NCBI GenBank assembly: GCA_030430205.1
Contig: JAUIGE010000010.1
Span: 62,001-126,000, forward strand
Origin: Bacteroidia bacterium
GTDB lineage: Bacteria > Bacteroidota > Bacteroidia > J057
Direction: 5' to 3'
Length of the DNA: 64,000 bases
Part shown: positions 1 through 64,000 of the stretch, piece after piece
Numbering within the stretch: position 1 is the stretch's first letter
Layout: each line of letters starts with the position of its first letter
Position numbers and translations under genes: made by a program
Notes under the pieces: generated by a model
Told to the model about the DNA's origin: nothing
Seen by the model: only the letters and a program-made list of their open reading frames with translations
The model's database searches: none

Positions 1-47
1 CCAACAATATGGTGATGCGCATCACGACAAACCTAAACTTCTAAACC

Positions 48-1382
48 ATGCAAAACGCACATACCTCTATAGAGGCAAATCCAAAAAATCCAAAATCCTT
101 TGCACAGAAGGCAAGCGAAGTCTTGCTCCTGCTCGGGATCATCTACGTCTTCCTGGTTTCTCTTGAACTCATGGGAGCTTCTTTCAAGCTTTTCGGAAAA
201 GACTTTGCTGAGAGCCTCGTGGCCTCTACCAGCAATCCATTTATTGGCCTGTTTATCGGAATCCTGGCCACAGCGATCATCCAAAGCTCATCTACTACGA
301 CTTCGATAGTGGTAGCCATCGTGGCATCTGGTGCCTATGGGGCCGGAGCAGGTCCTGAGACCATCTCTCTGGCAGTTTTTATCATCATGGGCGCCAATAT
401 CGGCACCTCTGTGACGAGTACCATTGTCTCTCTGGGACATATCAGAAAGCGGGAAGAATTTCAGCGGGCAATCGCAGGAGCTACCGTACATGATTTTTTT
501 AACATCATCACCGTGATCCTCCTTTTCCCATTGGAGTTGATGTTTGGCATCCTCAGCAAGCCAGCAGCTTACCTGGCCAACCTGCTTTTCGTAGGAGGTG
601 GATCAGGCGGTTTTCTGGATGCCATGAAGTTTGTTAAACATTCGGTTAAGCCTGCATCCAGCGGGATCATTGATGGGACAGAAGCCATCTTTGGTGCCGG
701 TACAGTCATCGTACCGATTGTTACCACCCTGGTAGCTTTTGCTATCCTGTTTTTTGCCCTGAATGGCCTGACATGGAGCCTCAAGCGCCTGCTGATCGGA
801 AAGATCCAGCACAAAGTGGATAAAATCCTTTTTGGCAGCACCCTGAAAGCCCTCGGTTGGGGTACCGGTATCACAACCCTCGTACAGTCCAGCTCTGTCA
901 CTACATCGCTGACCGTGCCGCTTGTAGCTACCGGAAAGGTTTCTCTGGAAAAGGTTTTCCCCTTCCTCATGGGTGCCAATATAGGTACTACCACGACTGC
1001 TTTGATTGCGGCCATCGTCAGTACCACTGCTGCTAACCCCATCGCCGGCCTGGCGATCGCCTTCTGCCACCTACTCTTCAACCTGATCGGCGTTTTTGTG
1101 ATCTATCCTATCCCTCAGATCAGAAAAATTCCTATCAACCTGGCATCAGGTCTGGGAAGACTTACTACCAAAAACAGGCTGTACGGAATCGGATATGTGG
1201 TTACCACCTTCTTTATCCTTCCTTTTATCCTGATCCTGGGCACACAAGGCTTTAACTCTGACTCTGAGAAAAGCGTAGATGCCGCAGCAAAGGAAGCCCC
1301 AGCCAAAACAGAAATCATCAAGGCACAATCCGCCATTGAAGATCCCCTAAAAGAGGAGAATACAACGGTCCTGACTTTTTAA
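48..1382 (+). CDS. Na+/phosphate symporter family protein (NptA/PNaS type)
   Basis: A 444-residue integral membrane protein of the Na/Pi cotransporter II family, which takes up inorganic phosphate with sodium at the inner membrane. The family's two inverted repeats are visible: QSSSTTTS at about residue 79 and QSSSVTTS at about residue 280, each followed by a MGANIGTS/T motif. Hydrophobic helices fill the rest. The tail (about 405-444) is hydrophilic and short, and there is no C-terminal PhoU-like domain as in the longer bacterial forms. ATG start follows an AT-rich leader. A strong hairpin terminator follows the stop. Nothing nearby is phosphate related, so the substrate rests on family membership only. 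Confidence 0.9.
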   Translation: MQNAHTSIEANPKNPKSFAQKASEVLLLLGIIYVFLVSLELMGASFKLFGKDFAESLVASTSNPFIGLFIGILATAIIQSSSTTTSIVVAIVASGAYGAGAGPETISLAVFIIMGANIGTSVTSTIVSLGHIRKREEFQRAIAGATVHDFFNIITVILLFPLELMFGILSKPAAYLANLLFVGGGSGGFLDAMKFVKHSVKPASSGIIDGTEAIFGAGTVIVPIVTTLVAFAILFFALNGLTWSLKRLLIGKIQHKVDKILFGSTLKALGWGTGITTLVQSSSVTTSLTVPLVATGKVSLEKVFPFLMGANIGTTTTALIAAIVSTTAANPIAGLAIAFCHLLFNLIGVFVIYPIPQIRKIPINLASGLGRLTTKNRLYGIGYVVTTFFILPFILILGTQGFNSDSEKSVDAAAKEAPAKTEIIKAQSAIEDPLKEENTTVLTF

Positions 1383-1412
1383 TCAGAGCTGAATTCCATT
1401 CTCTTTTCATAC

Positions 1413-1447
1413 AAAATCCCCTCTTCAGCAGTGAAGAGGGGATTTTT
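1413..1447 (+). terminator. Rho-independent terminator after the Na/Pi symporter
   Basis: A perfect 15-bp inverted repeat (AAAATCCCCTCTTCA / TGAAGAGGGGATTTT) with a 4-nt loop, ending in a T run, starts 31 nt after the symporter stop codon. Confidence 0.85.
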
Positions 1448-1533
1448 GCTTTTAAGTAAAGCTTTAAAAATAAGGTTTCGATTTTCTGCACGCTTTATCG
1501 GCAAGAATGAAAACCACTTTTTTTAGCAGTTCC

Positions 1534-1722
1534 CAAAGCCCCAAAGGGGCGACAGATATCAACACAGGGCAACGCCCTGTGACAAAAAGGTCCCGCATAG
1601 TAGCCCTGCAAGGGCGACATAGCTAATACTTCGCCCTTGCAGGGCTCTCACGATTTATCGGGGGGCTGACTACCATAGGGCTTTGCCCTATGTTGATATA
1701 TATCGCCCCTTCGGGGCTTTTT
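1534..1722. repeat. Nested palindromic REP/BIME-like element
   Basis: The gap 1383-1780 holds no gene. It holds the terminator above and this element. Outer arms 1534-1583 and 1671-1722 are inverted copies of each other, and each arm itself carries small palindromes (GCCCC..GGGGC and AGGGC..GCCCT). Inner arms AGCCCTGCAAGGGC (1602-1615) and its complement (1632-1645) nest within. This looks like the two-headed REP/BIME architecture known from RAYT-associated repeats. It lies between convergent genes and may also stop transcription from both sides. Confidence 0.75.
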
Positions 1723-1780
1723 TGCCGTATTTCCATGCTTAACTCGAAAGGTTAATTTTTTATCATTACTAAGCCATTCC

Positions 1781-2899
1781 CTATCCAATAAATTGGAGGA
1801 GATAGCCGAGCCCCGCTCCGCCAATCACAATGAAAGCGCTATTCACTTTTTTGAAGCCAAAAACCATGATCAGGCTGGCAATGGCAATGACAATCGTTCG
1901 CCAATCGGTCAGGCTATCTTTTCCCATTTCCACACATACCGCCACGATCACAGCCACAGCTGCCACATTCACAGCATCCAAAAAGGCTGAAATGATTTTG
2001 GACTTCCGCATTTTGGGAATCAGGGGATTCAGGATGGCGACAAAGATGAATGAAGGCAGAAAAATGCCTACGGTCGCGGCGATGGCGCCCCAAAATCCAT
2101 GCAATTGCCAGCCGATGAAGGTCGCTGTCGACAGCACCGGCCCTGGGGTAAATTGCCCCACAGCCACAGCATCTATCAATTGCTGGCGGGTGAGCAGGCC
2201 CGTGTTGACCAGCTCGGCATCGAGAAAGGCAAATAACACATAGCCGCTGCCATACAGCAAGGCCCCTACTTTCAGAAAGGTCCAGAAGATTTTCAGAAAA
2301 GCGGTAGTTGAGAGGGTGGAAAGCAAAAGCAGGGGGGTGAAACTATTGAGGGTTTTCGCGGGTCTTTTGATAAAATACAGGAGGAGCCCGAGCAAACCGC
2401 AGGCAAATAAAGCCACAATTTCATGCACGCCCAGCAAGCAGGCGATCAACGTCAAAGCGCCCAGTATGCCCAATTCGACGTTTTTGAGCGCTTTTTTCCC
2501 CAATTTGAAAACAGCTCCCAGGATGATCGCAATCACGGCAGGCTTGATGCCATAGATAAAGGGTTCCACCTCGGGCAGTTGCCCGTATTGCTGGTAAAGC
2601 CAGGCAAAAACCATGGTGATAAGCACCGCTGGAAATACAAAAGAAGCCCCGGCGACGATCAGCCCTTTCCATCCCGCCCGCTCATGCCCACAGTGCATGG
2701 TCATCTCGGTAGAGTTGGGACCTGGAATCAGGTTGGTGGCACCGATCAAATCCAGAAAATGTTCATGGGTCATCCATTTCCTTTTGGTAACCACCTCATC
2801 TTCCATCATGGCAATATGTGCCGCAGGGCCGCCAAAGGAAATACTCCCCAGCTTGAAAAAAAGCTGGCTTACTTCTACTAACTTATTTTTTTGAGACAT
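1781..2899 (-). CDS. chrA: Chromate transporter, ChrA (CHR) family, two-domain form
   Basis: A 372-residue membrane protein with the two homologous halves of long-chain CHR transporters. The first half carries FGGPAAHI near residue 22 and PGPNS near residue 60. The second half repeats the pattern as GQFTPGP near residue 245. The family is known for chromate efflux or sulfate-linked anion transport; many Bacteroidota members have no tested substrate. The ATG at 2899 is preferred; the frame stays open to a TTG at 2944, but that extension has no family likeness. It points toward the symporter gene, with the palindromic element between them. Confidence 0.88.
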   Translation of the reverse strand: MSQKNKLVEVSQLFFKLGSISFGGPAAHIAMMEDEVVTKRKWMTHEHFLDLIGATNLIPGPNSTEMTMHCGHERAGWKGLIVAGASFVFPAVLITMVFAWLYQQYGQLPEVEPFIYGIKPAVIAIILGAVFKLGKKALKNVELGILGALTLIACLLGVHEIVALFACGLLGLLLYFIKRPAKTLNSFTPLLLLSTLSTTAFLKIFWTFLKVGALLYGSGYVLFAFLDAELVNTGLLTRQQLIDAVAVGQFTPGPVLSTATFIGWQLHGFWGAIAATVGIFLPSFIFVAILNPLIPKMRKSKIISAFLDAVNVAAVAVIVAVCVEMGKDSLTDWRTIVIAIASLIMVFGFKKVNSAFIVIGGAGLGYLLQFIG

Positions 2900-3018
2900 G
2901 AAAATACAGGGATATTTAAGATTTTGAGGGGCTAAATTAAGCAATAAACACCTTGGTGAAAATCATGAGGGATTGTTAAATTCGGCAAAAGAACCCTCCG
3001 CTACTAAAAAAACCTCTC

Positions 3019-6000
3019 ATGACTTTTTTCAAATCACTCCCTCTACCCTACTTCCTTCTTTTGTTCCTGATCCAAAATCAAGCCCTTTCCCAGGGCTTTG
3101 AAGGTTATTACCGTTACCCGGATATTCACGAAAATCAGCTTGTATTTACTGCAGAGGGCGATCTCTGGACGGTTCCGCTGAGCGGCGGGTTGGCGCAAAG
3201 GTTAACCACCCATGCAGAAGAAGAGCGCTTTGGGCGCATCTCTCCCGATGGCAAAACCATCGCTTTCTCGGCCAGTTATGAAGGGCCGACGGAGGTCTAC
3301 ACCATGCCGATCAGCGGAGGGCTCCCCACAAGATGGACCTATGAAAGTGATTTTTCTATTGTAAATGGCTGGACGCCCGATGGCAGGATCGCCTATGATA
3401 CGCGGGCATTTGCCACCCTCCCCGACCGGCAGCTGGTCACGATAGACCCTGTGACCGGGGCGAAGGAAAGGATTCCTTTGAGTCAGGCAAGTGAAGCTTC
3501 TTTCCATCAAGATGGCAAGACCGTTTATTTTGTCCGGCCATCCTACCATGGCAATGTCACCAAAAGGTACAAAGGCGGTACGGCCCGCCAGATCTGGAAG
3601 TTTACCCAGGGCACGGCCGAAGCCATCAAACTGACAGACGATTATACAGGCGAAAGCCATCATCCCATGTACTTCGAGGGGAGGATTTATTTTATCACAG
3701 ACCGTGATGGCATCATGAATATCTGGTCTATGGATGAAAATGGGGATGACAAAAAACAACATACCACCCACAGCATCTTTGATGTCAGAAATGCCGGGAT
3801 TTCTGCCGGCAATATCGTTTACCAGCATGGTGCAGACCTTTGGCATTACAACATCAAGGCCCAAACCCAACAAAAAATCAACATCCGCCTGCTTTCAGAT
3901 CTGCATCAGTTGCAGGAAAAATGGGTGGATAAACCCGCGGATTATATCACCTCCGTCAATCCTGACAAAGAAGGAGATCGCATCGTTATCACGGCCAGAG
4001 GCCGCGTTTTTGTAGCGCCTGTAAAGGCGGGTCGCATGATTGCCTTCACAGACAAAAAGGATGTGCGCCTCAGAGATGCAGCCTTTTCTGCGGATGGAAA
4101 GCAGATCTTTAGCCTTTCAGATGAAAGTGGAGAATTTGAATTCATCAGCATGCCTGCTGACGGGATAGGGCCTCACAAATCCCTTACAAAGGATGGAAAG
4201 GTTTTGCGATTTGGTGCCCTCCCCTCCCCCGATGGCAAATGGCTTGCTTATGAAGATTTGGAACAAAACCTATTTCTGCTGGATCTCGCCACAGGCCTAA
4301 GCAAAATCATTTCAACAAAAGATGAAGGCATCGGCTCTATTAGCTGGTCGCCAGATAGCCGCTGGATAGCCTTTACTCAGATTGCGGATAACAAAATGTT
4401 GCAGATTTTCATCTACAGCCTCGATACAAAAGACGCTTTTCCCCTCACCACTGACAGAGCCAACAGCAACTATGCCCGCTGGAGTCCGGATGGGAAATTC
4501 ATCTATTTTCTCTCTGACAGAAGTTTTACTTCTCTGGTAGGAGGCCCCTGGGGGACCCGGCAGCCGGAAGCCTATTTTGACGCCAGCGAAAAACTATACC
4601 ATATCGCTTTGCAAAAAGGGACCGTTTCTCCATTCCGCCCAAAAGATGAGCTGTTTGTGGAAAAAGAAAAAAATAAAGAGAAAGAGTCAAAAGGAGATAA
4701 GGAAAAAGAAGACATCCAGGTCATCATCGACCGTGAGGGCATCGTCAGCCGAATAGCCGAGGTGCCTATTGATGCGGGAAACTACCGCGGTCTGGGCGTT
4801 AACGACAAGGCTATTTACCTGCTGAGCAGGGAAACGGGCCTCAAGGCGAAAACCCATTTGAGCTTCGTCAAAATCGACAATGAATCTGTCAGGCTAAAAA
4901 GCCTGGTAGAGGATGTACGATCATTTGAGCTTACCGAAAATGGCAAGAAAATACTCATCCGCAAGCAAGACAATTATTTCATGATTGATGCGGGTTTGAG
5001 CGAAGTGAAAGACCTTTCTGATAGCAGAATAGACCTGAGCTCCTGGCGCTTTAGCATCACGCCCAGAGAGGACTGGAAGCAGCTTTTCACCGATGCCTGG
5101 CGCATGGAGCGGGACTATTTTTATGACAAAAACATGCACGGCGTCAATTGGCAGGCCATGCATGACAGGTATTTTCCCCTGGTGGACCGGGTGACCACCC
5201 GGGAAGAACTTTCCGATTTGATCGGAAGATTTGTCGGAGAGCTGTCTGCCCTGCATACCAGTGTGCGCGGGGGCGATACCCGCGACGATGACCAAAATAT
5301 AGCTGTAGCCAATCTGGGGGCCAGATTTAGCAGGGACGAAAAAGCCGGAGGCTTTCGGATCGACCATATCTACAAAGCGGATCCCGATTATCCGGATGAA
5401 AAATCCCCTCTGGATGATCCATATCTGGACATACGGGTAGGCGATATCGTCACAAGCGTCAATGGGAAGCCCACTTCCTCCGCTTTGGATATAGGCGAAC
5501 TCATCAGAAATGAGGTCGGAAAACAAGTGCGCCTGAGGCTAAAACGAGGCGAAGCCGAGAGAGATGTCGTGGTAGTACCTATCGGCAATATGTACAGCCT
5601 GCGCTATAGCGACTGGGAATATTCCCGTCGGTTGGAGGTGGAAAAGAAAACCGAGAATCAGGTCGGTTATGTGCATCTGCGCGCCATGGGCAGCAACGAC
5701 CTCCACCAATGGTACAGGGAATTTTACCCTGTCTATGACAGGCCGGGCCTGATCATAGATGTCCGCCACAACAATGGCGGCAATATCGAAAGCCTCATTC
5801 TGGAAAAGTTGCTCAGACAAGCATGGATGTACTGGAAGTCCCGCTCGGGAAAACCCTACTGGAATATGCAATATGCATTCAGAGGGCATATCGTCATTTT
5901 GGTGGACGAAAACACATCTTCCGATGGAGAGGCATTTGCCGATGGATTCAAAAAATTGAATTTGGGCACAGCGATCGGTATGCGCACCTGGGGTGGGGAA

Positions 6001-6273
6001 ATATGGCTGAGCGGTTCCAACCGCCTGAGTGACAACGGTCTGGCGCGCGCGCCCATGATGGGCGTTTATGGTGCCGATGGCACCTGGCTGATAGAAGGCC
6101 ACGGCTTTGAGCCGGATATCGTGGTAGATAATTTGCCCCACGCCACCTTCAAAGGCAAGGATGCCCAACTGGAGGCAGCCATAGATTTGTTGAAAAAACT
6201 GATCGAAGAAGACCCCAGAGAAGTGCCACCCGTTCCCGCTTACCCCGACAAATCATTCAATAACAACAAATAG
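3019..6273 (+). CDS. Tricorn-like S41 family protease, secreted
   Basis: A 1084-residue protein with a signal peptide (about 1-25), so it is exported to the periplasm. Residues about 30-300 and 320-540 are WD40/TolB-like propeller repeats with many SPDGK/SPDSR motifs. A Lys/Glu-rich linker sits near 548-568. A PDZ-like domain (GDIVTSVNGKP) lies near 810, and the C-terminal S41 core follows. The serine nucleophile is S968 in TSSDGE, and an acidic partner lies near E1026-E1031 (EGHGFEPD). The propellers normally admit unfolded peptides. In the motif matching tricorn Ser745-His746, this protein reads ALHTS, with Leu before the His, as in one bacterial subgroup. It probably degrades peptides in the envelope. 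Confidence 0.92.
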   Translation: MTFFKSLPLPYFLLLFLIQNQALSQGFEGYYRYPDIHENQLVFTAEGDLWTVPLSGGLAQRLTTHAEEERFGRISPDGKTIAFSASYEGPTEVYTMPISGGLPTRWTYESDFSIVNGWTPDGRIAYDTRAFATLPDRQLVTIDPVTGAKERIPLSQASEASFHQDGKTVYFVRPSYHGNVTKRYKGGTARQIWKFTQGTAEAIKLTDDYTGESHHPMYFEGRIYFITDRDGIMNIWSMDENGDDKKQHTTHSIFDVRNAGISAGNIVYQHGADLWHYNIKAQTQQKINIRLLSDLHQLQEKWVDKPADYITSVNPDKEGDRIVITARGRVFVAPVKAGRMIAFTDKKDVRLRDAAFSADGKQIFSLSDESGEFEFISMPADGIGPHKSLTKDGKVLRFGALPSPDGKWLAYEDLEQNLFLLDLATGLSKIISTKDEGIGSISWSPDSRWIAFTQIADNKMLQIFIYSLDTKDAFPLTTDRANSNYARWSPDGKFIYFLSDRSFTSLVGGPWGTRQPEAYFDASEKLYHIALQKGTVSPFRPKDELFVEKEKNKEKESKGDKEKEDIQVIIDREGIVSRIAEVPIDAGNYRGLGVNDKAIYLLSRETGLKAKTHLSFVKIDNESVRLKSLVEDVRSFELTENGKKILIRKQDNYFMIDAGLSEVKDLSDSRIDLSSWRFSITPREDWKQLFTDAWRMERDYFYDKNMHGVNWQAMHDRYFPLVDRVTTREELSDLIGRFVGELSALHTSVRGGDTRDDDQNIAVANLGARFSRDEKAGGFRIDHIYKADPDYPDEKSPLDDPYLDIRVGDIVTSVNGKPTSSALDIGELIRNEVGKQVRLRLKRGEAERDVVVVPIGNMYSLRYSDWEYSRRLEVEKKTENQVGYVHLRAMGSNDLHQWYREFYPVYDRPGLIIDVRHNNGGNIESLILEKLLRQAWMYWKSRSGKPYWNMQYAFRGHIVILVDENTSSDGEAFADGFKKLNLGTAIGMRTWGGEIWLSGSNRLSDNGLARAPMMGVYGADGTWLIEGHGFEPDIVVDNLPHATFKGKDAQLEAAIDLLKKLIEEDPREVPPVPAYPDKSFNNNK

Positions 6274-6279
6274 CATTTC

Positions 6280-6339
6280 CTGCCAACTGCCAACTACCAA
6301 CTGCCAACTGCCAACTGCCAACTGTCAACTGCCAACTGT
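6280..6339. repeat. 7-nt tandem repeat, unit CCAACTG
   Basis: About eight copies of a heptanucleotide (CCAACTG with variants CCAACTA and TCAACTG) fill the gap between the tricorn-like gene and the NlpC/P60 gene. It is one of seven heptanucleotide tracts in this window. Confidence 0.85.
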
Positions 6340-6397
6340 ACTACAGACTAGTCCGAAAGCGTTTACCTGCTGTAAAACAGTCAAAAACACTTTCACG

Positions 6398-6997
6398 ATG
6401 AAACTTACTTACACATCCGTTCTGGCCGTGCTGCTCCTATGCGCATGGACCGACAGCGAGGCCTACGAAAACTGCGAAAAGCGTTTTCTGGAAAATGCAA
6501 TAGATAGCCACCTTATCTTCCCGGCATCTGTAGAAGAACCCGACAATATGGAAGAAGTCCGGAGGCCTAAAAAGAAGAAAAAGAAAGAAGCAAAACTTGC
6601 CCACGAAGCCACGATCAACTCACTGCTTGCAGAAGCTCAAAAACACCTGCGCACCCCTTACCGCTATGGCGGGAATTCCCCTTCGCAGGGCTTTGATTGC
6701 TCAGGCTATGTCAAATACATTTACCAAAAATATGGGGTTGACCTCCCGCGTGTCTCCAAAGAGCAGGCCCGAAAAGGGCAAAAAATCAAGCGCAAGGATG
6801 CCTCTCCTGGAGACCTGATCTATTTCGGGCCACGCAAAAGCAAAATAACCCATGTTGGGATCGTAACCTCTGAAAAGGGAGAATCCCTTAGCATGATCCA
6901 TGCATCCAGTTCCAATGGTGTAGAAATCGCTTATATTGATGGGGTAAAATACTGGGAAAAACGCGTACAGGGCTTTCGCAGGCTTTTGGAACCTTGA
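6398..6997 (+). CDS. NlpC/P60 (C40) family cell-wall peptidase
   Basis: A 199-residue secreted cysteine peptidase that would cut peptidoglycan stem peptides. It has a signal peptide (about 1-22), a Lys-rich linker near residues 54-65, then the C40 domain. The catalytic Cys is C101 in FDCSGY; the catalytic His is in THVGIV and a further polar residue lies in MIHASS. PGDLIYF before the His is typical of the family. The size is usual for a single-domain member with no SH3 or LysM domain. It runs convergently into the gamma-glutamyltranspeptidase gene. Confidence 0.92.
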   Translation: MKLTYTSVLAVLLLCAWTDSEAYENCEKRFLENAIDSHLIFPASVEEPDNMEEVRRPKKKKKKEAKLAHEATINSLLAEAQKHLRTPYRYGGNSPSQGFDCSGYVKYIYQKYGVDLPRVSKEQARKGQKIKRKDASPGDLIYFGPRKSKITHVGIVTSEKGESLSMIHASSSNGVEIAYIDGVKYWEKRVQGFRRLLEP

Positions 6998-7048
6998 TTT
7001 AATAGTAGCTGCCGGTGTGGGAAAGCATTTCCTGCTCCGGCGGCATGT

Positions 7049-8743
7049 TTAAAAGCCTGCGGCTTTTGCATCTCTGCGGGGATCGGCCCCGCCCTCCAGG
7101 CTGCCATTGGGAAGCCGTAATACGGCATTTACCCGACCGATAGGCTCGTCCTCTTCGAGGATATGGCCTTTGGCGATCAGCTCAGCAAGAGCTTGCTGAA
7201 GCGCGCCTTTTTCATAGTCCACCTTATCAGGAAGCCACTGATGATGGAAACGCGGTGCCGTGACCGCTCCCTGCATGCTCATTTCGTATTCGACTACGTT
7301 CAGGATGGTCTGGAAGACAGAAGTGATGATGGTAGAACCTCCGGGCGTGCCCACGACCATAAAGAGTTCTCCATTCTTTTCAAGAATGGTCGGTGTCATG
7401 CTGCTCAGCATGCGCTTGCCAGGCTCGATGGCATTGGCTTCCGCACCTACCAGGCCGTAGAGATTGGGAAAACCCGGCTTGACGCTGAAGTCATCCATTT
7501 CATTGTTTAACACAAAACCTGCCCCTCCCACAAATACACAACTGCCATAGCTTGCGTTGAGCGTGGTGGTCACCGAAACTGCATTTCCCTCAGCATCTAC
7601 GATGGAAAAGTGGGTGGTCTCCTCTGATTCCAGGTAGTTGATTTCTCCGGCCAAAACCTGATCCGAAGGCGTGGCTTTCGCAGGATTAAAATCAGCCATT
7701 CGCTGGTCTATATAGCTGGTGTCCAGCAGTTTGCTGATCGGCACAGGGAAGTAATCCATATCTCCCAGATGCTTTGCCCTGTCTGCGAAAACGCGTCTCT
7801 CCGCTTCGATCATAACATGCGCGGCATCTCCGCTCTGCCAGCCATAGGCTGCCAGGGAATAGGGCTCCACCATCTCCAAAAGTTGGAGAAGAGCGATGCC
7901 GCCACTCGATGGCGGAGGCATGCCTATGACGTCATAGCCTTTGTAGTTGCCCCGCAGCGCTTCGCGCCAGACCACCTGATAGTTGATCAGGTCAAGTTTT
8001 TTGAGGATACCTCCTCCCCGCTCGACTTCAGCGAGCAGGAGATCGGCGGTTTCGCCTTCATAAAAACCTGCCCGCTGCTGGTCCCGGATGCGTTCCAGGG
8101 TTTTGGCCAGCTCTGGCTGCCGGATGATGTCTCCGGCTTTCCAGGAGGCTTTCTGCATGAAAGGGTGAGGCAGGGTGGAAAAGCGCCGTAGCGCGTCTGT
8201 CTTTTCATTGAGGATATTGGCCTCAATAGGGCTGAGGGCTACGCCCCTGATAGCCAGCTCGATAGCTGGCTGTATGAGCTCTGCCCAGGGAAGCCTGCCC
8301 AGGCTGTCGTGCGCGGCGGCCATGCCGGCGACCGATCCGGGCACGCCTACGGCCAGGTGGCCGTATTGGCTGAGGCTGTCTATAGGATTACCCTCCTTAT
8401 CGAGGTACATGTCTTTTTGGGAAGCCGAAGGCGCCATTTCGCGGTAATCGAGGCAGTGAAAGCGGCCATTTTTTTCCCGCATAACCATGAAGCCGCCGCC
8501 ACCTATATTGCCCGCTCTGGGCAATGCAACTGCCAATGCCATGTGAACTGCCACCATGGCATCGATGGCATTGCCGCCTTTCCGCAATATCTCTACCCCA
8601 ATATCAGTAGCCAGCGGATGTGCGCTCACCACCATCGCCTTTTCGGCTATGACGCCTTTTTGAATATAAGGAGTAGGCGCATCCTTGCGGCAACTTGCCA
8701 GCAGAATTACAAAAAGTATGATGTAAGGAAGATTTTTTCGCAC
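7049..8743 (-). CDS. ggt: Gamma-glutamyltranspeptidase, lipoprotein
   Basis: A 564-residue Ntn-hydrolase of the GGT family, which breaks down glutathione and other gamma-glutamyl compounds and transfers the glutamyl group. The N-terminus reads as a lipoprotein signal (LLASC, lipidated C18), so it should be membrane-anchored in the periplasm. The autoprocessing site and catalytic Thr are in ETTHFS at about T376. NNEMDDFS and SSMTPT, which bind the gamma-glutamyl group, follow. I chose the GTG at 8743, which begins 4 nt after the upstream stop and directly precedes the signal peptide; the frame also opens at a TTG (8767) inside the upstream gene. It is probably co-transcribed with the upstream helical protein. 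Confidence 0.92.
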   Translation of the reverse strand: MRKNLPYIILFVILLASCRKDAPTPYIQKGVIAEKAMVVSAHPLATDIGVEILRKGGNAIDAMVAVHMALAVALPRAGNIGGGGFMVMREKNGRFHCLDYREMAPSASQKDMYLDKEGNPIDSLSQYGHLAVGVPGSVAGMAAAHDSLGRLPWAELIQPAIELAIRGVALSPIEANILNEKTDALRRFSTLPHPFMQKASWKAGDIIRQPELAKTLERIRDQQRAGFYEGETADLLLAEVERGGGILKKLDLINYQVVWREALRGNYKGYDVIGMPPPSSGGIALLQLLEMVEPYSLAAYGWQSGDAAHVMIEAERRVFADRAKHLGDMDYFPVPISKLLDTSYIDQRMADFNPAKATPSDQVLAGEINYLESEETTHFSIVDAEGNAVSVTTTLNASYGSCVFVGGAGFVLNNEMDDFSVKPGFPNLYGLVGAEANAIEPGKRMLSSMTPTILEKNGELFMVVGTPGGSTIITSVFQTILNVVEYEMSMQGAVTAPRFHHQWLPDKVDYEKGALQQALAELIAKGHILEEDEPIGRVNAVLRLPNGSLEGGADPRRDAKAAGF

Positions 8744-8747
8744 GTTG

Positions 8748-10175
8748 TTATGGGTTGAGTTCCGCAATTTTTTCTTCCAGCCATGTATAGGCTGCCACGT
8801 CGGGATAACTCTTCAAAAGGTCTTTCAGCTCTTCCAGGGTAGTTTTTCCCCCTTGTCGGTACCTAAGCATATGAATGAGAATGCGAATGAGATTCAGATA
8901 GGATGTCCGTCGGTTGTCGGTGATTTCCCGGTTTCGCCTGAGAAACATTCGGAAACTGTTAAGCAAGTAGCTCAAATCTTCAAAATCTTCCAATTCATAA
9001 TAGGTTCTTATCAGCATCAGACGCGAACCCAACTGGTAGAAGATATTGGGAAATTCCACAAAAGCGAGCAGACGCTTCACCTGGCGGTAGTTGCCCTGCT
9101 CTGTCTGTAACCAGGCCATATTGTAGGTATAGGCGTTTTCTTCTTCTTCTTTGGGAAGATATTGCCGGTAATTTTCAATAAAATGCTGTGTCCATTCAAA
9201 TTCCTGAACCCGGGTGCCGACTGTCACCATATTTTTATAATGCTGAAGCGGAAGACGACCGTGGTCATCCAGCAGGAGTTTTTTCTCTATGAGGATTTTG
9301 TAGACTTCGTAAAGCTCCTGATGGAATTTCCCTTCGCCTTTGTTGCTTTGCTGAATACAATAATTGAGCGCACAAATGTATAAATCGCTGAGCTCGCGGT
9401 CTTCCACTTCGCTTTCCAAAGCCGTCAGTTGCCTTTTGAATTCATCATAATAAACATGCCCTTCCGTGGATTGGAGCATCTTTAAGGCGTGAAAATACAA
9501 TTTCCCCAAGGCTCCGCCCATCTCCTCTTCGGTTTCCATTTTTTCGACCAGCTCTGAAGTCAGGAAAAAATCGAAAGGGCGGTTTCGCACCTTGGACTGG
9601 TTGACTAATTCGCAGGAATAGCGGAGTTTATTGACCAAAAACAATTCATCCAAAGCGTCTACCACATCGCCTACTTCCCAGCTGTCGGCTGTTTTTATGC
9701 CCAACTTTACCGATTCTCTGTAGCTCAGCTCCAGGTACCTCAACCTGTCTGCGTATCCGTTATGAGAGTGGCTAAAGGATTTTTCCAGCTTCTGTTTCAG
9801 CTTGCGGTTTTTTTCTTCAAAAACTTTGGTCGCCTTCAGCTCGGCACATGCTTCCAGCAAATACAGCTCTTTGCCGATGTCATCCTGCTGCCATTTTTGA
9901 TAGGCGAGGTAGCCTTCCAGCAGCTTGGTAAAATCTGACATCAGGTAGCGCAGTTTCTGGTGGTTGTATTTTTCTCCGGGGAAAAAATGCGGGAAAAGGG
10001 CCTCCATTTTCAATTCCTCATGCTCAAATTCTGGCGCATATTGGTATATATGCTCACAAAAGTGGATCAGTTTTTCATTTTTGTTGAAAAATGGCGACTT
10101 TATGTATTCCCAAAGATGCCTTCTTTCCCATGCTGAGAAAGAGCGCAACAAACTGAGAGTTTTACTTTTTAGCAT
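8748..10175 (-). CDS. Conserved helical protein of unknown function
   Basis: A 475-residue soluble protein with no signal peptide or membrane segment. Its sequence is almost wholly alpha-helical and Leu/Glu/Lys/Tyr-rich, with spacing that resembles TPR-like helical hairpins. I do not recognise a named domain. Proteins of this kind (start near KSPFFN, tryptophan- and tyrosine-rich helices) are common and often paralogous in Saprospiria and relatives. The ATG start is clear. It lies 4 nt upstream of the ggt start, so the two are probably translated together, but no functional link can be read from that. Confidence 0.8.
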   Translation of the reverse strand: MLKSKTLSLLRSFSAWERRHLWEYIKSPFFNKNEKLIHFCEHIYQYAPEFEHEELKMEALFPHFFPGEKYNHQKLRYLMSDFTKLLEGYLAYQKWQQDDIGKELYLLEACAELKATKVFEEKNRKLKQKLEKSFSHSHNGYADRLRYLELSYRESVKLGIKTADSWEVGDVVDALDELFLVNKLRYSCELVNQSKVRNRPFDFFLTSELVEKMETEEEMGGALGKLYFHALKMLQSTEGHVYYDEFKRQLTALESEVEDRELSDLYICALNYCIQQSNKGEGKFHQELYEVYKILIEKKLLLDDHGRLPLQHYKNMVTVGTRVQEFEWTQHFIENYRQYLPKEEEENAYTYNMAWLQTEQGNYRQVKRLLAFVEFPNIFYQLGSRLMLIRTYYELEDFEDLSYLLNSFRMFLRRNREITDNRRTSYLNLIRILIHMLRYRQGGKTTLEELKDLLKSYPDVAAYTWLEEKIAELNP

Positions 10176-10357
10176 AAAAAATGACCGATAAAAAAAGTTA
10201 AGCAGAGCTGAATCTCACAATTAACCAGTTAAAAATAGACAATTTCCGATCCGTTTTTAGGAATAAACAAGGAAAAGTTTCCCGATAAAGCACCTGATAT
10301 GTATTTGTTGGTCTTCCAGAGATTGTTCAATTTGTTAAGGTGAAATAACCTAAAGTC

Positions 10358-12724
10358 ATGATCAAAAAGATTGCCTACAGCTGTATCCTCCTTCTCCTCC
10401 TCCTGCCGGCGCTCCTGACGGCCCAGGCCGTCTTTGTCAAAGCCTATGATCCGCTGATCACCGATCCGCTGATCGAGCGGGACGGCAATCACCTGCTCAT
10501 GGCAGGATCTGGCCGCGCGGGTAATCTGGGCTGGGATATCAGTATCCTACAAATGGATACCAGCGGTCAGGTGCTGCAAAGCTTTAGCTATGACCATGGT
10601 TTCATTGACGAACTGAAATTCGTGCGCAAAGCCAGAGGCAATGGCTATTTTTTTGGTGGTCACAGCTGGTCGGCCAGCCCCTCGGGCATCAACCGTGACC
10701 CCGATAGCGCCAAAATCGTGATTGGCAGGCTCGACGGCAATTTTGAACTCCTTTTTGTCAAAGAATATGACTTTGGAAATGCTCACAGAGGCGGGATACT
10801 CACCGGTTTGGAGCAAACAGCCGATGGCGGCTACGCCTTTACCGTCTTAACAAATGTTAAGAATACCAACCAAAACCTGATGGTGGTGAAGGTGGACCCA
10901 GCGGGCAATTTTGAGGAAGAACGCATTTTTTCCCACCAACAAACGCTCAATCTTCCTTTTCCCAGCAACAACCTGATCGTCAAGCAAAATGGTGACCTGG
11001 TCATCTCCCGTCATACAGTCGACGTCAATGGCAACCACTTCGCCGAGTTGATCGGCCTGCGGGACTCCCTGCGACCCAATGTCGGATATATCAAGTGGCG
11101 GACGAACTATGAAGCCAGCGCGATCCACGCGCTCGCCTATCATGCCGGACAAGATAGCATGGCTATCTTTTTCCAGGCTGCCAATGGCACCAGCTTTGGC
11201 CTCGCCAAAGCGGATGGGGAAGGCGATATCGCCTGGGGTGCGGAAGAATTGGGTTCTTTGGGGGCTGTGAGCCCTCCCCGGCGGGTGCGCCTGAAAATGC
11301 GCGGAAACTATATCATGAGCCTGGTTGATAACCGCGTCACCTTCTGGCCGGGGCCAGGCATCAATCCGCAAGGCATCACCAACCCCTATCAGGGCATCAT
11401 GTCTGATTTTGATGTCATGCTCGGGAAAGTGTACCTCGGCGCAAGCATCCTCCTCAATGGTGATCGCCATGCGATACTTGTCAAGTCCAGTGTCAGTGAC
11501 AAGGCGGGGAACTGCTATACTTATTTTTTACAAAATGCGCGATTTCTGAGCCTGAAGCCCGTTAAACGGGCTACTGCTCCTACTTTGATCCTGATTAGTT
11601 CGGCTACCCATTCAAGCACCGGCAGCATAAGCCGCGATAGCCTGCCCATGGAAGATACCCTCCTCTGTGTGGGTGCCGGGGAGGTCTGGCCGGGTGATGC
11701 CAACTCGGATGGCGAAGCCAACAATCGCGATGCCCTTTATGTAGGCCTGGCTTTTGATAAGGCGGGTCCGGCCCGTGCCACGATGGAGCAAGACAGCGCA
11801 TGGCGCCCAACCATCGCCACCAATTGGTTTTCCAATAATGTGGGATTGGTCAATGGTGCAGACCAGAAGCATGCAGACTGCAATGGAGATGGCTTTGTCG
11901 ACCGCAAAGACTTGCGGCCTATCCTCCTCAATTATAGCCAATCGCATGGCAAAACGAGTTTTGACCCCTGTAATCCGAATCGTAGCTATCCGCCACTTTT
12001 TCTGGAGCCGGAGGCTGACACGATAGAGGCAGGCGACACCTTGCGTGTCTGGGTCGTGGCAGGAGATGCCACGCAGGAAGTAGACAGCCTCTATGGGCTG
12101 GCTTTTGATCTGTCTTATGACATGATGCTGCTTGATACGCTGGGCGTGAATTTTCGCCCCGTCAACTCCTGGCTCACCAGCCGCGACTCTCTGCTGTGGT
12201 TGGAACAGGACTTTTTCATGGATGGGGAAACGGAAGTGGCACTTTCAAAAGCAGAGCCGGCAGGCTCCAAGCGCAACAGCCATGGACATGGCAAAATCGC
12301 CTATTTTGACATCTTTACCATAGATGACCTGATCTTTAAAAAAGCCTTTGTATATGAAGATCTTCACCTGAATATCAAAGATGTCTTTGCCATCACCCTG
12401 AGCGAAACACGGGTGTGTTTCAATATACATGCAGATACAGTGGTCCTTTTCCAAAAAGGCCCTAACATAGGCATAGAGCCGGAAATCATCTCTGAAGAGA
12501 TCAGCCTTTTCCCCAATCCTGCTCGTCAAATGCTGTATTTGCACACGCCTTCAATGCCGATGCAAGAGGTCTCTCTCTACGATCCTGCGGGCCGTCTCCT
12601 CCAAAGCTGGACCCTCAGCGGCGCGCATCACGAACTCAAACTGGAAGGTCTGACGCCCGGATTTTATATCCTTTCGGGTCGTGCCGAAGGCAAATGGTGG
12701 AGTCGTAAGCTTGTAAAGGAGTAG
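10358..12724 (+). CDS. T9SS cargo protein with dockerin-like repeats
   Basis: A 788-residue secreted protein with a clear signal peptide (about 1-22). The N-terminal 370 residues look like a beta-propeller of the kind seen in Bacteroidota surface proteins (repeated G-D-G-x turns). Two calcium-loop segments of dockerin type I style follow: GDANSDGEANNRDAL near residue 446 and DCNGDGFVDRKDL near 507. A beta-sandwich of cohesin-like style comes next. The last 80 residues are a type A T9SS sorting domain (SLFPNPA, then GFYIL, ending RKLVKE). Between propeller and dockerin region the reading frame crosses a REP-like palindrome (11556-11572). Function is unknown; probably a surface or matrix protein. 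Confidence 0.85.
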   Translation: MIKKIAYSCILLLLLLPALLTAQAVFVKAYDPLITDPLIERDGNHLLMAGSGRAGNLGWDISILQMDTSGQVLQSFSYDHGFIDELKFVRKARGNGYFFGGHSWSASPSGINRDPDSAKIVIGRLDGNFELLFVKEYDFGNAHRGGILTGLEQTADGGYAFTVLTNVKNTNQNLMVVKVDPAGNFEEERIFSHQQTLNLPFPSNNLIVKQNGDLVISRHTVDVNGNHFAELIGLRDSLRPNVGYIKWRTNYEASAIHALAYHAGQDSMAIFFQAANGTSFGLAKADGEGDIAWGAEELGSLGAVSPPRRVRLKMRGNYIMSLVDNRVTFWPGPGINPQGITNPYQGIMSDFDVMLGKVYLGASILLNGDRHAILVKSSVSDKAGNCYTYFLQNARFLSLKPVKRATAPTLILISSATHSSTGSISRDSLPMEDTLLCVGAGEVWPGDANSDGEANNRDALYVGLAFDKAGPARATMEQDSAWRPTIATNWFSNNVGLVNGADQKHADCNGDGFVDRKDLRPILLNYSQSHGKTSFDPCNPNRSYPPLFLEPEADTIEAGDTLRVWVVAGDATQEVDSLYGLAFDLSYDMMLLDTLGVNFRPVNSWLTSRDSLLWLEQDFFMDGETEVALSKAEPAGSKRNSHGHGKIAYFDIFTIDDLIFKKAFVYEDLHLNIKDVFAITLSETRVCFNIHADTVVLFQKGPNIGIEPEIISEEISLFPNPARQMLYLHTPSMPMQEVSLYDPAGRLLQSWTLSGAHHELKLEGLTPGFYILSGRAEGKWWSRKLVKE
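11556..11572. repeat. REP-like palindrome inside a coding sequence
   Basis: AGCCCGTTAAACGGGCT forms a perfect hairpin inside the T9SS gene. The translated stretch around it (LSLKPVKRATAP) is basic and unlike the acidic flanks, suggesting an in-frame insertion. Confidence 0.6.
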
Positions 12725-12839
12725 GATAAAATCGAAACTAACCCAGGGCAATTGTATCAATTTCTCGAAATATTATTTTATGCTGATGAAGATGCCCTTA
12801 GCTTTGCCTGACTTTGGGCACAGTTTCTTGACAAGGGAA

Positions 12840-12974
12840 AATGAAGACAATGAAGACAATGAAGACAATGGACAATTGAAAATGGAAAATTGACAATGTA
12901 AGACCATTTGTTCCATTATCCATTCTCCATTGTCCATTCTCCATTGTCCATTGTCCATTATCCATTATCCATTC
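12840..12974. repeat. Tandem repeats: 9-nt ATGAAGACA then 7-nt TCCATTN
   Basis: Three copies of a 9-nt unit at 12841-12868 are followed, after a 19-nt unique block (12892-12910), by about nine heptanucleotides TCCATTA/C/G up to 12974. The left part is partly complementary to the right part (ACAATGG versus CCATTGT), so a large hairpin is possible. The tract ends 12 nt before the four-helix-bundle gene. Confidence 0.85.
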
Positions 12975-12986
12975 AAACAAGCCATC

Positions 12987-13337
12987 ATGGGAAAAAACAT
13001 AGTAAAAGAAAAAAGCTTCAAATTAGCAGTTGCCATTGTTGAACTGTACAAATATTTAAAAGAAGAAAAAAAGGAATCAGTGATGTCCCGTCAATTATTG
13101 AGATCAGGCACAGCGGTTGGCGCATTGATTCGAGAGGCCGAACATGCAGAAAGTAAAAAGGATTTTATTCACAAAATGTCAATTGCACTGAAAGAGTGTA
13201 ATGAATCAGAATACTGGCTTGATCTTCTCAAGCATACTGGATTTTTAAATTCCGCAGAATACGAGCTAATACAAGCCCAAAATCGTGAGGTGCTTCGGTT
13301 ACTGATAGCGATTGTGAAATCCAGTAAAGCAAATTGA
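12987..13337 (+). CDS. Four-helix-bundle protein (23S rRNA intervening-sequence protein family)
   Basis: A 116-residue protein of the TIGR02436 family. The signature is clear: RQLLRSGTAVGALIREAE near residues 35-52, then AESKKDFIHKMSIALKE. The family forms homopentameric four-helix bundles. Members were first found inside 23S rRNA intervening sequences, but most, like this one, stand alone and have no known role. A related fold is the Avd accessory protein of diversity-generating retroelements. The ATG at 12987 is chosen; the frame extends upstream only through the 7-nt repeat tract. The gene is bracketed by direct copies of the 19-nt block GACAATGTAAGACCATTTG plus TCCATTN heptads, as if it travels as a cassette. 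Confidence 0.9.
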   Translation: MGKNIVKEKSFKLAVAIVELYKYLKEEKKESVMSRQLLRSGTAVGALIREAEHAESKKDFIHKMSIALKECNESEYWLDLLKHTGFLNSAEYELIQAQNREVLRLLIAIVKSSKAN

Positions 13338-13342
13338 CAAAT

Positions 13343-13442
13343 GACAATGTAAGACCATTTGCTCCATTGTCCATTGTCCATTATCCATTATCCATCCTCC
13401 ATTCTCCCTTCTCCCTTCTCCCTTCTCCCTTCTCCCTTCTCC
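13343..13442. repeat. 7-nt tandem repeats TCCATTN and TCCCTTC after the four-helix-bundle gene
   Basis: Begins with a second, identical copy of the 19-nt block found at 12892-12910, followed by TCCATTG/TCCATTA heptads and then about seven TCCCTTC units. The rest of the gap to 13554 shows nothing recognisable. Confidence 0.85.
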
Positions 13443-13554
13443 CCATTGATGCAATCACCCTAAAACTAACTTTTGTCATTAGCAATTATTCTCCTCCTTC
13501 AGTAAATTGGGACTGTTAACGTAAAAGCAAACAAAATCTCCAATTTATTGAACT

Positions 13555-14163
13555 ATGAACAAATTTCTTGAAGACTGGATGGCAGAACTCGACGAACTGG
13601 AAGTCGATCTGGATATGGACGGAATGGACGTATCTGATTATTTTGAAAAGGGCAAAAATGAGCTCAAAGAAGCCGTAGATAGCCTGAAGTCAAAAGTAGA
13701 TAAGCTGGGTACGGGTGAAAAGGCTCAAAGCCTAAAAGGAAAATTGGAGCACCTGCAGCTGCAATTGGCTTTGGGAAAGGCTGAGTCGAAAGACGCATTT
13801 GAAGATCAAAAAGGAAAATTGGAATCCGCCCTACATGAGATGGGACACAAACTGGATGAGTGGGAGGAAGCTGTAGAAGAAAAGACCGATACGCTGACTG
13901 CGGGGATGAAGGAAAAAGCGGAAAAATTTCGCGGCAAGCTAGACATGATGCGCCTGCATTACCACCTGGCTCAGGCCGATGCCCGCGATGAATTGGAAGA
14001 AAAGCGCAAAACGCTTCGCAGCAGAATCCACGATACCAAATCAAAATTGACTTCTGCAAAAGAAAAAGACGGAGATGATGACAGCATTTGGGACGAAGTA
14101 AAAGAAGAAGTAGGCGAATCCTACAATCACCTCAAAAGAGCCATAAAAGGCCTTTTTGATTGA
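13555..14163 (+). CDS. Acidic coiled-coil protein with internal duplication
   Basis: A 202-residue soluble, highly charged protein with no signal peptide. The first 25 residues are very acidic. The remainder is a long coiled coil built from two related halves: KGKLEHLQLQLALGKAE (about 62-78) and RGKLDMMRLHYHLAQAD (about 124-140), each followed by a similar K-L-x-S heptad segment. I recognise no family. Its stop codon overlaps the start of the thioesterase gene by one base (TGATG), so the two are translationally coupled; that is the only clue to role. Confidence 0.8.
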   Translation: MNKFLEDWMAELDELEVDLDMDGMDVSDYFEKGKNELKEAVDSLKSKVDKLGTGEKAQSLKGKLEHLQLQLALGKAESKDAFEDQKGKLESALHEMGHKLDEWEEAVEEKTDTLTAGMKEKAEKFRGKLDMMRLHYHLAQADARDELEEKRKTLRSRIHDTKSKLTSAKEKDGDDDSIWDEVKEEVGESYNHLKRAIKGLFD

Positions 14164-14648
14164 TGGAAAAGCAATATTTCCAGGACTACGTACCCGGTAA
14201 TGTATGTTTTGGCTGTGGCAACCTGAACCATGAAGGCTTGCAGATCAAAAGCTTTTGGGAAGGGGAAGAAGCCGTATGCATCTGGCGTTCGCAGGAAAAA
14301 TACCACGGTTGGGCCGATGTGCTCAACGGTGGTATTATGGCTACAATCATAGATTGTCATTGTATGAATACCGCCATGGCGGCGGCCTATCGCAGTGAAG
14401 GCAGGGCGCTGGGCAGCCAGCCCGAATACCGCTATGCCACCGGCACCCTCAGCATCAAATACCTCAAACCCACCTCCAACCTGGAGCCGGTTGAGCTGCG
14501 CACTCAGATTGTTGAGCAAAAAGGACGCAAGACCATCATGCATTGTGACATCTACTCGGAAGGGAAAAAAACGGCTGAAGCCGAAGTCATCGCCATCCGC
14601 GTCTATGACGGAAGCCAGACTTCCGAAGACAATCCGTTTAGGGGATGA
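14163..14648 (+). CDS. PaaI-family hotdog-fold thioesterase
   Basis: A 161-residue acyl-CoA thioesterase of the PaaI/4HBT hotdog superfamily. The catalytic helix signature HGWADVLNGGIMATIIDC is complete (HG..NGG..T..D) at about residues 48-65. A CFGCG motif near the N-terminus is common in this subgroup. It would hydrolyse acyl- or aryl-CoA esters in the cytoplasm; the substrate is unknown. The ATG overlaps the upstream stop by one base. A TTG three bases earlier is also open but less likely. Confidence 0.88.
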   Translation: MEKQYFQDYVPGNVCFGCGNLNHEGLQIKSFWEGEEAVCIWRSQEKYHGWADVLNGGIMATIIDCHCMNTAMAAAYRSEGRALGSQPEYRYATGTLSIKYLKPTSNLEPVELRTQIVEQKGRKTIMHCDIYSEGKKTAEAEVIAIRVYDGSQTSEDNPFRG

Positions 14649-14689
14649 GGAGAGGAGGGAGGCGAGATGGGAGGCAGGACAAGAATTAC

Positions 14690-14757
14690 AAAACCCGAAA
14701 CACAAAACCCGAAACCCGAAACACAAAACCCGAAACCCGAAACACAAAACCCGAAAC
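14690..14757. repeat. 7-nt tandem repeat, units ACCCGAA and ACACAAA (21-nt higher order)
   Basis: Heptads ACCCGAA, ACCCGAA, ACACAAA alternate to give a 21-nt higher-order unit repeated about three times. Because 21 is a multiple of three, the tract reads as RNTKPET repeats in the yraN frame. It lies between the thioesterase and the likely yraN start. Confidence 0.85.
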
Positions 14758-14764
14758 CATCCCC

Positions 14765-15139
14765 ATGGCATCCCATAACGACATCGGCCAAAAAGGCGAA
14801 GACATAGCCGCAGGCTTACTTGAAGCCAAAGGCTACAACATCCTCGACCGCAACTACCGCTTTCAGCGTGCTGAAGTGGACATCGTGGCTTTGCAACTGG
14901 AGCCAGCAGAGCTGGTGTTTGTGGAGGTGAAGGCGCGCAGCGGCGCCGAAGGGCCCTTTCCCGAAACAGCCGTTTCGGCTCAGAAACAGCGACAAATCTT
15001 CAAGGTAGCCGACTGCTACCTCTATGAAAAACAAATGCGCACCGTGCCGGTGCGCTTTGATGTTATCGCCATTCAAAATGCCGATACAGAGCATCCCCTC
15101 ATCGAGCATATTGAAGATGCCTTTCGCATGATAGGATGA
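14765..15139 (+). CDS. yraN: YraN/UPF0102 family nuclease-like protein
   Basis: A 124-residue protein of the UPF0102 family, which has a restriction-endonuclease-like fold. The signature G.KGED.A...L...GY.ILDRNYR is present near residues 8-30, followed by E-VDIVA and FVEVKARS, the usual acidic and Lys active-site-like positions. Biological role is not settled. The ATG at 14765 matches family starts. The same frame is open back to an ATG at 14645 that overlaps the thioesterase stop (ATGA) and would add 40 residues encoded by the 7-nt repeat tract. Confidence 0.88.
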   Translation: MASHNDIGQKGEDIAAGLLEAKGYNILDRNYRFQRAEVDIVALQLEPAELVFVEVKARSGAEGPFPETAVSAQKQRQIFKVADCYLYEKQMRTVPVRFDVIAIQNADTEHPLIEHIEDAFRMIG

Positions 15140-15140
15140 G

Positions 15141-15243
15141 GAAGTTCCGGGTTTCGAGTTTCGGGTTCCGGGTTTCGGGAAGAAACTCGAAACTCGAAAC
15201 CCAAAACTCGAAACCCAAAACTCGAAACCCAAAACTCGAAACT
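15141..15243. repeat. Inverted 7-nt repeat tract (GTTTCGG / AACTCGA, AACCCAA)
   Basis: The left part has GGGTTTCG-type heptads. The right part has about eight complementary-type heptads AACTCGA and AACCCAA. The arms can pair into a long hairpin between yraN and the convergent gene that follows, so the tract may act as a bidirectional terminator. Confidence 0.8.
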
Positions 15244-15901
15244 ACCTCCCCCCTCCTGACAGTTTAGCCGAATGGCGGTTGTAAAAAGTCAGGGTCTGGG
15301 TGATGTATTTGAACTTCTTGCGCTTGCGCGGAAGGGCGTGTATGTAGGCCGAAAACTCCGGCGATTGCTCGCTCAATTCTTCTATCAAATCATCATAATT
15401 GCTCTTTTTGACCAAACGGGTTTCCGTTTGCCCTTCCAGCAATACGTAGTAGCTGAGCTTATTGGGGTTGATTTTTTCCCCTTTGGGGTAATCTTTAGGG
15501 TTGGCGTAAAGCTTCACTTTGCCGTCGAGCAACAACTCATAAAAAACCATGCGGTTTTTCTTTTTGGGATGTGGCATGCTGTGGTAAACCACATCGCCGC
15601 TATAGCCTTCTTTGTTGTAGACAAAGCCCTGGATTTCTTCCGCATCAAATTTGTCCTTCCCGCCTTTAAAGGCTTTAAACTGAATGGCACGGCCCCAGCC
15701 GCTTTCATCTCCCACACTTTGGTACTTTCCTTTCAGGAATTTTACCTCACCATATTTAGTCTGGCCGGAGGGCAGGATGACATAGCCATCAGCATATTCA
15801 AAATCGGGACGACCCGCCGGGCTGTATAGCTGGGCAAAACCTGACAAAGTCAAAAGGGTCAACAGGGAAAAGAGGAGCGATGCGTTAAAGACGTTTTTCA
15901 T
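15242..15901 (-). CDS. Secreted protein of unknown function
   Basis: A 219-residue protein with a signal peptide (about 1-23) and no other membrane segment, so periplasmic or surface exposed. The mature part begins with a GYVILPSGQTKYGEVKF-type segment, is rich in Lys and Tyr, and appears mostly beta-stranded. Proteins with this start occur in many Bacteroidota without assigned role. Its 3' end abuts the inverted heptad tract. No operon partner on its strand. Confidence 0.75.
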   Translation of the reverse strand: MKNVFNASLLFSLLTLLTLSGFAQLYSPAGRPDFEYADGYVILPSGQTKYGEVKFLKGKYQSVGDESGWGRAIQFKAFKGGKDKFDAEEIQGFVYNKEGYSGDVVYHSMPHPKKKNRMVFYELLLDGKVKLYANPKDYPKGEKINPNKLSYYVLLEGQTETRLVKKSNYDDLIEELSEQSPEFSAYIHALPRKRKKFKYITQTLTFYNRHSAKLSGGGR

Positions 15902-16143
15902 GGGAGGCTAATTTGAGAATTGGCAGATGAGAAGATATTTAAGATCAGGAAGAGTTTGACGCTGATCACACAGATTTTTATTGATTTTCTTTTTTGTTTG
16001 CTTACAAAAATGTGTGAACAACTTTGCATTCAAAAGAGAATACGAGTGAATGACGCTATTGGCCGAGTGAAATTGTAGATAATTAGCATGAAATCAGCAA
16101 GCGTGTCGTTTGAGAAAAAAGGCGTGATTGTGTATATAGCAAT

Positions 16144-16824
16144 ATGGAATTATTGGTACTAGCCTTGGCTCCGGTTGTTTTCCTGATGACATACCTCTAT
16201 GTGAAGGACGAATACGACCGCGAACCCCTCCGACACCTGATTATTGCCTTCGTTTTGGGCATATTAACGGCCATACCGGTTGTGTTTGTCGGGGAGCAGT
16301 TGCGGACTTTGTTTGAAGTGGATGCAAACTCTGATTTATTTGGCATCATCATTTACGCCTTCATCGTGGTAGCCCTTACCGAGGAAGGCATGAAGTACCT
16401 CGTACTTCGAAACTACGCCTACCGCCTCAAAGAATTTGACGAGCCCTATGATGGCATCATGTATGGTGCAACGATCTCTCTCGGCTTCGCCGCCATCGAA
16501 AACGTCCTCTACGTTTTTCAGGGTGGTGAAGATGTCGCGCTCCTGCGCATGGTGACAGCTGTACCGGCTCACGCCGTATTCGGCGTGCTGATGGGCTACT
16601 ATGCGGGCCGTGCCCGCTTTTTGGCAAAAGGAAGCCCACAGATCGAGCGCCTCAAAGGCTTGCTTATAGCTGTCTTATTCCACGGACTCTACGACTTTTT
16701 CCTATTCCTTCACTGGCCCTACATCTTCATTTTGGCCTTCGTTACCCTCTATATCGGCCTGCGACTCGCCCGCAGAGCCCTGCGCCAGCACAAAGCCAAC
16801 TCTCCGCATAAACCGGACTTTTGA
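16144..16824 (+). CDS. prsW: PrsW-family intramembrane metalloprotease
   Basis: A 226-residue multi-pass membrane protein of the PrsW family (CPBP/ABI superfamily), which cleaves within membranes. The catalytic motifs are complete: E80-E81 in EEGMK, H143 in HAVFGVLMGYY and H180 in HGLYDF. In Bacillus PrsW cuts the anti-sigma factor RsiW; the substrate here is unknown and no anti-sigma gene is nearby. Seven to eight helices are predicted by eye. The TIGR02757 gene starts 3 nt after the stop, so both should be co-transcribed. Confidence 0.88.
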   Translation: MELLVLALAPVVFLMTYLYVKDEYDREPLRHLIIAFVLGILTAIPVVFVGEQLRTLFEVDANSDLFGIIIYAFIVVALTEEGMKYLVLRNYAYRLKEFDEPYDGIMYGATISLGFAAIENVLYVFQGGEDVALLRMVTAVPAHAVFGVLMGYYAGRARFLAKGSPQIERLKGLLIAVLFHGLYDFFLFLHWPYIFILAFVTLYIGLRLARRALRQHKANSPHKPDF

Positions 16825-16827
16825 TTA

Positions 16828-17610
16828 ATGAACAACATCCTCGACCTCCTCAACCAGGCCTACGACCGCTACAATACCCCTGATTTTATCAGGGAAGACC
16901 CCATCAGCATTCCCCATCGCTTTTCGCGCAAGGAAGATATAGAGATATCCGGCTTTTTCGCGGCACTCATCGCCTGGGGAAGGCGGGACATCATCATTCG
17001 CTCCGCCAATACACTCATGGACCTGATGGATCAGCAGCCCTATCACTTCGTGATGGAGGCAGGGGAGGAAGAGCTGGAAAGGCTGGATGCCTTTGTCCAT
17101 CGCACCTTCAAAGGGGAAGATGCGCGGGCTTTGGTCCTCTCGCTGCGCCAGCTGTATGCGCATCATGGTGGCCTGGAGCAGGTTTTTTCGGAAAAAATAA
17201 AGCCTTCGGACCCCCATGTATTTCACGGTATCGTACATGCACGCGCTGTGCTCAGCTCCCCGACGGCCTTTCCCGACCGCACCCACAAGCACCTCGCCAA
17301 TCCCGCCAAAGGCTCCTCCGCCAAGCGGATCAATATGTACCTCCGCTGGATGGTCCGCGATGACAAGCGTGGAGTGGATTTTGGGTTGTGGAAAAGCATT
17401 TCCCCCAGCCAGCTCCTCTGTCCGCTGGATGTGCATACCGGCAAGATCGCACGCCGGCTAGGCTTGCTTCAGCGCAGGCAAAATGACTGGAAAGCCGTGC
17501 TCGAATTGGGCGAAGTACTTTCGGGCTTTTGCCCCGAGGATCCGGTGAAGTATGACTTCAGCCTTTTTGGACTGGGGGTCTATGATGATCTTTTTTCAGA
17601 TTTATCTTAA
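16828..17610 (+). CDS. TIGR02757 (DUF2400) family protein
   Basis: A 260-residue soluble protein of the TIGR02757 family, conserved in Bacteroidota and some spirochaetes and clostridia but without a known role. Typical features are the SRKEDIEISGFFAALIAWG stretch near 31-50, KRINMYLRWMVR near 170 and PLDVHTGKIAR near 200. The helical layout with a closing D/V-H-T segment recalls helix-hairpin-helix DNA glycosylases, but that is only my impression. It directly follows prsW. Confidence 0.85.
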   Translation: MNNILDLLNQAYDRYNTPDFIREDPISIPHRFSRKEDIEISGFFAALIAWGRRDIIIRSANTLMDLMDQQPYHFVMEAGEEELERLDAFVHRTFKGEDARALVLSLRQLYAHHGGLEQVFSEKIKPSDPHVFHGIVHARAVLSSPTAFPDRTHKHLANPAKGSSAKRINMYLRWMVRDDKRGVDFGLWKSISPSQLLCPLDVHTGKIARRLGLLQRRQNDWKAVLELGEVLSGFCPEDPVKYDFSLFGLGVYDDLFSDLS

Positions 17611-17673
17611 ACACAAATCAAGTTTCTTTAGTTTAGCCTCTTTAATTTTTCACTTAACAACACTCTTATTACT

Positions 17674-18516
17674 ATGAAAAAAAGCTACTTACTTTACGCT
17701 TTTGGTCTTATCCTTTTGACTGCATTTCTCAATGAAGTAACCTCCAGCTCTTCCGGAGCGCCATCTGGCCGTACAGGTTCTCCCATCGATATTGGCACCT
17801 GTGCTGCGACAGGATGTCATAATTCCTTTGGACTGAACACCGGAAACGGGACCCTTTCACTCACCACCAATATCCCGGCCACAGGCTATGTGCCAGGAAC
17901 TACCTACACCATCAACATCAACCTGACAGAGGTAGGAATCACCCGTTTTGGTTTCGAAGCTTCTTCTTATTCTCCGGATGCCAATGCCAATGTAGGCGCA
18001 CCGACCATCCTCAATTCGACTGAAACCAAAATCAATCCCGGAGGCGGCAATTATGTGACCCATACCTCCGCAGGAATCTCAGCCAACGACACCAAAGACT
18101 GGTCTTTTGACTGGACAGCCCCTAATCCTGGCGCCGGTGAAGTCATCTTCTTTGTTTCAGGGAATGCTTCCAATGCAAATGGCAATCCTTCCGGGGACAA
18201 CATTTACAATGTGTCCGACACCGTCATCCAGGGACCTGGCGTAGCGATTGACCCCATCCGTGAAATCTTTCACGCCAAAGTTTTCCCAACTCTCACAGAC
18301 GAATTTGTATTCGTCGAAATGGAAAACCTCGAGCACGGTACGCTCGACATCCGCATCACCAACCTGAACGGACAGCAGCAGTTTGATTTGCATCAGGAAA
18401 TCAACAGCCAGCTTTTCTCTACCCAAATACCTGTCAACAACTGGGCAAAAGGCGTCTACATCATGACGCTGAGCCATCAGGGCAAAACAGGTTTTGAGAA
18501 GTTTATCGTCAGATAG
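17674..18516 (+). CDS. Choice-of-anchor V, T9SS-sorted surface protein
   Basis: A 280-residue secreted protein with signal peptide, then the choice-of-anchor V domain (SGAPSGRTGSP, then CAATGCH near residues 49-55 and a Reeler-like beta-sandwich), and a C-terminal type A T9SS sorting domain ending in GFEKFIVR. Many relatives have a CxxCH heme site at the cysteine position; here the spacing is C-x4-C-H, so haem attachment is doubtful. Function unknown; surface-exposed or released. Confidence 0.85.
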   Translation: MKKSYLLYAFGLILLTAFLNEVTSSSSGAPSGRTGSPIDIGTCAATGCHNSFGLNTGNGTLSLTTNIPATGYVPGTTYTININLTEVGITRFGFEASSYSPDANANVGAPTILNSTETKINPGGGNYVTHTSAGISANDTKDWSFDWTAPNPGAGEVIFFVSGNASNANGNPSGDNIYNVSDTVIQGPGVAIDPIREIFHAKVFPTLTDEFVFVEMENLEHGTLDIRITNLNGQQQFDLHQEINSQLFSTQIPVNNWAKGVYIMTLSHQGKTGFEKFIVR

Positions 18517-18520
18517 AAGA

Positions 18521-18616
18521 AGTTTTGGGTTTTGGGTTTTGGGTTTCGGGTTTCGTGACGGAAGCAGCAACCCGAAACCCAAAACAACCAAACCCGAAAC
18601 AACCAAACCCGAAACC
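18521..18616. repeat. Inverted 7-nt repeat tract (GTTTTGG / AACCCGA)
   Basis: Five GTTTTGG/GTTTCGG heptads on the left face complementary AACCCGA/AACCCAA units on the right, followed by a 15-nt repeat containing CAACCAAACCCG. The two sides can pair into a hairpin just after the choice-of-anchor V gene. Confidence 0.8.
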
Positions 18617-18649
18617 ATCTTAGTAACCCATCCCCTTTTTTAATCAATA

Positions 18650-18690
18650 AAAAGCCATTCTCTCCAATCTGGGGGAATGGCTTTTCCTTT
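18650..18690 (+). terminator. Hairpin terminator after the choice-of-anchor V gene
   Basis: AAAAGCCATTC (18650-18660) pairs with GAATGGCTTTT (18675-18685), loop 14 nt, followed by a T-rich run. Confidence 0.75.
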
Positions 18691-18829
18691 TCGGGCATAT
18701 TTTTGAGGAAAAAAACGTGTCACCGAAAAGCTCAAATGAGCCTGTTTCTCTGTGATCCCTCCTGTACTTTCGTAAACATCGGGCAATGCCTTATTGACTC
18801 ATTCTATTCATGACCTCAAAGCGAACATC

Positions 18830-21613
18830 ATGAGAAAAACATCTATAACCCTATTTTTAGGCCTGTCCCTCATTGCGCTGCTTTCAGCCATGATGTGGCC
18901 AGCTGATTTTTTGGACAAAGTAAAAGAGCGCATCGCTTCTTTTCAGGAAATACTTCCCCTCGAAAAAGTCTATGTACAGGCCGATAAAATGCACTATCGT
19001 GCAGGAGAAACGGTTTGGCTGGCGGGCTATGTGCGTGATTTACAGGACTTTGCCAAAGCAGGGCAAAGCGAAATCCTGCATATAGAACTGCTGAATAGCA
19101 AAGGAAAGCGGGTGGAAAGCCGCGGCTTACAGCTAACCGCCGGAAAGGCAGAAGGCAGCTTGGAATTGCCCGCTGACCTTGCCACAGGCAACTACCAACT
19201 TCGCGCCTACACGATCTGGCAGCTAAATGAAAAACATCCCGCCATTTTTCATAAGCAGATTTTTGTCAAAGGAAAAGAAGCAGGGGAGGAAGGGAAAATG
19301 CGAGATACTGCGAAAAGCCCAAAACTGGACCTCCTGCCGGAGGGCGGTTATATGGTTCAGGGATTGAAAAGCAGAGTTGCTTTTAAAGTGACTGACCAGC
19401 AGGGACATCCTTTGGATGTAGAGGGAGTGGTAAAAGACTCCCGCGGCCAGCAAGTGGCCACTTTCAGCTCTGCCATAGATGGCATGGGTGCATTTGAGCT
19501 GACGCCTGATGCAGGCGCATACCAGGTGGAAATCATCCACCCTACTCAAGGCACCATCAGCCAGCGGCTGCCCGCAGCCCTGCCCCAGGGCGTAGTCTTA
19601 CGCCTCGAAGAGACAGGCGATGAGATCGCCCGGGTCAGCATACAGAGCAGCCGCCCCAGGCGGCTGGGGCTCGTCCTTCGCCAGGGCGAAAGCGTCACCT
19701 ACTCGGCCATGGCCGATGTACAGGCCGGCGACAACAGCTGGCGCATTCCCCTGCGCGATATGCAAATGGGCATCGCCCAGCTCACCGTTTTTGATGAAGC
19801 GGAAAGACCGCTCGCCGAGCGCCTGCTCTATGTGCAGAGCGGAAAACAACTGAAAATAGATGTACAAACAGATAAAGAGAGCTACGGCCCTCGCGAAGAA
19901 GTAAAACTCTCTCTAACCGTTAATGATGAGGCAGGGCGGCCATGTGCCGCTGACCTCTCCCTCTCTGCCATAGAGGCAGAGCTTGCCGATGCTGCCGAGG
20001 GACTCGGCTCTGACATCCTCAGCTGGATGACGCTCGAATCCGAGCTGAAAGGGAGCATCCACCAACCCCAAAAGTATTTGTTTTCTCATAATAATAGTAA
20101 GCTTGATTATTTGCTCATGACCCATGGTTGGCGGCGCTATGACTGGCAACAGTTGCTCCGGGAGGAGCCTGTAGCGCCTGCCCTCCAGGCGGAGCAACTC
20201 GCCCTCAGGGGCGTGGTCCTCAATGCCTACAACCAGCAGCCGATCATCGGCGCGCAGGTGATGCTTAGCGATAAAGATCAGGTCGTCAGAACGGATGAGG
20301 CGGGCCGCTTTTGGCTGCCACGGACGCAGCCCGAGCGAGCGGTCACGCTCTATGTCTCAGCCGCAGGATTTGGCACACAGCAGCAGCGCATCATCGGCAT
20401 GCCGGGAGAGTTGCGCTATGAGTTGCAGGTGCAGCCCGTGGTCACACCCCGGACCGCAGCCAGACTTGCTGCAAAGCCTTCAGCTCAGACATTTTCCCTT
20501 GAGAAAACAGCTCCTGATTTTGCAAAAATCCTCCAAAAACAAGACCCCAGGCCTTTTATGGCCCTGTTCTGGCCAGGGAGCGGGCAAAAAACGGTCCCAC
20601 AAGCAGATCTGTTTTTGGAAGAGGTCGAGCCTTCTCCAGAGACAAATACCTTTCAGATGGACAATGTGGACATCGTGAGATATGGCCGGATTGATGTTTT
20701 CCCCCGCGATCCCAATTTGCAGAGTGTCACACAGTTTGAAGGGAAAGATATTCAGAATTTACCCGGAAGGAGCGTCAATGATTTAGCCGCACTTTCCTCC
20801 GGGGTGTATCAATCAGATACTGAAAATGCTGCGATCAGCATCCGTGGGGCGCTGCCCTCTTCCACTCAATATATCGTAGATGGGGTGAAAGTCCGGGGAG
20901 GAGCTGAGCTACCCAAAGTAGCCATGGACAAAGTACAGATTTTCCTGAGTGGTTCTCCCGCAGAGTATGGCGATTTCACCGGAGGAGTCGTGGTGATGGA
21001 ATCCAAAAGTCCGCGCATGATGTGGCTGATGGATACGGTGGCAGTGATTGAAATCCTTCCCCAGGCAACCAATCTCGAAGAAGTCCTCAGCAAGCTGCAG
21101 CCTCTTCCGGGCGAGCTTCAGGGAAATTGCGAAGTCATGGTTTTTGTTGACAAAAACGGGCTGTACAAGCGCCATAAAGTCGTGAGCTACAGCGATCGCG
21201 CCTGGGCAAAACGCCTCAAACCTCATCTTTCCCACTTGCAGTTTGAACCTGCTATGACCACCGCCGGAGCCCCTTATCCCTATCATGTAAACATGCCTTT
21301 TTACTTTTACGCCGACGAAGAACTCGCCATAGATCATCCTACGGATACGTTCAACCTACCCGAGCTGCGCAGCAGCTCAGATTTTTACGCTGCGCGCAGC
21401 TTCTACCAGCCTTCGGCTGCCGAGCTACAAGGCAAAACCGACGAGCGTACAACGCTCTACTGGAATGGCCGCCTGAGCGTGCCAGCTTCCGGCAAGCTCA
21501 CGGTGCGATTTCGCACTTCGGATGTCGCCACGCGTTTTCGCGTGCGGGTAGAGGGGATCGGGGCAAATGGCCTTTTGGGAAGGAGAGAGGCGGGAAGCGA
21601 GAGGCGGGACTAG
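18830..21613 (+). CDS. MG2/carboxypeptidase-like/TonB-plug envelope protein with TonB-C-like segment
   Basis: A 927-residue exported protein (signal peptide about 1-25). Residues about 40-140 resemble an alpha-2-macroglobulin MG2 domain (KVYVQADKMHYRAGETVW). Further beta-sandwich domains follow. A carboxypeptidase-regulatory-like segment (LRGVVLNAYNQQPIIGA) sits near 450. A TonB-dependent-receptor plug domain follows near 630-720 (SVNDLAALSSGVY, ISIRGALPSS, YIVDGVKVRG, GDFTGGVV) but no beta-barrel. Then a segment resembling the C-terminal domain of TonB (VMVFVDKNGLYKRHKVV ... MPFYF). The end (TLYWNGRLSVPASGKLTVRF) is typical of this MG2/plug group. ATG at 18830 precedes the signal peptide; a TTG at 18794 is also open. 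Probably anchored at the outer membrane; function unknown. Confidence 0.8.
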   Translation: MRKTSITLFLGLSLIALLSAMMWPADFLDKVKERIASFQEILPLEKVYVQADKMHYRAGETVWLAGYVRDLQDFAKAGQSEILHIELLNSKGKRVESRGLQLTAGKAEGSLELPADLATGNYQLRAYTIWQLNEKHPAIFHKQIFVKGKEAGEEGKMRDTAKSPKLDLLPEGGYMVQGLKSRVAFKVTDQQGHPLDVEGVVKDSRGQQVATFSSAIDGMGAFELTPDAGAYQVEIIHPTQGTISQRLPAALPQGVVLRLEETGDEIARVSIQSSRPRRLGLVLRQGESVTYSAMADVQAGDNSWRIPLRDMQMGIAQLTVFDEAERPLAERLLYVQSGKQLKIDVQTDKESYGPREEVKLSLTVNDEAGRPCAADLSLSAIEAELADAAEGLGSDILSWMTLESELKGSIHQPQKYLFSHNNSKLDYLLMTHGWRRYDWQQLLREEPVAPALQAEQLALRGVVLNAYNQQPIIGAQVMLSDKDQVVRTDEAGRFWLPRTQPERAVTLYVSAAGFGTQQQRIIGMPGELRYELQVQPVVTPRTAARLAAKPSAQTFSLEKTAPDFAKILQKQDPRPFMALFWPGSGQKTVPQADLFLEEVEPSPETNTFQMDNVDIVRYGRIDVFPRDPNLQSVTQFEGKDIQNLPGRSVNDLAALSSGVYQSDTENAAISIRGALPSSTQYIVDGVKVRGGAELPKVAMDKVQIFLSGSPAEYGDFTGGVVVMESKSPRMMWLMDTVAVIEILPQATNLEEVLSKLQPLPGELQGNCEVMVFVDKNGLYKRHKVVSYSDRAWAKRLKPHLSHLQFEPAMTTAGAPYPYHVNMPFYFYADEELAIDHPTDTFNLPELRSSSDFYAARSFYQPSAAELQGKTDERTTLYWNGRLSVPASGKLTVRFRTSDVATRFRVRVEGIGANGLLGRREAGSERRD

Positions 21614-21711
21614 GATGTAGGAATGGGCTAATTTGAGCGCCTTTTGACTTCTTTGTTCCTTATTTTCTCTGTTTTCTTTATTGCGCTTTCTTCTCGATAT
21701 TCGCGGCCATC

Positions 21712-23070
21712 ATGTCCGCTCCAAAAACTGACCTCAGCACCCAAATCCGCAAAGACAAGCTTCGCAGCCTGATGTTTCGCCTGGCGATGCCAGGGATATT
21801 GGGCATGTCAGTGGCTTCGATCAATACTTTTCTTGATGCCATTTTTGTTGGACAATTTGTGGGCGAAAACGCTGTGGCGGCGATTTCGCTCGCATTTCCT
21901 ATTTTGATGCTGATCGGAGGTCTTACCTCCATGATCGGGCAGGGCTCTGCCTCTGTGCTTAGCCGCGCCATCGGCGCGGAGGATAAGCCACGGCAGGAAG
22001 CCATCTTCAGCAACCTCACAGCCCTCAGCCTGCTGATGGGAATCGGCTTCAGCATCCCCGGCTACTTCCTGGCCACCGATTTGATCGCCATGCTGGGCGG
22101 AAAAGGCGAGGTGCTGGCCTATGGCGAAAGCTACCTGCAGATCATGATGATCGGTGCTTTTGTGCGCATATACGCCGTAGGCGTCAACATCCTCATCCGT
22201 GCCGAAGGCAACCTCAAAGCTGCCATGATTTTTTCTGCCTCGGCAGCCCTCATCAATATCGTGCTGAATGCCTTATTCATCGGTGTATTTGGCTGGGGCG
22301 TGGAAGGCGCAGCCTGGGCCAGTGTGCTGGCCATGGTGGCCATGGTGATCCTGGATCTGAGTCATTTTTTCAGGGGAAAAAACAGTTTTCCGGTTAACCT
22401 GAAAAAAATATTTGTCTCCACCCTCATCGCGAAGGAGGTCCTGTACATAGGCCTTTCGGCCATGATGATGCAGGTCATGTTTTTCCTGCAGCAGGTGGTG
22501 GTTTTTCGATCTGTATCCCGCTATGGCGACGATTGGGACCTGGCTTTTATGGGAGCTTGCTACCGCATTTACCTGCTTGCAGTGATTCCTATTTTTGGTT
22601 TTGCCCAGGCGCTTGCGCCTGTGGTGGGCATCAACTTTGGTGCGAAGCAGCCCGAGCGCGTGCGCAAAGCCATGTGGCTTTTTAGCTTTACCGCCACAGG
22701 CATTATATGCCTGATCTGGCTGGCCCTGGCCCTCTTTAGCGAGGCGACCCTCTCGTTGCTTTTACCCAATTCTACTTTCAGCAAACACGATATTTTCCTC
22801 TTTCGCATCACCCTTTTGATTCTGCCTTTTCAACCGCTTTTCTTCACAGGCGTGACGCTTTTTCAATCCATCGGCAATGGACGCACCGCCGCTATCCTGC
22901 TGATTAGCAGGATGTTTCTGATTTTCATCCCAGCTGTATTGCTGCTGCCCATGGGCTTTGGGCTGGATGGCGTGTACTATGCCCATCCGCTTGCGGACTT
23001 CCTGGCGGTAGGGATTATGTTTGTGGTTGTTTGGCGCGCCTTAAGGCCGGGCAAGGAGCTGAATTTGTAA
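21712..23070 (+). CDS. MATE family efflux transporter
   Basis: A 452-residue protein with about twelve membrane helices in two similar halves, as in MATE exporters, which expel drugs or metabolites using Na+ or H+ gradients. Family features include LAMPGILGMSVASINTFLDA in the first helix, FVGENAVAAIS and GQGSASVLSRAIG in the first half, and QALAPVVGINFGAKQPERV in the second. The ATG at 21712 fits. It stands between the MG2/plug protein and the glycan locus and has no evident partner. Confidence 0.92.
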   Translation: MSAPKTDLSTQIRKDKLRSLMFRLAMPGILGMSVASINTFLDAIFVGQFVGENAVAAISLAFPILMLIGGLTSMIGQGSASVLSRAIGAEDKPRQEAIFSNLTALSLLMGIGFSIPGYFLATDLIAMLGGKGEVLAYGESYLQIMMIGAFVRIYAVGVNILIRAEGNLKAAMIFSASAALINIVLNALFIGVFGWGVEGAAWASVLAMVAMVILDLSHFFRGKNSFPVNLKKIFVSTLIAKEVLYIGLSAMMMQVMFFLQQVVVFRSVSRYGDDWDLAFMGACYRIYLLAVIPIFGFAQALAPVVGINFGAKQPERVRKAMWLFSFTATGIICLIWLALALFSEATLSLLLPNSTFSKHDIFLFRITLLILPFQPLFFTGVTLFQSIGNGRTAAILLISRMFLIFIPAVLLLPMGFGLDGVYYAHPLADFLAVGIMFVVVWRALRPGKELNL

Positions 23071-23147
23071 TATTTCCCCCTTATAGATAACTTGGTTTTT
23101 CCCTTCTGCCAAAATCATTTTTACTCCAAAAGAATTGCCGAAAATTT

Positions 23148-24062
23148 ATGCATGTAGGTGTATCCATTCACTTCAAAGTTGAGGAGGCAATCAGCTACAC
23201 CTTGGCATATTTTGAAATATTCAGCCATCCACTCAGCCTGGATGAAATTGTTTTTTACGCCCCGATCTCCATTTCCCGCGAGGAAGTCAGCTCCAGCTTG
23301 TCCCGGATGCTGGAAGCGGGCAAGGTTTTTTCTCAAAATGGCTATTTTTCCCTCGCAGACCAGCCGGAGAATGTTCAAAAGCGTCAGCAACACAATGGGC
23401 TGGCAAAGGGAATCATGCCACAGGCCATCGCCAGTTCCCGGCTGATCCACAGATTTCCTTTTATCAAAGGCGTCTGCATCTCGGGCAGCCTTTCGAAAGA
23501 GGTCTTCATGGAGGAGGATGACATTGATTTTTTCATCATCACCGCCAAAAACAGAATATGGATTTCCCGGCTTTTGCTGAAAGCCTATAAATGGGTCTGG
23601 CTCAAAAACTCCCGCAAATACTTTTGCATCAACTATTTCATCTCGGAAAAGGACCTGGAGATCAAGGAAAAAAACCTTTTCACTGCCATCGAATTGGTCA
23701 CCCTCATCCCCCTGATGGACCCGCTTTTATTCGACCAACTCAAAAGGCAAAATGTCTGGATCAGCAGTTTTTTGCCCAATGGACAGTGGAAGGAAAATGA
23801 CTTTAGGCCTTTGGATAAACCGCTAATTTCCAGACTTTTAGAATTCTTGTCCTGGGGTCCTGTTGGAGATATGGCAGACTTGCTCATCATGAAGGGCATG
23901 AAATGGCGCAACCGGATGAAGTACAAACAGCTGGTCAGGCAGGCCGAATTTGACCACATGTTCAAATCTACCCGTACGGAGTCCAAAATCCATCCCCTCA
24001 ATATGTCGCGAAAAATTCAACTACTTCATCAGGAAAAGCTGGAAAAGCTGGGAATACAATGA
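23148..24062 (+). CDS. Nucleotidyltransferase-fold protein, start of radical SAM operon
   Basis: A 304-residue soluble protein. Residues about 15-60 look like a winged-helix or PHP-like N-terminal segment. The polymerase-beta type nucleotidyltransferase signature is present: G113-S114 followed by D125-x-D127 (CISGSLSK ... EEDDIDFFII). Such proteins occur next to radical SAM genes in several Bacteroidota. It could transfer a nucleotidyl group to a sugar, protein or small molecule; the acceptor is unknown. Its stop overlaps the next start (ATGA), so it heads the operon running to 29542. Confidence 0.8.
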   Translation: MHVGVSIHFKVEEAISYTLAYFEIFSHPLSLDEIVFYAPISISREEVSSSLSRMLEAGKVFSQNGYFSLADQPENVQKRQQHNGLAKGIMPQAIASSRLIHRFPFIKGVCISGSLSKEVFMEEDDIDFFIITAKNRIWISRLLLKAYKWVWLKNSRKYFCINYFISEKDLEIKEKNLFTAIELVTLIPLMDPLLFDQLKRQNVWISSFLPNGQWKENDFRPLDKPLISRLLEFLSWGPVGDMADLLIMKGMKWRNRMKYKQLVRQAEFDHMFKSTRTESKIHPLNMSRKIQLLHQEKLEKLGIQ

Positions 24063-25507
24063 AGATACTTTGTGCCAACGCATATTTTTACCAATACGAC
24101 AGGAAACAATGGGAAACCGCCCAGCCATATCCTCCTTTGGGGACTTTGTATGCTGTTTCGGTTTTGGAAAAAGCGGGTTTTGAAACTGCTTTTCACGACA
24201 ATAACCTGGTCGCACATCACAGCGAAATCTATCCCAGGATAGATGCTCAGCAGCCCCAGCTCCTCGTCCTCTACGATGACGGCTTCAACTACCTCACCAA
24301 AATGTGCCTCACCAATATGCGTGAGGCCGCTTTCGAAATATTGGCCTACGCCAAAGCCCGCGGCATCACGACTGTCTGCAACAGCTCCGACTCGACGGAT
24401 CATTACAAAGAGTACCATGCCCAGGGGGCAGATTATGTGATTCATGGAGAGGGCGAAAGGACTTTGCTGGAACTCTGCGAAGCCCTTCGTGATGGAAAAG
24501 AAACAGCTCATATTCAGGGCATTAGCTACAAAAAGGGAAAGGAAGTTTCCCTCTCGCCTGCCCGCCCCGTGCTGCGCAGCCTCGATGAGCTGCCCATGGC
24601 AGCCTGGGATCGGATCGACATCGATCCCTACCGCCGGATATGGATGAAAAAGCATGGCTTTTTTTCGCTCAATATCGCCACCACCCGTGGCTGTCCCTAC
24701 AAATGCAACTGGTGCGCCAAGCCCATCTACGGCAACCGCTACAACTCCCGCTCACCGGAGCGCGTCATGGACGAAATCGAGTACCTCGTCAGGCGCTTTG
24801 ATGTGCATTACTTCTGGATGTGTGATGACATCTTCGGTCTGAAACCCAACTGGGTGCAGCGCTTTCGCGACGAGAAGCAGAAGCGGGGCCTGGATTTTCA
24901 GTACAAAATCCAGTCTCGGGTGGATTTGATGCTCAAAGACGACAACCTCGATGCCCTGGTAGAAAGTGGCGCAGACATCGTCTGGGTGGGGGCCGAAAGC
25001 GGTTCGCAGAAGATACTCGATGCCATGGACAAAGGCACCCAGGTAGCGCAAATCTACGAAGCCAGCCGAAAGCTGAAAGCCCATGGCGCACGCATCGCCT
25101 TTTTCCTGCAATTTGGCTACCTGGGCGAGACCTGGCAGGACATCCAAAAGACCCTTCACATGGTCCTGGACCTGATGCCCGATGAGATCGGGATTTCGGT
25201 TTCCTACCCGCTCCCTGGCACAGGATTTTATGAAAAAGTAAAATCAGACCTGGACAAAAAAGCCAATTGGAAGGATTCAGATGACCTGGACCTGATGTTT
25301 CACAATACCTATCCGCCTGTCTTTTACAAAACACTTCATCGCTATGTCCACAATCGCTACCGCATCCAAAAAGGCTTGCTGACGATCTCTGGGAGGGTGA
25401 AAAGTTCTTTTCGGGAAAAGGGGAAAAATATGTTGCGGATGCTTTATCATCTGCCTCAGGCGGTGTATCACCGGATAATTTTGCAGCGATACGCAAAGCA
25501 TACATGA
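24059..25507 (+). CDS. B12-binding-domain radical SAM protein 1
   Basis: A 482-residue protein with an N-terminal Rossmann-like B12-binding domain (about 1-150; PYPPLGTLY, GADYVIHGEGE) and a radical SAM domain. The [4Fe-4S] cysteines are C212, C216 and C219 in RGCPYKCNWC. The AES-GSQ-I-L-DAMDKGT segment near 315 is typical of this class. Family members use cobalamin and SAM for methylation, ring contraction or other radical steps; this one's substrate is unknown. Overlaps both neighbours by 4 nt. Confidence 0.88.
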   Translation: MKILCANAYFYQYDRKQWETAQPYPPLGTLYAVSVLEKAGFETAFHDNNLVAHHSEIYPRIDAQQPQLLVLYDDGFNYLTKMCLTNMREAAFEILAYAKARGITTVCNSSDSTDHYKEYHAQGADYVIHGEGERTLLELCEALRDGKETAHIQGISYKKGKEVSLSPARPVLRSLDELPMAAWDRIDIDPYRRIWMKKHGFFSLNIATTRGCPYKCNWCAKPIYGNRYNSRSPERVMDEIEYLVRRFDVHYFWMCDDIFGLKPNWVQRFRDEKQKRGLDFQYKIQSRVDLMLKDDNLDALVESGADIVWVGAESGSQKILDAMDKGTQVAQIYEASRKLKAHGARIAFFLQFGYLGETWQDIQKTLHMVLDLMPDEIGISVSYPLPGTGFYEKVKSDLDKKANWKDSDDLDLMFHNTYPPVFYKTLHRYVHNRYRIQKGLLTISGRVKSSFREKGKNMLRMLYHLPQAVYHRIILQRYAKHT

Positions 25508-26313
25508 GTTCAGCATTTGACACAGTAGCCTCCAGCTACGATCAGGAATTTACTGATACGCCCATCGGCCGCGCACAGCGCGACAGAGTATGGCGCTACC
25601 TGCGCCAGCTGCTGGAGAAATATGAAAATGCGCGCATTTTGGAGCTCAACTGCGGCACAGGCGAGGACGCCTGCTTTTTGGCTGGCCTGGGCCATGAGGT
25701 GCTGGCGACAGACATTTCTACAGAAATGCTTAAGCAAACGCAGCAAAAGGCTGAAAAAGCGAAACTTCAGGATAAGATTCTGATAAAGCAGCTTGATCTG
25801 GCTGCGCCAGAGTTGGAGGGAGAAGCTCCCTTTGATGTGATCTTTTCGAATTTTGGGGGGCTGAATTGTTTGTCAGGGGAGGAGTTGAGGAGGCTTGCGG
25901 GTTTTTGCGAACTACATTTGAATGTTGGTGGAGCTTGTGTGTTTGTGGTGATGCCTCCGAAGACCTTGTTGGAAAAATACTATCGCTGGTGGAAGAATGA
26001 ACGGGAAGTCTATCTAGCCAGAGATTCCCATTGTCCCATACATGTGAGCCTGAGCAACAAGGAGATCGCAACCTATTTTCATTCGCCTGCGGAAATGGAA
26101 GCCTATTTTAGCCTGTATGAAAAGATAAAATCATTGGTTATAGGGTATATCCCTTCCTATTTCAATCAGATCAAAGGATTACCTATATTGATGATGGGAG
26201 AACATCTTGCGATCCTTTTTGGGATAGGTAAAAACAGATCTGATCACTATTTGATCCACTTTCAAAAGAAAGCCTCCGCAATGACAAAAGCTATAAAACA
26301 GAAGTATGATTAG
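25504..26313 (+). CDS. Class I SAM-dependent methyltransferase
   Basis: A 269-residue cytoplasmic methyltransferase. Motif I is ILELNCGTGEDACFLAGLG near residue 43, and the following DIS at about 70 is the SAM-ribose-binding acidic turn. It probably methylates a small molecule or glycan intermediate made by this operon. Base composition changes inside the gene: the first 300 nt resemble the GC-richer upstream genes, while the rest matches the AT-richer downstream block. Start overlaps the radical SAM stop (ATGA). Confidence 0.85.
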   Translation: MSSAFDTVASSYDQEFTDTPIGRAQRDRVWRYLRQLLEKYENARILELNCGTGEDACFLAGLGHEVLATDISTEMLKQTQQKAEKAKLQDKILIKQLDLAAPELEGEAPFDVIFSNFGGLNCLSGEELRRLAGFCELHLNVGGACVFVVMPPKTLLEKYYRWWKNEREVYLARDSHCPIHVSLSNKEIATYFHSPAEMEAYFSLYEKIKSLVIGYIPSYFNQIKGLPILMMGEHLAILFGIGKNRSDHYLIHFQKKASAMTKAIKQKYD

Positions 26314-27016
26314 AGAAATCAAAAACGGGCTTTCTGCATGGCGGCGTAGAAATAGATTTAAAAATTTCTACAGCCAATTTATCCAAGAGGGGGATTTATG
26401 TTTTGATATAGGAGCGAATGTAGGGAATAGAACAGGGATTTTTTTGAGCCTTGAAGCAAAAGTAATTGCCGTTGAACCGGTTGAAGAATCCTACAATATT
26501 TTGAAGCAAAAGTTTTCTGGAAATGAAAAAGCTAGCATACTCCCTGTTGCAATTGGGAGCAAACCTGAGGAGGGGGTCATTTACATTTCAAACTATTCTG
26601 AAGTCTGTACGCTAAGCCATCAGTTTATAGAAAAATACCAGGGGCAACATAAATATAATATAGAATGGCCTCACACCAGGAAAATACCAATTACTACTTT
26701 GAACCATCTTATCAGAGATTATGGAGTTCCGGCTTTCTGCAAAATAGATGTTGAGGGCTATGAAGCAGAAGTACTAGAAGGGTTATCTCAACCACTTAAG
26801 GCAATGAGTTTTGAATACAATAATAGACTAAAAAAGATCGCTCTGGAATGCATTGAAATCCTGTCAAAGTTTGATTCCTTAACCTTTAACTTTTCTCCAT
26901 ATGAAACAATGAAGTTCTCTTTGAAGACCTGGAAGACTCAGCCTGAGTTTTATCAATTCATAGAAGAACTGCCCATGGAGATCAAAACGGGCGATATTTA
27001 TGTAAAATATCTATAA
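26306..27016 (+). CDS. FkbM-family methyltransferase
   Basis: A 236-residue protein with FkbM motifs: CFDIGANVGNRTGIF near residue 31, AVEPVEES near 58 and KIDVEGYEAEVLEGL near 147-161. FkbM enzymes methylate hydroxyl groups, often on sugars in surface-glycan loci. The gene is clearly AT-rich: I count 22 G+C in 26461-26520, against 33 in 25021-25080 of the radical SAM gene upstream. It overlaps the previous gene by 8 nt and lies 11 nt before the next. Confidence 0.88.
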   Translation: MIREIKNGLSAWRRRNRFKNFYSQFIQEGDLCFDIGANVGNRTGIFLSLEAKVIAVEPVEESYNILKQKFSGNEKASILPVAIGSKPEEGVIYISNYSEVCTLSHQFIEKYQGQHKYNIEWPHTRKIPITTLNHLIRDYGVPAFCKIDVEGYEAEVLEGLSQPLKAMSFEYNNRLKKIALECIEILSKFDSLTFNFSPYETMKFSLKTWKTQPEFYQFIEELPMEIKTGDIYVKYL

Positions 27017-27027
27017 AATCAACATCA

Positions 27028-28416
27028 ATGAAAGTATTATTTACGCATGGATATTTTATATATGAAGATGAGAAAGAGCAAAAAATAATGAAGCCTTACC
27101 CACCTTTGGGGATTTTATATATTTCAGCATGGCTTGATAAATATGGAATTGATAACGAAATATTTGATACTACTTTTTCACAAAAAAGACTTCAGCAATC
27201 ATACCTCCTTAAAGAGAAACCTGAAATAATCGCCATCTACGTCAACCTCATGACCAAGGTCAATGTAATCGAGTTGATGCAGTATATTGGGCAACATTTG
27301 CCAGAAAGCAAGATCATCTTAGGTGGGCCTGATGTTAGGTATAATCTGGCTGATTATTTGGATGCAGGTGCTGAGGTTGTAGTCATTGGAGAGGGAGAAG
27401 AAACGATGCGTGAATTGGTTGAGGCAATTCAATCGAATCAAGGACTCCAAGAAGTTGATGGAATAGCCTTCATGCAATCAGGTTCTCTGGTACAAACCCA
27501 AGAACGCAGCCGTATTCGCCCAGTGGACGACCTTCCTTTTCCCAATCGCCACAAAATAGATATTCAAAAATATCTCGATACCTGGAAGACCTACCATGGC
27601 ATGCAGTCGATGACTGTGAGTACACAACGGGGTTGCCCATATACCTGCACATGGTGCAGCACAGCGGTCTATGGCCAAAGTTATCGACGAAGAAGCCCCG
27701 CTAAAGTCGTTGAAGAACTGAAGCATCTAAAGGAAACATACCATCCCGATAGCGTCTGGTTTGTCGATGACGTCTTTACGGTTAGTCATAAATGGTTGAC
27801 TGGTTTTGCTGCGGAAGTGCAAAAGCAGGATGCTATCATTCCCTTTGAATGTATCAGCAGAGCTGATCGCCTCAATGAAGAGGTGATAGACCTACTGAAA
27901 GCGGCAGGCTGCTTTCGGATATGGATAGGCGCCGAAAGCGGCTCACAAAAAATCATAGACCTGATGGATAGGCGAGTCGATGTGAATCAAGTGCGCGATA
28001 TGATTCGCCTGACGCGCCAGAAAGGCATGGAGGCTGGAACCTTTATCATGCTGGGCTACCCTGGGGAGACAGAAGCGGATATTAAAGAGACCGTTAAACA
28101 CCTCAAAGAATCTAATCCGGATCATTTTACCATCACCATTGCTTACCCTATCAAAGGGACAAGGCTCTATGGAGAGGTAGAAGCCATACAAACCCAAAGC
28201 CTTGACTGGACCAAAACGACGGACCGGGATCGGGATTTTGAGCGGACCTATTCGCGGGAATATTACAATTATGCTACCCGTTGGGTGACCAATGAGGTGA
28301 ATTGGCATAAGTATAAAATGTCCAAACAATGGCTGAAACCTTCAGCCCTCAAAACAAAACTCAAATCTTGGGTATTACGTGGAATGATGTATTATGAAAA
28401 ACAGGCTGCCTCCTAA
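27028..28416 (+). CDS. B12-binding-domain radical SAM protein 2
   Basis: A 462-residue relative of the protein at 24059. It has the N-terminal B12-binding-like domain (KPYPPLGILYISAWL, IILGGPDVRYN, VVIGEGEE) and a radical SAM domain with C203, C207 and C210 in RGCPYTCTWC. IWIGAESGSQKIIDLMD near 295 matches radical SAM protein 1, so the two are probably paralogs with different substrates. The first third is AT-rich, the rest less so. The next gene starts within its last 23 nt. Confidence 0.88.
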   Translation: MKVLFTHGYFIYEDEKEQKIMKPYPPLGILYISAWLDKYGIDNEIFDTTFSQKRLQQSYLLKEKPEIIAIYVNLMTKVNVIELMQYIGQHLPESKIILGGPDVRYNLADYLDAGAEVVVIGEGEETMRELVEAIQSNQGLQEVDGIAFMQSGSLVQTQERSRIRPVDDLPFPNRHKIDIQKYLDTWKTYHGMQSMTVSTQRGCPYTCTWCSTAVYGQSYRRRSPAKVVEELKHLKETYHPDSVWFVDDVFTVSHKWLTGFAAEVQKQDAIIPFECISRADRLNEEVIDLLKAAGCFRIWIGAESGSQKIIDLMDRRVDVNQVRDMIRLTRQKGMEAGTFIMLGYPGETEADIKETVKHLKESNPDHFTITIAYPIKGTRLYGEVEAIQTQSLDWTKTTDRDRDFERTYSREYYNYATRWVTNEVNWHKYKMSKQWLKPSALKTKLKSWVLRGMMYYEKQAAS

Positions 28417-29542
28417 GCAATTTCTTTTTACAAAAGTGATTCCTATCCTATTTTGTTTTGTGATGGTATTTGGCCTTTTCCTGGCTTTTACACAGGAGAA
28501 AAGCCATCACCAAATCAGACTCAAATGGTATCAGACCCATAAGAAGGACTCTCCTGAAAACCATCTGGCAGCCATCAAATGGTGTATGGCATACTTAGGT
28601 TCGACCATTACTTCTGATACAAGCCTGAAAGGCATTTCCCTAGAAGACTCTGTAATCGTTCTGGACATAGAAAAGCTCGGTTTTAAGCCCAAAACCGTAG
28701 ATTATTTGAGCTACCTCAATCGGAAATGGAAAAAGACAGAAGCGTATAAAGCAAAGAACTCGATAGATTTAGGAAGGTATATAAGCCTCACATTGGGGTA
28801 TGCTACCAATTATTTTACGCTGGTTGACATCCCCAAAAAATTAAAGAAATACAAAAGTAAATTCACCTATGATCCCATGGAGGGGAGTGTCGACAACTCA
28901 AGTGTTTCATTGGTACGGCGGATTATATCTTTTTCCAATAACCATATTCAAAACCGTGAATTCTTTTTAGCGACTGAGACGGATTCCATTACTCATAACG
29001 TATTGGAATTTGAAACGCTTGAAGTTATGGAGAATGGTCTCCCGAAATTTGGCATATACACTGCCTCTGGTAAACGTAAAGAAGCCGGTACGCTGGCTTT
29101 CTCAAATGCTGGCAAACCTGCCAAATGCCTTTGGTGTCATGAAAGCCAAATCCTGCCTTTGTTTCGAAAACAAAGAGATTGGGAAGGTTTTTTGAGCTAT
29201 GAAGACCTCAGGGATTCATTGAAGATGCGAGTTGAAAGGCAGCGTGCTCATCAGGATACTTTATGGCATGATCGACATTTCCTAAAAAGATGGCACCATG
29301 AAAAAATGGAGATATGTTATATCTCCTTTATGGAGCCATCGGCGCAGCGATTGGCTCAGGAATGGCGGAAACCACTTGTGGAAGTGAAACTTATGTTGGA
29401 AGGAATAGAGACGCATCGCCATCATGAATTTGATTTTTTGGGGGATCTGTATCACCGAAAGGATGTGGATGGATTAGGCCCCTGGAAGGTGGTGAAGGCT
29501 CCAGAAAGTGTGAGAGAGGAGAAAATTACGGGGGGACACTAA
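28394..29542 (+). CDS. Membrane-anchored protein with a CxxCH motif, unknown function
   Basis: A 382-residue protein with one N-terminal membrane segment (about 12-32) and a large periplasmic part. A single c-type haem-binding motif, C245-L-W-C248-H249, lies in a Gly/Lys-rich turn. Many His residues follow (HHEK, HRHHEF), some of which could bind metal. I recognise no family. Being the last gene of the radical SAM operon, with a start inside the upstream gene, it may carry out a redox step outside the cytoplasm; this is only inference. It meets the next, convergent gene with a 4-nt overlap of stop codons. Confidence 0.75.
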   Translation: MKNRLPPKQFLFTKVIPILFCFVMVFGLFLAFTQEKSHHQIRLKWYQTHKKDSPENHLAAIKWCMAYLGSTITSDTSLKGISLEDSVIVLDIEKLGFKPKTVDYLSYLNRKWKKTEAYKAKNSIDLGRYISLTLGYATNYFTLVDIPKKLKKYKSKFTYDPMEGSVDNSSVSLVRRIISFSNNHIQNREFFLATETDSITHNVLEFETLEVMENGLPKFGIYTASGKRKEAGTLAFSNAGKPAKCLWCHESQILPLFRKQRDWEGFLSYEDLRDSLKMRVERQRAHQDTLWHDRHFLKRWHHEKMEICYISFMEPSAQRLAQEWRKPLVEVKLMLEGIETHRHHEFDFLGDLYHRKDVDGLGPWKVVKAPESVREEKITGGH

Positions 29543-30366
29543 TGACCTGATTTTACGCCCCACTTTTCACGAAAACTCTGTATTTCTTCATGTGTATAAA
29601 AATGCTGACAATAGGTAGAATCAAGCATTCGGTTTAGATAAGCTGTGGGAAGCACCAACTGTTCTTTAAATGATTGATAAAGGGCAGCATATTTTTTTTC
29701 TGCACCTACGTTAAAATTAACCAACCGAAAATCTGGGATTCCCAGAAAAGTTTGGACAATTAGTGCTTTTTCGGAATCAGCCAAATCGGTACGAAGGATA
29801 AGCAAGTCTATATTTTCCTTTTGGAATATTTTATATCCCTTTTCTGTATCAAAAGGTTGGGCATAAACATCTATACCAATTGTCGGCTTTAATTCTTCCT
29901 CAAACCACAATAGTGGGAAATCGTGATTGAGTTTATTCAAAAAGGGTTGCCTCAACATTTCCATGTCTCCTGTAAAAGCGGCGCTATCTACTCCCACATG
30001 ATATCGAAACACTTCAAAAAAAGCAGATACATTGCGTGAAATAGGATCCCGTACCAAAGAAATAATTTTCACATTTTTTCGCTTCCGAACTTTTCGGTTA
30101 AATATAAGCCCTCCCAGACTTTTCGCATCTGGCCAAAGGCCTTTCTCCCTGCATAAATCATAGGCCCGATCTATTTTTTCCTGATTCATGGTATGAATAT
30201 GAAAAACGGATCTTTTGAGTTGATTTTTCACTGATCTGTAAATAGACATGGAGCCTACCTTTGCCATGGTATAGATGACAACGGGCGTTTTGCCACCAGA
30301 TAATTCAACATAACCTTTGATGAAACGCAGGCTTCCCAATATATGATAGCGAAAAAAAGGATTCAT
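29539..30366 (-). CDS. Sulfotransferase-like capsular polysaccharide synthesis protein
   Basis: A 275-residue protein resembling the putative capsular polysaccharide synthesis family (PF10364) and other PAPS-dependent sulfotransferases. The 5'-phosphosulfate loop is visible as TMAKVGSMS (33-41), and the 3'-phosphate site as VRDPISRNVSAFFE (105-118). It would place sulfate on a glycan or lipid, using PAPS in the cytoplasm. It lies opposite to the radical SAM operon with overlapping stops, inside the AT-rich block. Only sequence motifs support this; no PAPS synthesis gene is in the window. Confidence 0.78.
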   Translation of the reverse strand: MNPFFRYHILGSLRFIKGYVELSGGKTPVVIYTMAKVGSMSIYRSVKNQLKRSVFHIHTMNQEKIDRAYDLCREKGLWPDAKSLGGLIFNRKVRKRKNVKIISLVRDPISRNVSAFFEVFRYHVGVDSAAFTGDMEMLRQPFLNKLNHDFPLLWFEEELKPTIGIDVYAQPFDTEKGYKIFQKENIDLLILRTDLADSEKALIVQTFLGIPDFRLVNFNVGAEKKYAALYQSFKEQLVLPTAYLNRMLDSTYCQHFYTHEEIQSFREKWGVKSGH

Positions 30367-30490
30367 TTTTTGTGTTATCGAAGGCTATATTTCTTTAATT
30401 TTCTCAACTATTAGTCTTTTATTGATAGCATCTAGGAAAGAAAAGAATCAAATCATCCAAATCAAAAACAAGCCAGAATGTTTATAGAAG

Positions 30491-31690
30491 ATGGGGGTAC
30501 AAATTAAAAAAGCATTTTCTATAAAATCCCTGAGAAGACTCAACCTGATCGCGTGGAATACGGCCTTTAATGTTGTTATTCCTGTATTTAGCCTCATCTT
30601 TTCTGCCATTATCATTCGGATACACACCCCTGCACTGTGGGGAGAGATCACGGCCTATGTACTCATGATGATGGTCACTAATCGTTTGATCTCATGGGGA
30701 CATAAAGAATTTTTGCTCAAAACCTTTAGTATTCGACCCAAAGATATCGCTGCTATTTGGCAGAAAAATGTATTCAGCCGCGCCTTCCTGGCAGTCATCG
30801 CATCATTGGGGCTACTGCTCTTTTTTAGAGAATTCGAAAGTTGGGCAAGCCTCACATTTTTTATTGTCGGGATCTTCTTTTATAGGGCCTTTGATCCCGT
30901 TACGATATACCTTAAGCAGTTTAAAGCTGCTCTGATAATTGAAGTAATTGGGTTTTTGGGGGTACTCGCTGGCATATTGATTTACCAACAAGATCTCACA
31001 GCCTTATTGTATTTGAGGATGTTAGCGGCCTCTTATATGATCAAATCTCTGATCTATATTTACCTATATCGAAAGGACCTTTTACCGGCAAATTATTTTG
31101 CTTTTAATCTACTCCAGTTGAGGCAGGCGTCACCGTATTTGATTTTGACCTTTATTGGCCTGTTTGGCAATCAAATCAATTCCTATAGCCTTGCGATTCT
31201 GGGAGACGATGACCAGCTGGGGAGATTTCAAGTGCTGTTTATCCTTTTTATGTATGTGAGAAATGGCGCATATTTCATCCTTCAACCCTTTTTGAAAAAC
31301 CTATTGCGGGTAAATAAAAAGACGCACACCGCTATCATCCGGAAAATTTTTCCTTTAGGCATTTTTCTTTCTGTGCTGGGAGGGGTGGCCATTGCCATTT
31401 TATTCCCTATCGTGTATGCTTTTGGCTTTAGCTGGGAGATATATGCTGTGGGCGTTCTATATGCGATTCCCTACTATCTTTTTGCAGTTAAAAGTATTAA
31501 CCTGATCAAAAATAGTCAGGAGAGACTATTGGTGATAATCGGACTCATTAGTATCCTGACCAACCTGGTTTTGGATGTTATCCTGATTCCTTCCATGGGA
31601 ATAACAGGTGCCTTGATTGCGGCTGCGGTTGGGCAGTGGGTAATCCTGCTTTGTTACAAAATGATTGACTGGAAAAATGAACGCACTTAA
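30491..31690 (+). CDS. Oligosaccharide flippase-like membrane protein (Wzx/MVF type)
   Basis: A 399-residue polytopic membrane protein with about twelve helices, resembling polysaccharide biosynthesis (MOP superfamily) flippases, which move lipid-linked glycans across the inner membrane. Sequence is typical but lacks strong motifs: TAFNVVIPVFSLIFSAIIIR near 20-40 and a final LVLDVILIPSMGITGALIAA segment (about 359-380), which is the usual flippase end. It is shorter than many Wzx proteins (about 420-480). It belongs with the surrounding glycan genes by context. Confidence 0.8.
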   Translation: MGVQIKKAFSIKSLRRLNLIAWNTAFNVVIPVFSLIFSAIIIRIHTPALWGEITAYVLMMMVTNRLISWGHKEFLLKTFSIRPKDIAAIWQKNVFSRAFLAVIASLGLLLFFREFESWASLTFFIVGIFFYRAFDPVTIYLKQFKAALIIEVIGFLGVLAGILIYQQDLTALLYLRMLAASYMIKSLIYIYLYRKDLLPANYFAFNLLQLRQASPYLILTFIGLFGNQINSYSLAILGDDDQLGRFQVLFILFMYVRNGAYFILQPFLKNLLRVNKKTHTAIIRKIFPLGIFLSVLGGVAIAILFPIVYAFGFSWEIYAVGVLYAIPYYLFAVKSINLIKNSQERLLVIIGLISILTNLVLDVILIPSMGITGALIAAAVGQWVILLCYKMIDWKNERT

Positions 31691-31749
31691 CCCATATTGC
31701 CCAAAAATTCAACGGTTATGTTGAACCTATGGCTGTCTGCTCATAAGGC

Positions 31750-33333
31750 TTATAGGGGGATTTTTTTCAGCGTAAAAACGCCACGCCGGGAATGAAAATC
31801 GCTTAAAAAGTAAATCTCAAGATCATTGATCAGCACGGGTTTCTTTTTGAGCCCAGGATCAAAGGTCATTTGTTTACCCTGATAGTATATCTGACCTTCC
31901 CGGATCGAACAAGCCGTTGTATCAAAAGAGTGAATTGGAATGGAAGTTTTGACTTCCTCTATTTTTCGCCCCATAGCCGTATATGCCAACAAACCGTCTT
32001 GTTGGCCATAATCCATAATCATAAAATAGTTTTTCTCTGCCAGAACATAGCCAGCCTGATCTTCTTTTGGCGGGGAAGCAATGCTCCATAGAAAAATAGC
32101 TAAAAACAATACCAGAACAGTCAGGCTTCTCTGCTGGATTTCTGATCGGAAAAGATAAAAAAAGCATCCTCCCAATGCCCAGAATAGCCATAATCGCAAA
32201 AAGCGCAAAATGATCGGACTATCCGCCAGCCAATGAATCGGGAAATTACAAAGCAGGAGGAGTAATCCTAAAAAGAGGAATTTTCCTCTCCTTCTTTCTG
32301 CCGAATCCAGAAACTCAAAAGCAGGGATAATCCATAAAACCTGTGCATAAGAGGCCGATCTGCTCTGTAAAAGCATGAATGCTACCGTCCATATCGCTAA
32401 TATGCGAAGAAGTCTGTCGCGATAAGCCCAACTGAGTTGGAGTGCGAGGCCCAAAATAATTGCTTTATAGATCGTTATGCCAAAGGTATACAAGCGAGGT
32501 AGATCAATCAGCGCATTAGGATTGTAATAAGCATCATAGACAAAGATGGTTTTGACTAATGCATCAAAGGATTGACTTCGGGTAGCAAAGCCAACTGTTG
32601 AATTATTTTGGATGGCCTGTGGCCATATTTCTGTCAGGTAAACGCGCCAAAACTCACTGCCACTTACCCAAATGCTGATTGCAAATAGCGCCAGGGTGAC
32701 AACTATCGCTTTTCCGATGAGCCGCCAACGCTGTTGGAATAGCAGCGGCAAACCCATAATTACCGGAAATATTTTTAACAAAAAGGCAATGCTTATCCCC
32801 AAAGCTGCCAGCCACTCTTTGCCATGCTGAATGGCCCAATATGCTGGCAGCATAGCAGCAAGAACGATAAAATAAAGCTGCCCAAACAGAATATGATTTC
32901 TGAGGGGGATAAAAAAAAACAAGGGAATCAACAGGATAAACCAGGAATGGTTTTTCGCATAAAGTTGATGAAGCAAGCCTAAGCTAAAAATAAAACAGAT
33001 GATGCTGAAAACGTTAAATATGTTTTTGGCCAGGTGCGCATCTTCTATATAAGTAAGGGGTAAAAATGCGGTGCTTAAAAAGGGGCTATTGAGGTAAAAA
33101 TCTGCTAAAATTTCGGGATAGCCTTGGCTATGGATGTATTGATTAAAAGAGTATATATCAAATAAAACAGATGCTGGCGGAATCCCTTCTTTTACGAGTA
33201 AGGCAGGGAAGTATGAATTTGAAAAATCATGCAAATGAAAAGAGAGAGAAGTGTAGCAGAAATAGGAACAAAGGCAGATTAGCGGCACAAAAAAGTATAC
33301 TTCATACCTTTGTTTTTTGATTTGAATTGACAT
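31750..33333 (-). CDS. GT87-type (DUF2029) membrane glycosyltransferase
   Basis: A 527-residue protein with about ten membrane helices, resembling GT87 polyprenyl-phosphate-sugar transferases (GT-C fold). The first periplasmic loop holds FHLHDFSNSYFPALLVKEG (about 32-50), with the acidic residues GT-C enzymes use for catalysis, and the PLTYIEDA segment follows. GT-C enzymes add a sugar from a lipid donor on the outer side of the inner membrane. The last 100 residues form a small periplasmic beta domain. Family assignment is by overall pattern. Confidence 0.78.
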   Translation of the reverse strand: MSIQIKKQRYEVYFFVPLICLCSYFCYTSLSFHLHDFSNSYFPALLVKEGIPPASVLFDIYSFNQYIHSQGYPEILADFYLNSPFLSTAFLPLTYIEDAHLAKNIFNVFSIICFIFSLGLLHQLYAKNHSWFILLIPLFFFIPLRNHILFGQLYFIVLAAMLPAYWAIQHGKEWLAALGISIAFLLKIFPVIMGLPLLFQQRWRLIGKAIVVTLALFAISIWVSGSEFWRVYLTEIWPQAIQNNSTVGFATRSQSFDALVKTIFVYDAYYNPNALIDLPRLYTFGITIYKAIILGLALQLSWAYRDRLLRILAIWTVAFMLLQSRSASYAQVLWIIPAFEFLDSAERRRGKFLFLGLLLLLCNFPIHWLADSPIILRFLRLWLFWALGGCFFYLFRSEIQQRSLTVLVLFLAIFLWSIASPPKEDQAGYVLAEKNYFMIMDYGQQDGLLAYTAMGRKIEEVKTSIPIHSFDTTACSIREGQIYYQGKQMTFDPGLKKKPVLINDLEIYFLSDFHSRRGVFTLKKIPL

Positions 33334-33381
33334 GATATATGCGGAAAAGAATAATTTTATTCCTTTGTCAAACTAATAATT

Positions 33382-34416
33382 ATGAGAGTGAGGAACAAAA
33401 AGGTGACGGGATGGCTTCTTTCTGTAGGCATTTTTGCCATCGGTGCAGGGATTATCTATCAAATGTTTGTTAATGATTCTCCTAATGAAGCAATCAGCAA
33501 AAGAAGTATTCGCCTGAGAGAGTGGCGACCTAATTGGTCCGCATCCTATACCCCCCAGCTAGAGCAACTTGATCATAGCGATGCATTGGTACAAAAAGCT
33601 TATCCTGTAAGGATAGATTCAGAAGGCTTTATGGTTTACAAACCTGTTCATACACCAACCGATTACTCCCTGGTATTTTTAGGTGGAAGTACCACAGAAT
33701 GCCTTTATGTAGAAGATTCGCTTCGCTTCCCATACCTTACAGCACAGATGCTGGAAAATCAGACAGGGAAAATATTCAATAGCTATAATGGAGCTATGGG
33801 AGGAAATAACAGCATGCATTCCATTAATTTATTATTAAACAAAGTAATCCCCATGCAACCCCATGTTGTAATCATGATGCACAATGTCAATGACTGGAAT
33901 GTATTGATCAAAGAGAAAGATTACTGGAATAACAATCCCTCCAAATCTATGATTATTGATCCTCATGGAGGTAAAAAAACAGAAAAAGACGAATGGAAAC
34001 ATATCAGGGGAAAGAAGGTAGAATATGAGTTATCTGAGGTAATTGAAAAATTTAAGCAAGCGCAACATCTTTTTATTGACATATGCCAACGGTATGAAAT
34101 AGAGCCTGTATTGATGACCCAGGCTAGCAGGTTTACGGACCAGATAGAAGACAAAATCCACCATGGGATAATTAACCATGGCAAAGACCTCGGCTTTACC
34201 TATCAAGTGGCTAAAACACTTCAGGACACCTTCAATATGACAATCAGAACAGTCGCTCGAGAACGATCTGTTCTCTTAATCGATTTGGACGCCCATATCC
34301 CGAAAACCAGTGATTATATGTATGATATTGTACATTTTCATAAAGGTGGAACTAAGGCTGCGGCAGAATTCATTGCAGCAGCTCTGAAAAAACATTTTCA
34401 GTGGTTAGGGAAATAA
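33382..34416 (+). CDS. SGNH/GDSL-type hydrolase, membrane anchored
   Basis: A 344-residue protein with an N-terminal membrane helix (about 9-29) and a periplasmic SGNH-like domain. The block I Ser is S103 in GGSTTE, block II Gly is in NGAMGG (about 136-141), block III Asn is in HNVND (167-171), and the D..H pair is in DIVHFHKGG near the end. In glycan loci such proteins usually add or remove acetyl groups. It stands alone on its strand between GT87 and radical SAM protein 3. Confidence 0.82.
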   Translation: MRVRNKKVTGWLLSVGIFAIGAGIIYQMFVNDSPNEAISKRSIRLREWRPNWSASYTPQLEQLDHSDALVQKAYPVRIDSEGFMVYKPVHTPTDYSLVFLGGSTTECLYVEDSLRFPYLTAQMLENQTGKIFNSYNGAMGGNNSMHSINLLLNKVIPMQPHVVIMMHNVNDWNVLIKEKDYWNNNPSKSMIIDPHGGKKTEKDEWKHIRGKKVEYELSEVIEKFKQAQHLFIDICQRYEIEPVLMTQASRFTDQIEDKIHHGIINHGKDLGFTYQVAKTLQDTFNMTIRTVARERSVLLIDLDAHIPKTSDYMYDIVHFHKGGTKAAAEFIAAALKKHFQWLGK

Positions 34417-34499
34417 AAAAGAAATCATCTTTTTGTATGATAGAAGAGCGTTCAGGTCTTTTGATCCAAAAACTGTAGTTAAATACTTTCCCCCTTTCC

Positions 34500-36020
34500 A
34501 TGTCTAACAAAGTACTCCTCTTTAACCCTCGGGCCGTTTCCAGTAAAAATTTCCGCATCCCAAACTCCATCCTGCAAGTCGCAGCAGCTATTGACGGAAA
34601 ATACGAGTGGGTCATCGTAGATGGAAACCAGGAAAAGGATCCCTGGCAAAAAATTGAAGCACATCTCCAAACGGGAGAATTCAAATACTTCGGTTGTACC
34701 GCCATGCCCGGTCCACAATTGCGTCAGGCGATTCCCATCACAAAGCGAATCAGACAAGCATTTCCTGCTGTGATAAATATCTGGGGAGGCTATTTCGCTT
34801 CGAATCAATATCAGGTTGTGTTGGAAAGTGGCTATGTAGACTTTGTGATCAATGGTCCTGGAGATCAGGCTTTTCCAGCTTTGCTGGATGCCCTGGAGCA
34901 GGGAGGTGACTATACTATCATAAACAACCTGATTTATAAAAATGAAGCCAGGAAACTGATCAAAACCTATAAAGCTACCCTCGTTAATCAGGACAGCCTG
35001 GCGGACTTGCCATATGCAAAACTGAATGCATTTTATCCTATAAAATCCTACCTGCGGCCGACGCATCTGGGACGTGAGACCATTGCCTATCATTCCAGTC
35101 TGGGATGTCCGTTTACCTGCTCTTTTTGTGCGGTAGTACCGATCTATGAGGCACGCTGGAAAGCAAAATCTGCCCAAAAAGTCTATACAGAGATCAAATT
35201 CATCAAAAACAATTATGGTGGAGATGCCATCGAATTTCACGATAATAACTTCTTCGTTTCCGAAAAAAGAACGGTTGAATTTTCCAAATTGATAGCACCT
35301 GAAAACATGAGCTGGTGGGGAGAGGGCCGTATCGATACAATCGATAAATACACAGATGAGTCCCTCAAAATCATGAAGGAGTCGGGCCTGAAGATGATCT
35401 TCTGTGGGGCGGAAAGTGGGAATGACGAGATTTTAAAAAGTGTAGATAAAGGCGGAAAGCAGACAGGGGATCAGATCAAAGCCTTTGCCGAGCGCATGGG
35501 AAAAGTGGGGATTATTCCTGAATACTCATTTGTATTGGGATTCCCGGGACCGGACAAAAAGACGGTTATGCGCCATATAACGGAAGAAATTCGCTTTATC
35601 AAAGAAGTGAAAGCCATCAACCCGGCAGTTGAAATTATCATTTACCTCTACAGCCCAGTGCCGACAGAAGGGTCAGAATTGTACCAACAAATCACAGAGG
35701 CAGGTTTTGCTTTTCCCGAAAAGCTGGAAGACTGGCTTTCCCCCAGCTGGGAAAACTTCGATCTCCGCAAAAATCCCCTCACTCCCTGGCTGACGCCAGC
35801 GATGGTAGACAAAGTCAAAAACTTTGAAACGGTCATGCATGCGCGCTTCCCAACGGCTACCGACCCCAAAATCACCCCTCTTCAGCGAATAGTTATAAAT
35901 AAATTATCAGCTTTTCGTTATAGGTTCAATTTTTTCCACTATCCTTATGAGCTGAAAGCTTTGCAAAAGTTTTGGCTTCGCTATCGTCAACCTGAAATAG
36001 AGGGCTTCGCATCTGAATAA
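34500..36020 (+). CDS. B12-binding-domain radical SAM protein 3
   Basis: A 506-residue protein with an N-terminal B12-binding-like domain (about 1-150) and a radical SAM core with C203, C207 and C210 in LGCPFTCSFC. FCGAESGNDEILKSVDKG near 300 marks the same class as the two radical SAM proteins upstream, but the sequence is more distant. A C-terminal region of about 110 residues has no recognised domain. The next gene, a methyltransferase, begins at the base after the stop codon, so the pair is co-translated. Confidence 0.88.
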   Translation: MSNKVLLFNPRAVSSKNFRIPNSILQVAAAIDGKYEWVIVDGNQEKDPWQKIEAHLQTGEFKYFGCTAMPGPQLRQAIPITKRIRQAFPAVINIWGGYFASNQYQVVLESGYVDFVINGPGDQAFPALLDALEQGGDYTIINNLIYKNEARKLIKTYKATLVNQDSLADLPYAKLNAFYPIKSYLRPTHLGRETIAYHSSLGCPFTCSFCAVVPIYEARWKAKSAQKVYTEIKFIKNNYGGDAIEFHDNNFFVSEKRTVEFSKLIAPENMSWWGEGRIDTIDKYTDESLKIMKESGLKMIFCGAESGNDEILKSVDKGGKQTGDQIKAFAERMGKVGIIPEYSFVLGFPGPDKKTVMRHITEEIRFIKEVKAINPAVEIIIYLYSPVPTEGSELYQQITEAGFAFPEKLEDWLSPSWENFDLRKNPLTPWLTPAMVDKVKNFETVMHARFPTATDPKITPLQRIVINKLSAFRYRFNFFHYPYELKALQKFWLRYRQPEIEGFASE

Positions 36021-36683
36021 ATGTTTTACAACCTACCTACAACTTTTTCTCCCTTGCTTTATCGCATGATAAAATGGTATTACCGCAAGCCGCGGTGGAT
36101 ACAGAAAAGAGACCTGCGCCTGCGCCTGGAGCCCACGGTTTTTCATCCCGGACTATACCTGTCTACCGACATTTTGCTAGACCATGTGATGTCTCTCGAC
36201 TTGATGCACAAGCGCGTGCTTGAGCTGGGTTGTGGCAGCGGCTTCATCAGCCTGTATCTGGCAGAGCATCGGGAAACCCACGCTTACGCCTCCGATATCA
36301 ACCAGCAGGCATTAGATGCCCTGGAGCAAAATGCCGATACCAATGACCTGGCCATAGAGCTGTTTCATTCAGATTTATTTGAAGAAATCCCTTTTATAGA
36401 GCTGGACTACATCCTGATCAATCCGCCATATTACCAGCGGGAAGCTACCGCTGTGGATGAATATGCTTTTTTTGCAGGAAAAGACCTGGCCTATTTCCAG
36501 GCGCTTTTTTACCAAATAACAGACTACCTGAAGGCAGGAACAAAGGTTTTGATGGTACTTTCGAAAAATGCACCCCTGGCTGAAATAAAAGACAAGGCAA
36601 GGAAAAACCATGTCAGGCTGGAGGAAGTTTTGCAGACAAAGCGAAAAAGGGAAACATTTTTCATTTACTCCCTGAGCTGTTAA
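36021..36683 (+). CDS. Class I methyltransferase with NPPY motif
   Basis: A 220-residue methyltransferase. Motif I is VLELGCGSGFISLYLAEH near residue 66, and the amide/amine-methylating motif is INPPYYQ near 132. NPPY is typical of enzymes that methylate nitrogen of Gln, adenine or guanine, but this protein is smaller than PrmC and lacks its N-terminal domain. It directly follows radical SAM protein 3, suggesting a shared pathway. Its last 23 nt overlap the convergent O-antigen-ligase-like gene. Confidence 0.83.
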   Translation: MFYNLPTTFSPLLYRMIKWYYRKPRWIQKRDLRLRLEPTVFHPGLYLSTDILLDHVMSLDLMHKRVLELGCGSGFISLYLAEHRETHAYASDINQQALDALEQNADTNDLAIELFHSDLFEEIPFIELDYILINPPYYQREATAVDEYAFFAGKDLAYFQALFYQITDYLKAGTKVLMVLSKNAPLAEIKDKARKNHVRLEEVLQTKRKRETFFIYSLSC

Positions 36684-38532
36684 ACACAGCTTGCAACAGC
36701 TCAAATTGAGCCTGCTGCCGACATAGTATATTCCACATATCGAGTTCCTCCTGATGGGTGGATTCCCATATTTCCTCCCGATATAAGCGCTCAATCACCG
36801 GAACGATGCTCACCTGATAGACCGCAATGGCTTTGTCAAAAGCCTGCTCATCCTGCGTCTCCAGGGAGGATTTGGCCAGCCCCAGGGCAGCCGGGACATA
36901 GTCGTTATAGATTTGCAGGCTTTGCTCAAAAGCCCGCACCGCAAGCGGAAATTTTCCCGTTTGCCTGTACTTTTCCCCCAATTGAAACCAGTTCCGGTAG
37001 TCATAGGGACAGCTTGCTGCCACCTCCTCCAGCAATTTGAGCGACAAAGCTTTTTTGTTCAGTTCCCAAATCCGGAGCGCTTTGAGGTGAGAAAGGTGCT
37101 TTTTTTCATAAAAATCAAAAATCCCGGGATGATGCATTTCCTTCAGGCTTTTGAAAGCTGCCTGTGGCTTGTTGTTGGCAAGCTGGATGCTGTATCTCTG
37201 GTACTGAAGCTCTTTTGACAATAGGAAAAAAGACCATGAGCACGCAAGCATGCCCAGCAAAACCAGGGGTATCGCAAAGCGAAATCTGTGCACAGACTGC
37301 ATCTCTTTCGCATAAAAAAGGGCTACCGCTGCCAGCCAAAGCCATTGGGCGGGAGCAAGGGCTTTGTTGGGATTATAGGCCACGCCATATACCGAGGCGA
37401 TCAGCAAAAAACTGATCAGGACAGCAGAGAGGTGCCTGCCGAACAGGCTTCCGGGCGCTTTGCGCAAAAGCCGCACAAGCGGCAGACAAAGCAGCAGCAA
37501 CACCAGCCCCAGGCCCAATAGGCCCAGTTCGGCCCCCGTCTCCAGGGGGAGACTATGTGCATTGGGCACATCTTTGACCGCGTCCAGTTGGCTGCCGCCA
37601 AACTTCATATAGGCAGTATGCCAGTTTCCGCTACCGATCCCCCCAAGGGGATTTTCGGCCAGGAGCCGCTGGGAACTCTCCCAGATCACAAGTCTGGCAT
37701 CACTGCCTCCCGCATCTGCGGACCGCAGAGGATTGTAGATATACCAAAATCTTTCCGGGTCATCTGCCAGCCCCAGCGTAAGCAAAATGAGGGTGATCAG
37801 CAGCATCGGAAGCCCGATGAGCAGTCGCTTAGTATGCCACTCCTGGCGGTAAAGGACAGCATAATAAATCGCCAAAACGGCGAAGATGAGCAAAGCCAGC
37901 CTGCTTCCAATGAGAATGAGGAACAGGCTGTAAGGGATCAAAATGGCGAGAACCCATTTGTTGCGGGGCTGCTCATGCAACAGAGCAATCAGGGGAATAG
38001 AGATTAGCAGGATCGAAATGATGTCATTTTTGTGGTAGGAAAAGTAGGCCCGAAGTTCGGCGCTATACCTCAGGGTTAGCTGAAAATGGCCTTCTGATTC
38101 GAATAATTCCTGGTAAAAAAAATAGCCCGGAAAGAGCACATTCACCAGCAGGATGGTGAGCAACAGGCGTTGCCAAAACCACTTGCTGAAGTGCTTCAGA
38201 TCCAGCGAGCGAATGTTGAGATACAACACAAAAAGCGAAAGCCAGTAAAAGCTGCTTTTCCATACCTCCGCCACATGATCCGCCCACAGGGCAGACAAAA
38301 AATGCCAGCCCACAAAAGCGGCAAACAGCCAGCTAAAGGCATCCGAAGGAAAAAACAGGCGCTTTTTGCGCCAGAGGATGAGGCTGAGTATCAGCGTCCC
38401 GACAGCCAGCATCGGCTTTTTATAGATCATCAGGGCCGCGCCCAGTTTCAGGGGAAACAGCACGCAGACGATGCCAAGCATGGCTCCGAGGAGCCACTCT
38501 TCCAGATGGATTTGTTTGAGTTTTGACAGCAT
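36661..38532 (-). CDS. O-antigen ligase-like membrane protein with C-terminal TPR region
   Basis: A 623-residue protein. About twelve membrane helices fill residues 10-420. The large periplasmic loop carries the Wzy_C/WaaL-type segment ENPLGGIGSGNWHTAY near 289-304, followed by NAHSLPLETGAELGLLG (about 318-334), which holds the His used by O-antigen ligases. The soluble C-terminal 180 residues look like TPR repeats (about 500-575). Proteins of this build join glycan chains to lipid or protein acceptors outside the inner membrane. As the last gene of the glycan region it fits a transfer or polymerisation step. Confidence 0.85.
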   Translation of the reverse strand: MLSKLKQIHLEEWLLGAMLGIVCVLFPLKLGAALMIYKKPMLAVGTLILSLILWRKKRLFFPSDAFSWLFAAFVGWHFLSALWADHVAEVWKSSFYWLSLFVLYLNIRSLDLKHFSKWFWQRLLLTILLVNVLFPGYFFYQELFESEGHFQLTLRYSAELRAYFSYHKNDIISILLISIPLIALLHEQPRNKWVLAILIPYSLFLILIGSRLALLIFAVLAIYYAVLYRQEWHTKRLLIGLPMLLITLILLTLGLADDPERFWYIYNPLRSADAGGSDARLVIWESSQRLLAENPLGGIGSGNWHTAYMKFGGSQLDAVKDVPNAHSLPLETGAELGLLGLGLVLLLLCLPLVRLLRKAPGSLFGRHLSAVLISFLLIASVYGVAYNPNKALAPAQWLWLAAVALFYAKEMQSVHRFRFAIPLVLLGMLACSWSFFLLSKELQYQRYSIQLANNKPQAAFKSLKEMHHPGIFDFYEKKHLSHLKALRIWELNKKALSLKLLEEVAASCPYDYRNWFQLGEKYRQTGKFPLAVRAFEQSLQIYNDYVPAALGLAKSSLETQDEQAFDKAIAVYQVSIVPVIERLYREEIWESTHQEELDMWNILCRQQAQFELLQAVFNSSGSK

Positions 38533-38632
38533 GATGTTGCTGCAAAATAGAAACTTTTTGAGGTGGGGAAAAGGGCTAGGTATCCTATGACTTTAAATTG
38601 TGGATATCCCCAATTATTCCCATGTAATTCCG

Positions 38633-38640
38633 TATATTTG
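38633..38640 (+). promoter_or_regulatory. Candidate -7 element TATATTTG before the vapBC-like pair
   Basis: TATATTTG matches the Bacteroidota -7 consensus TAnnTTTG exactly, 30 nt before the antitoxin ATG. No well-placed -33 TTG is seen. Confidence 0.45.
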
Positions 38641-38669
38641 AATAACAACTTTTAACTTTGAAGAAGACC

Positions 38670-38900
38670 ATGACAAAGACTTCAAAAATAAAACTGGAGA
38701 TAATTCAAAAATTGGAAGCCTTTTCCCTTGCTAAATTAAGCCAGGTAATGGCTTTTGTTAAGCGTCTGGATACAGATAAGGAGCGTCCCAACAGAATCCT
38801 CTCTTATGCGGGAATCTGGAAGGATTTAGATGATCAAGTTTTTGATGACTTAACCATAAACCTTCAAGCTAATCGAGCCAAAGATATTAGAGAGTTTTAG
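38670..38900 (+). CDS. Antitoxin-like small protein of the PIN toxin pair
   Basis: A 76-residue protein directly before a PIN-domain toxin gene, with 1 nt between them. A helical N-terminus (IKLEIIQKLEAFSLAKLSQV) is followed by a tail with GIWKDLDDQVFDDLT (about 46-60), resembling the toxin-binding tails of VapB-like antitoxins in Bacteroidota. No clear AbrB, RHH or Phd domain is seen, so DNA binding is not assured. The ATG at 38670 is used; a TTG at 38658 is also open. Confidence 0.8.
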   Translation: MTKTSKIKLEIIQKLEAFSLAKLSQVMAFVKRLDTDKERPNRILSYAGIWKDLDDQVFDDLTINLQANRAKDIREF

Positions 38901-38901
38901 T

Positions 38902-39462
38902 ATGAATGAATCTTTGCTTGATACGGACATATTGTCCTACTATTTGAGAGGGGATAAAGACGTAGAAGAACAAGTCAAAAAATATCTTTCCCAATATTCA
39001 GTCCTTAATATTTCCCTTATTACATGTTTTGAAGTACTGAGCGGTCTTGCTTATAAAGAGGCTTACAGGCAAATGGAAGACTATGAAAAGTTTCTTTTGG
39101 ATTGTAATGTTTTCAATATTTCAGATTCATCCATCCGGCTCTCAGCTACTGCAGCTGGATTTTTAAGACGAAATGGAATAACAATTGGTAATTCAGATTT
39201 ATTAATTGCTGGTATCGCTCTTGAAAATGATTTCACCTTGATTACCAATAATGTAAAGCATTTTGAGCAGATACCAGATTTGAAAATTGAGAATTGGAAA
39301 AGGCCCATCAATAACTTTCTCGACTCTTTTTTGTATTTTTTATTGCAATATCACAGTCCGCCCAAAAAATCCCTCCCCATTTCCACCTTTCACCCAATAC
39401 ATGCCCGGACTCAGCTCCGAGAGCCTCATGAGGCTTTTATCCAGCCCGATTTTCGTAGGTAG
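38902..39462 (+). CDS. vapC: VapC-like PIN-domain toxin with read-through C-terminus
   Basis: A PIN-domain ribonuclease of the VapC type. Active-site residues: D7 (and D9) in LLDTDI, E44 in TCFEVLSG, D99 in GNSDLLIAG, and N116-N117 in LITNNVKHF. VapC toxins cleave RNA such as tRNA when free of antitoxin. Usual length is about 130-140 residues; this frame is 186. Homology should end near residue 136 (KRPI), and the last 40 residues are read from the opposite strand of the neighbouring T9SS gene (39340 onward). The native stop codon therefore seems lost. Confidence 0.85.
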   Translation: MNESLLDTDILSYYLRGDKDVEEQVKKYLSQYSVLNISLITCFEVLSGLAYKEAYRQMEDYEKFLLDCNVFNISDSSIRLSATAAGFLRRNGITIGNSDLLIAGIALENDFTLITNNVKHFEQIPDLKIENWKRPINNFLDSFLYFLLQYHSPPKKSLPISTFHPIHARTQLREPHEAFIQPDFRR

Positions 39463-41097
39463 CTGTATCTCCTGGCCGAGAGAATTGTAAAGACTGAGGT
39501 GACTCAGGCGGATGCCTGGATGGTCAATTTGAAGGAAATCCCGGGCAGGATTGGGGTAAATAGAAATTTTGTCAAAAATATCCTTTTCCAAAGCCATCAC
39601 CGGACTGACGGTAAACAGCAGATTCTGAGGGTTTAGTTCTATCTCTTCCCCCTGGAAATCTATCGCTTTGGCCTCGCCCCAGCTTATCACAATCGGCTCA
39701 GGGCCGGTGATAGGACGGTTTTGCAGCACAAAAGTAAGCTCAGCAAGCTTGCCAAAGCCCGATTTTCCCCTTCCATCATTTTTGACCATGCCGATATCAA
39801 AATCCCTTTTCAGTTGATTTTCCCGTTTCAGGGCAATCAAATCCATTCCCTGATTTCCCAGCCAATTTCCGTTAAAGGAAATTTTCTCTGAAAGGCTTTC
39901 TATGAGCCAGCCATCCAGCTGGAAGTCAGCGGCCAGTCCAAGCAGGTTAAAAACCTGGCTATCGGCCCGGGCCACCATGACAAAAACCGTGACGGTATCG
40001 CCTGGAAGCAGGGGCTGGGAAGAGCTAAGTTGAAAGTAGAGCGGAACGCCTCCAGAAGCCGGGACAGGTCTTTGATTGAAATGGGTAGAGTCGAAATGGA
40101 GCTGGATGGCCAGCGTATCTGACCAGCCGATGGTCCCGTCTCCATCGGTGTCAGCGTGGCGAAGGTCTTTGCCGTTGAGTTGGGATTGGTTCCAAAGGGG
40201 AGCCCTTTGCGGCAGCCAGCTGATGCTGGCGCTGGGGCGGCTGGGGCCATTTTTCCCAAAATGCAGGCCTATGGGAAACAAATCACACATATCGACCTTT
40301 TGGTCGTGGTTGGCATCGCCGGGATAAACGGCCGTTTCATAAGGGATAGCAAAATCCACCATGGTGGTGCAGCTTGTTGCATCTCGCACCTCAAGCCTGC
40401 CTCCAGTGCCCGCATTCAATCCTCCGATGCTGTCAATAGGTAACCAATTGAGAGTGCTCCATTTGTATTCAAAAGGTGGCTGGCCAAGTATGACATGCGC
40501 TTTGACAGCGCCTTCACCCTTGCCGAAATCAGGATAAATGCTGGTCTGAACTTTCAATGTTTCATTGAAAACGAAAGTAAAGGTATCACGCGCTTTACAG
40601 CCGTTTTGATCCGTAATTTCCACCATGAAGGTGCTGGTAGAATCGATCCAGAAATAGCATTTCCCCAGAGGGGCAGGCACAAAAGCCATGGCTGCGGAAT
40701 CGTAATATTCAAGGTATTGAGTAAAACTCCCTCCACCCCAGGGACCACTACTGGGACATAGGTCTACATATCTGTTACCACATAGGGGTATTTCCGGTGG
40801 GGTGGTTATTAAGAGAGATGGCAGAATAATTATAATCACCGTATCCCGGCACACATTGCCCTGGCTATCCAGGCCCTCGACAAAATGCTGCCCTCCCTGA
40901 TGAATCAGAAAAGTCGGAAAAGTATCCGAAGGAGAGTTATTCCAAACATACTTGCTGAGCCCCGCAACGGGCCCCAGGCGGAAAGAATCGCAATGAATCT
41001 GCTGCTGTCCCAAAAAATCGGGAGGCAGGACACATTGTGCAGAAAGCTGCGAAAAGCAGCCCCAAATCGCTAAAATCAACAGTTTGGTTAATCTCAT
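39340..41097 (-). CDS. T9SS cargo protein with dockerin-like region
   Basis: A 585-residue secreted protein with signal peptide (about 1-20). The first 230 residues resemble gliding-motility-associated or Ig-like repeats (CVLPPDFLG, CRDTVIIII, CGNRYVDLCPSS). A dockerin-like pair follows: GDANHDQKVDMCDLFPIG near 258 and DTDGDGTIGWSD near 315. A cohesin-like beta-sandwich and a type A T9SS sorting domain come last (ISIYPNPARDFLQI, GMYWVKGGNG, ending GRTVILQ). Architecture of the second half matches the protein at 10358, so the two are related. Confidence 0.85.
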   Translation of the reverse strand: MRLTKLLILAIWGCFSQLSAQCVLPPDFLGQQQIHCDSFRLGPVAGLSKYVWNNSPSDTFPTFLIHQGGQHFVEGLDSQGNVCRDTVIIIILPSLLITTPPEIPLCGNRYVDLCPSSGPWGGGSFTQYLEYYDSAAMAFVPAPLGKCYFWIDSTSTFMVEITDQNGCKARDTFTFVFNETLKVQTSIYPDFGKGEGAVKAHVILGQPPFEYKWSTLNWLPIDSIGGLNAGTGGRLEVRDATSCTTMVDFAIPYETAVYPGDANHDQKVDMCDLFPIGLHFGKNGPSRPSASISWLPQRAPLWNQSQLNGKDLRHADTDGDGTIGWSDTLAIQLHFDSTHFNQRPVPASGGVPLYFQLSSSQPLLPGDTVTVFVMVARADSQVFNLLGLAADFQLDGWLIESLSEKISFNGNWLGNQGMDLIALKRENQLKRDFDIGMVKNDGRGKSGFGKLAELTFVLQNRPITGPEPIVISWGEAKAIDFQGEEIELNPQNLLFTVSPVMALEKDIFDKISIYPNPARDFLQIDHPGIRLSHLSLYNSLGQEIQLPTKIGLDKSLMRLSELSPGMYWVKGGNGEGFFGRTVILQ

Positions 41098-41430
41098 GAT
41101 AAAGAAGGGTTTGATGGTTTACCCTTCAATTTAGCGATTTCGGTGGAGAATTTTGTCTTTTTTATCTACTTCAAATAGGGTATTCCTATAAAAATGAAAT
41201 TTTCAATAGAGGCTTCATATTTGAACCATATAAGAGAATGGACAGGATAACAGGATTCACAAGATTTACAGGACAATTGCATTACGATCTTGTTTATCCT
41301 GAAAATCCTGTAATCCTGTCAATAAACAATAAGGTAAATGGAGACATTTATTTTACCCTTATACTAAGCTGACTGATATTGCGGTCTTATATGAACTTTT
41401 ATGCCCTATATGGTTTTAAAAAAAGCCCTG
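41098..41430. other. 333-nt gap between convergent-divergent genes
   Basis: No gene is seen. The stretch holds upstream sequence of the T9SS gene, an AT-rich segment and the inverted repeat at 41241-41320. Confidence 0.7.
41241..41320. repeat. Inverted repeat of the ACAGGATTTACAGGAT type
   Basis: GACAGGATAACAGGATT (41241-41257) pairs with AATCCTGTAATCCTGTC (41304-41320), 16 of 17 positions, and further inner pairing extends the stem. Units like ACAGGATT recur inside each arm. Repeats of this appearance are dispersed in many Bacteroidota genomes. Confidence 0.75.
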
Positions 41431-42087
41431 CTACTTCAACAATTCCGGAAACTTCGCCTGGAAGCGTTTCAGGCGCGGGATAGAGACCGATCGCACATAG
41501 CCCTGATTGGGATTGTTTTTTTCATAATCCTGGTGATAGTCCTCTGCCGGCCAGAATTTCACATAGGGCACGATCTCCGTAGCGATGGGCGCGCTGTACT
41601 CGCCAGAGGCATCCAGCTTAGCCTTAAAGGCTTCTGCGATCTCTTTTTCTGCTTCATTTGTATAAAAAATGACAGATCGGTATTGCGAGCCGTAGTCGGG
41701 ATGCTGACCGTTGACGGTCGTGGGATCGTGCGAGCCGTAGTAGACTTTGACCAAAGTCTCATAACTCACTACTTCGGGATCGTAATAGACCTCTACGGTC
41801 TCTGTATGGCCGGTGGAGCCTGCACTTACCTGGCGGTAAGTGGGATTTTTCTCCGTGCCCCCGGCGTAGCCGGATACGGCCTCTTTCACGCCTTTGACGC
41901 TCTCAAAGACCGCTTCCACACACCAGAAGCAACCGCTGGCAAAGTAGGCTTTGCTGAGTTTGGCGAGTTCCGCCTGGGTGGGTTTCTGTGTCGCCGTTTG
42001 GCGCTCATCAGCATGGTTTTCCAGGCTGTTGCAGGCTCCCAGGGAAACCATGCAAAGCAGCAAAATGATGGAAATTAGATGTTTCAT
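41431..42087 (-). CDS. msrA: Peptide-methionine (S)-S-oxide reductase MsrA, lipoprotein
   Basis: A 218-residue MsrA, which reduces methionine S-sulfoxide in damaged proteins. The active site GCFWC is at residues 52-56, with catalytic C53. Downstream motifs GYAGG, GHTETVEV and YDPEVVSYETL are complete. The N-terminus is a lipoprotein signal (VSLGAC, C19), so this copy should sit in the periplasm or outer membrane. There is no MsrB domain. It is divergent from the GH31 gene; promoters for both must lie in the 60 nt between them. Confidence 0.93.
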   Translation of the reverse strand: MKHLISIILLLCMVSLGACNSLENHADERQTATQKPTQAELAKLSKAYFASGCFWCVEAVFESVKGVKEAVSGYAGGTEKNPTYRQVSAGSTGHTETVEVYYDPEVVSYETLVKVYYGSHDPTTVNGQHPDYGSQYRSVIFYTNEAEKEIAEAFKAKLDASGEYSAPIATEIVPYVKFWPAEDYHQDYEKNNPNQGYVRSVSIPRLKRFQAKFPELLK

Positions 42088-42147
42088 GTTTTGTATTTGG
42101 ATATATTTAGCGATTGTTTATTCGACTTAACTTTAATTCCCTGCATC

Positions 42148-44502
42148 ATGTTTCGATATTTTGTTTTTGCTTTTTCACTCTTCTGTTTACTCCAGGCATG
42201 TCAAAGCATTTCTAAACCCTATAAGCTCGAAAACCATGTGCTGAACATCACCACCAATAGAGGCAAATATAGCATCGCTGCCCTCACAGATGATGTCATC
42301 AAAGTGACTTTTTCGGATTCTCTCACCTCCGGTGATCGCTTGTATGCGCCCCTACTTACGGAGGCACAGCCGATGCAGATCAGCCACAGCAAAAATAATA
42401 TCCGTGCCAAAACTGCCCACCTGACGGTGAATATCAGCCTGAATCCTTTCGTCATCAGTTTTCTCGACAACGAAAGCGGCCTCAAACTGAGCGAAGAAGC
42501 AGGCTATGGGCGGGAACAGGATACGACTTCGCTGCGCTTTCAGCTCCGGAAAGACGAAGCCATCTATGGCACCGGCGAGCGCGCCATCGCGATGAACCGG
42601 CGCGGCCAGCGCTTCCTGAGCTACAACAATCCCCATTATGGCTATGGGGAAGGGGCGTTGAACCTGAATTACGCCATTCCGCATATCATGTCTTCGGAAG
42701 AATATATGCTCCTGATCGACAATCCTGCGAAAGCGGTTTGGGATATCGGAAAAAGCGAAGGCGATGTGATGGAATTCAAAAGCAAAGGAGGCAATATGGC
42801 CTATTACTTTATCAATGGCGATTCCTTCAGTGAATTGATGGAAAACTACAGCGAACTCACCGGCAGGCAAGGCCTGCTGCCGCTCTGGGCCTACGGCCAC
42901 TTCCAATCGCGATTTGGCTACCGCAGCGAGCAGGAAGCCCGCGAGAAACTTCAAAAAACGCTGGACGCAGGCTTTCCTGTGGATGCCATCATCCTCGATA
43001 TTTTCTGGTTTGGGGAAGAAATAGAAGATGGAAAAATGGGGCAATTGAGCTGGGACAGCACCCACTGGCCCGATCCGAAAGGTATGATTGCAGATTTTGC
43101 CCGGAAAGGAGTCAAGACCATCACTGTCTCTGAACCCTTTTTCACCCAAAAATCCAGACACTATGCCTACCTGGATCAGCACAAACTGCTGGGGCTTGAC
43201 AGCGCAGGCAATACCTATGTGATCGAAGATTTTTACTTCGGCCCCGGTGGTTTGCTTGATATTTTCAAGCCGGAAGCGCAGGACTGGATGTGGGCACGTT
43301 ACAAGGAGCAAAAAGCCTATGGCGTCGCTGGCTGGTGGGTAGATCTGGCAGAGCCAGAGAAGCACCCTGCGGGCATCCATCACCTCATCGGCACAGCCGA
43401 TGAGATACACGGGGCCTACGGCCACGAATGGGCCAAAATGCTGTACGAAAAGACAGCAGCAGACTTTCCGAAGGAACGCCTCTTCCACCTGGGCCGTGCC
43501 GGCTTTGCCGGCACCCATCGCTACGGCCTGCTCCCCTGGACAGGGGATGTCAGCAGAAGCTGGAGCGGTCTCGCTCCCCAGGTCAGCATGATGCTGAGCA
43601 TGGGCCTCTCAGGCCTCGCCTACCTGCATTCGGATGCAGGAGGTTTCTCCATGGCCCCAGGCCCTGACGCAGAGCTCTACACGCGCTGGCTGCAGTTTGC
43701 CACCTTCAGCCCGATCTTTCGACCACATGCCGACAACAGCGTACCCGCCGAGCCCGCCCTCTGGCCCGCAGAAGTCCAGGCGCATGTCAAACCCTTTGTT
43801 GAATTGCGCTACCGCATGCTGCCCTACAACTACACCCTGGCATGGGAAAACAGCCAGACCGGCATGCCGCTCGCACGGCCATTATTTACCGCCTATCCAG
43901 ATGCTCCGGATACCCTCATGAATGAATACCTGTGGGGCGATGAACTGCTCGTCGCGCCCGTGCTCAAGCCAGGCCTCAGCGAAATGCAGCTATACCTGCC
44001 CGAAGGCAAATGGTATGACTTCTGGACGGGAGAAGTTATTCAGGGCCAACGGTTTATCACAACCAGCCTGACCATGGATAAAATCCCCGTTTATGCCCGC
44101 GCCGGAGCGATGATCGTCACCACGCCCCTCGTAAAAAATACCAGCGCCTATACTTCCGAAAAGCTGGACATCAGCTACTATTTTGATGTGGAGGAAAGCG
44201 CCACTGAAATTTATTTTGACGATGGCAAAACGAAAGGAGCTTATGAATCCGGCGCTTATCAGCTGATGGAGTTGTACACCTATTCGCGCGATAATGTGCT
44301 GGAGATCAACTGCTCCATGCGCGGCAATGGCTATGAGGGAGCTCCTGCCACCCGAAGCGCAAGCTTCGCTGTCTACGGCCTCGACAAGGCCCCAGCAAGC
44401 GTCAATGCAGGCGGTGTCGCCTTTGAGTGGGAGGCAGAAGCGAAGGTACTTCGCTTTGAGAAGGAGTTGGTGGATGGCGCGAAGCTGGTGCTTCGCTGGT
44501 GA
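42148..44502 (+). CDS. Glycoside hydrolase family 31 enzyme, lipoprotein
   Basis: A 784-residue GH31 enzyme (alpha-glucosidase/alpha-xylosidase type). The N-terminus is a lipoprotein signal (LLQAC, C18). A beta-sandwich follows, then the (beta/alpha)8 barrel. The nucleophile is D399 in GWWVDLAEPE, and the likely acid/base is D467 in TGDVSRSW. HSDAGGF and FSPIFRPHA follow as usual. The C-terminal beta domains carry FWTGEVIQGQRF. Substrate cannot be told from sequence; no SusCD pair is nearby. ATG at 42148 is chosen since it starts the signal peptide; the frame is open to 42079, within msrA. Confidence 0.9.
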   Translation: MFRYFVFAFSLFCLLQACQSISKPYKLENHVLNITTNRGKYSIAALTDDVIKVTFSDSLTSGDRLYAPLLTEAQPMQISHSKNNIRAKTAHLTVNISLNPFVISFLDNESGLKLSEEAGYGREQDTTSLRFQLRKDEAIYGTGERAIAMNRRGQRFLSYNNPHYGYGEGALNLNYAIPHIMSSEEYMLLIDNPAKAVWDIGKSEGDVMEFKSKGGNMAYYFINGDSFSELMENYSELTGRQGLLPLWAYGHFQSRFGYRSEQEAREKLQKTLDAGFPVDAIILDIFWFGEEIEDGKMGQLSWDSTHWPDPKGMIADFARKGVKTITVSEPFFTQKSRHYAYLDQHKLLGLDSAGNTYVIEDFYFGPGGLLDIFKPEAQDWMWARYKEQKAYGVAGWWVDLAEPEKHPAGIHHLIGTADEIHGAYGHEWAKMLYEKTAADFPKERLFHLGRAGFAGTHRYGLLPWTGDVSRSWSGLAPQVSMMLSMGLSGLAYLHSDAGGFSMAPGPDAELYTRWLQFATFSPIFRPHADNSVPAEPALWPAEVQAHVKPFVELRYRMLPYNYTLAWENSQTGMPLARPLFTAYPDAPDTLMNEYLWGDELLVAPVLKPGLSEMQLYLPEGKWYDFWTGEVIQGQRFITTSLTMDKIPVYARAGAMIVTTPLVKNTSAYTSEKLDISYYFDVEESATEIYFDDGKTKGAYESGAYQLMELYTYSRDNVLEINCSMRGNGYEGAPATRSASFAVYGLDKAPASVNAGGVAFEWEAEAKVLRFEKELVDGAKLVLRW

Positions 44503-44682
44503 GGCGGCAGTAGGAACTGCTGGGAGATGTGGTCGGCAGTAGGAACTGCCGTGAGATGAGATGTGGTCGGCAGTAGGAACTGCCTCCCAGCATTTAGAGA
44601 GAGAGGCGTAACGCCTCACAAGAAAACGATGGGAGGCACTTCCAAGTGCCGACCAAATATCCCGGCACTACAAGTGCCGCCC
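44503..44682. repeat. Palindrome-rich REP/BIME-like element after the GH31 gene
   Basis: GGCAGTAGGAACTGC occurs three times (44505, 44534 and 44568). Other palindromes are GAGGCGTAACGCCTC (44603-44617), GGCACTTCCAAGTGCC (44635-44650) and CGGCACTACAAGTGCCG (44663-44679). The outer arm from 44565 pairs with the arm ending at 44654 at about 21 of 25 positions, so small hairpins nest in a larger one, like the element at 1534-1722. Confidence 0.75.
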
Positions 44683-44701
44683 ACTCAAAAAGAATCAGTC
44701 C

Positions 44702-46432
44702 ATGAAAATCATTTTCATCTTTATCCTCCTCCTTTCGTCGGCCTATGCCCAGCTTCCCTGGCCTGTCTTTCCGACCAGCCAGCAACCCCATATCACGGGC
44801 ACGGTGGGCGAATTTCGGGGGAGCGTCAGCTCGCCACGCTTCCACCAGGGGGTGGATATCACCAATGGCAGCGACCTGCGTGTTTTCGCCATAGAGGCGG
44901 GGAGTGTGACCGCTACCGGTGGCTCGGGCTGCAACAAATACATTGACATCCAAAGTGCCAATGGCACCATCCGGTATTATCATATAGATGCCACGGTGTT
45001 TTCGGGAAATGTGGCCGCAGGCCAGCAAATCGGCTCGATGACCAGCACGACAGGCTGTGCGGTGCATGTGCATGTGCAGCGCATGGGGCAGAATTTGTTG
45101 CAAAATGGCTTTGCGCCTTTCGACGATCATACGCCTCCGACCATTTATGCGTGGTCTGTGCGGGAAAATGGCCATTCGCTCAGCCGCGCAGCAGCGCGGC
45201 ATACCCAAAACAGCCTGGTCGATGGCCTCAGCCATCGGGTGATCGGGCACAAGGTCGACCTTGTGCTCAATGCCGACGACAGTCGGCTGGATCCCCTGGG
45301 CATGTCGCCCGGAGTGGGCGCGGTAGCGCCTTTTAAGCTGGCTTACCAGATATTGGATATCGGTGGAAACAGCATAGGCGATAGCCTGGTGTGCAACATT
45401 GATTTTTCCAATCCGCCGCTGGATGCCCATGCCGGACAGGTTTTTGGCACCAGCTCGACTTCCTCCAATTACAATTGGATTTTGACGGCGCATACCTCAG
45501 TCGCCCCGGCAGACAGGTATTGGAATACCGCCATCCGCATCGGCGAGCGGGAAGATTGGGCCAATAACAGCGCCCTGGATGCGGCCATCAATGAGGAAGC
45601 CCGCTATCCGGAAGGGCAGTATTTGATTCGCTTTAGCGCGAGAGATGTGAATTTTTTGAGCGATAGCCTGCCCGGCAGCTACAATGAAGTGACACTGGAT
45701 GTGCCGGTGGTGATTGATAATTTTCGTCCTTATGTGCAAAAAGTCGTTTTCCAGCAGACTAATGGTCAAACAGACAGCACAGATTGGCTGTGGGATGGGA
45801 CCTCCCTTTCCTTTCGCTCCGATACCCTAAATCTGGATAAATATGCCAACCTGAGCATCCTCGTGCATTGCAGCGAGCCCATGAAGCAACTCAGCCTTGA
45901 GATTCCAGCCATCGCTTTTCAGCAAAATATAACGACTCCTGTTCCCTTCAGCAATCGCCGGATCTGGGCTTTTCAGCTTGATTCAACGGATTTGAAAGCT
46001 TCCACAGCCTGTAAACACCAGCTGCATCTGAGCGGCCTGGATTATGCTGACAATGAATTGGAAATGAATCCCGCCAATCTGGCTATCCGCCAGTCCGCGA
46101 GCAGTTGGAGCCCGGGCGCTACGCCCGGAAAGGACAAGCTGCATAGCTTTTTTCTGCCAGAAAATTGCCTGGTCAGCATAGCTGAAGATGCCAGCGCCCT
46201 CCAGGTCGAAATCTATCCCAATCCCGCCAGAGAGGAGGTCTGGGTTAGCTGCGGGCAGCCTTTTGACCTTTCCCTTTGGAATCCTTTGGGGCAGCTTGTT
46301 TTCCAGAAAAAAAATATCACCAGCCAGACCTATCGCCTGCCCTTACATACCTTAGCCGCAGGTATGTATTGGGTGGAAGTTGGCACGCGGCAGGGCCGCA
46401 GCATGAAGCTGCTTCAGCTTTCCGGGAAATAA
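44702..46432 (+). CDS. M23 (LytM) peptidase-domain protein with T9SS sorting signal
   Basis: A 576-residue secreted protein with a short signal peptide (about 1-17). An M23/LytM domain follows at once: H48 and D52 in HQGVDI, and H122/H124 in AVHVHVQ, so all three zinc-binding positions (H48, D52, H124) are there. The domain is only about 110 residues. Several beta-sandwich regions fill about 140-490. The end is a type A T9SS sorting domain (VEIYPNPAREEVWV, GMYWVEVG, ending LLQLSGK). It may cut peptidoglycan or other Gly-rich peptides outside the cell. A REP-like palindrome lies in its frame at 46112-46128. Confidence 0.85.
   Translation: MKIIFIFILLLSSAYAQLPWPVFPTSQQPHITGTVGEFRGSVSSPRFHQGVDITNGSDLRVFAIEAGSVTATGGSGCNKYIDIQSANGTIRYYHIDATVFSGNVAAGQQIGSMTSTTGCAVHVHVQRMGQNLLQNGFAPFDDHTPPTIYAWSVRENGHSLSRAAARHTQNSLVDGLSHRVIGHKVDLVLNADDSRLDPLGMSPGVGAVAPFKLAYQILDIGGNSIGDSLVCNIDFSNPPLDAHAGQVFGTSSTSSNYNWILTAHTSVAPADRYWNTAIRIGEREDWANNSALDAAINEEARYPEGQYLIRFSARDVNFLSDSLPGSYNEVTLDVPVVIDNFRPYVQKVVFQQTNGQTDSTDWLWDGTSLSFRSDTLNLDKYANLSILVHCSEPMKQLSLEIPAIAFQQNITTPVPFSNRRIWAFQLDSTDLKASTACKHQLHLSGLDYADNELEMNPANLAIRQSASSWSPGATPGKDKLHSFFLPENCLVSIAEDASALQVEIYPNPAREEVWVSCGQPFDLSLWNPLGQLVFQKKNITSQTYRLPLHTLAAGMYWVEVGTRQGRSMKLLQLSGK
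46112..46128. repeat. REP-like palindrome inside a coding sequence
   Basis: CCGGGCGCTACGCCCGG forms a perfect 7-bp stem with a 3-nt loop inside the M23/T9SS gene, translated as SPGATPGK just before the sorting domain. Confidence 0.6.
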
Positions 46433-46435
46433 GGA

Positions 46436-48064
46436 TCAACCTCCCGGCTTGATCTTCCCGCCTCCCGTTTTGGCGGGTTTGATGATCTGCCTGTTGGCTG
46501 GTGGAGGACTCACCGCAGGCTTGCTTTGCACTTTGGGTGGCTGCCATTGCTGCTGGTGCTGCTGGTTGCCCTGGTTAATGCGCTCGCGCGTTGTCGGAGT
46601 CGGATTGATCCGTATCTCCCGCTTTGGCGGCAGGGTCTGTGGCGGTGTAGCCTGCCGGGGTGGCTGGTAGACAGGCGCCTGCCTGATGGGCTCCCTCGTA
46701 GTGGGTCGGGGCTCCACGCGCGGTTGAGGACTGGGTGTCACCCTGACCGGTCTATCAGTAGGCTGCTGATTTGTTGGAGCGGGTTTAATTTGCTCGCTGT
46801 TTTCGAGATGGGGATATTTTCGGATGTTTCTATCCAGATAAGCAGGCCTTGTTACAGCCTTATCTCCTTTTTGAATCGCATAGTTCTGGTAATCCGTTTC
46901 AAAACGGGCCACTTCCTGAATCCGCTGTACGCGGCCCTGATCCCGACTGACAAAGTCTCTTCCGAGTTCGTTTTGATGGGTATTGACCCATCTGCGTGTG
47001 GTGCCGCTCAAACTTTGAGAAGAGTTGCGATGTTGGTCATAATGCCTGACCAGGCAATTGGAAAAATGTGGATAATAATTCCAATGATTCGGATAATACC
47101 AATGCCAGCTCAGGTAATACCATGAAGGCATGCTGTGAATGACGATTCGTCCGCCCGGTCCATAATAAAAGCCCCAATGGTACCAGTAGGGATAGTTATA
47201 CCAAAAAGGATATTCATACCAGTAGGGATAGCCAAACCAGTAAGGATAGGGGTTATAATGATGGATAACGACCGTTTCTGTGCGTTCCCGGCGGTAGCTT
47301 TTTTCATCATAGCCCTGATTTGTGGCAAAAGCTTCTGCCGATGCTTCCAGCTCTTGTAGTGCCTGAGGATCTTCCTCCAGGTTTTTCTTCCAGTCTTCCA
47401 GTTCTTTGGCATTCGCACGCGCCTGCACCAGTGCCAGCGAATCCATGTGCTGGCCCACCCATACAGGATCTTTTTCATATAGTGATCCGATGAGAAGGGT
47501 CAGACGATAGTTTCCTGTAAGTAAATGGAGGACTTCGGGTAGGTTGATCAGTTGATCCATGGCTTCCTGCTGCCTCTGATCATAATCAGACTTGATTTGG
47601 GCTAATGCGAAGCGAAATTCCTTCTGAAGCTGGCGGATTTGAATCAGCGTACCAAACTCATTTCGGCCCAGTTCGCGCGCCGCATTTCGGACTTCTTCCG
47701 GATAATCCAGGCTTATGTCTTCAATTTCCTGCCGCGTTTTTTTCCCGGCATCTACCAGTGCTACCACCAACTCTGGATAACGCACCAGCTCATAAAACTG
47801 CTCCTGCGTCTCACGTGGGTAGTAAACCACCAGCTCCTGAAATTCAGAGGCTGTAAGTTCTTGCAATCCATCGAGTCGGACGATTGCATCGGGCTGTCCT
47901 GCCACCACAAAGATGGCATTTCGGACATTTTCGGGATACATCACCAGGGCATCCATGGCCTCCTGGTCTTCCTGATCCAGGCGTACCAACAGGCGCTTTT
48001 CGTCCTGGCTAAACCCCTGGCTCAGCAGCAGGAGCATAATCATAAACAGGCTAATTCGTTTCAT
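46436..48064 (-). CDS. Secreted Tyr/Trp-rich protein of unknown function
   Basis: A 542-residue protein with signal peptide (about 1-19). The N-terminal half is helical with repeated YPE motifs (MYPENVRNAI, RYPELVVALV, DYPEEVRNAA) spaced by about 50 residues, which recalls DUF3300-type proteins. A central block (about 275-335) is made of Tyr, Trp and Pro with repeats such as YPYWFGYPYWYEYPFWYNY. The C-terminal 130 residues are rich in Pro, Gln, Arg and Thr. I know no function. It probably lies in the envelope; stop codon is 4 nt from the convergent M23 gene. Confidence 0.78.
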   Translation of the reverse strand: MKRISLFMIMLLLLSQGFSQDEKRLLVRLDQEDQEAMDALVMYPENVRNAIFVVAGQPDAIVRLDGLQELTASEFQELVVYYPRETQEQFYELVRYPELVVALVDAGKKTRQEIEDISLDYPEEVRNAARELGRNEFGTLIQIRQLQKEFRFALAQIKSDYDQRQQEAMDQLINLPEVLHLLTGNYRLTLLIGSLYEKDPVWVGQHMDSLALVQARANAKELEDWKKNLEEDPQALQELEASAEAFATNQGYDEKSYRRERTETVVIHHYNPYPYWFGYPYWYEYPFWYNYPYWYHWGFYYGPGGRIVIHSMPSWYYLSWHWYYPNHWNYYPHFSNCLVRHYDQHRNSSQSLSGTTRRWVNTHQNELGRDFVSRDQGRVQRIQEVARFETDYQNYAIQKGDKAVTRPAYLDRNIRKYPHLENSEQIKPAPTNQQPTDRPVRVTPSPQPRVEPRPTTREPIRQAPVYQPPRQATPPQTLPPKREIRINPTPTTRERINQGNQQHQQQWQPPKVQSKPAVSPPPANRQIIKPAKTGGGKIKPGG

Positions 48065-48232
48065 GGGTTTCTATTTTACCTAAAACTAAAGCTTAAAAGC
48101 TAAAAATTGGGTGATTTTTCCGGGGGAGCGGGATGATATTGGTCAATGGCATCCGATTCTCCTGCATTTTCCAGGCTCCCTAGCCACAAACACCCGCCCA
48201 GCCCAATACCTGAGCAGATAGTAAAATATTTT

Positions 48233-48248
48233 GTTATGCACGCATAAC
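48233..48248. promoter_or_regulatory. Perfect palindrome upstream of the SDR gene, candidate operator
   Basis: GTTATGC-AC-GCATAAC is a perfect 7-bp inverted repeat with a 2-nt spacer, 15 nt before the SDR start codon and near a TATTTTTG sequence (48253-48260). It suits a dimeric repressor site. Confidence 0.45.
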
Positions 48249-48263
48249 TTATTATTTTTGTTT

Positions 48264-49106
48264 ATGTCAAAAATCAAGAACAGAAACGTACTGGTCACCG
48301 GAGGTGCATCCGGCATAGGTAAATTGCTCGGAGAAGGCTGCCTGGAGAAAGGAGCCAAAAATTTGGTTATCTGGGATATGAATGAGGATACGCTCTATAA
48401 GACAGCCGGAGAATTCCAGGCGAAGGGCTATAGCGTGCATCCCTACCTGGTGGATGTGACGGATACAGAGGCAATAGAACGGGCCGCCGAGGACGTGATA
48501 GACAAGATGGGAACGATCGACATATTGTTTAACAATGCTGGGATTGTCGTTGGGAAGGATTTCGAAGACCATACGGCAAAAGATATAGACCTGAGTATAC
48601 AGGTGAATGTGATGGGGTGCATGCATGTCGCCCGCGTTTTCCTACCGGAAATGATCCGCCGCGAACGCGGCCATATCATCAACATAGCCTCAGCCGCAGG
48701 GCTGATCCCCAACCCCAAAATGTCGGTCTATGTAGCCTCAAAATGGGCTGTGGTAGGCTGGTCTGAGTCACTCAGAATAGAACTTGAAAAGGCCTATCAC
48801 AATATGCATGTCACAACTGTGATGCCTGGTTTTATTGATACGGGTATGTTTGAAGGCGTACAGGCCCCGATGCTCATGCCGATGCTGAAGCCCCATGAAA
48901 TTGTAAACAAAATCATCAAGGCTGTTCGCTACAATGATGTATTTGTAAAAGAGCCCTGGATCGTTAAGGTCACGCCCATCCTCAGGGGAATCCTTCCTCC
49001 CCGCCTGTTTGACTTTATCGCAGGGGATGTATTCAAAGTATATGACTCCATGAATAAGTTTGCAGGTCACTCCAAAAAGAAGTTTCCGACAGAAAAAAAA
49101 TCATAG
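48264..49106 (+). CDS. Short-chain dehydrogenase/reductase (SDR)
   Basis: A 280-residue classical SDR that oxidises or reduces an alcohol/ketone using NAD(P). Cofactor motif TGGASGIGK is at residues 12-20, NNAG near 91, the catalytic Ser in IASAAG near 142, and Y-x3-K in YVASKWA near 156-162. The C-terminal extension (about 235-280) with ILPPRLFDFIAGDVF resembles SDRs of lipid metabolism such as human RDH/HSD17B11-like proteins, so a lipid substrate is possible. The ATG at 48264 is used; TTG at 48231 is also open. Confidence 0.9.
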   Translation: MSKIKNRNVLVTGGASGIGKLLGEGCLEKGAKNLVIWDMNEDTLYKTAGEFQAKGYSVHPYLVDVTDTEAIERAAEDVIDKMGTIDILFNNAGIVVGKDFEDHTAKDIDLSIQVNVMGCMHVARVFLPEMIRRERGHIINIASAAGLIPNPKMSVYVASKWAVVGWSESLRIELEKAYHNMHVTTVMPGFIDTGMFEGVQAPMLMPMLKPHEIVNKIIKAVRYNDVFVKEPWIVKVTPILRGILPPRLFDFIAGDVFKVYDSMNKFAGHSKKKFPTEKKS

Positions 49107-49496
49107 CTCTCTATTTTTAACTTTTCGATCTTTTCCCTTGCCGGTATCCGGATAATTACGTAGTTTTACTATACGTAAATCAGATTATTTATTTTGTTGA
49201 ACAGTTTTACCCTTGTATCATTGCCGTAATGTTACATTCTATGGGTATATCAGATCTTAGAGGAATTACTTTTTGGGAACCTACTCCCCGCATTTTATCT
49301 ACCTAAAAGTACGCAACCTAACATAGTGAATATGTGAGAGTACTCTTTCTTTTGAAATAAATAAGCGAATTTTGGGGAAATGTTCAGCTATTTCATATAT
49401 TTGAGATGGAATAGTTGTCATTTTTTGACCAAACCTTACATGCCCATTTTACTTGATCTTACTTTTTAAGAGGGTTTTTATATCTATCATCAATTA
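49107..49496. other. 390-nt non-coding gap upstream of the T9SS paralog pair
   Basis: No gene is seen. It is AT-rich. TTACGTA (49156-49162) and TACGTAA (49172-49178) form a 7-bp inverted repeat that could bind a regulator, and the promoter candidate at 49372-49403 lies near its end. Confidence 0.6.
49372..49403 (+). promoter_or_regulatory. Candidate Bacteroidota promoter (TTG ... TATATTTG)
   Basis: TATATTTG (49396-49403) matches TAnnTTTG exactly, and a TTG lies 21 nt upstream (49372-49374), close to the usual spacing. The T9SS gene begins 93 nt later, leaving room for a long leader. Confidence 0.5.
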
Positions 49497-50636
49497 ATGA
49501 AAAGACAACTATTCACCATCTTCTTGCTCTGTATTTTGTCATTGGTAAGCAAACAGGCGTTTGGCCAGCTTGTTAATTTCTATTATGAAATAGTAGCAGG
49601 CCCAAATGACCGGGATAGTGTGATTGTTTATGCAATGAGTAATTCAGCTTCTTCAGCACAAGTTAGTGCAGTGAATTTCTCCTTCGCATTTCAAAGCAGT
49701 TGCTCTGCCTCTTTTCCAACAGGAGCCTGTGCTAATCAAGATACTTTGATTGAAATTTATTACTCATACTTTTCCCAAAACTGGGGTTCGTTCCTTGAAA
49801 GATGTGAAATAAAAAATACGGTTAGTCTTAGCTACAACAGCCTGACATATAATCACCGTTTTTCCTATGGCAATAGTTCTATCCTCACTCCCTGGGTAGT
49901 TCCACCCTCCACGGCTAGCAGTCGCATGGTTGTCATGAAATTGTTGCTGGATAGTAACTGTCTGGGGGATATTTATATGGAAAACGAAACCGAAAACCCG
50001 ATCAATCAGGTAAGTAACGCTACTTTTTCCAGGGTCAATTACCAGATCGTCCGCTTCGGATCCGCTTTCCCTGTAGAGTTTGTTTCCTTTGGGGCTGAGG
50101 AAGTGCCTGACAAGGAAGTGAAATTGAGTTGGTCCACCCAACAGGAAATTAACAGTGATTATTTTCAGATTCAGAAGAGTTATTCAGGAAGGTTTAATGA
50201 GCCGATTATTGTAGGAGAGCTTAGGGCTCAGGGGTTTTCAGACGAAAAAGTTTCTTATTCCTTTTTTGATAAATATACACAAGAGACACATTTATTTTAT
50301 CGGCTGAAGATAGTTGACGGCGATGGTAGTTATCGCTACTCCCAAACAGCAGAGGTTCAGCTTGAGCAGGACAATTTCCCGCTCCTGGTGGGCCCCAACC
50401 CTGTAAAAGATCGCTTGCACATTTCGGTTCCCATTCAACAGGATAAACACTTCGATTTTAAGCTTTATGACCTACAAAGCCGTATACTGCTGCATGACCA
50501 AAAAAGATTGGGCTCAGGCCTGGGGGAATCCCTCCAATGGCAAATGAGCCATCTGCCGGCTGGCATGTATCTGCTGGAAGCTTCCGAAATGGAAGAACCT
50601 TATAGAAAACAAACCATTAAGGTTCATTTATATTAG
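49497..50636 (+). CDS. T9SS type A cargo protein, paralog 1
   Basis: A 379-residue secreted protein with signal peptide (about 1-23). Residues 25-180 form a beta-sandwich beginning LVNFYYEIVAGPNDRDSV. Then FPVEFVSFGAEEVPDKEVKLSWSTQQEINSDY begins the segment that often comes before the sorting domain in Bacteroidota. The end is a type A T9SS domain (LLVGPNPVKDRLHI, GMYLLEASEM). Function unknown. It is closely similar in layout to the next gene, and both lie in tandem, so they arose by duplication. Confidence 0.85.
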   Translation: MKRQLFTIFLLCILSLVSKQAFGQLVNFYYEIVAGPNDRDSVIVYAMSNSASSAQVSAVNFSFAFQSSCSASFPTGACANQDTLIEIYYSYFSQNWGSFLERCEIKNTVSLSYNSLTYNHRFSYGNSSILTPWVVPPSTASSRMVVMKLLLDSNCLGDIYMENETENPINQVSNATFSRVNYQIVRFGSAFPVEFVSFGAEEVPDKEVKLSWSTQQEINSDYFQIQKSYSGRFNEPIIVGELRAQGFSDEKVSYSFFDKYTQETHLFYRLKIVDGDGSYRYSQTAEVQLEQDNFPLLVGPNPVKDRLHISVPIQQDKHFDFKLYDLQSRILLHDQKRLGSGLGESLQWQMSHLPAGMYLLEASEMEEPYRKQTIKVHLY

Positions 50637-50690
50637 GGAAAAAACCAGCAGAGAAATACCATCCTTTTTACTTAATACTTTTTATAACCA

Positions 50691-50713
50691 GCAGACGAGA
50701 GTCTGCTTTTTTT
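50691..50713 (+). terminator. Rho-independent terminator between the paralogs
   Basis: GCAGAC-GAGA-GTCTGC followed by seven T residues, 55 nt after the stop of the first paralog. The two paralogs may therefore be transcribed separately. Confidence 0.85.
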
Positions 50714-50756
50714 ATCGGAAAATTTCTCGCCTGGGATCGATAAACCCCTATTCAAA

Positions 50757-51908
50757 ATGCTTAAAAAATTTTACGCTTTTTCACTTGTTTTCTTTGCTCT
50801 TGCTACTTTCTCATTCGCTCAATCACTTAATCTTTTTTATCAAATCAAAGACGGTACAAACAACCGGGACACCGTCCTTTATTATTTGCAAAACAGCTCT
50901 CCCAATATGCTTTCTATCAGAGCTGCCAATTTTTCCATTGCCTTTCAGACGACCAGTGGCTACACCTACAATCCAGGTCCCAATAACTGTGTAGGCAGGG
51001 ATACCCTTGTTTATATGTCTTATGCATGGTTTAACACAGTTTGGACCCCGCCATTTACAGAAGCATGTGCCATTCAAAATAATATGTCTCTCAGCTATAA
51101 CAGCCAGACATATAATGCACGATTTTCTTATGGCATTTCGGACTTTAGCTTTATAGGCCCTCCCAATCCCATGAACATCTCTGGCAATACCCCACCTATC
51201 CTGGCGATGAAAATCGTTTTCGACAGGAACCTTGTCAGCCGGGTGTACCCGGAGAATGAGCTTGAAAACATCTCCAACCAATTTGGGGATTTGACCTTCA
51301 CTGCTATCCCCTACTCTTTGCAGGTGTTTGGCTCTGGTTTTCCCGTAGAATGGGCTGGATTTGATGGAGAAGTACTCAATGAGGAGCAAGTACTCCTCCA
51401 CTGGCAAACTGCATCAGAAGTAAATGCAGACTATTTCGAAATCGAAAAATGTTTCGATGGGACTTTTGACAACCCCCATTTCGTGGGCCGACTTGAAGCC
51501 CAGGGCTTTTCCGAAACTTATGTCGATTATCAATTTATTGATGAAAGCACTTTTGCATCCAAAATGTACTACCGGATCAAAAATGTAGATATAAGCGGTC
51601 AAATCTCCTATTCAAATATTATTCAACTTGCCATGCAGGGCAATGATTTTGACCTGATGGCATATCCCAACCCGACCAACGGATTGACAAGAATTCAACT
51701 AAATTCCTTACAGGATGACGTTTTTTCCCTACAGCTTCGAAATTTGCAAGGGCAGATCGTCTGGGAAAGAAAATCCCACTTTGGACCTACAGCTGGCAAC
51801 AGCTACAACATGAATATCTCAGACCTCAGCAGCGGGATCTATCTTCTGGAAGCAAGTCCGATTACCGGGGAACAAAAAAGTAAGCATTTCAAAATTAGCA
51901 AACGATAA
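50757..51908 (+). CDS. T9SS type A cargo protein, paralog 2
   Basis: A 383-residue secreted protein with signal peptide (about 1-21). It follows the same plan as the gene before it: NLFYQIKDGTNNRDTV, then NMSLSYNSQTYNARFSYG, FPVEWAGFDGEVLNEEQVLLHWQ and a type A T9SS domain (LMAYPNPTNGLTRI, GIYLLEASPI). Shared stretches such as SLSYNS-TYN-RFSYG and GLxAQGFS-x2-YV show common ancestry, with much divergence elsewhere. Function unknown. Confidence 0.85.
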   Translation: MLKKFYAFSLVFFALATFSFAQSLNLFYQIKDGTNNRDTVLYYLQNSSPNMLSIRAANFSIAFQTTSGYTYNPGPNNCVGRDTLVYMSYAWFNTVWTPPFTEACAIQNNMSLSYNSQTYNARFSYGISDFSFIGPPNPMNISGNTPPILAMKIVFDRNLVSRVYPENELENISNQFGDLTFTAIPYSLQVFGSGFPVEWAGFDGEVLNEEQVLLHWQTASEVNADYFEIEKCFDGTFDNPHFVGRLEAQGFSETYVDYQFIDESTFASKMYYRIKNVDISGQISYSNIIQLAMQGNDFDLMAYPNPTNGLTRIQLNSLQDDVFSLQLRNLQGQIVWERKSHFGPTAGNSYNMNISDLSSGIYLLEASPITGEQKSKHFKISKR

Positions 51909-51918
51909 TAGGGAAAGA

Positions 51919-51980
51919 GGCGCAGTTCGCTCACATTTTATGATTCAAATTGGATCATTTCGTGCGAACTGCGTCTTTTT
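51919..51980 (+). terminator. Terminator hairpin reaching into the end of comEC
   Basis: GGCGCAGTTCGC (51919-51930) pairs with GCGAACTGCGTC (51964-51975), 12 bp with one G-T pair, loop 33 nt, followed by a T run. The right arm lies within the last codons of the convergent comEC gene. Confidence 0.65.
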
Positions 51981-53485
51981 ATTAACAGCAATTTGGGTAA
52001 AAGCAGTACCAAAGCCGTGACGGCAAGTTCTATCACCAAATACCATATTCCTGGTTCATCTATACTCAGGCTGCTCAGCCTGGCTCCGGGAAGCTGCGCT
52101 ACCCCATGTGCAATCCCCTCCAGACAGGCCAGGGCCTGCTCAGTAAGCCAGGCAAGCCAGCCGCTGAGATAAGGAATATAAGCACACAAAACCGTCAGGA
52201 ATCCCAGAAATACAAGCACAAAAGCCAGTATGGAAACCAGCACATTGCTGAGGATAAAGTAAGTCGGAAATTGTCCGAAATAGTAAATCACCCAGGGAGC
52301 CGTAAACAGGGTGGCCGCCAGGCTGATTCCGATCCATGCGTAGGCATAATTGACCCATTTCCAGGGCGTATTGAAATATTTTTCAAATACAGGAAAGCCT
52401 AATACAATGCCCAAAACGGCCATATAAGACAATTGGAATCCAATAGATTGAATGATGTCCGGGTCCAAAACCATTTGGAAGAGCGCCGAGAAACCCAATA
52501 AATTGAGGAAATGATATCGCTGCCGCCAGAGTTTGTAAAGCAGCACTGCGCCAAACATCAGGGTGGCGCGCACCACCGCCGGGCTTGCTCCCGCAAGCAA
52601 CATATAGCCCAGCAAAAGCGCTAAAATCAACAGATTTTTCATTTGTTGCCCATGGGGCAGCAGGTTGAGCGGCCGCAAGAGGATATTGAGCAAAAGGAAA
52701 ATGATGCCTATATGCAGGCCGGAAATGGCCAAAATATGGCTCAGGCCCGAGATCGCAAAAGCCTCTTTCAGCTCGGCTGAAAGCGAGCCTTTGTCTCCCA
52801 ACAGGATGGCCTTGGCCATGGCCGCTTGTTGCGGGCGCTCAAAGAGCGCCTCCATCCGCAGCGCAAGGCGCTGCTGCAAGCCCCAAAAAGCCGCTTCTGC
52901 GCTTTGCGCATGGCCTGTGACAAGCGTATGCCTCGCATAAGCGCGGTATTGAAGCCCCTGCGAAAGCAGGTAGGAGGCATAACTCTCAGACGTAGTCTGG
53001 ATGTTGGTGAGATAGACCCGCAGCTGCAAGCTGTCGTAGCGGCGGACAGCCGTGCTGTCTTCAGGCTTAAAATAGAGCTGAATTTTGCCCTCCAGGCTTT
53101 GCCAGTTTTTGCAACTGTCGGCATAGCCAAAGAGCCGCAATTCTGTAGAGCGGCCGAAGGCGCTTGTTTTGACAGTTTTTTCTACCACCCCAGCCACCAC
53201 CACTTCGTGGCAATTCAGGCTTTCCAGCTCATAACTCAGCTTGTCTTTTTGCCAAAAAGAAAGACATACTCCCAGCAATGCCGCCAGCAGCAGCAGGCTT
53301 ATACTCCCCAGCCTGTCCATATTCAGCGATAGGCGAAAGGCCTTTTTCGCAGCTAAAAACAGGATGATTCCCAGGCCTAACAGCAAATAGGGCAAAGCAT
53401 CAAAGGAGAAAAAACCTTCCAGCACTATGCCTGCCATCACTGCCAGCGCGAGGTAAAAAAGCGGATTTTTGCGAAACGTTTTCAT
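51938..53485 (-). CDS. comEC: ComEC/Rec2-family DNA-uptake channel protein
   Basis: A 515-residue inner-membrane protein of the ComEC/Rec2 family, which passes single-stranded DNA into the cytoplasm in natural transformation. The N-terminal soluble OB-like part (about 60-180) and the competence domain ([19 protein letters not shown] near 234-252; [15 protein letters not shown] near 293) are clear. The metallo-beta-lactamase domain present in longer forms is absent, as in many Bacteroidota. No other competence gene is in the window. Confidence 0.9.
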
Positions 53486-53591
53486 GTCCGCAAAATGGCT
53501 TGCAGTCGCTTTTTTTCTATGGAAAACAGAGGGTTCAGGTAAATGAAGAAAAGGGGGTTAGCGATGAAAATCGCGTAGAAATACGGGGCGA

Positions 53592-53666
53592 GGCAGTGGG
53601 TGGTGGGCAGTGGGCAGTGGGCAGTGGGCAGTGGGCAGTGGGCAGTGGGCAGTGGGTAGTTGGCAG
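53592..53666. repeat. 7-nt tandem repeat, unit GGGCAGT
   Basis: About ten GGGCAGT heptads, with GGTAGTT and GGCAGTT variants at the right end, fill the gap between comEC and the regulator gene. The remainder of the 183-nt gap shows nothing clear. Confidence 0.85.
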
Positions 53667-53668
53667 TT

Positions 53669-55156
53669 TTAACTTTGCTGCTGATCCAGCTCTTCGAGCT
53701 TGCTGGCAATCTTCTGGATGCGTTGATTTTTTTCAACAATCGTTGCTGGTGCAGCTCTTTCTGCACAATCTGTAAGGGGACATCGCTCACAGGTTTCGCT
53801 GACATTTTTATTTTTCAATTGAGGATCAGCGAGAAAGCGGATTTTTTTGCGGGATTCCGCATCGACGAGTATGCCGAGGGTAACGCTGATATTTGAATCG
53901 AGCGATGGCATATTTGTCCTTGCAATAGAAATACAGAGGTATTCGCTTTGGGGTTCGACATAGCTTGAAATCTGGGCATCAGCCAGATAATCCTTCCTGC
54001 CATTTTCCGCCTGAAGGTCCTTCAGGGTAGTGATAGAGACCCATCTCCGGCAATAATGCTCATGCAAATCGTTGCGATGAGGGCTATGAAGGCGTGTCAG
54101 GTGCAGCTCTTTGGTGATGTGAAAAGTATCGCTTTCCAGCTTATGCTTTGTTCGGATAAAAAAGAGATTGGGAATGCGGTAATGGTAGCTGAGCAGGTTT
54201 ACCATGCGCGTAAGGAACATCTCCGGAGAGGCCTCATATTTTCGCATGATGGCCAGGAAAGCTTCCGGATCCCATTTTTCATTCGAAAAAAGCATGTCGA
54301 GATCTTTGAGGAACATGTGGCGATTCATAAAAAGCGCCACAGAAAAGTAGGATGCGCGGAAATTGTTGAGCACCAGCTCAAAGGTATCCGCCTGAAAAGG
54401 AGCAGAAGTGAGCGGGCGCTCAGCCATCTCCAAAAAGTTGTAGGCAAGTTCCTTGCCCAGCAAGAAGGATTCCTGCGTAGCAGTCAGCTTTTTATTGATC
54501 AGGAGCTTGCGTGTTTTGGGTAAAAATACGGCCCTGTACTGCTTGAATTCTTCATGATCGCTGAGCGATTGGGAATCTATAGTGTAGCCAAAAGCTTCCT
54601 CCAGCACATCGTACATCTGCTTCCGGTTAACCGGCGGACTGACATCCAATTGGTATTTGGCCACAAAGCGATCGGCCGCCTCTTCCAGTTCTTCGAAATA
54701 ATTGTCATGCATCTCCTGATAACTCCGCAAAGCGGAAAAATAGAAATGCTCACGGCTCATCTGGTAGTTGCGCGCGATCTTGACGATGGTACTGATGAAG
54801 GCATTGACCTTAACAGGTGCAGTGGAAATGATTTCCATCAAAGTGCTGATCTCCAGCCCAAAAAGATCGAGCGGCAGGTTTTCCAAAAAACCTGAATTCA
54901 ACAGCTCAATGATGGGATGCCATTTTTTGTCCAGCTTCAAAGAAACCAACTCATCATAGGACACATTGAGCGCGCGGGAAAGTTTGACGATCTTCTCCGT
55001 CTTCGGGTATTTTTTGCCCTTTTCAATCTCGTTGAGATAGGAGACTGACATGCCCGATGCCTCAGATAAATCCTTGAAAGACATGCTTTTACCCTGACGA
55101 AGCTGCTTGAGCTTCAGACCAAAAATGAGGCGTATGTTGCGTTCGCTGGTAAGCAT
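53669..55156 (-). CDS. XRE-family regulator of the ScfR/RamB type
   Basis: A 495-residue DNA-binding protein. Residues about 11-66 are an XRE helix-turn-helix ([29 protein letters not shown]). The middle contains an IrrE-like region (DUF955/DUF2083-like) without a HExxH motif ([13 protein letters not shown] at about 251 where HExxH would be). The C-terminus has a [12 protein letters not shown] cluster that is typical of short-chain fatty acyl-CoA regulators such as RamB. Those regulate acetate, propionate and glyoxylate metabolism. It lies 103 nt downstream of acs on the same strand, which fits that role. Confidence 0.85.
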
Positions 55157-55259
55157 GGAAGATCGTTCGTTGGTTTGAGTTTGCGGCGCAAATATAGCAA
55201 ATATATGAGCGAAATTTCGCTGTTAGCGTGGGAGCGTGTAAAGACCAAAATGGCGATAA

Positions 55260-57155
55260 TCAAAGCACCCCCGCCCGTATCTCCTCCACCACAGCCGGAT
55301 CCAGCAAAGTCGATACATCTCCCAGGCTATCGGCTGTGCCATCTGCGATTTTGCGCAGGATGCGGCGCATGATCTTGCCCGAGCGGGTTTTGGGTAAACC
55401 GCTGACAATCTGTATTTTATCGGGTTTGGCGATGGGGCCTATCTCCTCGGTCACGACTTGCCTGACTTCCTTGCGGAAGGCTTCATCGTCGGCAGGGGCC
55501 TCCGTGCATATCACAAAGGCATAGATGCCTTGCCCTTTGATTTTGTGTGGAAAGCCGACCACGGCTGACTCGACCACCTGTGGGTGTTCATTGATGGCAT
55601 TTTCCACCTCGGCGGTCCCCATGCGGTGACCCGAGACATTGATCACATCGTCCACACGGCCGATGATGCGATAAAGGCCATTTTCATCCCGGCGGGCGCC
55701 ATCGCCCGTGAAGTACATATCTTCGAAATGGGAGAAGTAGGTCAGACGGCAGCGCTCATGGTCGCCGTAGGTAGTGCGAAGGATAGAAGGCCATGGAAAT
55801 TTGATGCAGAGAAGCCCCTCGACATTGTTTTCTGTCAGTTCCACGCCATCGGCATTGACCAGGCAAGGCTGTATGCCCGGCAGGGGCAGGGTGGCATAGG
55901 TAGGCTTGAGCCAGGTGATGCCCGCCAGGGGCGAGATCATGATGCCGCCGGTCTCGGTTTGCCACCAGGTATCTACAATCGGCAGTTTGTTTTTTCCCAC
56001 CAGGCGATGGTACCATTCCCAGGCTTCTGTATTGATGGGTTCGCCCACCGTGCCCAGCACTTTCAGCTTACTGAGGTCGTGAGGCGTGACATGGCGATCC
56101 CCCTGCGCCTGCAAGGCGCGGATGGCTGTAGGCGCAGTATAAAACTGATTCACCTGATGCTTTTCGCAGATTTCCCAAAAGCGCCCCGCATCGGGATAAG
56201 TCGGCACGCCTTCAAACATCACCGTCGTAGCGCCCGCCAACAGCGGTCCATAGACAATATAGGAGTGTCCCGTGATCCAGCCGATATCGGCGGTACACCA
56301 GTAGACATCTCCCTCATCGTATTGGAACACATTTTTGAAGGAATAAGCGGTATAGACCATATAACCGCCACAGCTATGCACCACGCCTTTGGGCTTGCCG
56401 GTAGAGCCGGAGGTATAGAGAATGAAGAGCATATCTTCGCTGTCCATCTCCTCTGCTTCGCAGCTTTCGGAAGCCGTTTTCATCTCCTCATGCAGCCAAA
56501 AATCACGGCCTGATTGCCAGTGTACCTCCTGCCCGGTGCGCTGTGCCACCAGCACACTCTCGATGGAGGGCGTATTTTGCAAAGCAATATCCACCACTTC
56601 CTTGACAGGAATACTCTTGTTGCCGCGGTAGTTACCGTCAGCGCAGATGACCATTTTGCAAGTCGCATCATTGATGCGGTCGGCGAGGGCGTGGGCGGAG
56701 AATCCCGCAAAGACCACCGAATGAATCGCGCCTATGCGCGCGCAGGCCAGAAGGCCGATCGCCAGTTCGGGGATCATCGGCATATAAAAGCAGATGCGGT
56801 CGCCCTTTTGGATGCCGTGCTTTTTGAGCACATGGGCCATGCGGCAGACTTCCGCATGTAACTCGCGGTAGGTGAAGGTTTTAGCGGCTTCACCGGGATC
56901 ATTGGGTTCCCAGAGGATGGCGACCTGATCGCCTCTTGTCTTCAAATGCCTGTCGAGGCAATTCTCCGTGATATTCATTTTCCCTCCCAAAAACCACTTG
57001 ATGTCAGGCTTTCGGAAATCCCATTCGAGTACTTTGCTCCATTTTTTTCTCCAGAAAAAAGTATCTGCCTGTGCAGCCCAAAAGGCCTCCGGATTTTCGA
57101 CACTTTCCTGGTAAACGGCTTCATATTCTTCAAAAGTACGGATGCGTAAGGTCAT
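55260..57155 (-). CDS. acs: Acetyl-CoA synthetase
   Basis: A 631-residue AMP-forming acetate-CoA ligase, which makes acetyl-CoA from acetate, ATP and CoA. The ATP loop is YTSGSTGKPKG near 257. VDTWWQTETGG near 396 holds the acetate-pocket Trp. The hinge and catalytic Lys (PKTRSGKIMRR near 590-600) are complete; this Lys is the usual acetylation target. Length matches the family (about 630-650). ATG at 57155. The ScfR/RamB-type regulator downstream may control it. The gene is divergent from bestrophin with 70 nt between. Confidence 0.95.
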   Translation of the reverse strand: MTLRIRTFEEYEAVYQESVENPEAFWAAQADTFFWRKKWSKVLEWDFRKPDIKWFLGGKMNITENCLDRHLKTRGDQVAILWEPNDPGEAAKTFTYRELHAEVCRMAHVLKKHGIQKGDRICFYMPMIPELAIGLLACARIGAIHSVVFAGFSAHALADRINDATCKMVICADGNYRGNKSIPVKEVVDIALQNTPSIESVLVAQRTGQEVHWQSGRDFWLHEEMKTASESCEAEEMDSEDMLFILYTSGSTGKPKGVVHSCGGYMVYTAYSFKNVFQYDEGDVYWCTADIGWITGHSYIVYGPLLAGATTVMFEGVPTYPDAGRFWEICEKHQVNQFYTAPTAIRALQAQGDRHVTPHDLSKLKVLGTVGEPINTEAWEWYHRLVGKNKLPIVDTWWQTETGGIMISPLAGITWLKPTYATLPLPGIQPCLVNADGVELTENNVEGLLCIKFPWPSILRTTYGDHERCRLTYFSHFEDMYFTGDGARRDENGLYRIIGRVDDVINVSGHRMGTAEVENAINEHPQVVESAVVGFPHKIKGQGIYAFVICTEAPADDEAFRKEVRQVVTEEIGPIAKPDKIQIVSGLPKTRSGKIMRRILRKIADGTADSLGDVSTLLDPAVVEEIRAGVL

Positions 57156-57225
57156 AATGCTTGCTATTTATGGTTGGCAGGGAAATATTTGCTAATATAA
57201 CCACCATCTAAAAAAATCCTCCCAC

Positions 57226-58263
57226 ATGTTTATTAGAAAAAATTTTGGCTTTCTGGGCATCATGGCCTTCTCAGGTATGCACCTTATCTGGATCACGACC
57301 TGGGTAGGCCTTGTGACCTGGCTGTATGAGTACACCAAATGGGAATGGCTTTCCATACCCTGGCTACCTCTCTCTCTGATCGGCACGGCGGTAGCCTTTT
57401 ATATTGGTTTCAAAAACAACCAGGCCTATGATCGCCTCTGGGAAGCCCGCAAAATATGGGGCGCCATCATCAACAGCAGCAGGAGCTGGGGCAGCACGGT
57501 CAGGTCCTTTGTGACCGATGGATTTGCGCCTGGGGCGGTATCTGCCGCAAGCTTAAAAAGCATTCACCAAAAGCTGATCTACCGGCATATCGCCTGGCTG
57601 TACAGCCTCCGAAGCCAATTGCTGATCCCTGCTCCCTGGGAACATATCAACCAACATGTCCACATTGCCCGTACGGCCCGCAGAAGGATGAAGCACTTTG
57701 GCGTAGGCCTGCTGGATGATGACATCACCCAAAAAGAACTCAAAAAACTGCTGAGTACAGCTGAGTATGAGCGCCTCATCCATTACAAAAATACCGCCAC
57801 GCAGATCATAGACCTGCAATCCCAGGAGTTGCAGCAGCTCAGAAAGCAAGGCCTGATCGACGACTTCCGCCACATGGAACTGCAAAAAATCCTCAACGAT
57901 TTTTATGAGCATCAGGGTAAATGCGAGCGCATCAAAAAATTCCCTTTGCCGCGCCAATATGGCAATATGAGCTTTATTTTTGTTGGCATTTTCATTTTTC
58001 TGCTTCCCTTTGGGATGGTCTCTGAGTTTCACAAACTCGGCGAGTTTGGCATCTGGCTTTCGATCCCCTTTTCGGTACTTGTATCCTGGGTTTTCCTGGT
58101 GATGGAGCTGGTAGGGGATTATTCAGAAAATCCTTTTGAAGGGCTGGGAAATGACATCCCCACCTATGCGCTGACACGCACGATTGAGATTGACCTACGG
58201 GAGATGCTGGGTGAGGAGGATATCCCACCAGCGGTGGAGGCAGTAAATGGAGTATTGATGTGA
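57226..58263 (+). CDS. Bestrophin-family anion channel
   Basis: A 345-residue membrane protein of the bestrophin/UPF0187 family, which form pentameric chloride or cation channels. Family marks are GFKNNQAYDRLWEARKIWG near 65-83 and the paired helices near 250-290, with GDYSENPFEGLGNDIPTYAL near 301-320. Some bacterial members conduct cations or bicarbonate, so ion choice is open. ATG at 57226. The following gene starts 2 nt after the stop. Confidence 0.92.
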   Translation: MFIRKNFGFLGIMAFSGMHLIWITTWVGLVTWLYEYTKWEWLSIPWLPLSLIGTAVAFYIGFKNNQAYDRLWEARKIWGAIINSSRSWGSTVRSFVTDGFAPGAVSAASLKSIHQKLIYRHIAWLYSLRSQLLIPAPWEHINQHVHIARTARRRMKHFGVGLLDDDITQKELKKLLSTAEYERLIHYKNTATQIIDLQSQELQQLRKQGLIDDFRHMELQKILNDFYEHQGKCERIKKFPLPRQYGNMSFIFVGIFIFLLPFGMVSEFHKLGEFGIWLSIPFSVLVSWVFLVMELVGDYSENPFEGLGNDIPTYALTRTIEIDLREMLGEEDIPPAVEAVNGVLM

Positions 58264-58265
58264 CT

Positions 58266-58616
58266 ATGGAACATTTCGCCTCTTTTTACCTCGATCAAGC
58301 TGAACCTCAAAAAAGCTGCCTGCTTACCCTTCGGGACATCATCATGGCCAGCCATCCTCACATCAGCGAAACCCGCAAATACGGCATGCCTTGCTTTTGT
58401 TATGGGAAAAAAGCGTTTTGCTACCTCTGGGTAGATAAAAAAACGCAGGAACCCTATATCCTGATGGTTGAGGGAAAGCACTTAAATCATCCAGCCCTGG
58501 AAACAGGTAAAAGAGCCCGCATGAAAATTTTCAGGCTTGATCCAGCAGGAAATTTACCTTTCAATATAATTGGGGAAATTTTAGCGGAAGCTTTGTCTTT
58601 CTATGAAAAAGAATAG
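58266..58616 (+). CDS. DUF1801 (YdhG-like) domain protein
   Basis: A 116-residue protein of the DUF1801 family, whose fold is related to frataxin-like/YdhG proteins and whose role is unknown. Visible features: HPHISETRKYGMPCFCYGKKAFCYLW at about 35-60 and GKHLNHPALETGKRARMKIF near 72-91. The ATG at 58266 is taken; a GTG at 58260 overlaps the bestrophin stop and is also possible. Likely co-transcribed with bestrophin. Confidence 0.82.
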   Translation: MEHFASFYLDQAEPQKSCLLTLRDIIMASHPHISETRKYGMPCFCYGKKAFCYLWVDKKTQEPYILMVEGKHLNHPALETGKRARMKIFRLDPAGNLPFNIIGEILAEALSFYEKE

Positions 58617-58715
58617 AAAAACGGCAAATCAAACGCTTTTTATCTTGATTTTCAGGAAAAAATAAACAAATTGTCGCGAACGAAAACTATTCTTAAAAAA
58701 AGACGTTGGGTGGTT

Positions 58716-59075
58716 ATGGGAAAAAAATCAACAATTTTCAGCAATTTGGGCCACATGACTCAACTTGAAGAACAATTTCACAAGATTATCACTGAAATTC
58801 CAGGGGCCAGAGAAGGCAAGGCTTTTGGCGCAAACTGCATCAAAGCTAAAAACAGCAAAACGGCAGCCATTTTTTGGCAGGACAGGGTTCTTTTTAAACT
58901 CGACAGATCTGGCCAAAAAGAGGCAATGCAGGTTGAAGGCGCGCTCCCTGGCACACACCTGTTTTCTCCTGACCGGGAAATGAAAGGCTGGGTATGGCTC
59001 CCTGCTGAGCAGGCTGAGCTATGGCCCGACTTTGCGAAGATGGCAGTCGATTATGTTGGATCATTGAAGGGCTAA
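58716..59075 (+). CDS. TfoX N-terminal/MmcQ-like domain protein
   Basis: A 119-residue protein with the segment EIPGAREGKAFGANCIKAKN, then AIFWQDRVLFKL and KGWVWLPAEQAELW, as in TfoX-N-like small proteins. The role is not known for these stand-alone forms. Family likeness begins at TQLEEQFHKI, so the true start may be the ATG at 58755 rather than 58716. Frame also opens at a TTG (58671). Confidence 0.8.
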   Translation: MGKKSTIFSNLGHMTQLEEQFHKIITEIPGAREGKAFGANCIKAKNSKTAAIFWQDRVLFKLDRSGQKEAMQVEGALPGTHLFSPDREMKGWVWLPAEQAELWPDFAKMAVDYVGSLKG

Positions 59076-59098
59076 ACAAGCCATTCATTCCTGTGATC

Positions 59099-60328
59099 AT
59101 GCCTGACAAAAAACACATTCAAGCCTCTGATATTCAGGCCATTTCACGAATAATCACAGATGCAACTGTAGGAATTACAGATGTGGTGGAAGCCATGCAT
59201 CTGCAATTTGTGCAGCCTCCATTTTTGCCCCAAACACCGATACAGCTAATTATCGGGAAGATCACAAGGTTCACCTATCAGAATATCAGGCTGATAAGCA
59301 GGCTTGTTGGGGATGGGCTATCTTTCACCCTGAGACAGATCGAGCCTATTCTAACAGAAAAAGCTTCTACAGAAGAAAGAAATGCGGTTATTTCAGCCCT
59401 GAATGGCGTGTTGGGTGAGTACCTGACAGAAAACCAAAATCCCTTTTCCATCCCTATGCATTTCCGGCATCAGGGAAAAAGTCTTAAACTGGTAAAGAAA
59501 GAAATCCTTGCTGCCTTCCCCAACACAAATGGGAAAATATTGCTTATGCTTCATGGCCTATGCATGAACGATGAGCAATGGCAGCGAAATGGCCATGACC
59601 ATGGCAAGCAATTGGCCGTTGAACTGGGCCTTTCTCCGATTTACCTGCGCTATAATAGCGGCCAACATATTTCTACCAATGGCCAGCAGCTGGCTCAGTT
59701 GTTGGAAGAACTCCTGCAAGCATGGCCTGTGGAAGTCACAGAGCTACATATGCTGACTCATAGCATGGGAGGCTTGCTGGCGCGCAGTGCCTTTTATTAT
59801 GGAGAAATGCGCCAGCATCATTGGACCCAACAGCTCAAAAAAATCATTTTTCTGGGCACGCCTCACCAAGGCGCGCCGCTGGAACGCGCCGGAAATTATG
59901 TGGATATCATCCTTGAGGCTGCGCCTTATACCCAGCCTCTCTCCCGACTGGGCAAAATCAGAAGTGCCGGAATCACAGACCTCAGGTATGGCTACCTGCT
60001 AGATGAAGATTGGGAAAGCACCGATCGCTTTGCAAAGGGATCAGAGGAGAAAAGGCATTTGCCTTTGCCCAAAGGCGTAGCCTGCTATGCGGTAGCCGCA
60101 AGTACCGGAAAGGAAAGCGGCGATATTTCCAGCCTCCTGCTGGGAGATGGACTCGTCTACCCGGACAGTGCCTTTGGGCGGCATAAAAACCCTGCAAAGC
60201 AACTTGCTTTTAGCGCCGAAAATCGTGCGATCGTATTTGAATGCAATCATTTGGACTTGCTATGCCATCCCCCGGTTTATGAGCAGCTAAGGTCCTGGAT
60301 GGCCGAGGAGCCATTAGGTTTTTTGTGA
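59099..60328 (+). CDS. Alpha/beta hydrolase (PGAP1/lipase-like)
   Basis: A 409-residue hydrolase. The first 130 residues are helical and resemble the N-terminal region of lipases found with PHA or esterase families. The alpha/beta core follows: oxyanion strand MLHGLCMNDEQW near 151, nucleophile elbow THSMGG with S222, and a His in CNHLDLL near 386. FLGTPHQGAPLERAG near 250 is typical of PGAP1-like lipases. No signal peptide is seen. Substrate is unknown. The ATG at 59099 is taken; the frame opens earlier inside the preceding gene. Confidence 0.87.
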   Translation: MPDKKHIQASDIQAISRIITDATVGITDVVEAMHLQFVQPPFLPQTPIQLIIGKITRFTYQNIRLISRLVGDGLSFTLRQIEPILTEKASTEERNAVISALNGVLGEYLTENQNPFSIPMHFRHQGKSLKLVKKEILAAFPNTNGKILLMLHGLCMNDEQWQRNGHDHGKQLAVELGLSPIYLRYNSGQHISTNGQQLAQLLEELLQAWPVEVTELHMLTHSMGGLLARSAFYYGEMRQHHWTQQLKKIIFLGTPHQGAPLERAGNYVDIILEAAPYTQPLSRLGKIRSAGITDLRYGYLLDEDWESTDRFAKGSEEKRHLPLPKGVACYAVAASTGKESGDISSLLLGDGLVYPDSAFGRHKNPAKQLAFSAENRAIVFECNHLDLLCHPPVYEQLRSWMAEEPLGFL

Positions 60329-60399
60329 TAAATCGGATCAGCTCGCAAAATTTTTTCTTACTTTTCATCCTTCGATTTATTCAACAAAGCATGGCAAGT

Positions 60400-62568
60400 A
60401 TGAAAAAAATAATTCTGACCTCTCTTTTTATTCTAAGCAGTTTCCTTATTCAAGCCCAAAATGAGATCGCCCCCAAAATCGAAGAGATCCTCTCCCAACT
60501 CACCTTAGCAGAAAAAGTGGCCATGTGCCACGCACAGTCCAAATTCAGCACCAAAGGCGTGCCCCGCCTCGGGATACCCGAGATCTGGATGAGCGACGGC
60601 CCGCACGGGGTGCGCGCAGAGATCAGCTGGGACAGCTGGGACAATGCCGGTTGGACCAATGATTCCATCACAGCCTTTCCGGCCCTTACCTGCCTGGCGG
60701 CGAGCTTTCAGCCTTCGCTTGCCAAGAAATACGGCATCGCCCTGGGGGAAGAAGCCCGCTACCGCAAGAAGGATGTCCTGCTCGGCCCCGGCGTCAATAT
60801 CTACCGCACCCCACTCAATGGCCGCAATTTCGAATACATGGGTGAAGACCCCCATCTGGCCTCCACCATGGTCGTGCCCTATATCCAGGGCGTACAGCAA
60901 AACGGCGTCGCCGCCTGTGTCAAGCACTATGTCCTCAACAACCAGGAGCTGTGGCGCGACCACATCAACGTAGAAGTCAGCACAAGAGCGCTCTATGAGA
61001 TCTACCTGCCTGCTTTTAAAGCGGCGGTGCAGGAAGGCGGTGCCTGGTCTATCATGAGCGCCTACAACCAGTACCAAAATCAATTTTGTTCACATAATGA
61101 GCTGCTCATCAACAAAATCCTGAAAGGAGACTGGGGCTTCGACGGCTGTGTGATCACGGATTGGGGTGCCGCCCATGACACCCGGCAGGCAGCCCTCTAT
61201 GGGCTGGATATCGAGATGGGCACAGGCACCAATGGCCTGACCACCTCCACCCAAAATCATTATGACAACTACTTCCTGGCGCATCCTTTTTTGAACATGC
61301 TGCAAAGCGGTGAGATCGAAGAAGCCGTGGTAGATGACAAAGTCCGCAGGATTTTGCGCCTCATGTTTCGCACCAATATGAATCCAGATCGTACTTTCGG
61401 GCGAATGAACAATGTGGAGCATCAGCAGGTAGCGCGAAAAGTAGCGCAGGAAGGCATTGTTTTATTGAAAAATGAAGACAATTTTTTTCCCCTGGATCCC
61501 AATAAGAAGATGACAATCGCTGTCATAGGCGAAAACGCATTTCGGCCCCTGACGACCGGCGGAGGTTCTTCCGACCTCAAGCCAAAATATGAAATATCGC
61601 CCTTGCAAGGTATGCGGGAGCGTTTTCCAAACGCTGTGATCCTCCATACCCTGGGCTATGCCTCCGGCCCTCCGGCCTATGGCCGGGTGATTCCTTCCCG
61701 CTATGATGTGGATTCTCTACGGAGAGAAGCCCTGGTGATCGCCAAAAGGGCGGATGTGGTGCTATTTGTGGGTGGTTTGAATAAAAACCATCACCAGGAC
61801 TGCGAAGGCGGTGACCGCCTTCAATATGGCCTGGACTTCGGCCAGGAGGAGTTGTTGCGGATGTTGCAGGACGCCAATGAGAACATCGGCGTCGTCCTCC
61901 TCAGCGGCAATGCCGTGGCCATGCCTTGGCTTGGCCGCACCAAGGGCCTGATTCAGGGCTGGTTTCTGGGCAGCGAAGCCGGCCACGCCCTCGCTGATGT
62001 GATCAGCGGAGATGTCAATCCCTCCGGCAAATTGCCGTTCACTTTTCCAGCGAAGCTGGAGGACAATGCAGCGCATCATTTTGGGCCCCTCTCCTACCCC
62101 GGAGACAGCATCAACCAGCATTACAAGGAAGGTATCCTCGTGGGCTATCGCTGGCATGACACAAAAAAGATCAAACCGCTTTTTGCCTTTGGACATGGGC
62201 TGTCCTACACAAGCTTCGACCTTTCTGCCATACAGACAGACAAGAAAAGCTACGCTCCCGGTGAATACATCACAATCTCCTGCAAAGTGGCCAATACGGG
62301 CCAGAGAGCGGGTTCCGAGGTGGTGCAGGTATATGTAGGAAAAACCAAATCGGAGGTCGAAAGAGCGCAAAAAGAGCTGAAAGCTTTTTCCAAGGTCATG
62401 CTTGAACCTGGCAAAGAAGCCACGGTAGAATTGCAGGTCGGGCTGGATAAGCTCGCCTATTATGATGAAAAGAGTTCTGGATGGAAGCTTGAAAAAGGAG
62501 AATATGTGGTCTATGTAGGCACTGCTTCGGATAAGATTTCGAAGAAAGTGACGATCAGCGTGAAATAG
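60400..62568 (+). CDS. Glycoside hydrolase family 3 enzyme, secreted
   Basis: A 722-residue GH3 enzyme (beta-glucosidase type) with signal peptide (about 1-20). The TIM-barrel domain has DGPHGVRAE near 62, KHYVLNNQE near 178 and the nucleophile D254 in VITDWGA. The alpha/beta sandwich follows (EGIVLLKNEDNFFPLD, then the GGGSSD loop). A fibronectin-III-like domain ends the protein (GHGLSYTSFDLS, YVGKTKSEVERAQKELKAF). It should act in the periplasm on beta-linked glucosides or xylosides. ATG at 60400 starts the signal peptide; another ATG at 60391 is close by. Confidence 0.92.
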   Translation: MKKIILTSLFILSSFLIQAQNEIAPKIEEILSQLTLAEKVAMCHAQSKFSTKGVPRLGIPEIWMSDGPHGVRAEISWDSWDNAGWTNDSITAFPALTCLAASFQPSLAKKYGIALGEEARYRKKDVLLGPGVNIYRTPLNGRNFEYMGEDPHLASTMVVPYIQGVQQNGVAACVKHYVLNNQELWRDHINVEVSTRALYEIYLPAFKAAVQEGGAWSIMSAYNQYQNQFCSHNELLINKILKGDWGFDGCVITDWGAAHDTRQAALYGLDIEMGTGTNGLTTSTQNHYDNYFLAHPFLNMLQSGEIEEAVVDDKVRRILRLMFRTNMNPDRTFGRMNNVEHQQVARKVAQEGIVLLKNEDNFFPLDPNKKMTIAVIGENAFRPLTTGGGSSDLKPKYEISPLQGMRERFPNAVILHTLGYASGPPAYGRVIPSRYDVDSLRREALVIAKRADVVLFVGGLNKNHHQDCEGGDRLQYGLDFGQEELLRMLQDANENIGVVLLSGNAVAMPWLGRTKGLIQGWFLGSEAGHALADVISGDVNPSGKLPFTFPAKLEDNAAHHFGPLSYPGDSINQHYKEGILVGYRWHDTKKIKPLFAFGHGLSYTSFDLSAIQTDKKSYAPGEYITISCKVANTGQRAGSEVVQVYVGKTKSEVERAQKELKAFSKVMLEPGKEATVELQVGLDKLAYYDEKSSGWKLEKGEYVVYVGTASDKISKKVTISVK

Positions 62569-62572
62569 CCTG

Positions 62573-64000
62573 TTAAGGCTTCACAAGAAATTTTCGTCCT
62601 TCCCGGACGATGATCTCCACTACTTCTTCCATATCCTTGCGGCTGGTGCGGAAGTTGACAACGCAGGCGCGCAAGCTGTATTTCCCATGCACCACGGCAT
62701 TGGAGAGAAAGACTTCTCCCCCAGCCTGGAGGCTATCAAGCAGGCTTTTATTGAGCTCGTTCAGGTAGCTTTCCTCTTTTTTCTCCAAAGGAACATACCT
62801 CAAAGTAGCGATGCTCAGGTTATGGCTAACCGCCTCTAATTCAGGATGTTTCTCTGCCAGTTCATAGAGGTATTTCGCCAGGGCGATATCTTCTCCTATC
62901 AATTTGGCATAGCCTTGACGGCCGACCTGCTGCAAAGTCAGCCAGACTTTCAGCGCCCGAAATCCACGGGAATTTTGCAGGCCATACTCAAAGAAATTAT
63001 GGGCGCGGCTTTCGCCCTCCTGGGAGAAATTGTAATACTCGGGTTGCGAGCTGTAGGTATCGGTCAGATGCTGGGGATTTTTGACAAGGGTACAACCCGC
63101 TTCCAGCGGACAATACAGCCATTTGTGGGGATCGAGTGCCAGCGAATCCGCAGCTTCTATGCCTGCAAACAGCCCTTTCATCTCAGGAACGATGGCGGCA
63201 GGAATGCCGTAAGCCCCGTCAATATGAAGCCATAGATCATGGCTTTTGCAGATCGCGGCTATGGCCGCGACATCATCCACGGCTCCGGTGCTGACATCAC
63301 CGGCGGTAGCCACCACCATAAAGGGTTGAAGCCCTGCTTCCAAGTCCTGCCCGACGGCAGAGCGCAAGGCCTGGATGTCCATCCTGTTGGCGCTATCGGT
63401 GGCTATCCAGCGAATGGCTTTGGAGCCATGGCCAAACAAAGTCGCAGCCTTGTCAATCCAGGTATGGGTTGTTTTGGCGCAATAGACCATCATTTTGGCG
63501 GCATTTCCCGCCAGACCTTCCTCCTTGAAACCGGCGGGGGCTTTGGCATTTCTCGCCGCCAGGAAGGCGGTGAAGTTGGCCATATTGCCGCCGCTCACCA
63601 GCACGCCGCCATAGCTGGCGGGCAGGCCGATAAACTCCGCCAACCATTGGATGGTTTGCTTTTCGATGGCCGTGGCCATCGGGCTCAAAATCTCCGCCCC
63701 GACATTGGGGTTGATCGTGGCGGCAAGCATATCGCCCAGCATCCCAATGGGTGCTGGTGAGCCTGTGATATAGCCAAAAAATTTGGGGTGACCATTGAAA
63801 AGGGAGTGCTCGAACAATAAGTTCGGCACGCCCGCCAATAAGTCTGCTGCAGCAGTTCCCTGCTCGGGAAAAGACTTCTCGCCCAGGATCTGGGCTATTT
63901 CGCGGGGGCTTTCGCCCCTGCTGATAGGCCCTTCTGGCATCTTGCCAAGAAAAGCAGCGATCTCATCTACCAGCCGATGACCGGCCTGGCTGAAATCCTC
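62573..64000 (-). CDS. PLP-dependent group II amino-acid decarboxylase, 5' end cut off
   Basis: At least 475 residues of a pyridoxal-phosphate decarboxylase of the aromatic-amino-acid/glutamate type. The reading frame is open to the right edge of the window, so the start lies outside. The PLP-binding Lys is in LDPHKWLY; SGGNMANFTAF and HIDGAYG precede it as usual. The C-terminal domain is complete and ends REGRKFLVKP. Substrate (aromatic amino acid, glutamate or other) cannot be decided. It is convergent with the GH3 gene, with 4 nt between stops. Confidence 0.9.
   Translation of the reverse strand, partial: EDFSQAGHRLVDEIAAFLGKMPEGPISRGESPREIAQILGEKSFPEQGTAAADLLAGVPNLLFEHSLFNGHPKFFGYITGSPAPIGMLGDMLAATINPNVGAEILSPMATAIEKQTIQWLAEFIGLPASYGGVLVSGGNMANFTAFLAARNAKAPAGFKEEGLAGNAAKMMVYCAKTTHTWIDKAATLFGHGSKAIRWIATDSANRMDIQALRSAVGQDLEAGLQPFMVVATAGDVSTGAVDDVAAIAAICKSHDLWLHIDGAYGIPAAIVPEMKGLFAGIEAADSLALDPHKWLYCPLEAGCTLVKNPQHLTDTYSSQPEYYNFSQEGESRAHNFFEYGLQNSRGFRALKVWLTLQQVGRQGYAKLIGEDIALAKYLYELAEKHPELEAVSHNLSIATLRYVPLEKKEESYLNELNKSLLDSLQAGGEVFLSNAVVHGKYSLRACVVNFRTSRKDMEEVVEIIVREGRKFLVKP

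Follow-up and report, generated by a model that had tools for sequence, protein, structure and literature searches.

A gene cluster conserved across Bacteroidota and Ignavibacteriota, built on a nucleotidyltransferase and B12-type radical SAM enzymes, with a probable role in making and exporting a heavily methylated molecule that contains sugar

Gene content of the region

The window, a 64,000-nucleotide stretch of a Bacteroidia bacterium genome, carries at positions 23148-36683 genes for three B12-type radical SAM proteins (RS1, RS2 and RS3), three methyltransferases, a nucleotidyltransferase (NT), a protein with a single CxxCH, and NKWYS, flippase-like, GT87 and SGNH-like proteins. An O-antigen ligase gene stands outside this region. 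The genes are arranged as follows.

23148..24062, + strand: NT, pol-beta-type nucleotidyltransferase with a winged helix at about residues 9-73; co-occurs with RS1 across genomes
24059..25507, + strand: RS1, B12-type radical SAM protein with the motif GCPYKCNWCAKP; Radical_SAM 77.6 bits
25504..26313, + strand: MT1, class I SAM methyltransferase directly after RS1
26306..27016, + strand: FkbM-type methyltransferase, accessory; TIGR01444 84.1 bits against a cut-off of 37.7
27028..28416, + strand: RS2, B12-type radical SAM protein; Radical_SAM 88.8 bits and B12-binding 50.1 bits, both over cut-off
28394..29542, + strand: CxxCH protein with an apparent signal anchor
29539..30366, - strand: NKWYS protein, putative capsular polysaccharide synthesis; PF10364 97 bits, sulfotransferase-like by eye
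30491..31690, + strand: flippase-like membrane protein, family F7; relatives in 18 other loci
31750..33333, - strand: GT87 glycosyltransferase; PF09594 85.3 bits, relatives in 22 other loci
33382..34416, + strand: SGNH/GDSL hydrolase-like protein; PF13472 31.1 bits, just under the cut-off of 32.9
34500..36020, + strand: RS3, B12-type radical SAM protein; Radical_SAM over cut-off, B12-binding 36.5 bits
36021..36683, + strand: MT3, HemK/PrmC-like methyltransferase with an NPPY motif, partner of RS3; MTS 69.4 bits
36661-38532, - strand: O-antigen ligase (Wzy_C), outside the region

The first six genes had been described as overlapping in the original prediction. All open reading frames of the region lie where predicted and four of the five junctions in this run overlap (by 4, 4, 8 and 23 bases), although one is an 11-base gap. 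Other assignments stand as made: Radical_SAM exceeds its Pfam cut-off in all three radical SAM proteins, MT1, FkbM and MT3 are matched by family models, and the NKWYS and GT87 proteins both pass their Pfam cut-offs. The predicted flippase keeps its recurring relatives but is named flippase-like, because the window protein gives no Pfam match at 0.01 and Polysacc_synt matches weakly in 1 of 18 family members. The predicted SGNH gene likewise retains its PF13472 match, but at a score short of the cut-off, and has relatives in 8 other loci; the NKWYS protein has them in 4. The original prediction named O-antigen ligases among the proteins that assemble surface glycans, but the O-antigen ligase here lies outside the region and just 2 of 108 other loci contain a relative of it; a flanking MATE gene has none in these 108. 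Both were rejected as parts of the unit, since neither is conserved with it. A search for B12 riboswitches returned none at the gathering threshold within the window.

NT had been called a nucleotidyltransferase, and this call is upheld. Pfam nucleotidyltransferase matches of the window protein are weak (about 17 bits, under cut-off), but a relative in locus L034 exceeds the NTP_transf_2 cut-off and the AlphaFold model is confident (pLDDT 94.9). G113, D125 and D127 are kept in 67/67 aligned sequences, the window included, and S112 in 64/67, so the G-S ... D-x-D catalytic motif of the pol-beta superfamily is present. The model aligns with kanamycin nucleotidyltransferase 1kny (VIA) over 108 residues at a middling Z of 7.8, and it also matches winged helices with middling scores (VIA); Foldseek at 0.001 gave no match. 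The winged helix could point to regulation instead of catalysis.

By sequence comparison, RS1, RS2 and RS3 form separate subfamilies. The CxxxCxxC cluster motif is present in 101/102 RS1, 55/55 RS2 and 30/30 RS3 sequences, and the model of the N-terminal B12-binding domain (Pfam cut-off 32.1 bits) is passed by RS2 and RS3, whereas RS1 stays below at 21.2 bits. Louvain clustering scattered RS1 into small groups; radical SAM genes were relabelled by best BLAST match to the window proteins (at least 37% identity over more than 300 residues). This grouping was later upheld by a quick tree of 91 of 185 radical SAM rows, which carries a long-branch warning. Assignment to a named NCBIfam family (HpnJ, BchE, AprD4 or others) was rejected, as no cut-off was reached among the families listed (25 of 31 for RS1, 25 of 41 for RS2 and all 21 for RS3); the best BchE score, that of RS2, is 170.8 bits against a cut-off of 481. 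The closest solved relatives include AprD4, OxsB, CysS and TokK, which are antibiotic enzymes, with AprD4 among the closest to RS1. In the cobalamin radical SAM family, uncharacterised members far outnumber characterised ones, according to the excerpt of PMC8992657.

Among the methyltransferases, a [DNS]PP[YFW] motif separates the MT3 family (16/16 members) from MT1 (0/94). FkbM relatives occur in 5 other loci at other places, and the position between MT1 and RS2 is seen in the window only. The window CxxCH protein has a single CxxCH, and so has its whole family: this motif and an FMEPS stretch are found in 14/14 members, and a lipobox-like pattern in 9/14. The window protein has no Pfam match, its relatives give only chance-level Pfam matches, and searches returned no cytochrome Pfam or fold match and no PDB match by sequence or by Foldseek at 0.001 (model pLDDT 82.7). 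Such a lack of structural matches does not by itself mean a new fold. The family is present in 2 of 395 phylum genomes, both copies lying inside the cluster.

Conservation of the core

The gene cluster is real and conserved across Bacteroidota and Ignavibacteriota, and it is built on the pairing of NT with a B12-type radical enzyme. The 27 strong NT matches (E at most 1.1e-19) fall in 27 of the 395 phylum genomes, and these are exactly the genomes that have RS1; the 17 genomes with RS3 all belong to this set. NT stands directly before RS1 on the same strand in 81 of the 92 loci holding both, overlapping it in 58. RS1 and MT1 adjoin on the same strand in 84 of the 92 loci with both, and RS3 and MT3 adjoin in 14 loci, including the window. 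Loci found through RS1, which are biased towards close relatives of the window because the best 80 of 562 matches were kept, have NT nearby in 71/80. Where the genomes of RS1 loci without NT were searched, 7/8 hold NT on another contig, and in genome G420 (locus L101), which has RS1, NT was not found. The ORF caller missed some genes, for example NT in loci L156 and L058.

The original prediction had staked its reading on a conserved gene order. The exact six-gene order with FkbM occurs only in the window among 109 loci, and this form of the claim fails. The order that recurs is NT-RS1-MT1-RS2, with the CxxCH gene next in some loci; together with the shared genomes, it lets the broader reading stand. 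That the genes form one functional unit is strongly supported by gene order and genome-level co-occurrence across both phyla. A chance run, in which unrelated glycan, radical SAM and methyltransferase genes became neighbours in one genome, would fit the unconserved flanks and the window-only position of FkbM. However, it is contradicted by the shared occurrence of NT and RS1 and by an order kept in tens of loci even though NT relatives are only 21-41% identical to the window protein, and it was rejected as very improbable.

The distribution is patchy at 27/395 genomes in the phylum and 4/22 in the order. This pattern would suit a small secreted metabolite of aminoglycoside-like or nucleoside-like type, which NT, RS1-RS3 and the methyltransferases would tailor, glycosyltransferases would glycosylate and the flippase-like protein or an ABC transporter would export. 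Kanamycin nucleotidyltransferase is the best match of NT among the nucleotidyltransferases listed, albeit at that middling Z, and the solved radical SAM relatives point the same way, as do recurring genes for purine-nucleoside-phosphorylase-like (F37, 6 loci) and deaminase-like (F13, 14 loci) proteins. On the other hand, no antibiotic-type scaffold gene appears among the 25 of 63 downstream families listed. Branching in the RS1 tree largely matches the orders (9 changes, against a least possible 5 and a shuffled mean of 27.6), whereas antibiotic clusters are expected to be less vertical in descent. Genes that point to a lipid carrier (see below) also argue against a metabolite in place of a surface polymer, and we regard it as possible but doubtful.

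A ribosomal peptide cluster, in which the radical SAM proteins would C-methylate a short precursor, was considered as well. RS1-RS3 show secondary similarity to the ApyD and rSAM_ocin RiPP families, and three Kordia loci have a short GG-leader-like peptide in the vicinity of the cluster, but this peptide is several kb upstream and confined to Kordia. Among 2253 small ORFs in the 109 loci, compared at BLAST sensitivity, no family reaches beyond 5 loci, and the 14 largest families, as listed, do not track the core. With no small ORF conserved beside the core at that sensitivity and among those families, a RiPP cluster was rejected as very improbable.

Glycan genes around the core

The DNA downstream of the core is several-fold richer in glycosyltransferase, methyltransferase and exporter genes than the DNA upstream. 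In a random sample of downstream genes (75 of 330), GT87 was matched 6 times, Glycos_transf_1 6 times, Glycos_transf_2 4 times and methyltransferase models up to 8 times each. Among the 25 listed of 118 families in 75 of 321 upstream genes, none of these models appears, and the upstream sample does hold one Bac_transf and one DegT. Counts with family models across 58 loci gave 86/374 glycosyltransferase-type genes downstream versus 19/354 upstream and, in the same gene sets, 40 versus 4 methyltransferases and 25 versus 8 exporters; this count favours the denser side because the models come from families that recur across the loci counted, and it includes F39, assigned to the glycosyltransferases by eye.

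The names of several accessory families, given at first by eye, were then checked in Pfam on representatives. F16 and F26 are group-1 glycosyltransferases, F8, F17, F34 and F38 group-2 glycosyltransferases, F9 is an ABC transporter and F14 is PMT_2; F39 gave no Pfam match. F17 resembles polyprenyl-phosphate-sugar synthases and adjoins GT87 in 5 of the 14 CxxCH loci. GT87 enzymes are expected to use polyprenyl-phosphate-linked donors. The GT87 and polyprenyl-phosphate-sugar-synthase-like genes point to a lipid carrier.

The association is not uniform. In 15/58 loci, no glycosyltransferase or exporter lies within 9 kb downstream; six of these (L097, L124, L125, L133, L128 and L094) have such genes upstream or farther off, and in L135 the core stands without glycan genes in the fetched DNA. 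In several Saprospirales-clade genomes, NT, RS1 and RS3 each lie on a contig of their own, and the DNA fetched around NT and around RS3 contains almost no glycan genes by family models. The predicted role in making an unusual surface glycan or lipid is therefore borne out in part: the downstream neighbourhood agrees with it, whereas the core of some relatives lies away from such genes.

These dispersed cores and L135 would fit an NT-RS1-MT1 core whose target for modification is a membrane lipid or a macromolecule (tRNA, rRNA or protein), its glycan neighbours reflecting a variable genome region. The winged helix of NT, a feature common in nucleic-acid binders, and the resemblance of MT3 to HemK/PrmC protein methyltransferases would agree. 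However, the downstream density and the recurrence of the same accessory families in distant genera speak against such a target, and patchy presence would be odd for a translation modifier; we judge it unlikely.

A proposed product and its precedents

On balance, we favour the view that the locus is one version of a modular pathway, conserved in Bacteroidota and Ignavibacteriota, whose product is an exported glycoconjugate, linked to a lipid and with an unusual carbon skeleton. From the observed gene families, order, co-occurrence and neighbourhood, we infer the chemical steps, carrier and product as follows. NT would attach a nucleotide to a small precursor (sugar or cyclitol), at a hydroxyl or phosphate group. 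RS1 would read this nucleotide handle and C-methylate or rearrange an unreactive carbon, after which MT1 would methylate another position. Further changes to the core unit may be made by RS2 and by RS3 with the putative N-methyltransferase MT3, so that the product likely contains an amide or other planar nitrogen. Glycosyltransferases including GT87, with the polyprenyl-phosphate-sugar-synthase-like protein of relatives, would assemble the molecule on a polyprenyl carrier, and the flippase-like protein, or an ABC transporter in other loci, would export it. The NKWYS and SGNH proteins may decorate it, and the CxxCH protein may act in the periplasm.

More tentatively, the cluster could represent an undescribed class of glycoconjugate pathway, in which a sugar or cyclitol, once tagged by NT, has its skeleton methylated or re-formed by as many as three B12 radical SAM enzymes and is then exported in lipid-linked form. 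If so, the product would contain a carbohydrate unit with a skeleton so far unseen in bacterial glycans, and NT-RS1 would be the first pair of a nucleotidyltransferase and a B12 radical SAM enzyme to be devoted to surface glycans. Three B12-type radical SAM subfamilies and a nucleotidyltransferase family, none of them named, are linked through the cluster across the phylum with a CxxCH family that has no recognised relative. The conserved partner set and carriers available as strains (Kordia, Aquimarina, Winogradskyella, Niastella and Flavobacterium) put the substrate of these families within reach, and finding it would reveal how bacteria common in the sea and in soil make some of their surface or secreted chemistry. 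A literature search of titles and abstract beginnings, mostly without subscription papers and hence weak, returned no paper on such a cluster.

Known systems offer partial likenesses. In the hopanoid cyclitol ether pathway (HpnI-HpnK-HpnJ), as described in the excerpt of PMC12583986, a lipid-linked sugar is acted on first by a glycosyltransferase and afterwards by a radical SAM enzyme. HpnJ is the best-scoring NCBIfam model for RS3, but RS3, RS1 and RS2 reach 117, 126 and 142 bits against a cut-off of 578, and no nucleotidyltransferase is named in that pathway, whereas the cluster has NT. A search for SQHop_cyclase_N in the genome of the window found none over cut-off, with one match at 25.2 versus 26.2 bits in a 2125-residue frame. 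A hopanoid cyclitol ether was rejected on the cyclase and HpnJ results.

According to the excerpt of PMC8158854, the B12 radical SAM enzyme Fom3 C-methylates a cytidylylated substrate in fosfomycin synthesis, a precedent for a nucleotidyl handle before C-methylation. That substrate is a phosphonate, and no phosphonate gene appears among the Pfam matches of the unit here. The nucleotidyltransferase of the Fom1/Fom3 system is also of another kind than NT. In aminoglycoside synthesis, the radical SAM enzymes GenK, GenD1 and AprD4 work on carbons of sugars or cyclitols. AprD4 is among the closest solved relatives of RS1, as noted above, but RS1-RS3 score 52-87 bits on its model against a cut-off of 500, and no aminoglycoside scaffold gene is found among the Pfam matches of the unit.

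Finally, the cluster can be set beside Wzx/Wzy-type surface polysaccharide and Bacteroidota O-glycosylation loci, of which, to our knowledge, the NT-RS1 core is not part. Pfam matches within 23148-36683 include no sugar-nucleotide gene, initiating sugar transferase or polymerase, and the Wzy_C protein stands outside the unit; the unit in the window differs from those loci in having no initiating transferase or conserved polymerase/ligase. It resembles them in its flippase-like protein, glycosyltransferases, GT87 and capsule-type NKWYS gene, and in 6 other loci an initiating sugar transferase (F36, Bac_transf) does lie beside or near NT.

Cluster composition and gene order

All genes named in the original prediction lie where it placed them. 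Pfam and NCBIfam upheld the three B12-type radical SAM proteins (RS1, RS2 and RS3) and the three methyltransferases (MT1, FkbM and MT3), together with the NKWYS and GT87 genes. RS2 and RS3 passed the Pfam cut-off for the B12-binding domain, RS1 scored below it, and the SGNH-like protein fell slightly short of its own cut-off. Overlaps occur at four of the five junctions of the six-gene run, which comprises the gene for a probable winged-helix nucleotidyltransferase (NT), RS1, MT1, FkbM, RS2 and a gene for a CxxCH protein.

The window's NT matches nucleotidyltransferase models in Pfam only weakly. Its AlphaFold model (mean pLDDT 94.9) displays a winged helix at approximately residues 9-73, followed by a domain resembling kanamycin nucleotidyltransferase with a middling score (1kny, Z 7.8 across 108 residues). 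All 67 aligned sequences carry G113, D125 and D127; the set includes the window's and was chosen at <70% identity out of 87 with suitable length.

Conservation of the six-gene order was upheld in part across 109 loci, window included. NT lies immediately 5' of RS1 in 81 of the 92 loci having both. The run NT-RS1-MT1 is unbroken in 68 loci, extends to RS2 in 37 and further to CxxCH in seven; the complete order with FkbM appears in the window only. RS3 is directly followed by MT3 in 14 loci. Every one of the 14 loci with the CxxCH gene holds NT, RS1, MT1 and RS2, and 12 hold the GT87 family. An alternative methyltransferase, F4, stands directly 3' of RS2 in 13 loci and is absent from all 14 CxxCH loci. 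In two Kordia algicida stretches (L164, L165), genes contiguous in other Kordia genomes are scattered over ~50 kb.

Co-occurrence and descent

The NT search of 395 genomes of the phylum returned 31 matches, 27 at E <= 1.1e-19 and four weak (E 1.2e-9 to 3.6e-7). The RS1 profile (21 rows, E 1e-100) matched 27 genomes, identical to the strong-NT set. RS3 occurs in 17 genomes, every one within those 27; the rows of both profiles were drawn from near NT, so that the test is not blind, although neither profile was barred from matching NT-less genomes. By coordinates, RS3 shares a contig with RS1 in 16 of the 17, at most ~18 kb apart, and lies on a different contig in G310. The CxxCH family was found in two of the 395 genomes, the window's own and G310, where its gene is immediately 3' of RS2 with RS1 just ahead. 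Within the window's taxonomic order, NT is found in 4 of 22 genomes and RS3 in 3; NT was not found in the sole other genome of the window's genus.

An RS1-only scan of named genomes gave 562 matches, the best 80 of which were taken as loci. These include Saprospiraceae, Flavobacteriaceae (Kordia, Aquimarina, Winogradskyella, Flavobacterium), Chitinophagaceae (Niastella), Cytophagales, a Mucilaginibacter and Ignavibacteriales. Within the fetched DNA, which is truncated at many loci, NT was present in 71, MT1 in 73, RS2 in 51 and RS3 in 18. Eight genomes behind the nine loci lacking NT were searched; seven carry it on a separate contig, and it was not found in the L101 genome, which has RS1. Hence, the NT-RS1 link is genome-wide and not merely positional.

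A quick maximum-likelihood tree built from 91 of the 185 rows separates RS1, RS2 and RS3, each by a single branch, with support of 98, 85 and 100, respectively. None of the three reaches the cut-off of any NCBIfam family among those listed; among solved structures, 9ccb, AprD4, OxsB, CysS and TokK are closest to RS1. The RS1 tree, in which the window's protein groups with Saprospiraceae, mostly tracks taxonomic order (9 changes against a least possible 5 and a shuffled mean of 27.6). A Saprospiraceae-like genome is thus the window's most likely source. The pattern would suit an old, mainly inherited locus that was frequently lost and whose outer genes were swapped. RS1 of L082 is nested within Saprospiraceae sequences, though its MAG is labelled Thermoanaerobaculia (Acidobacteriota), reflecting transfer or a mis-binned contig. 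An additional SPASM-type radical SAM protein (F23; L039 5374-6429 and relatives) occurs at the cluster in ten loci.

Glycan-related neighbourhood

Random samples were drawn of 75 of 330 non-core downstream genes, from 63 loci, and 75 of 321 upstream genes. Downstream, GT87 and Glycos_transf_1 were each found six times, Glycos_transf_2 four times and methyltransferase models up to eight times each. In the upstream sample, housekeeping families of various kinds occurred alongside a single Bac_transf and a single DegT; GT87, Glycos_transf_1/2 and methyltransferase models were not among the 25 of its 118 families listed. Family models, built from families recurrent in the same loci and thus biased toward the denser side, placed glycosyltransferase-type genes downstream in 42 of 58 loci versus 10 upstream, exporters in 25 versus 8, and methyltransferases in 26 versus 4. 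Pfam identified representatives of F16, F26, F8, F17, F34 and F38 as glycosyltransferases, F9 as an ABC transporter and F14 as PMT_2; the F39 representative had no Pfam match.

No glycosyltransferase or exporter gene lies within 9 kb downstream in 15 of the 58 loci. Among these, L097, L124 and L125 have such genes on the opposite side instead, and L133 slightly past 9 kb. In L128 and Kordia algicida L094, further cluster genes, including RS2, RS3, MT3, glycosyltransferase and flippase-like genes, are ~10-50 kb distant. In the fetched stretches of Saprospirales-clade relatives with dispersed genes, almost no glycan genes surround NT and RS3, which argues against a strict glycan context. An initiating sugar transferase (F36; Bac_transf, 183.7 bits; L097 14672-15439 and relatives) is near NT in six loci, and not in the window.

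Putative chemistry and accessory features

In the putative route to an exported lipid-linked glycoconjugate, a lipid-carrier step is suggested by GT87 and F17. F17 is related to the polyprenyl-phosphate sugar synthases AglJ and PpgS, with scores far below their cut-offs, and adjoins GT87 in 5 of 14 CxxCH loci. The motif [DNS]PP[YFW], known in methyltransferases targeting planar nitrogen such as HemK/PrmC, is present in 16 of 16 MT3 family members and in none of 94 MT1 or 31 F4 proteins. RS3-MT3 therefore probably act on a unit carrying an amide or ring amine. NT may supply a nucleotidyl handle: its fold and motif suggest this, as do the RS1 pairing and the case of Fom3, for which methylation of a cytidylylated substrate is described (PMC8158854).

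Two further families recur beside the cluster: a DeoD-like nucleoside phosphorylase (F37; L113 17513-18268) in six loci and an aminofutalosine-deaminase-like amidohydrolase (F13; L058 550-1713) in 14. Both may clear 5'-deoxyadenosine, a by-product of radical SAM chemistry. All 14 CxxCH family members contain one CxxCH and an FMEPS stretch, and nine a lipobox-like pattern, which fits a periplasmic monohaem protein; Pfam and PDB sequence and structure searches found no cytochrome family or fold match.

No description of the cluster was found in the open-access papers searched. Because product and chemistry are putative, the locus is ranked with known surface-glycan type loci having radical SAM tailoring, and its NT-RS1 core could make the locus a new kind.

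Upstream of NT, three Kordia loci encode a short peptide that contains several Cys and whose N-terminus resembles a GG leader:
L094 5891-6043, minus strand, short peptide
L095 5735-5887, minus strand, short peptide
L099 3572-3724, minus strand, short peptide

Other features were observed in the window:
1674-1718, plus strand, Acido-Lenti-1 RNA match (44.3 bits against a gathering score of 37), far from the cluster
8748-10175, minus strand, 475-residue protein, zero Pfam matches at 0.001
46436-48064, minus strand, 542-residue protein, zero Pfam matches at 0.001
38902-39462, plus strand, PIN-domain protein (45 bits), close to the cluster
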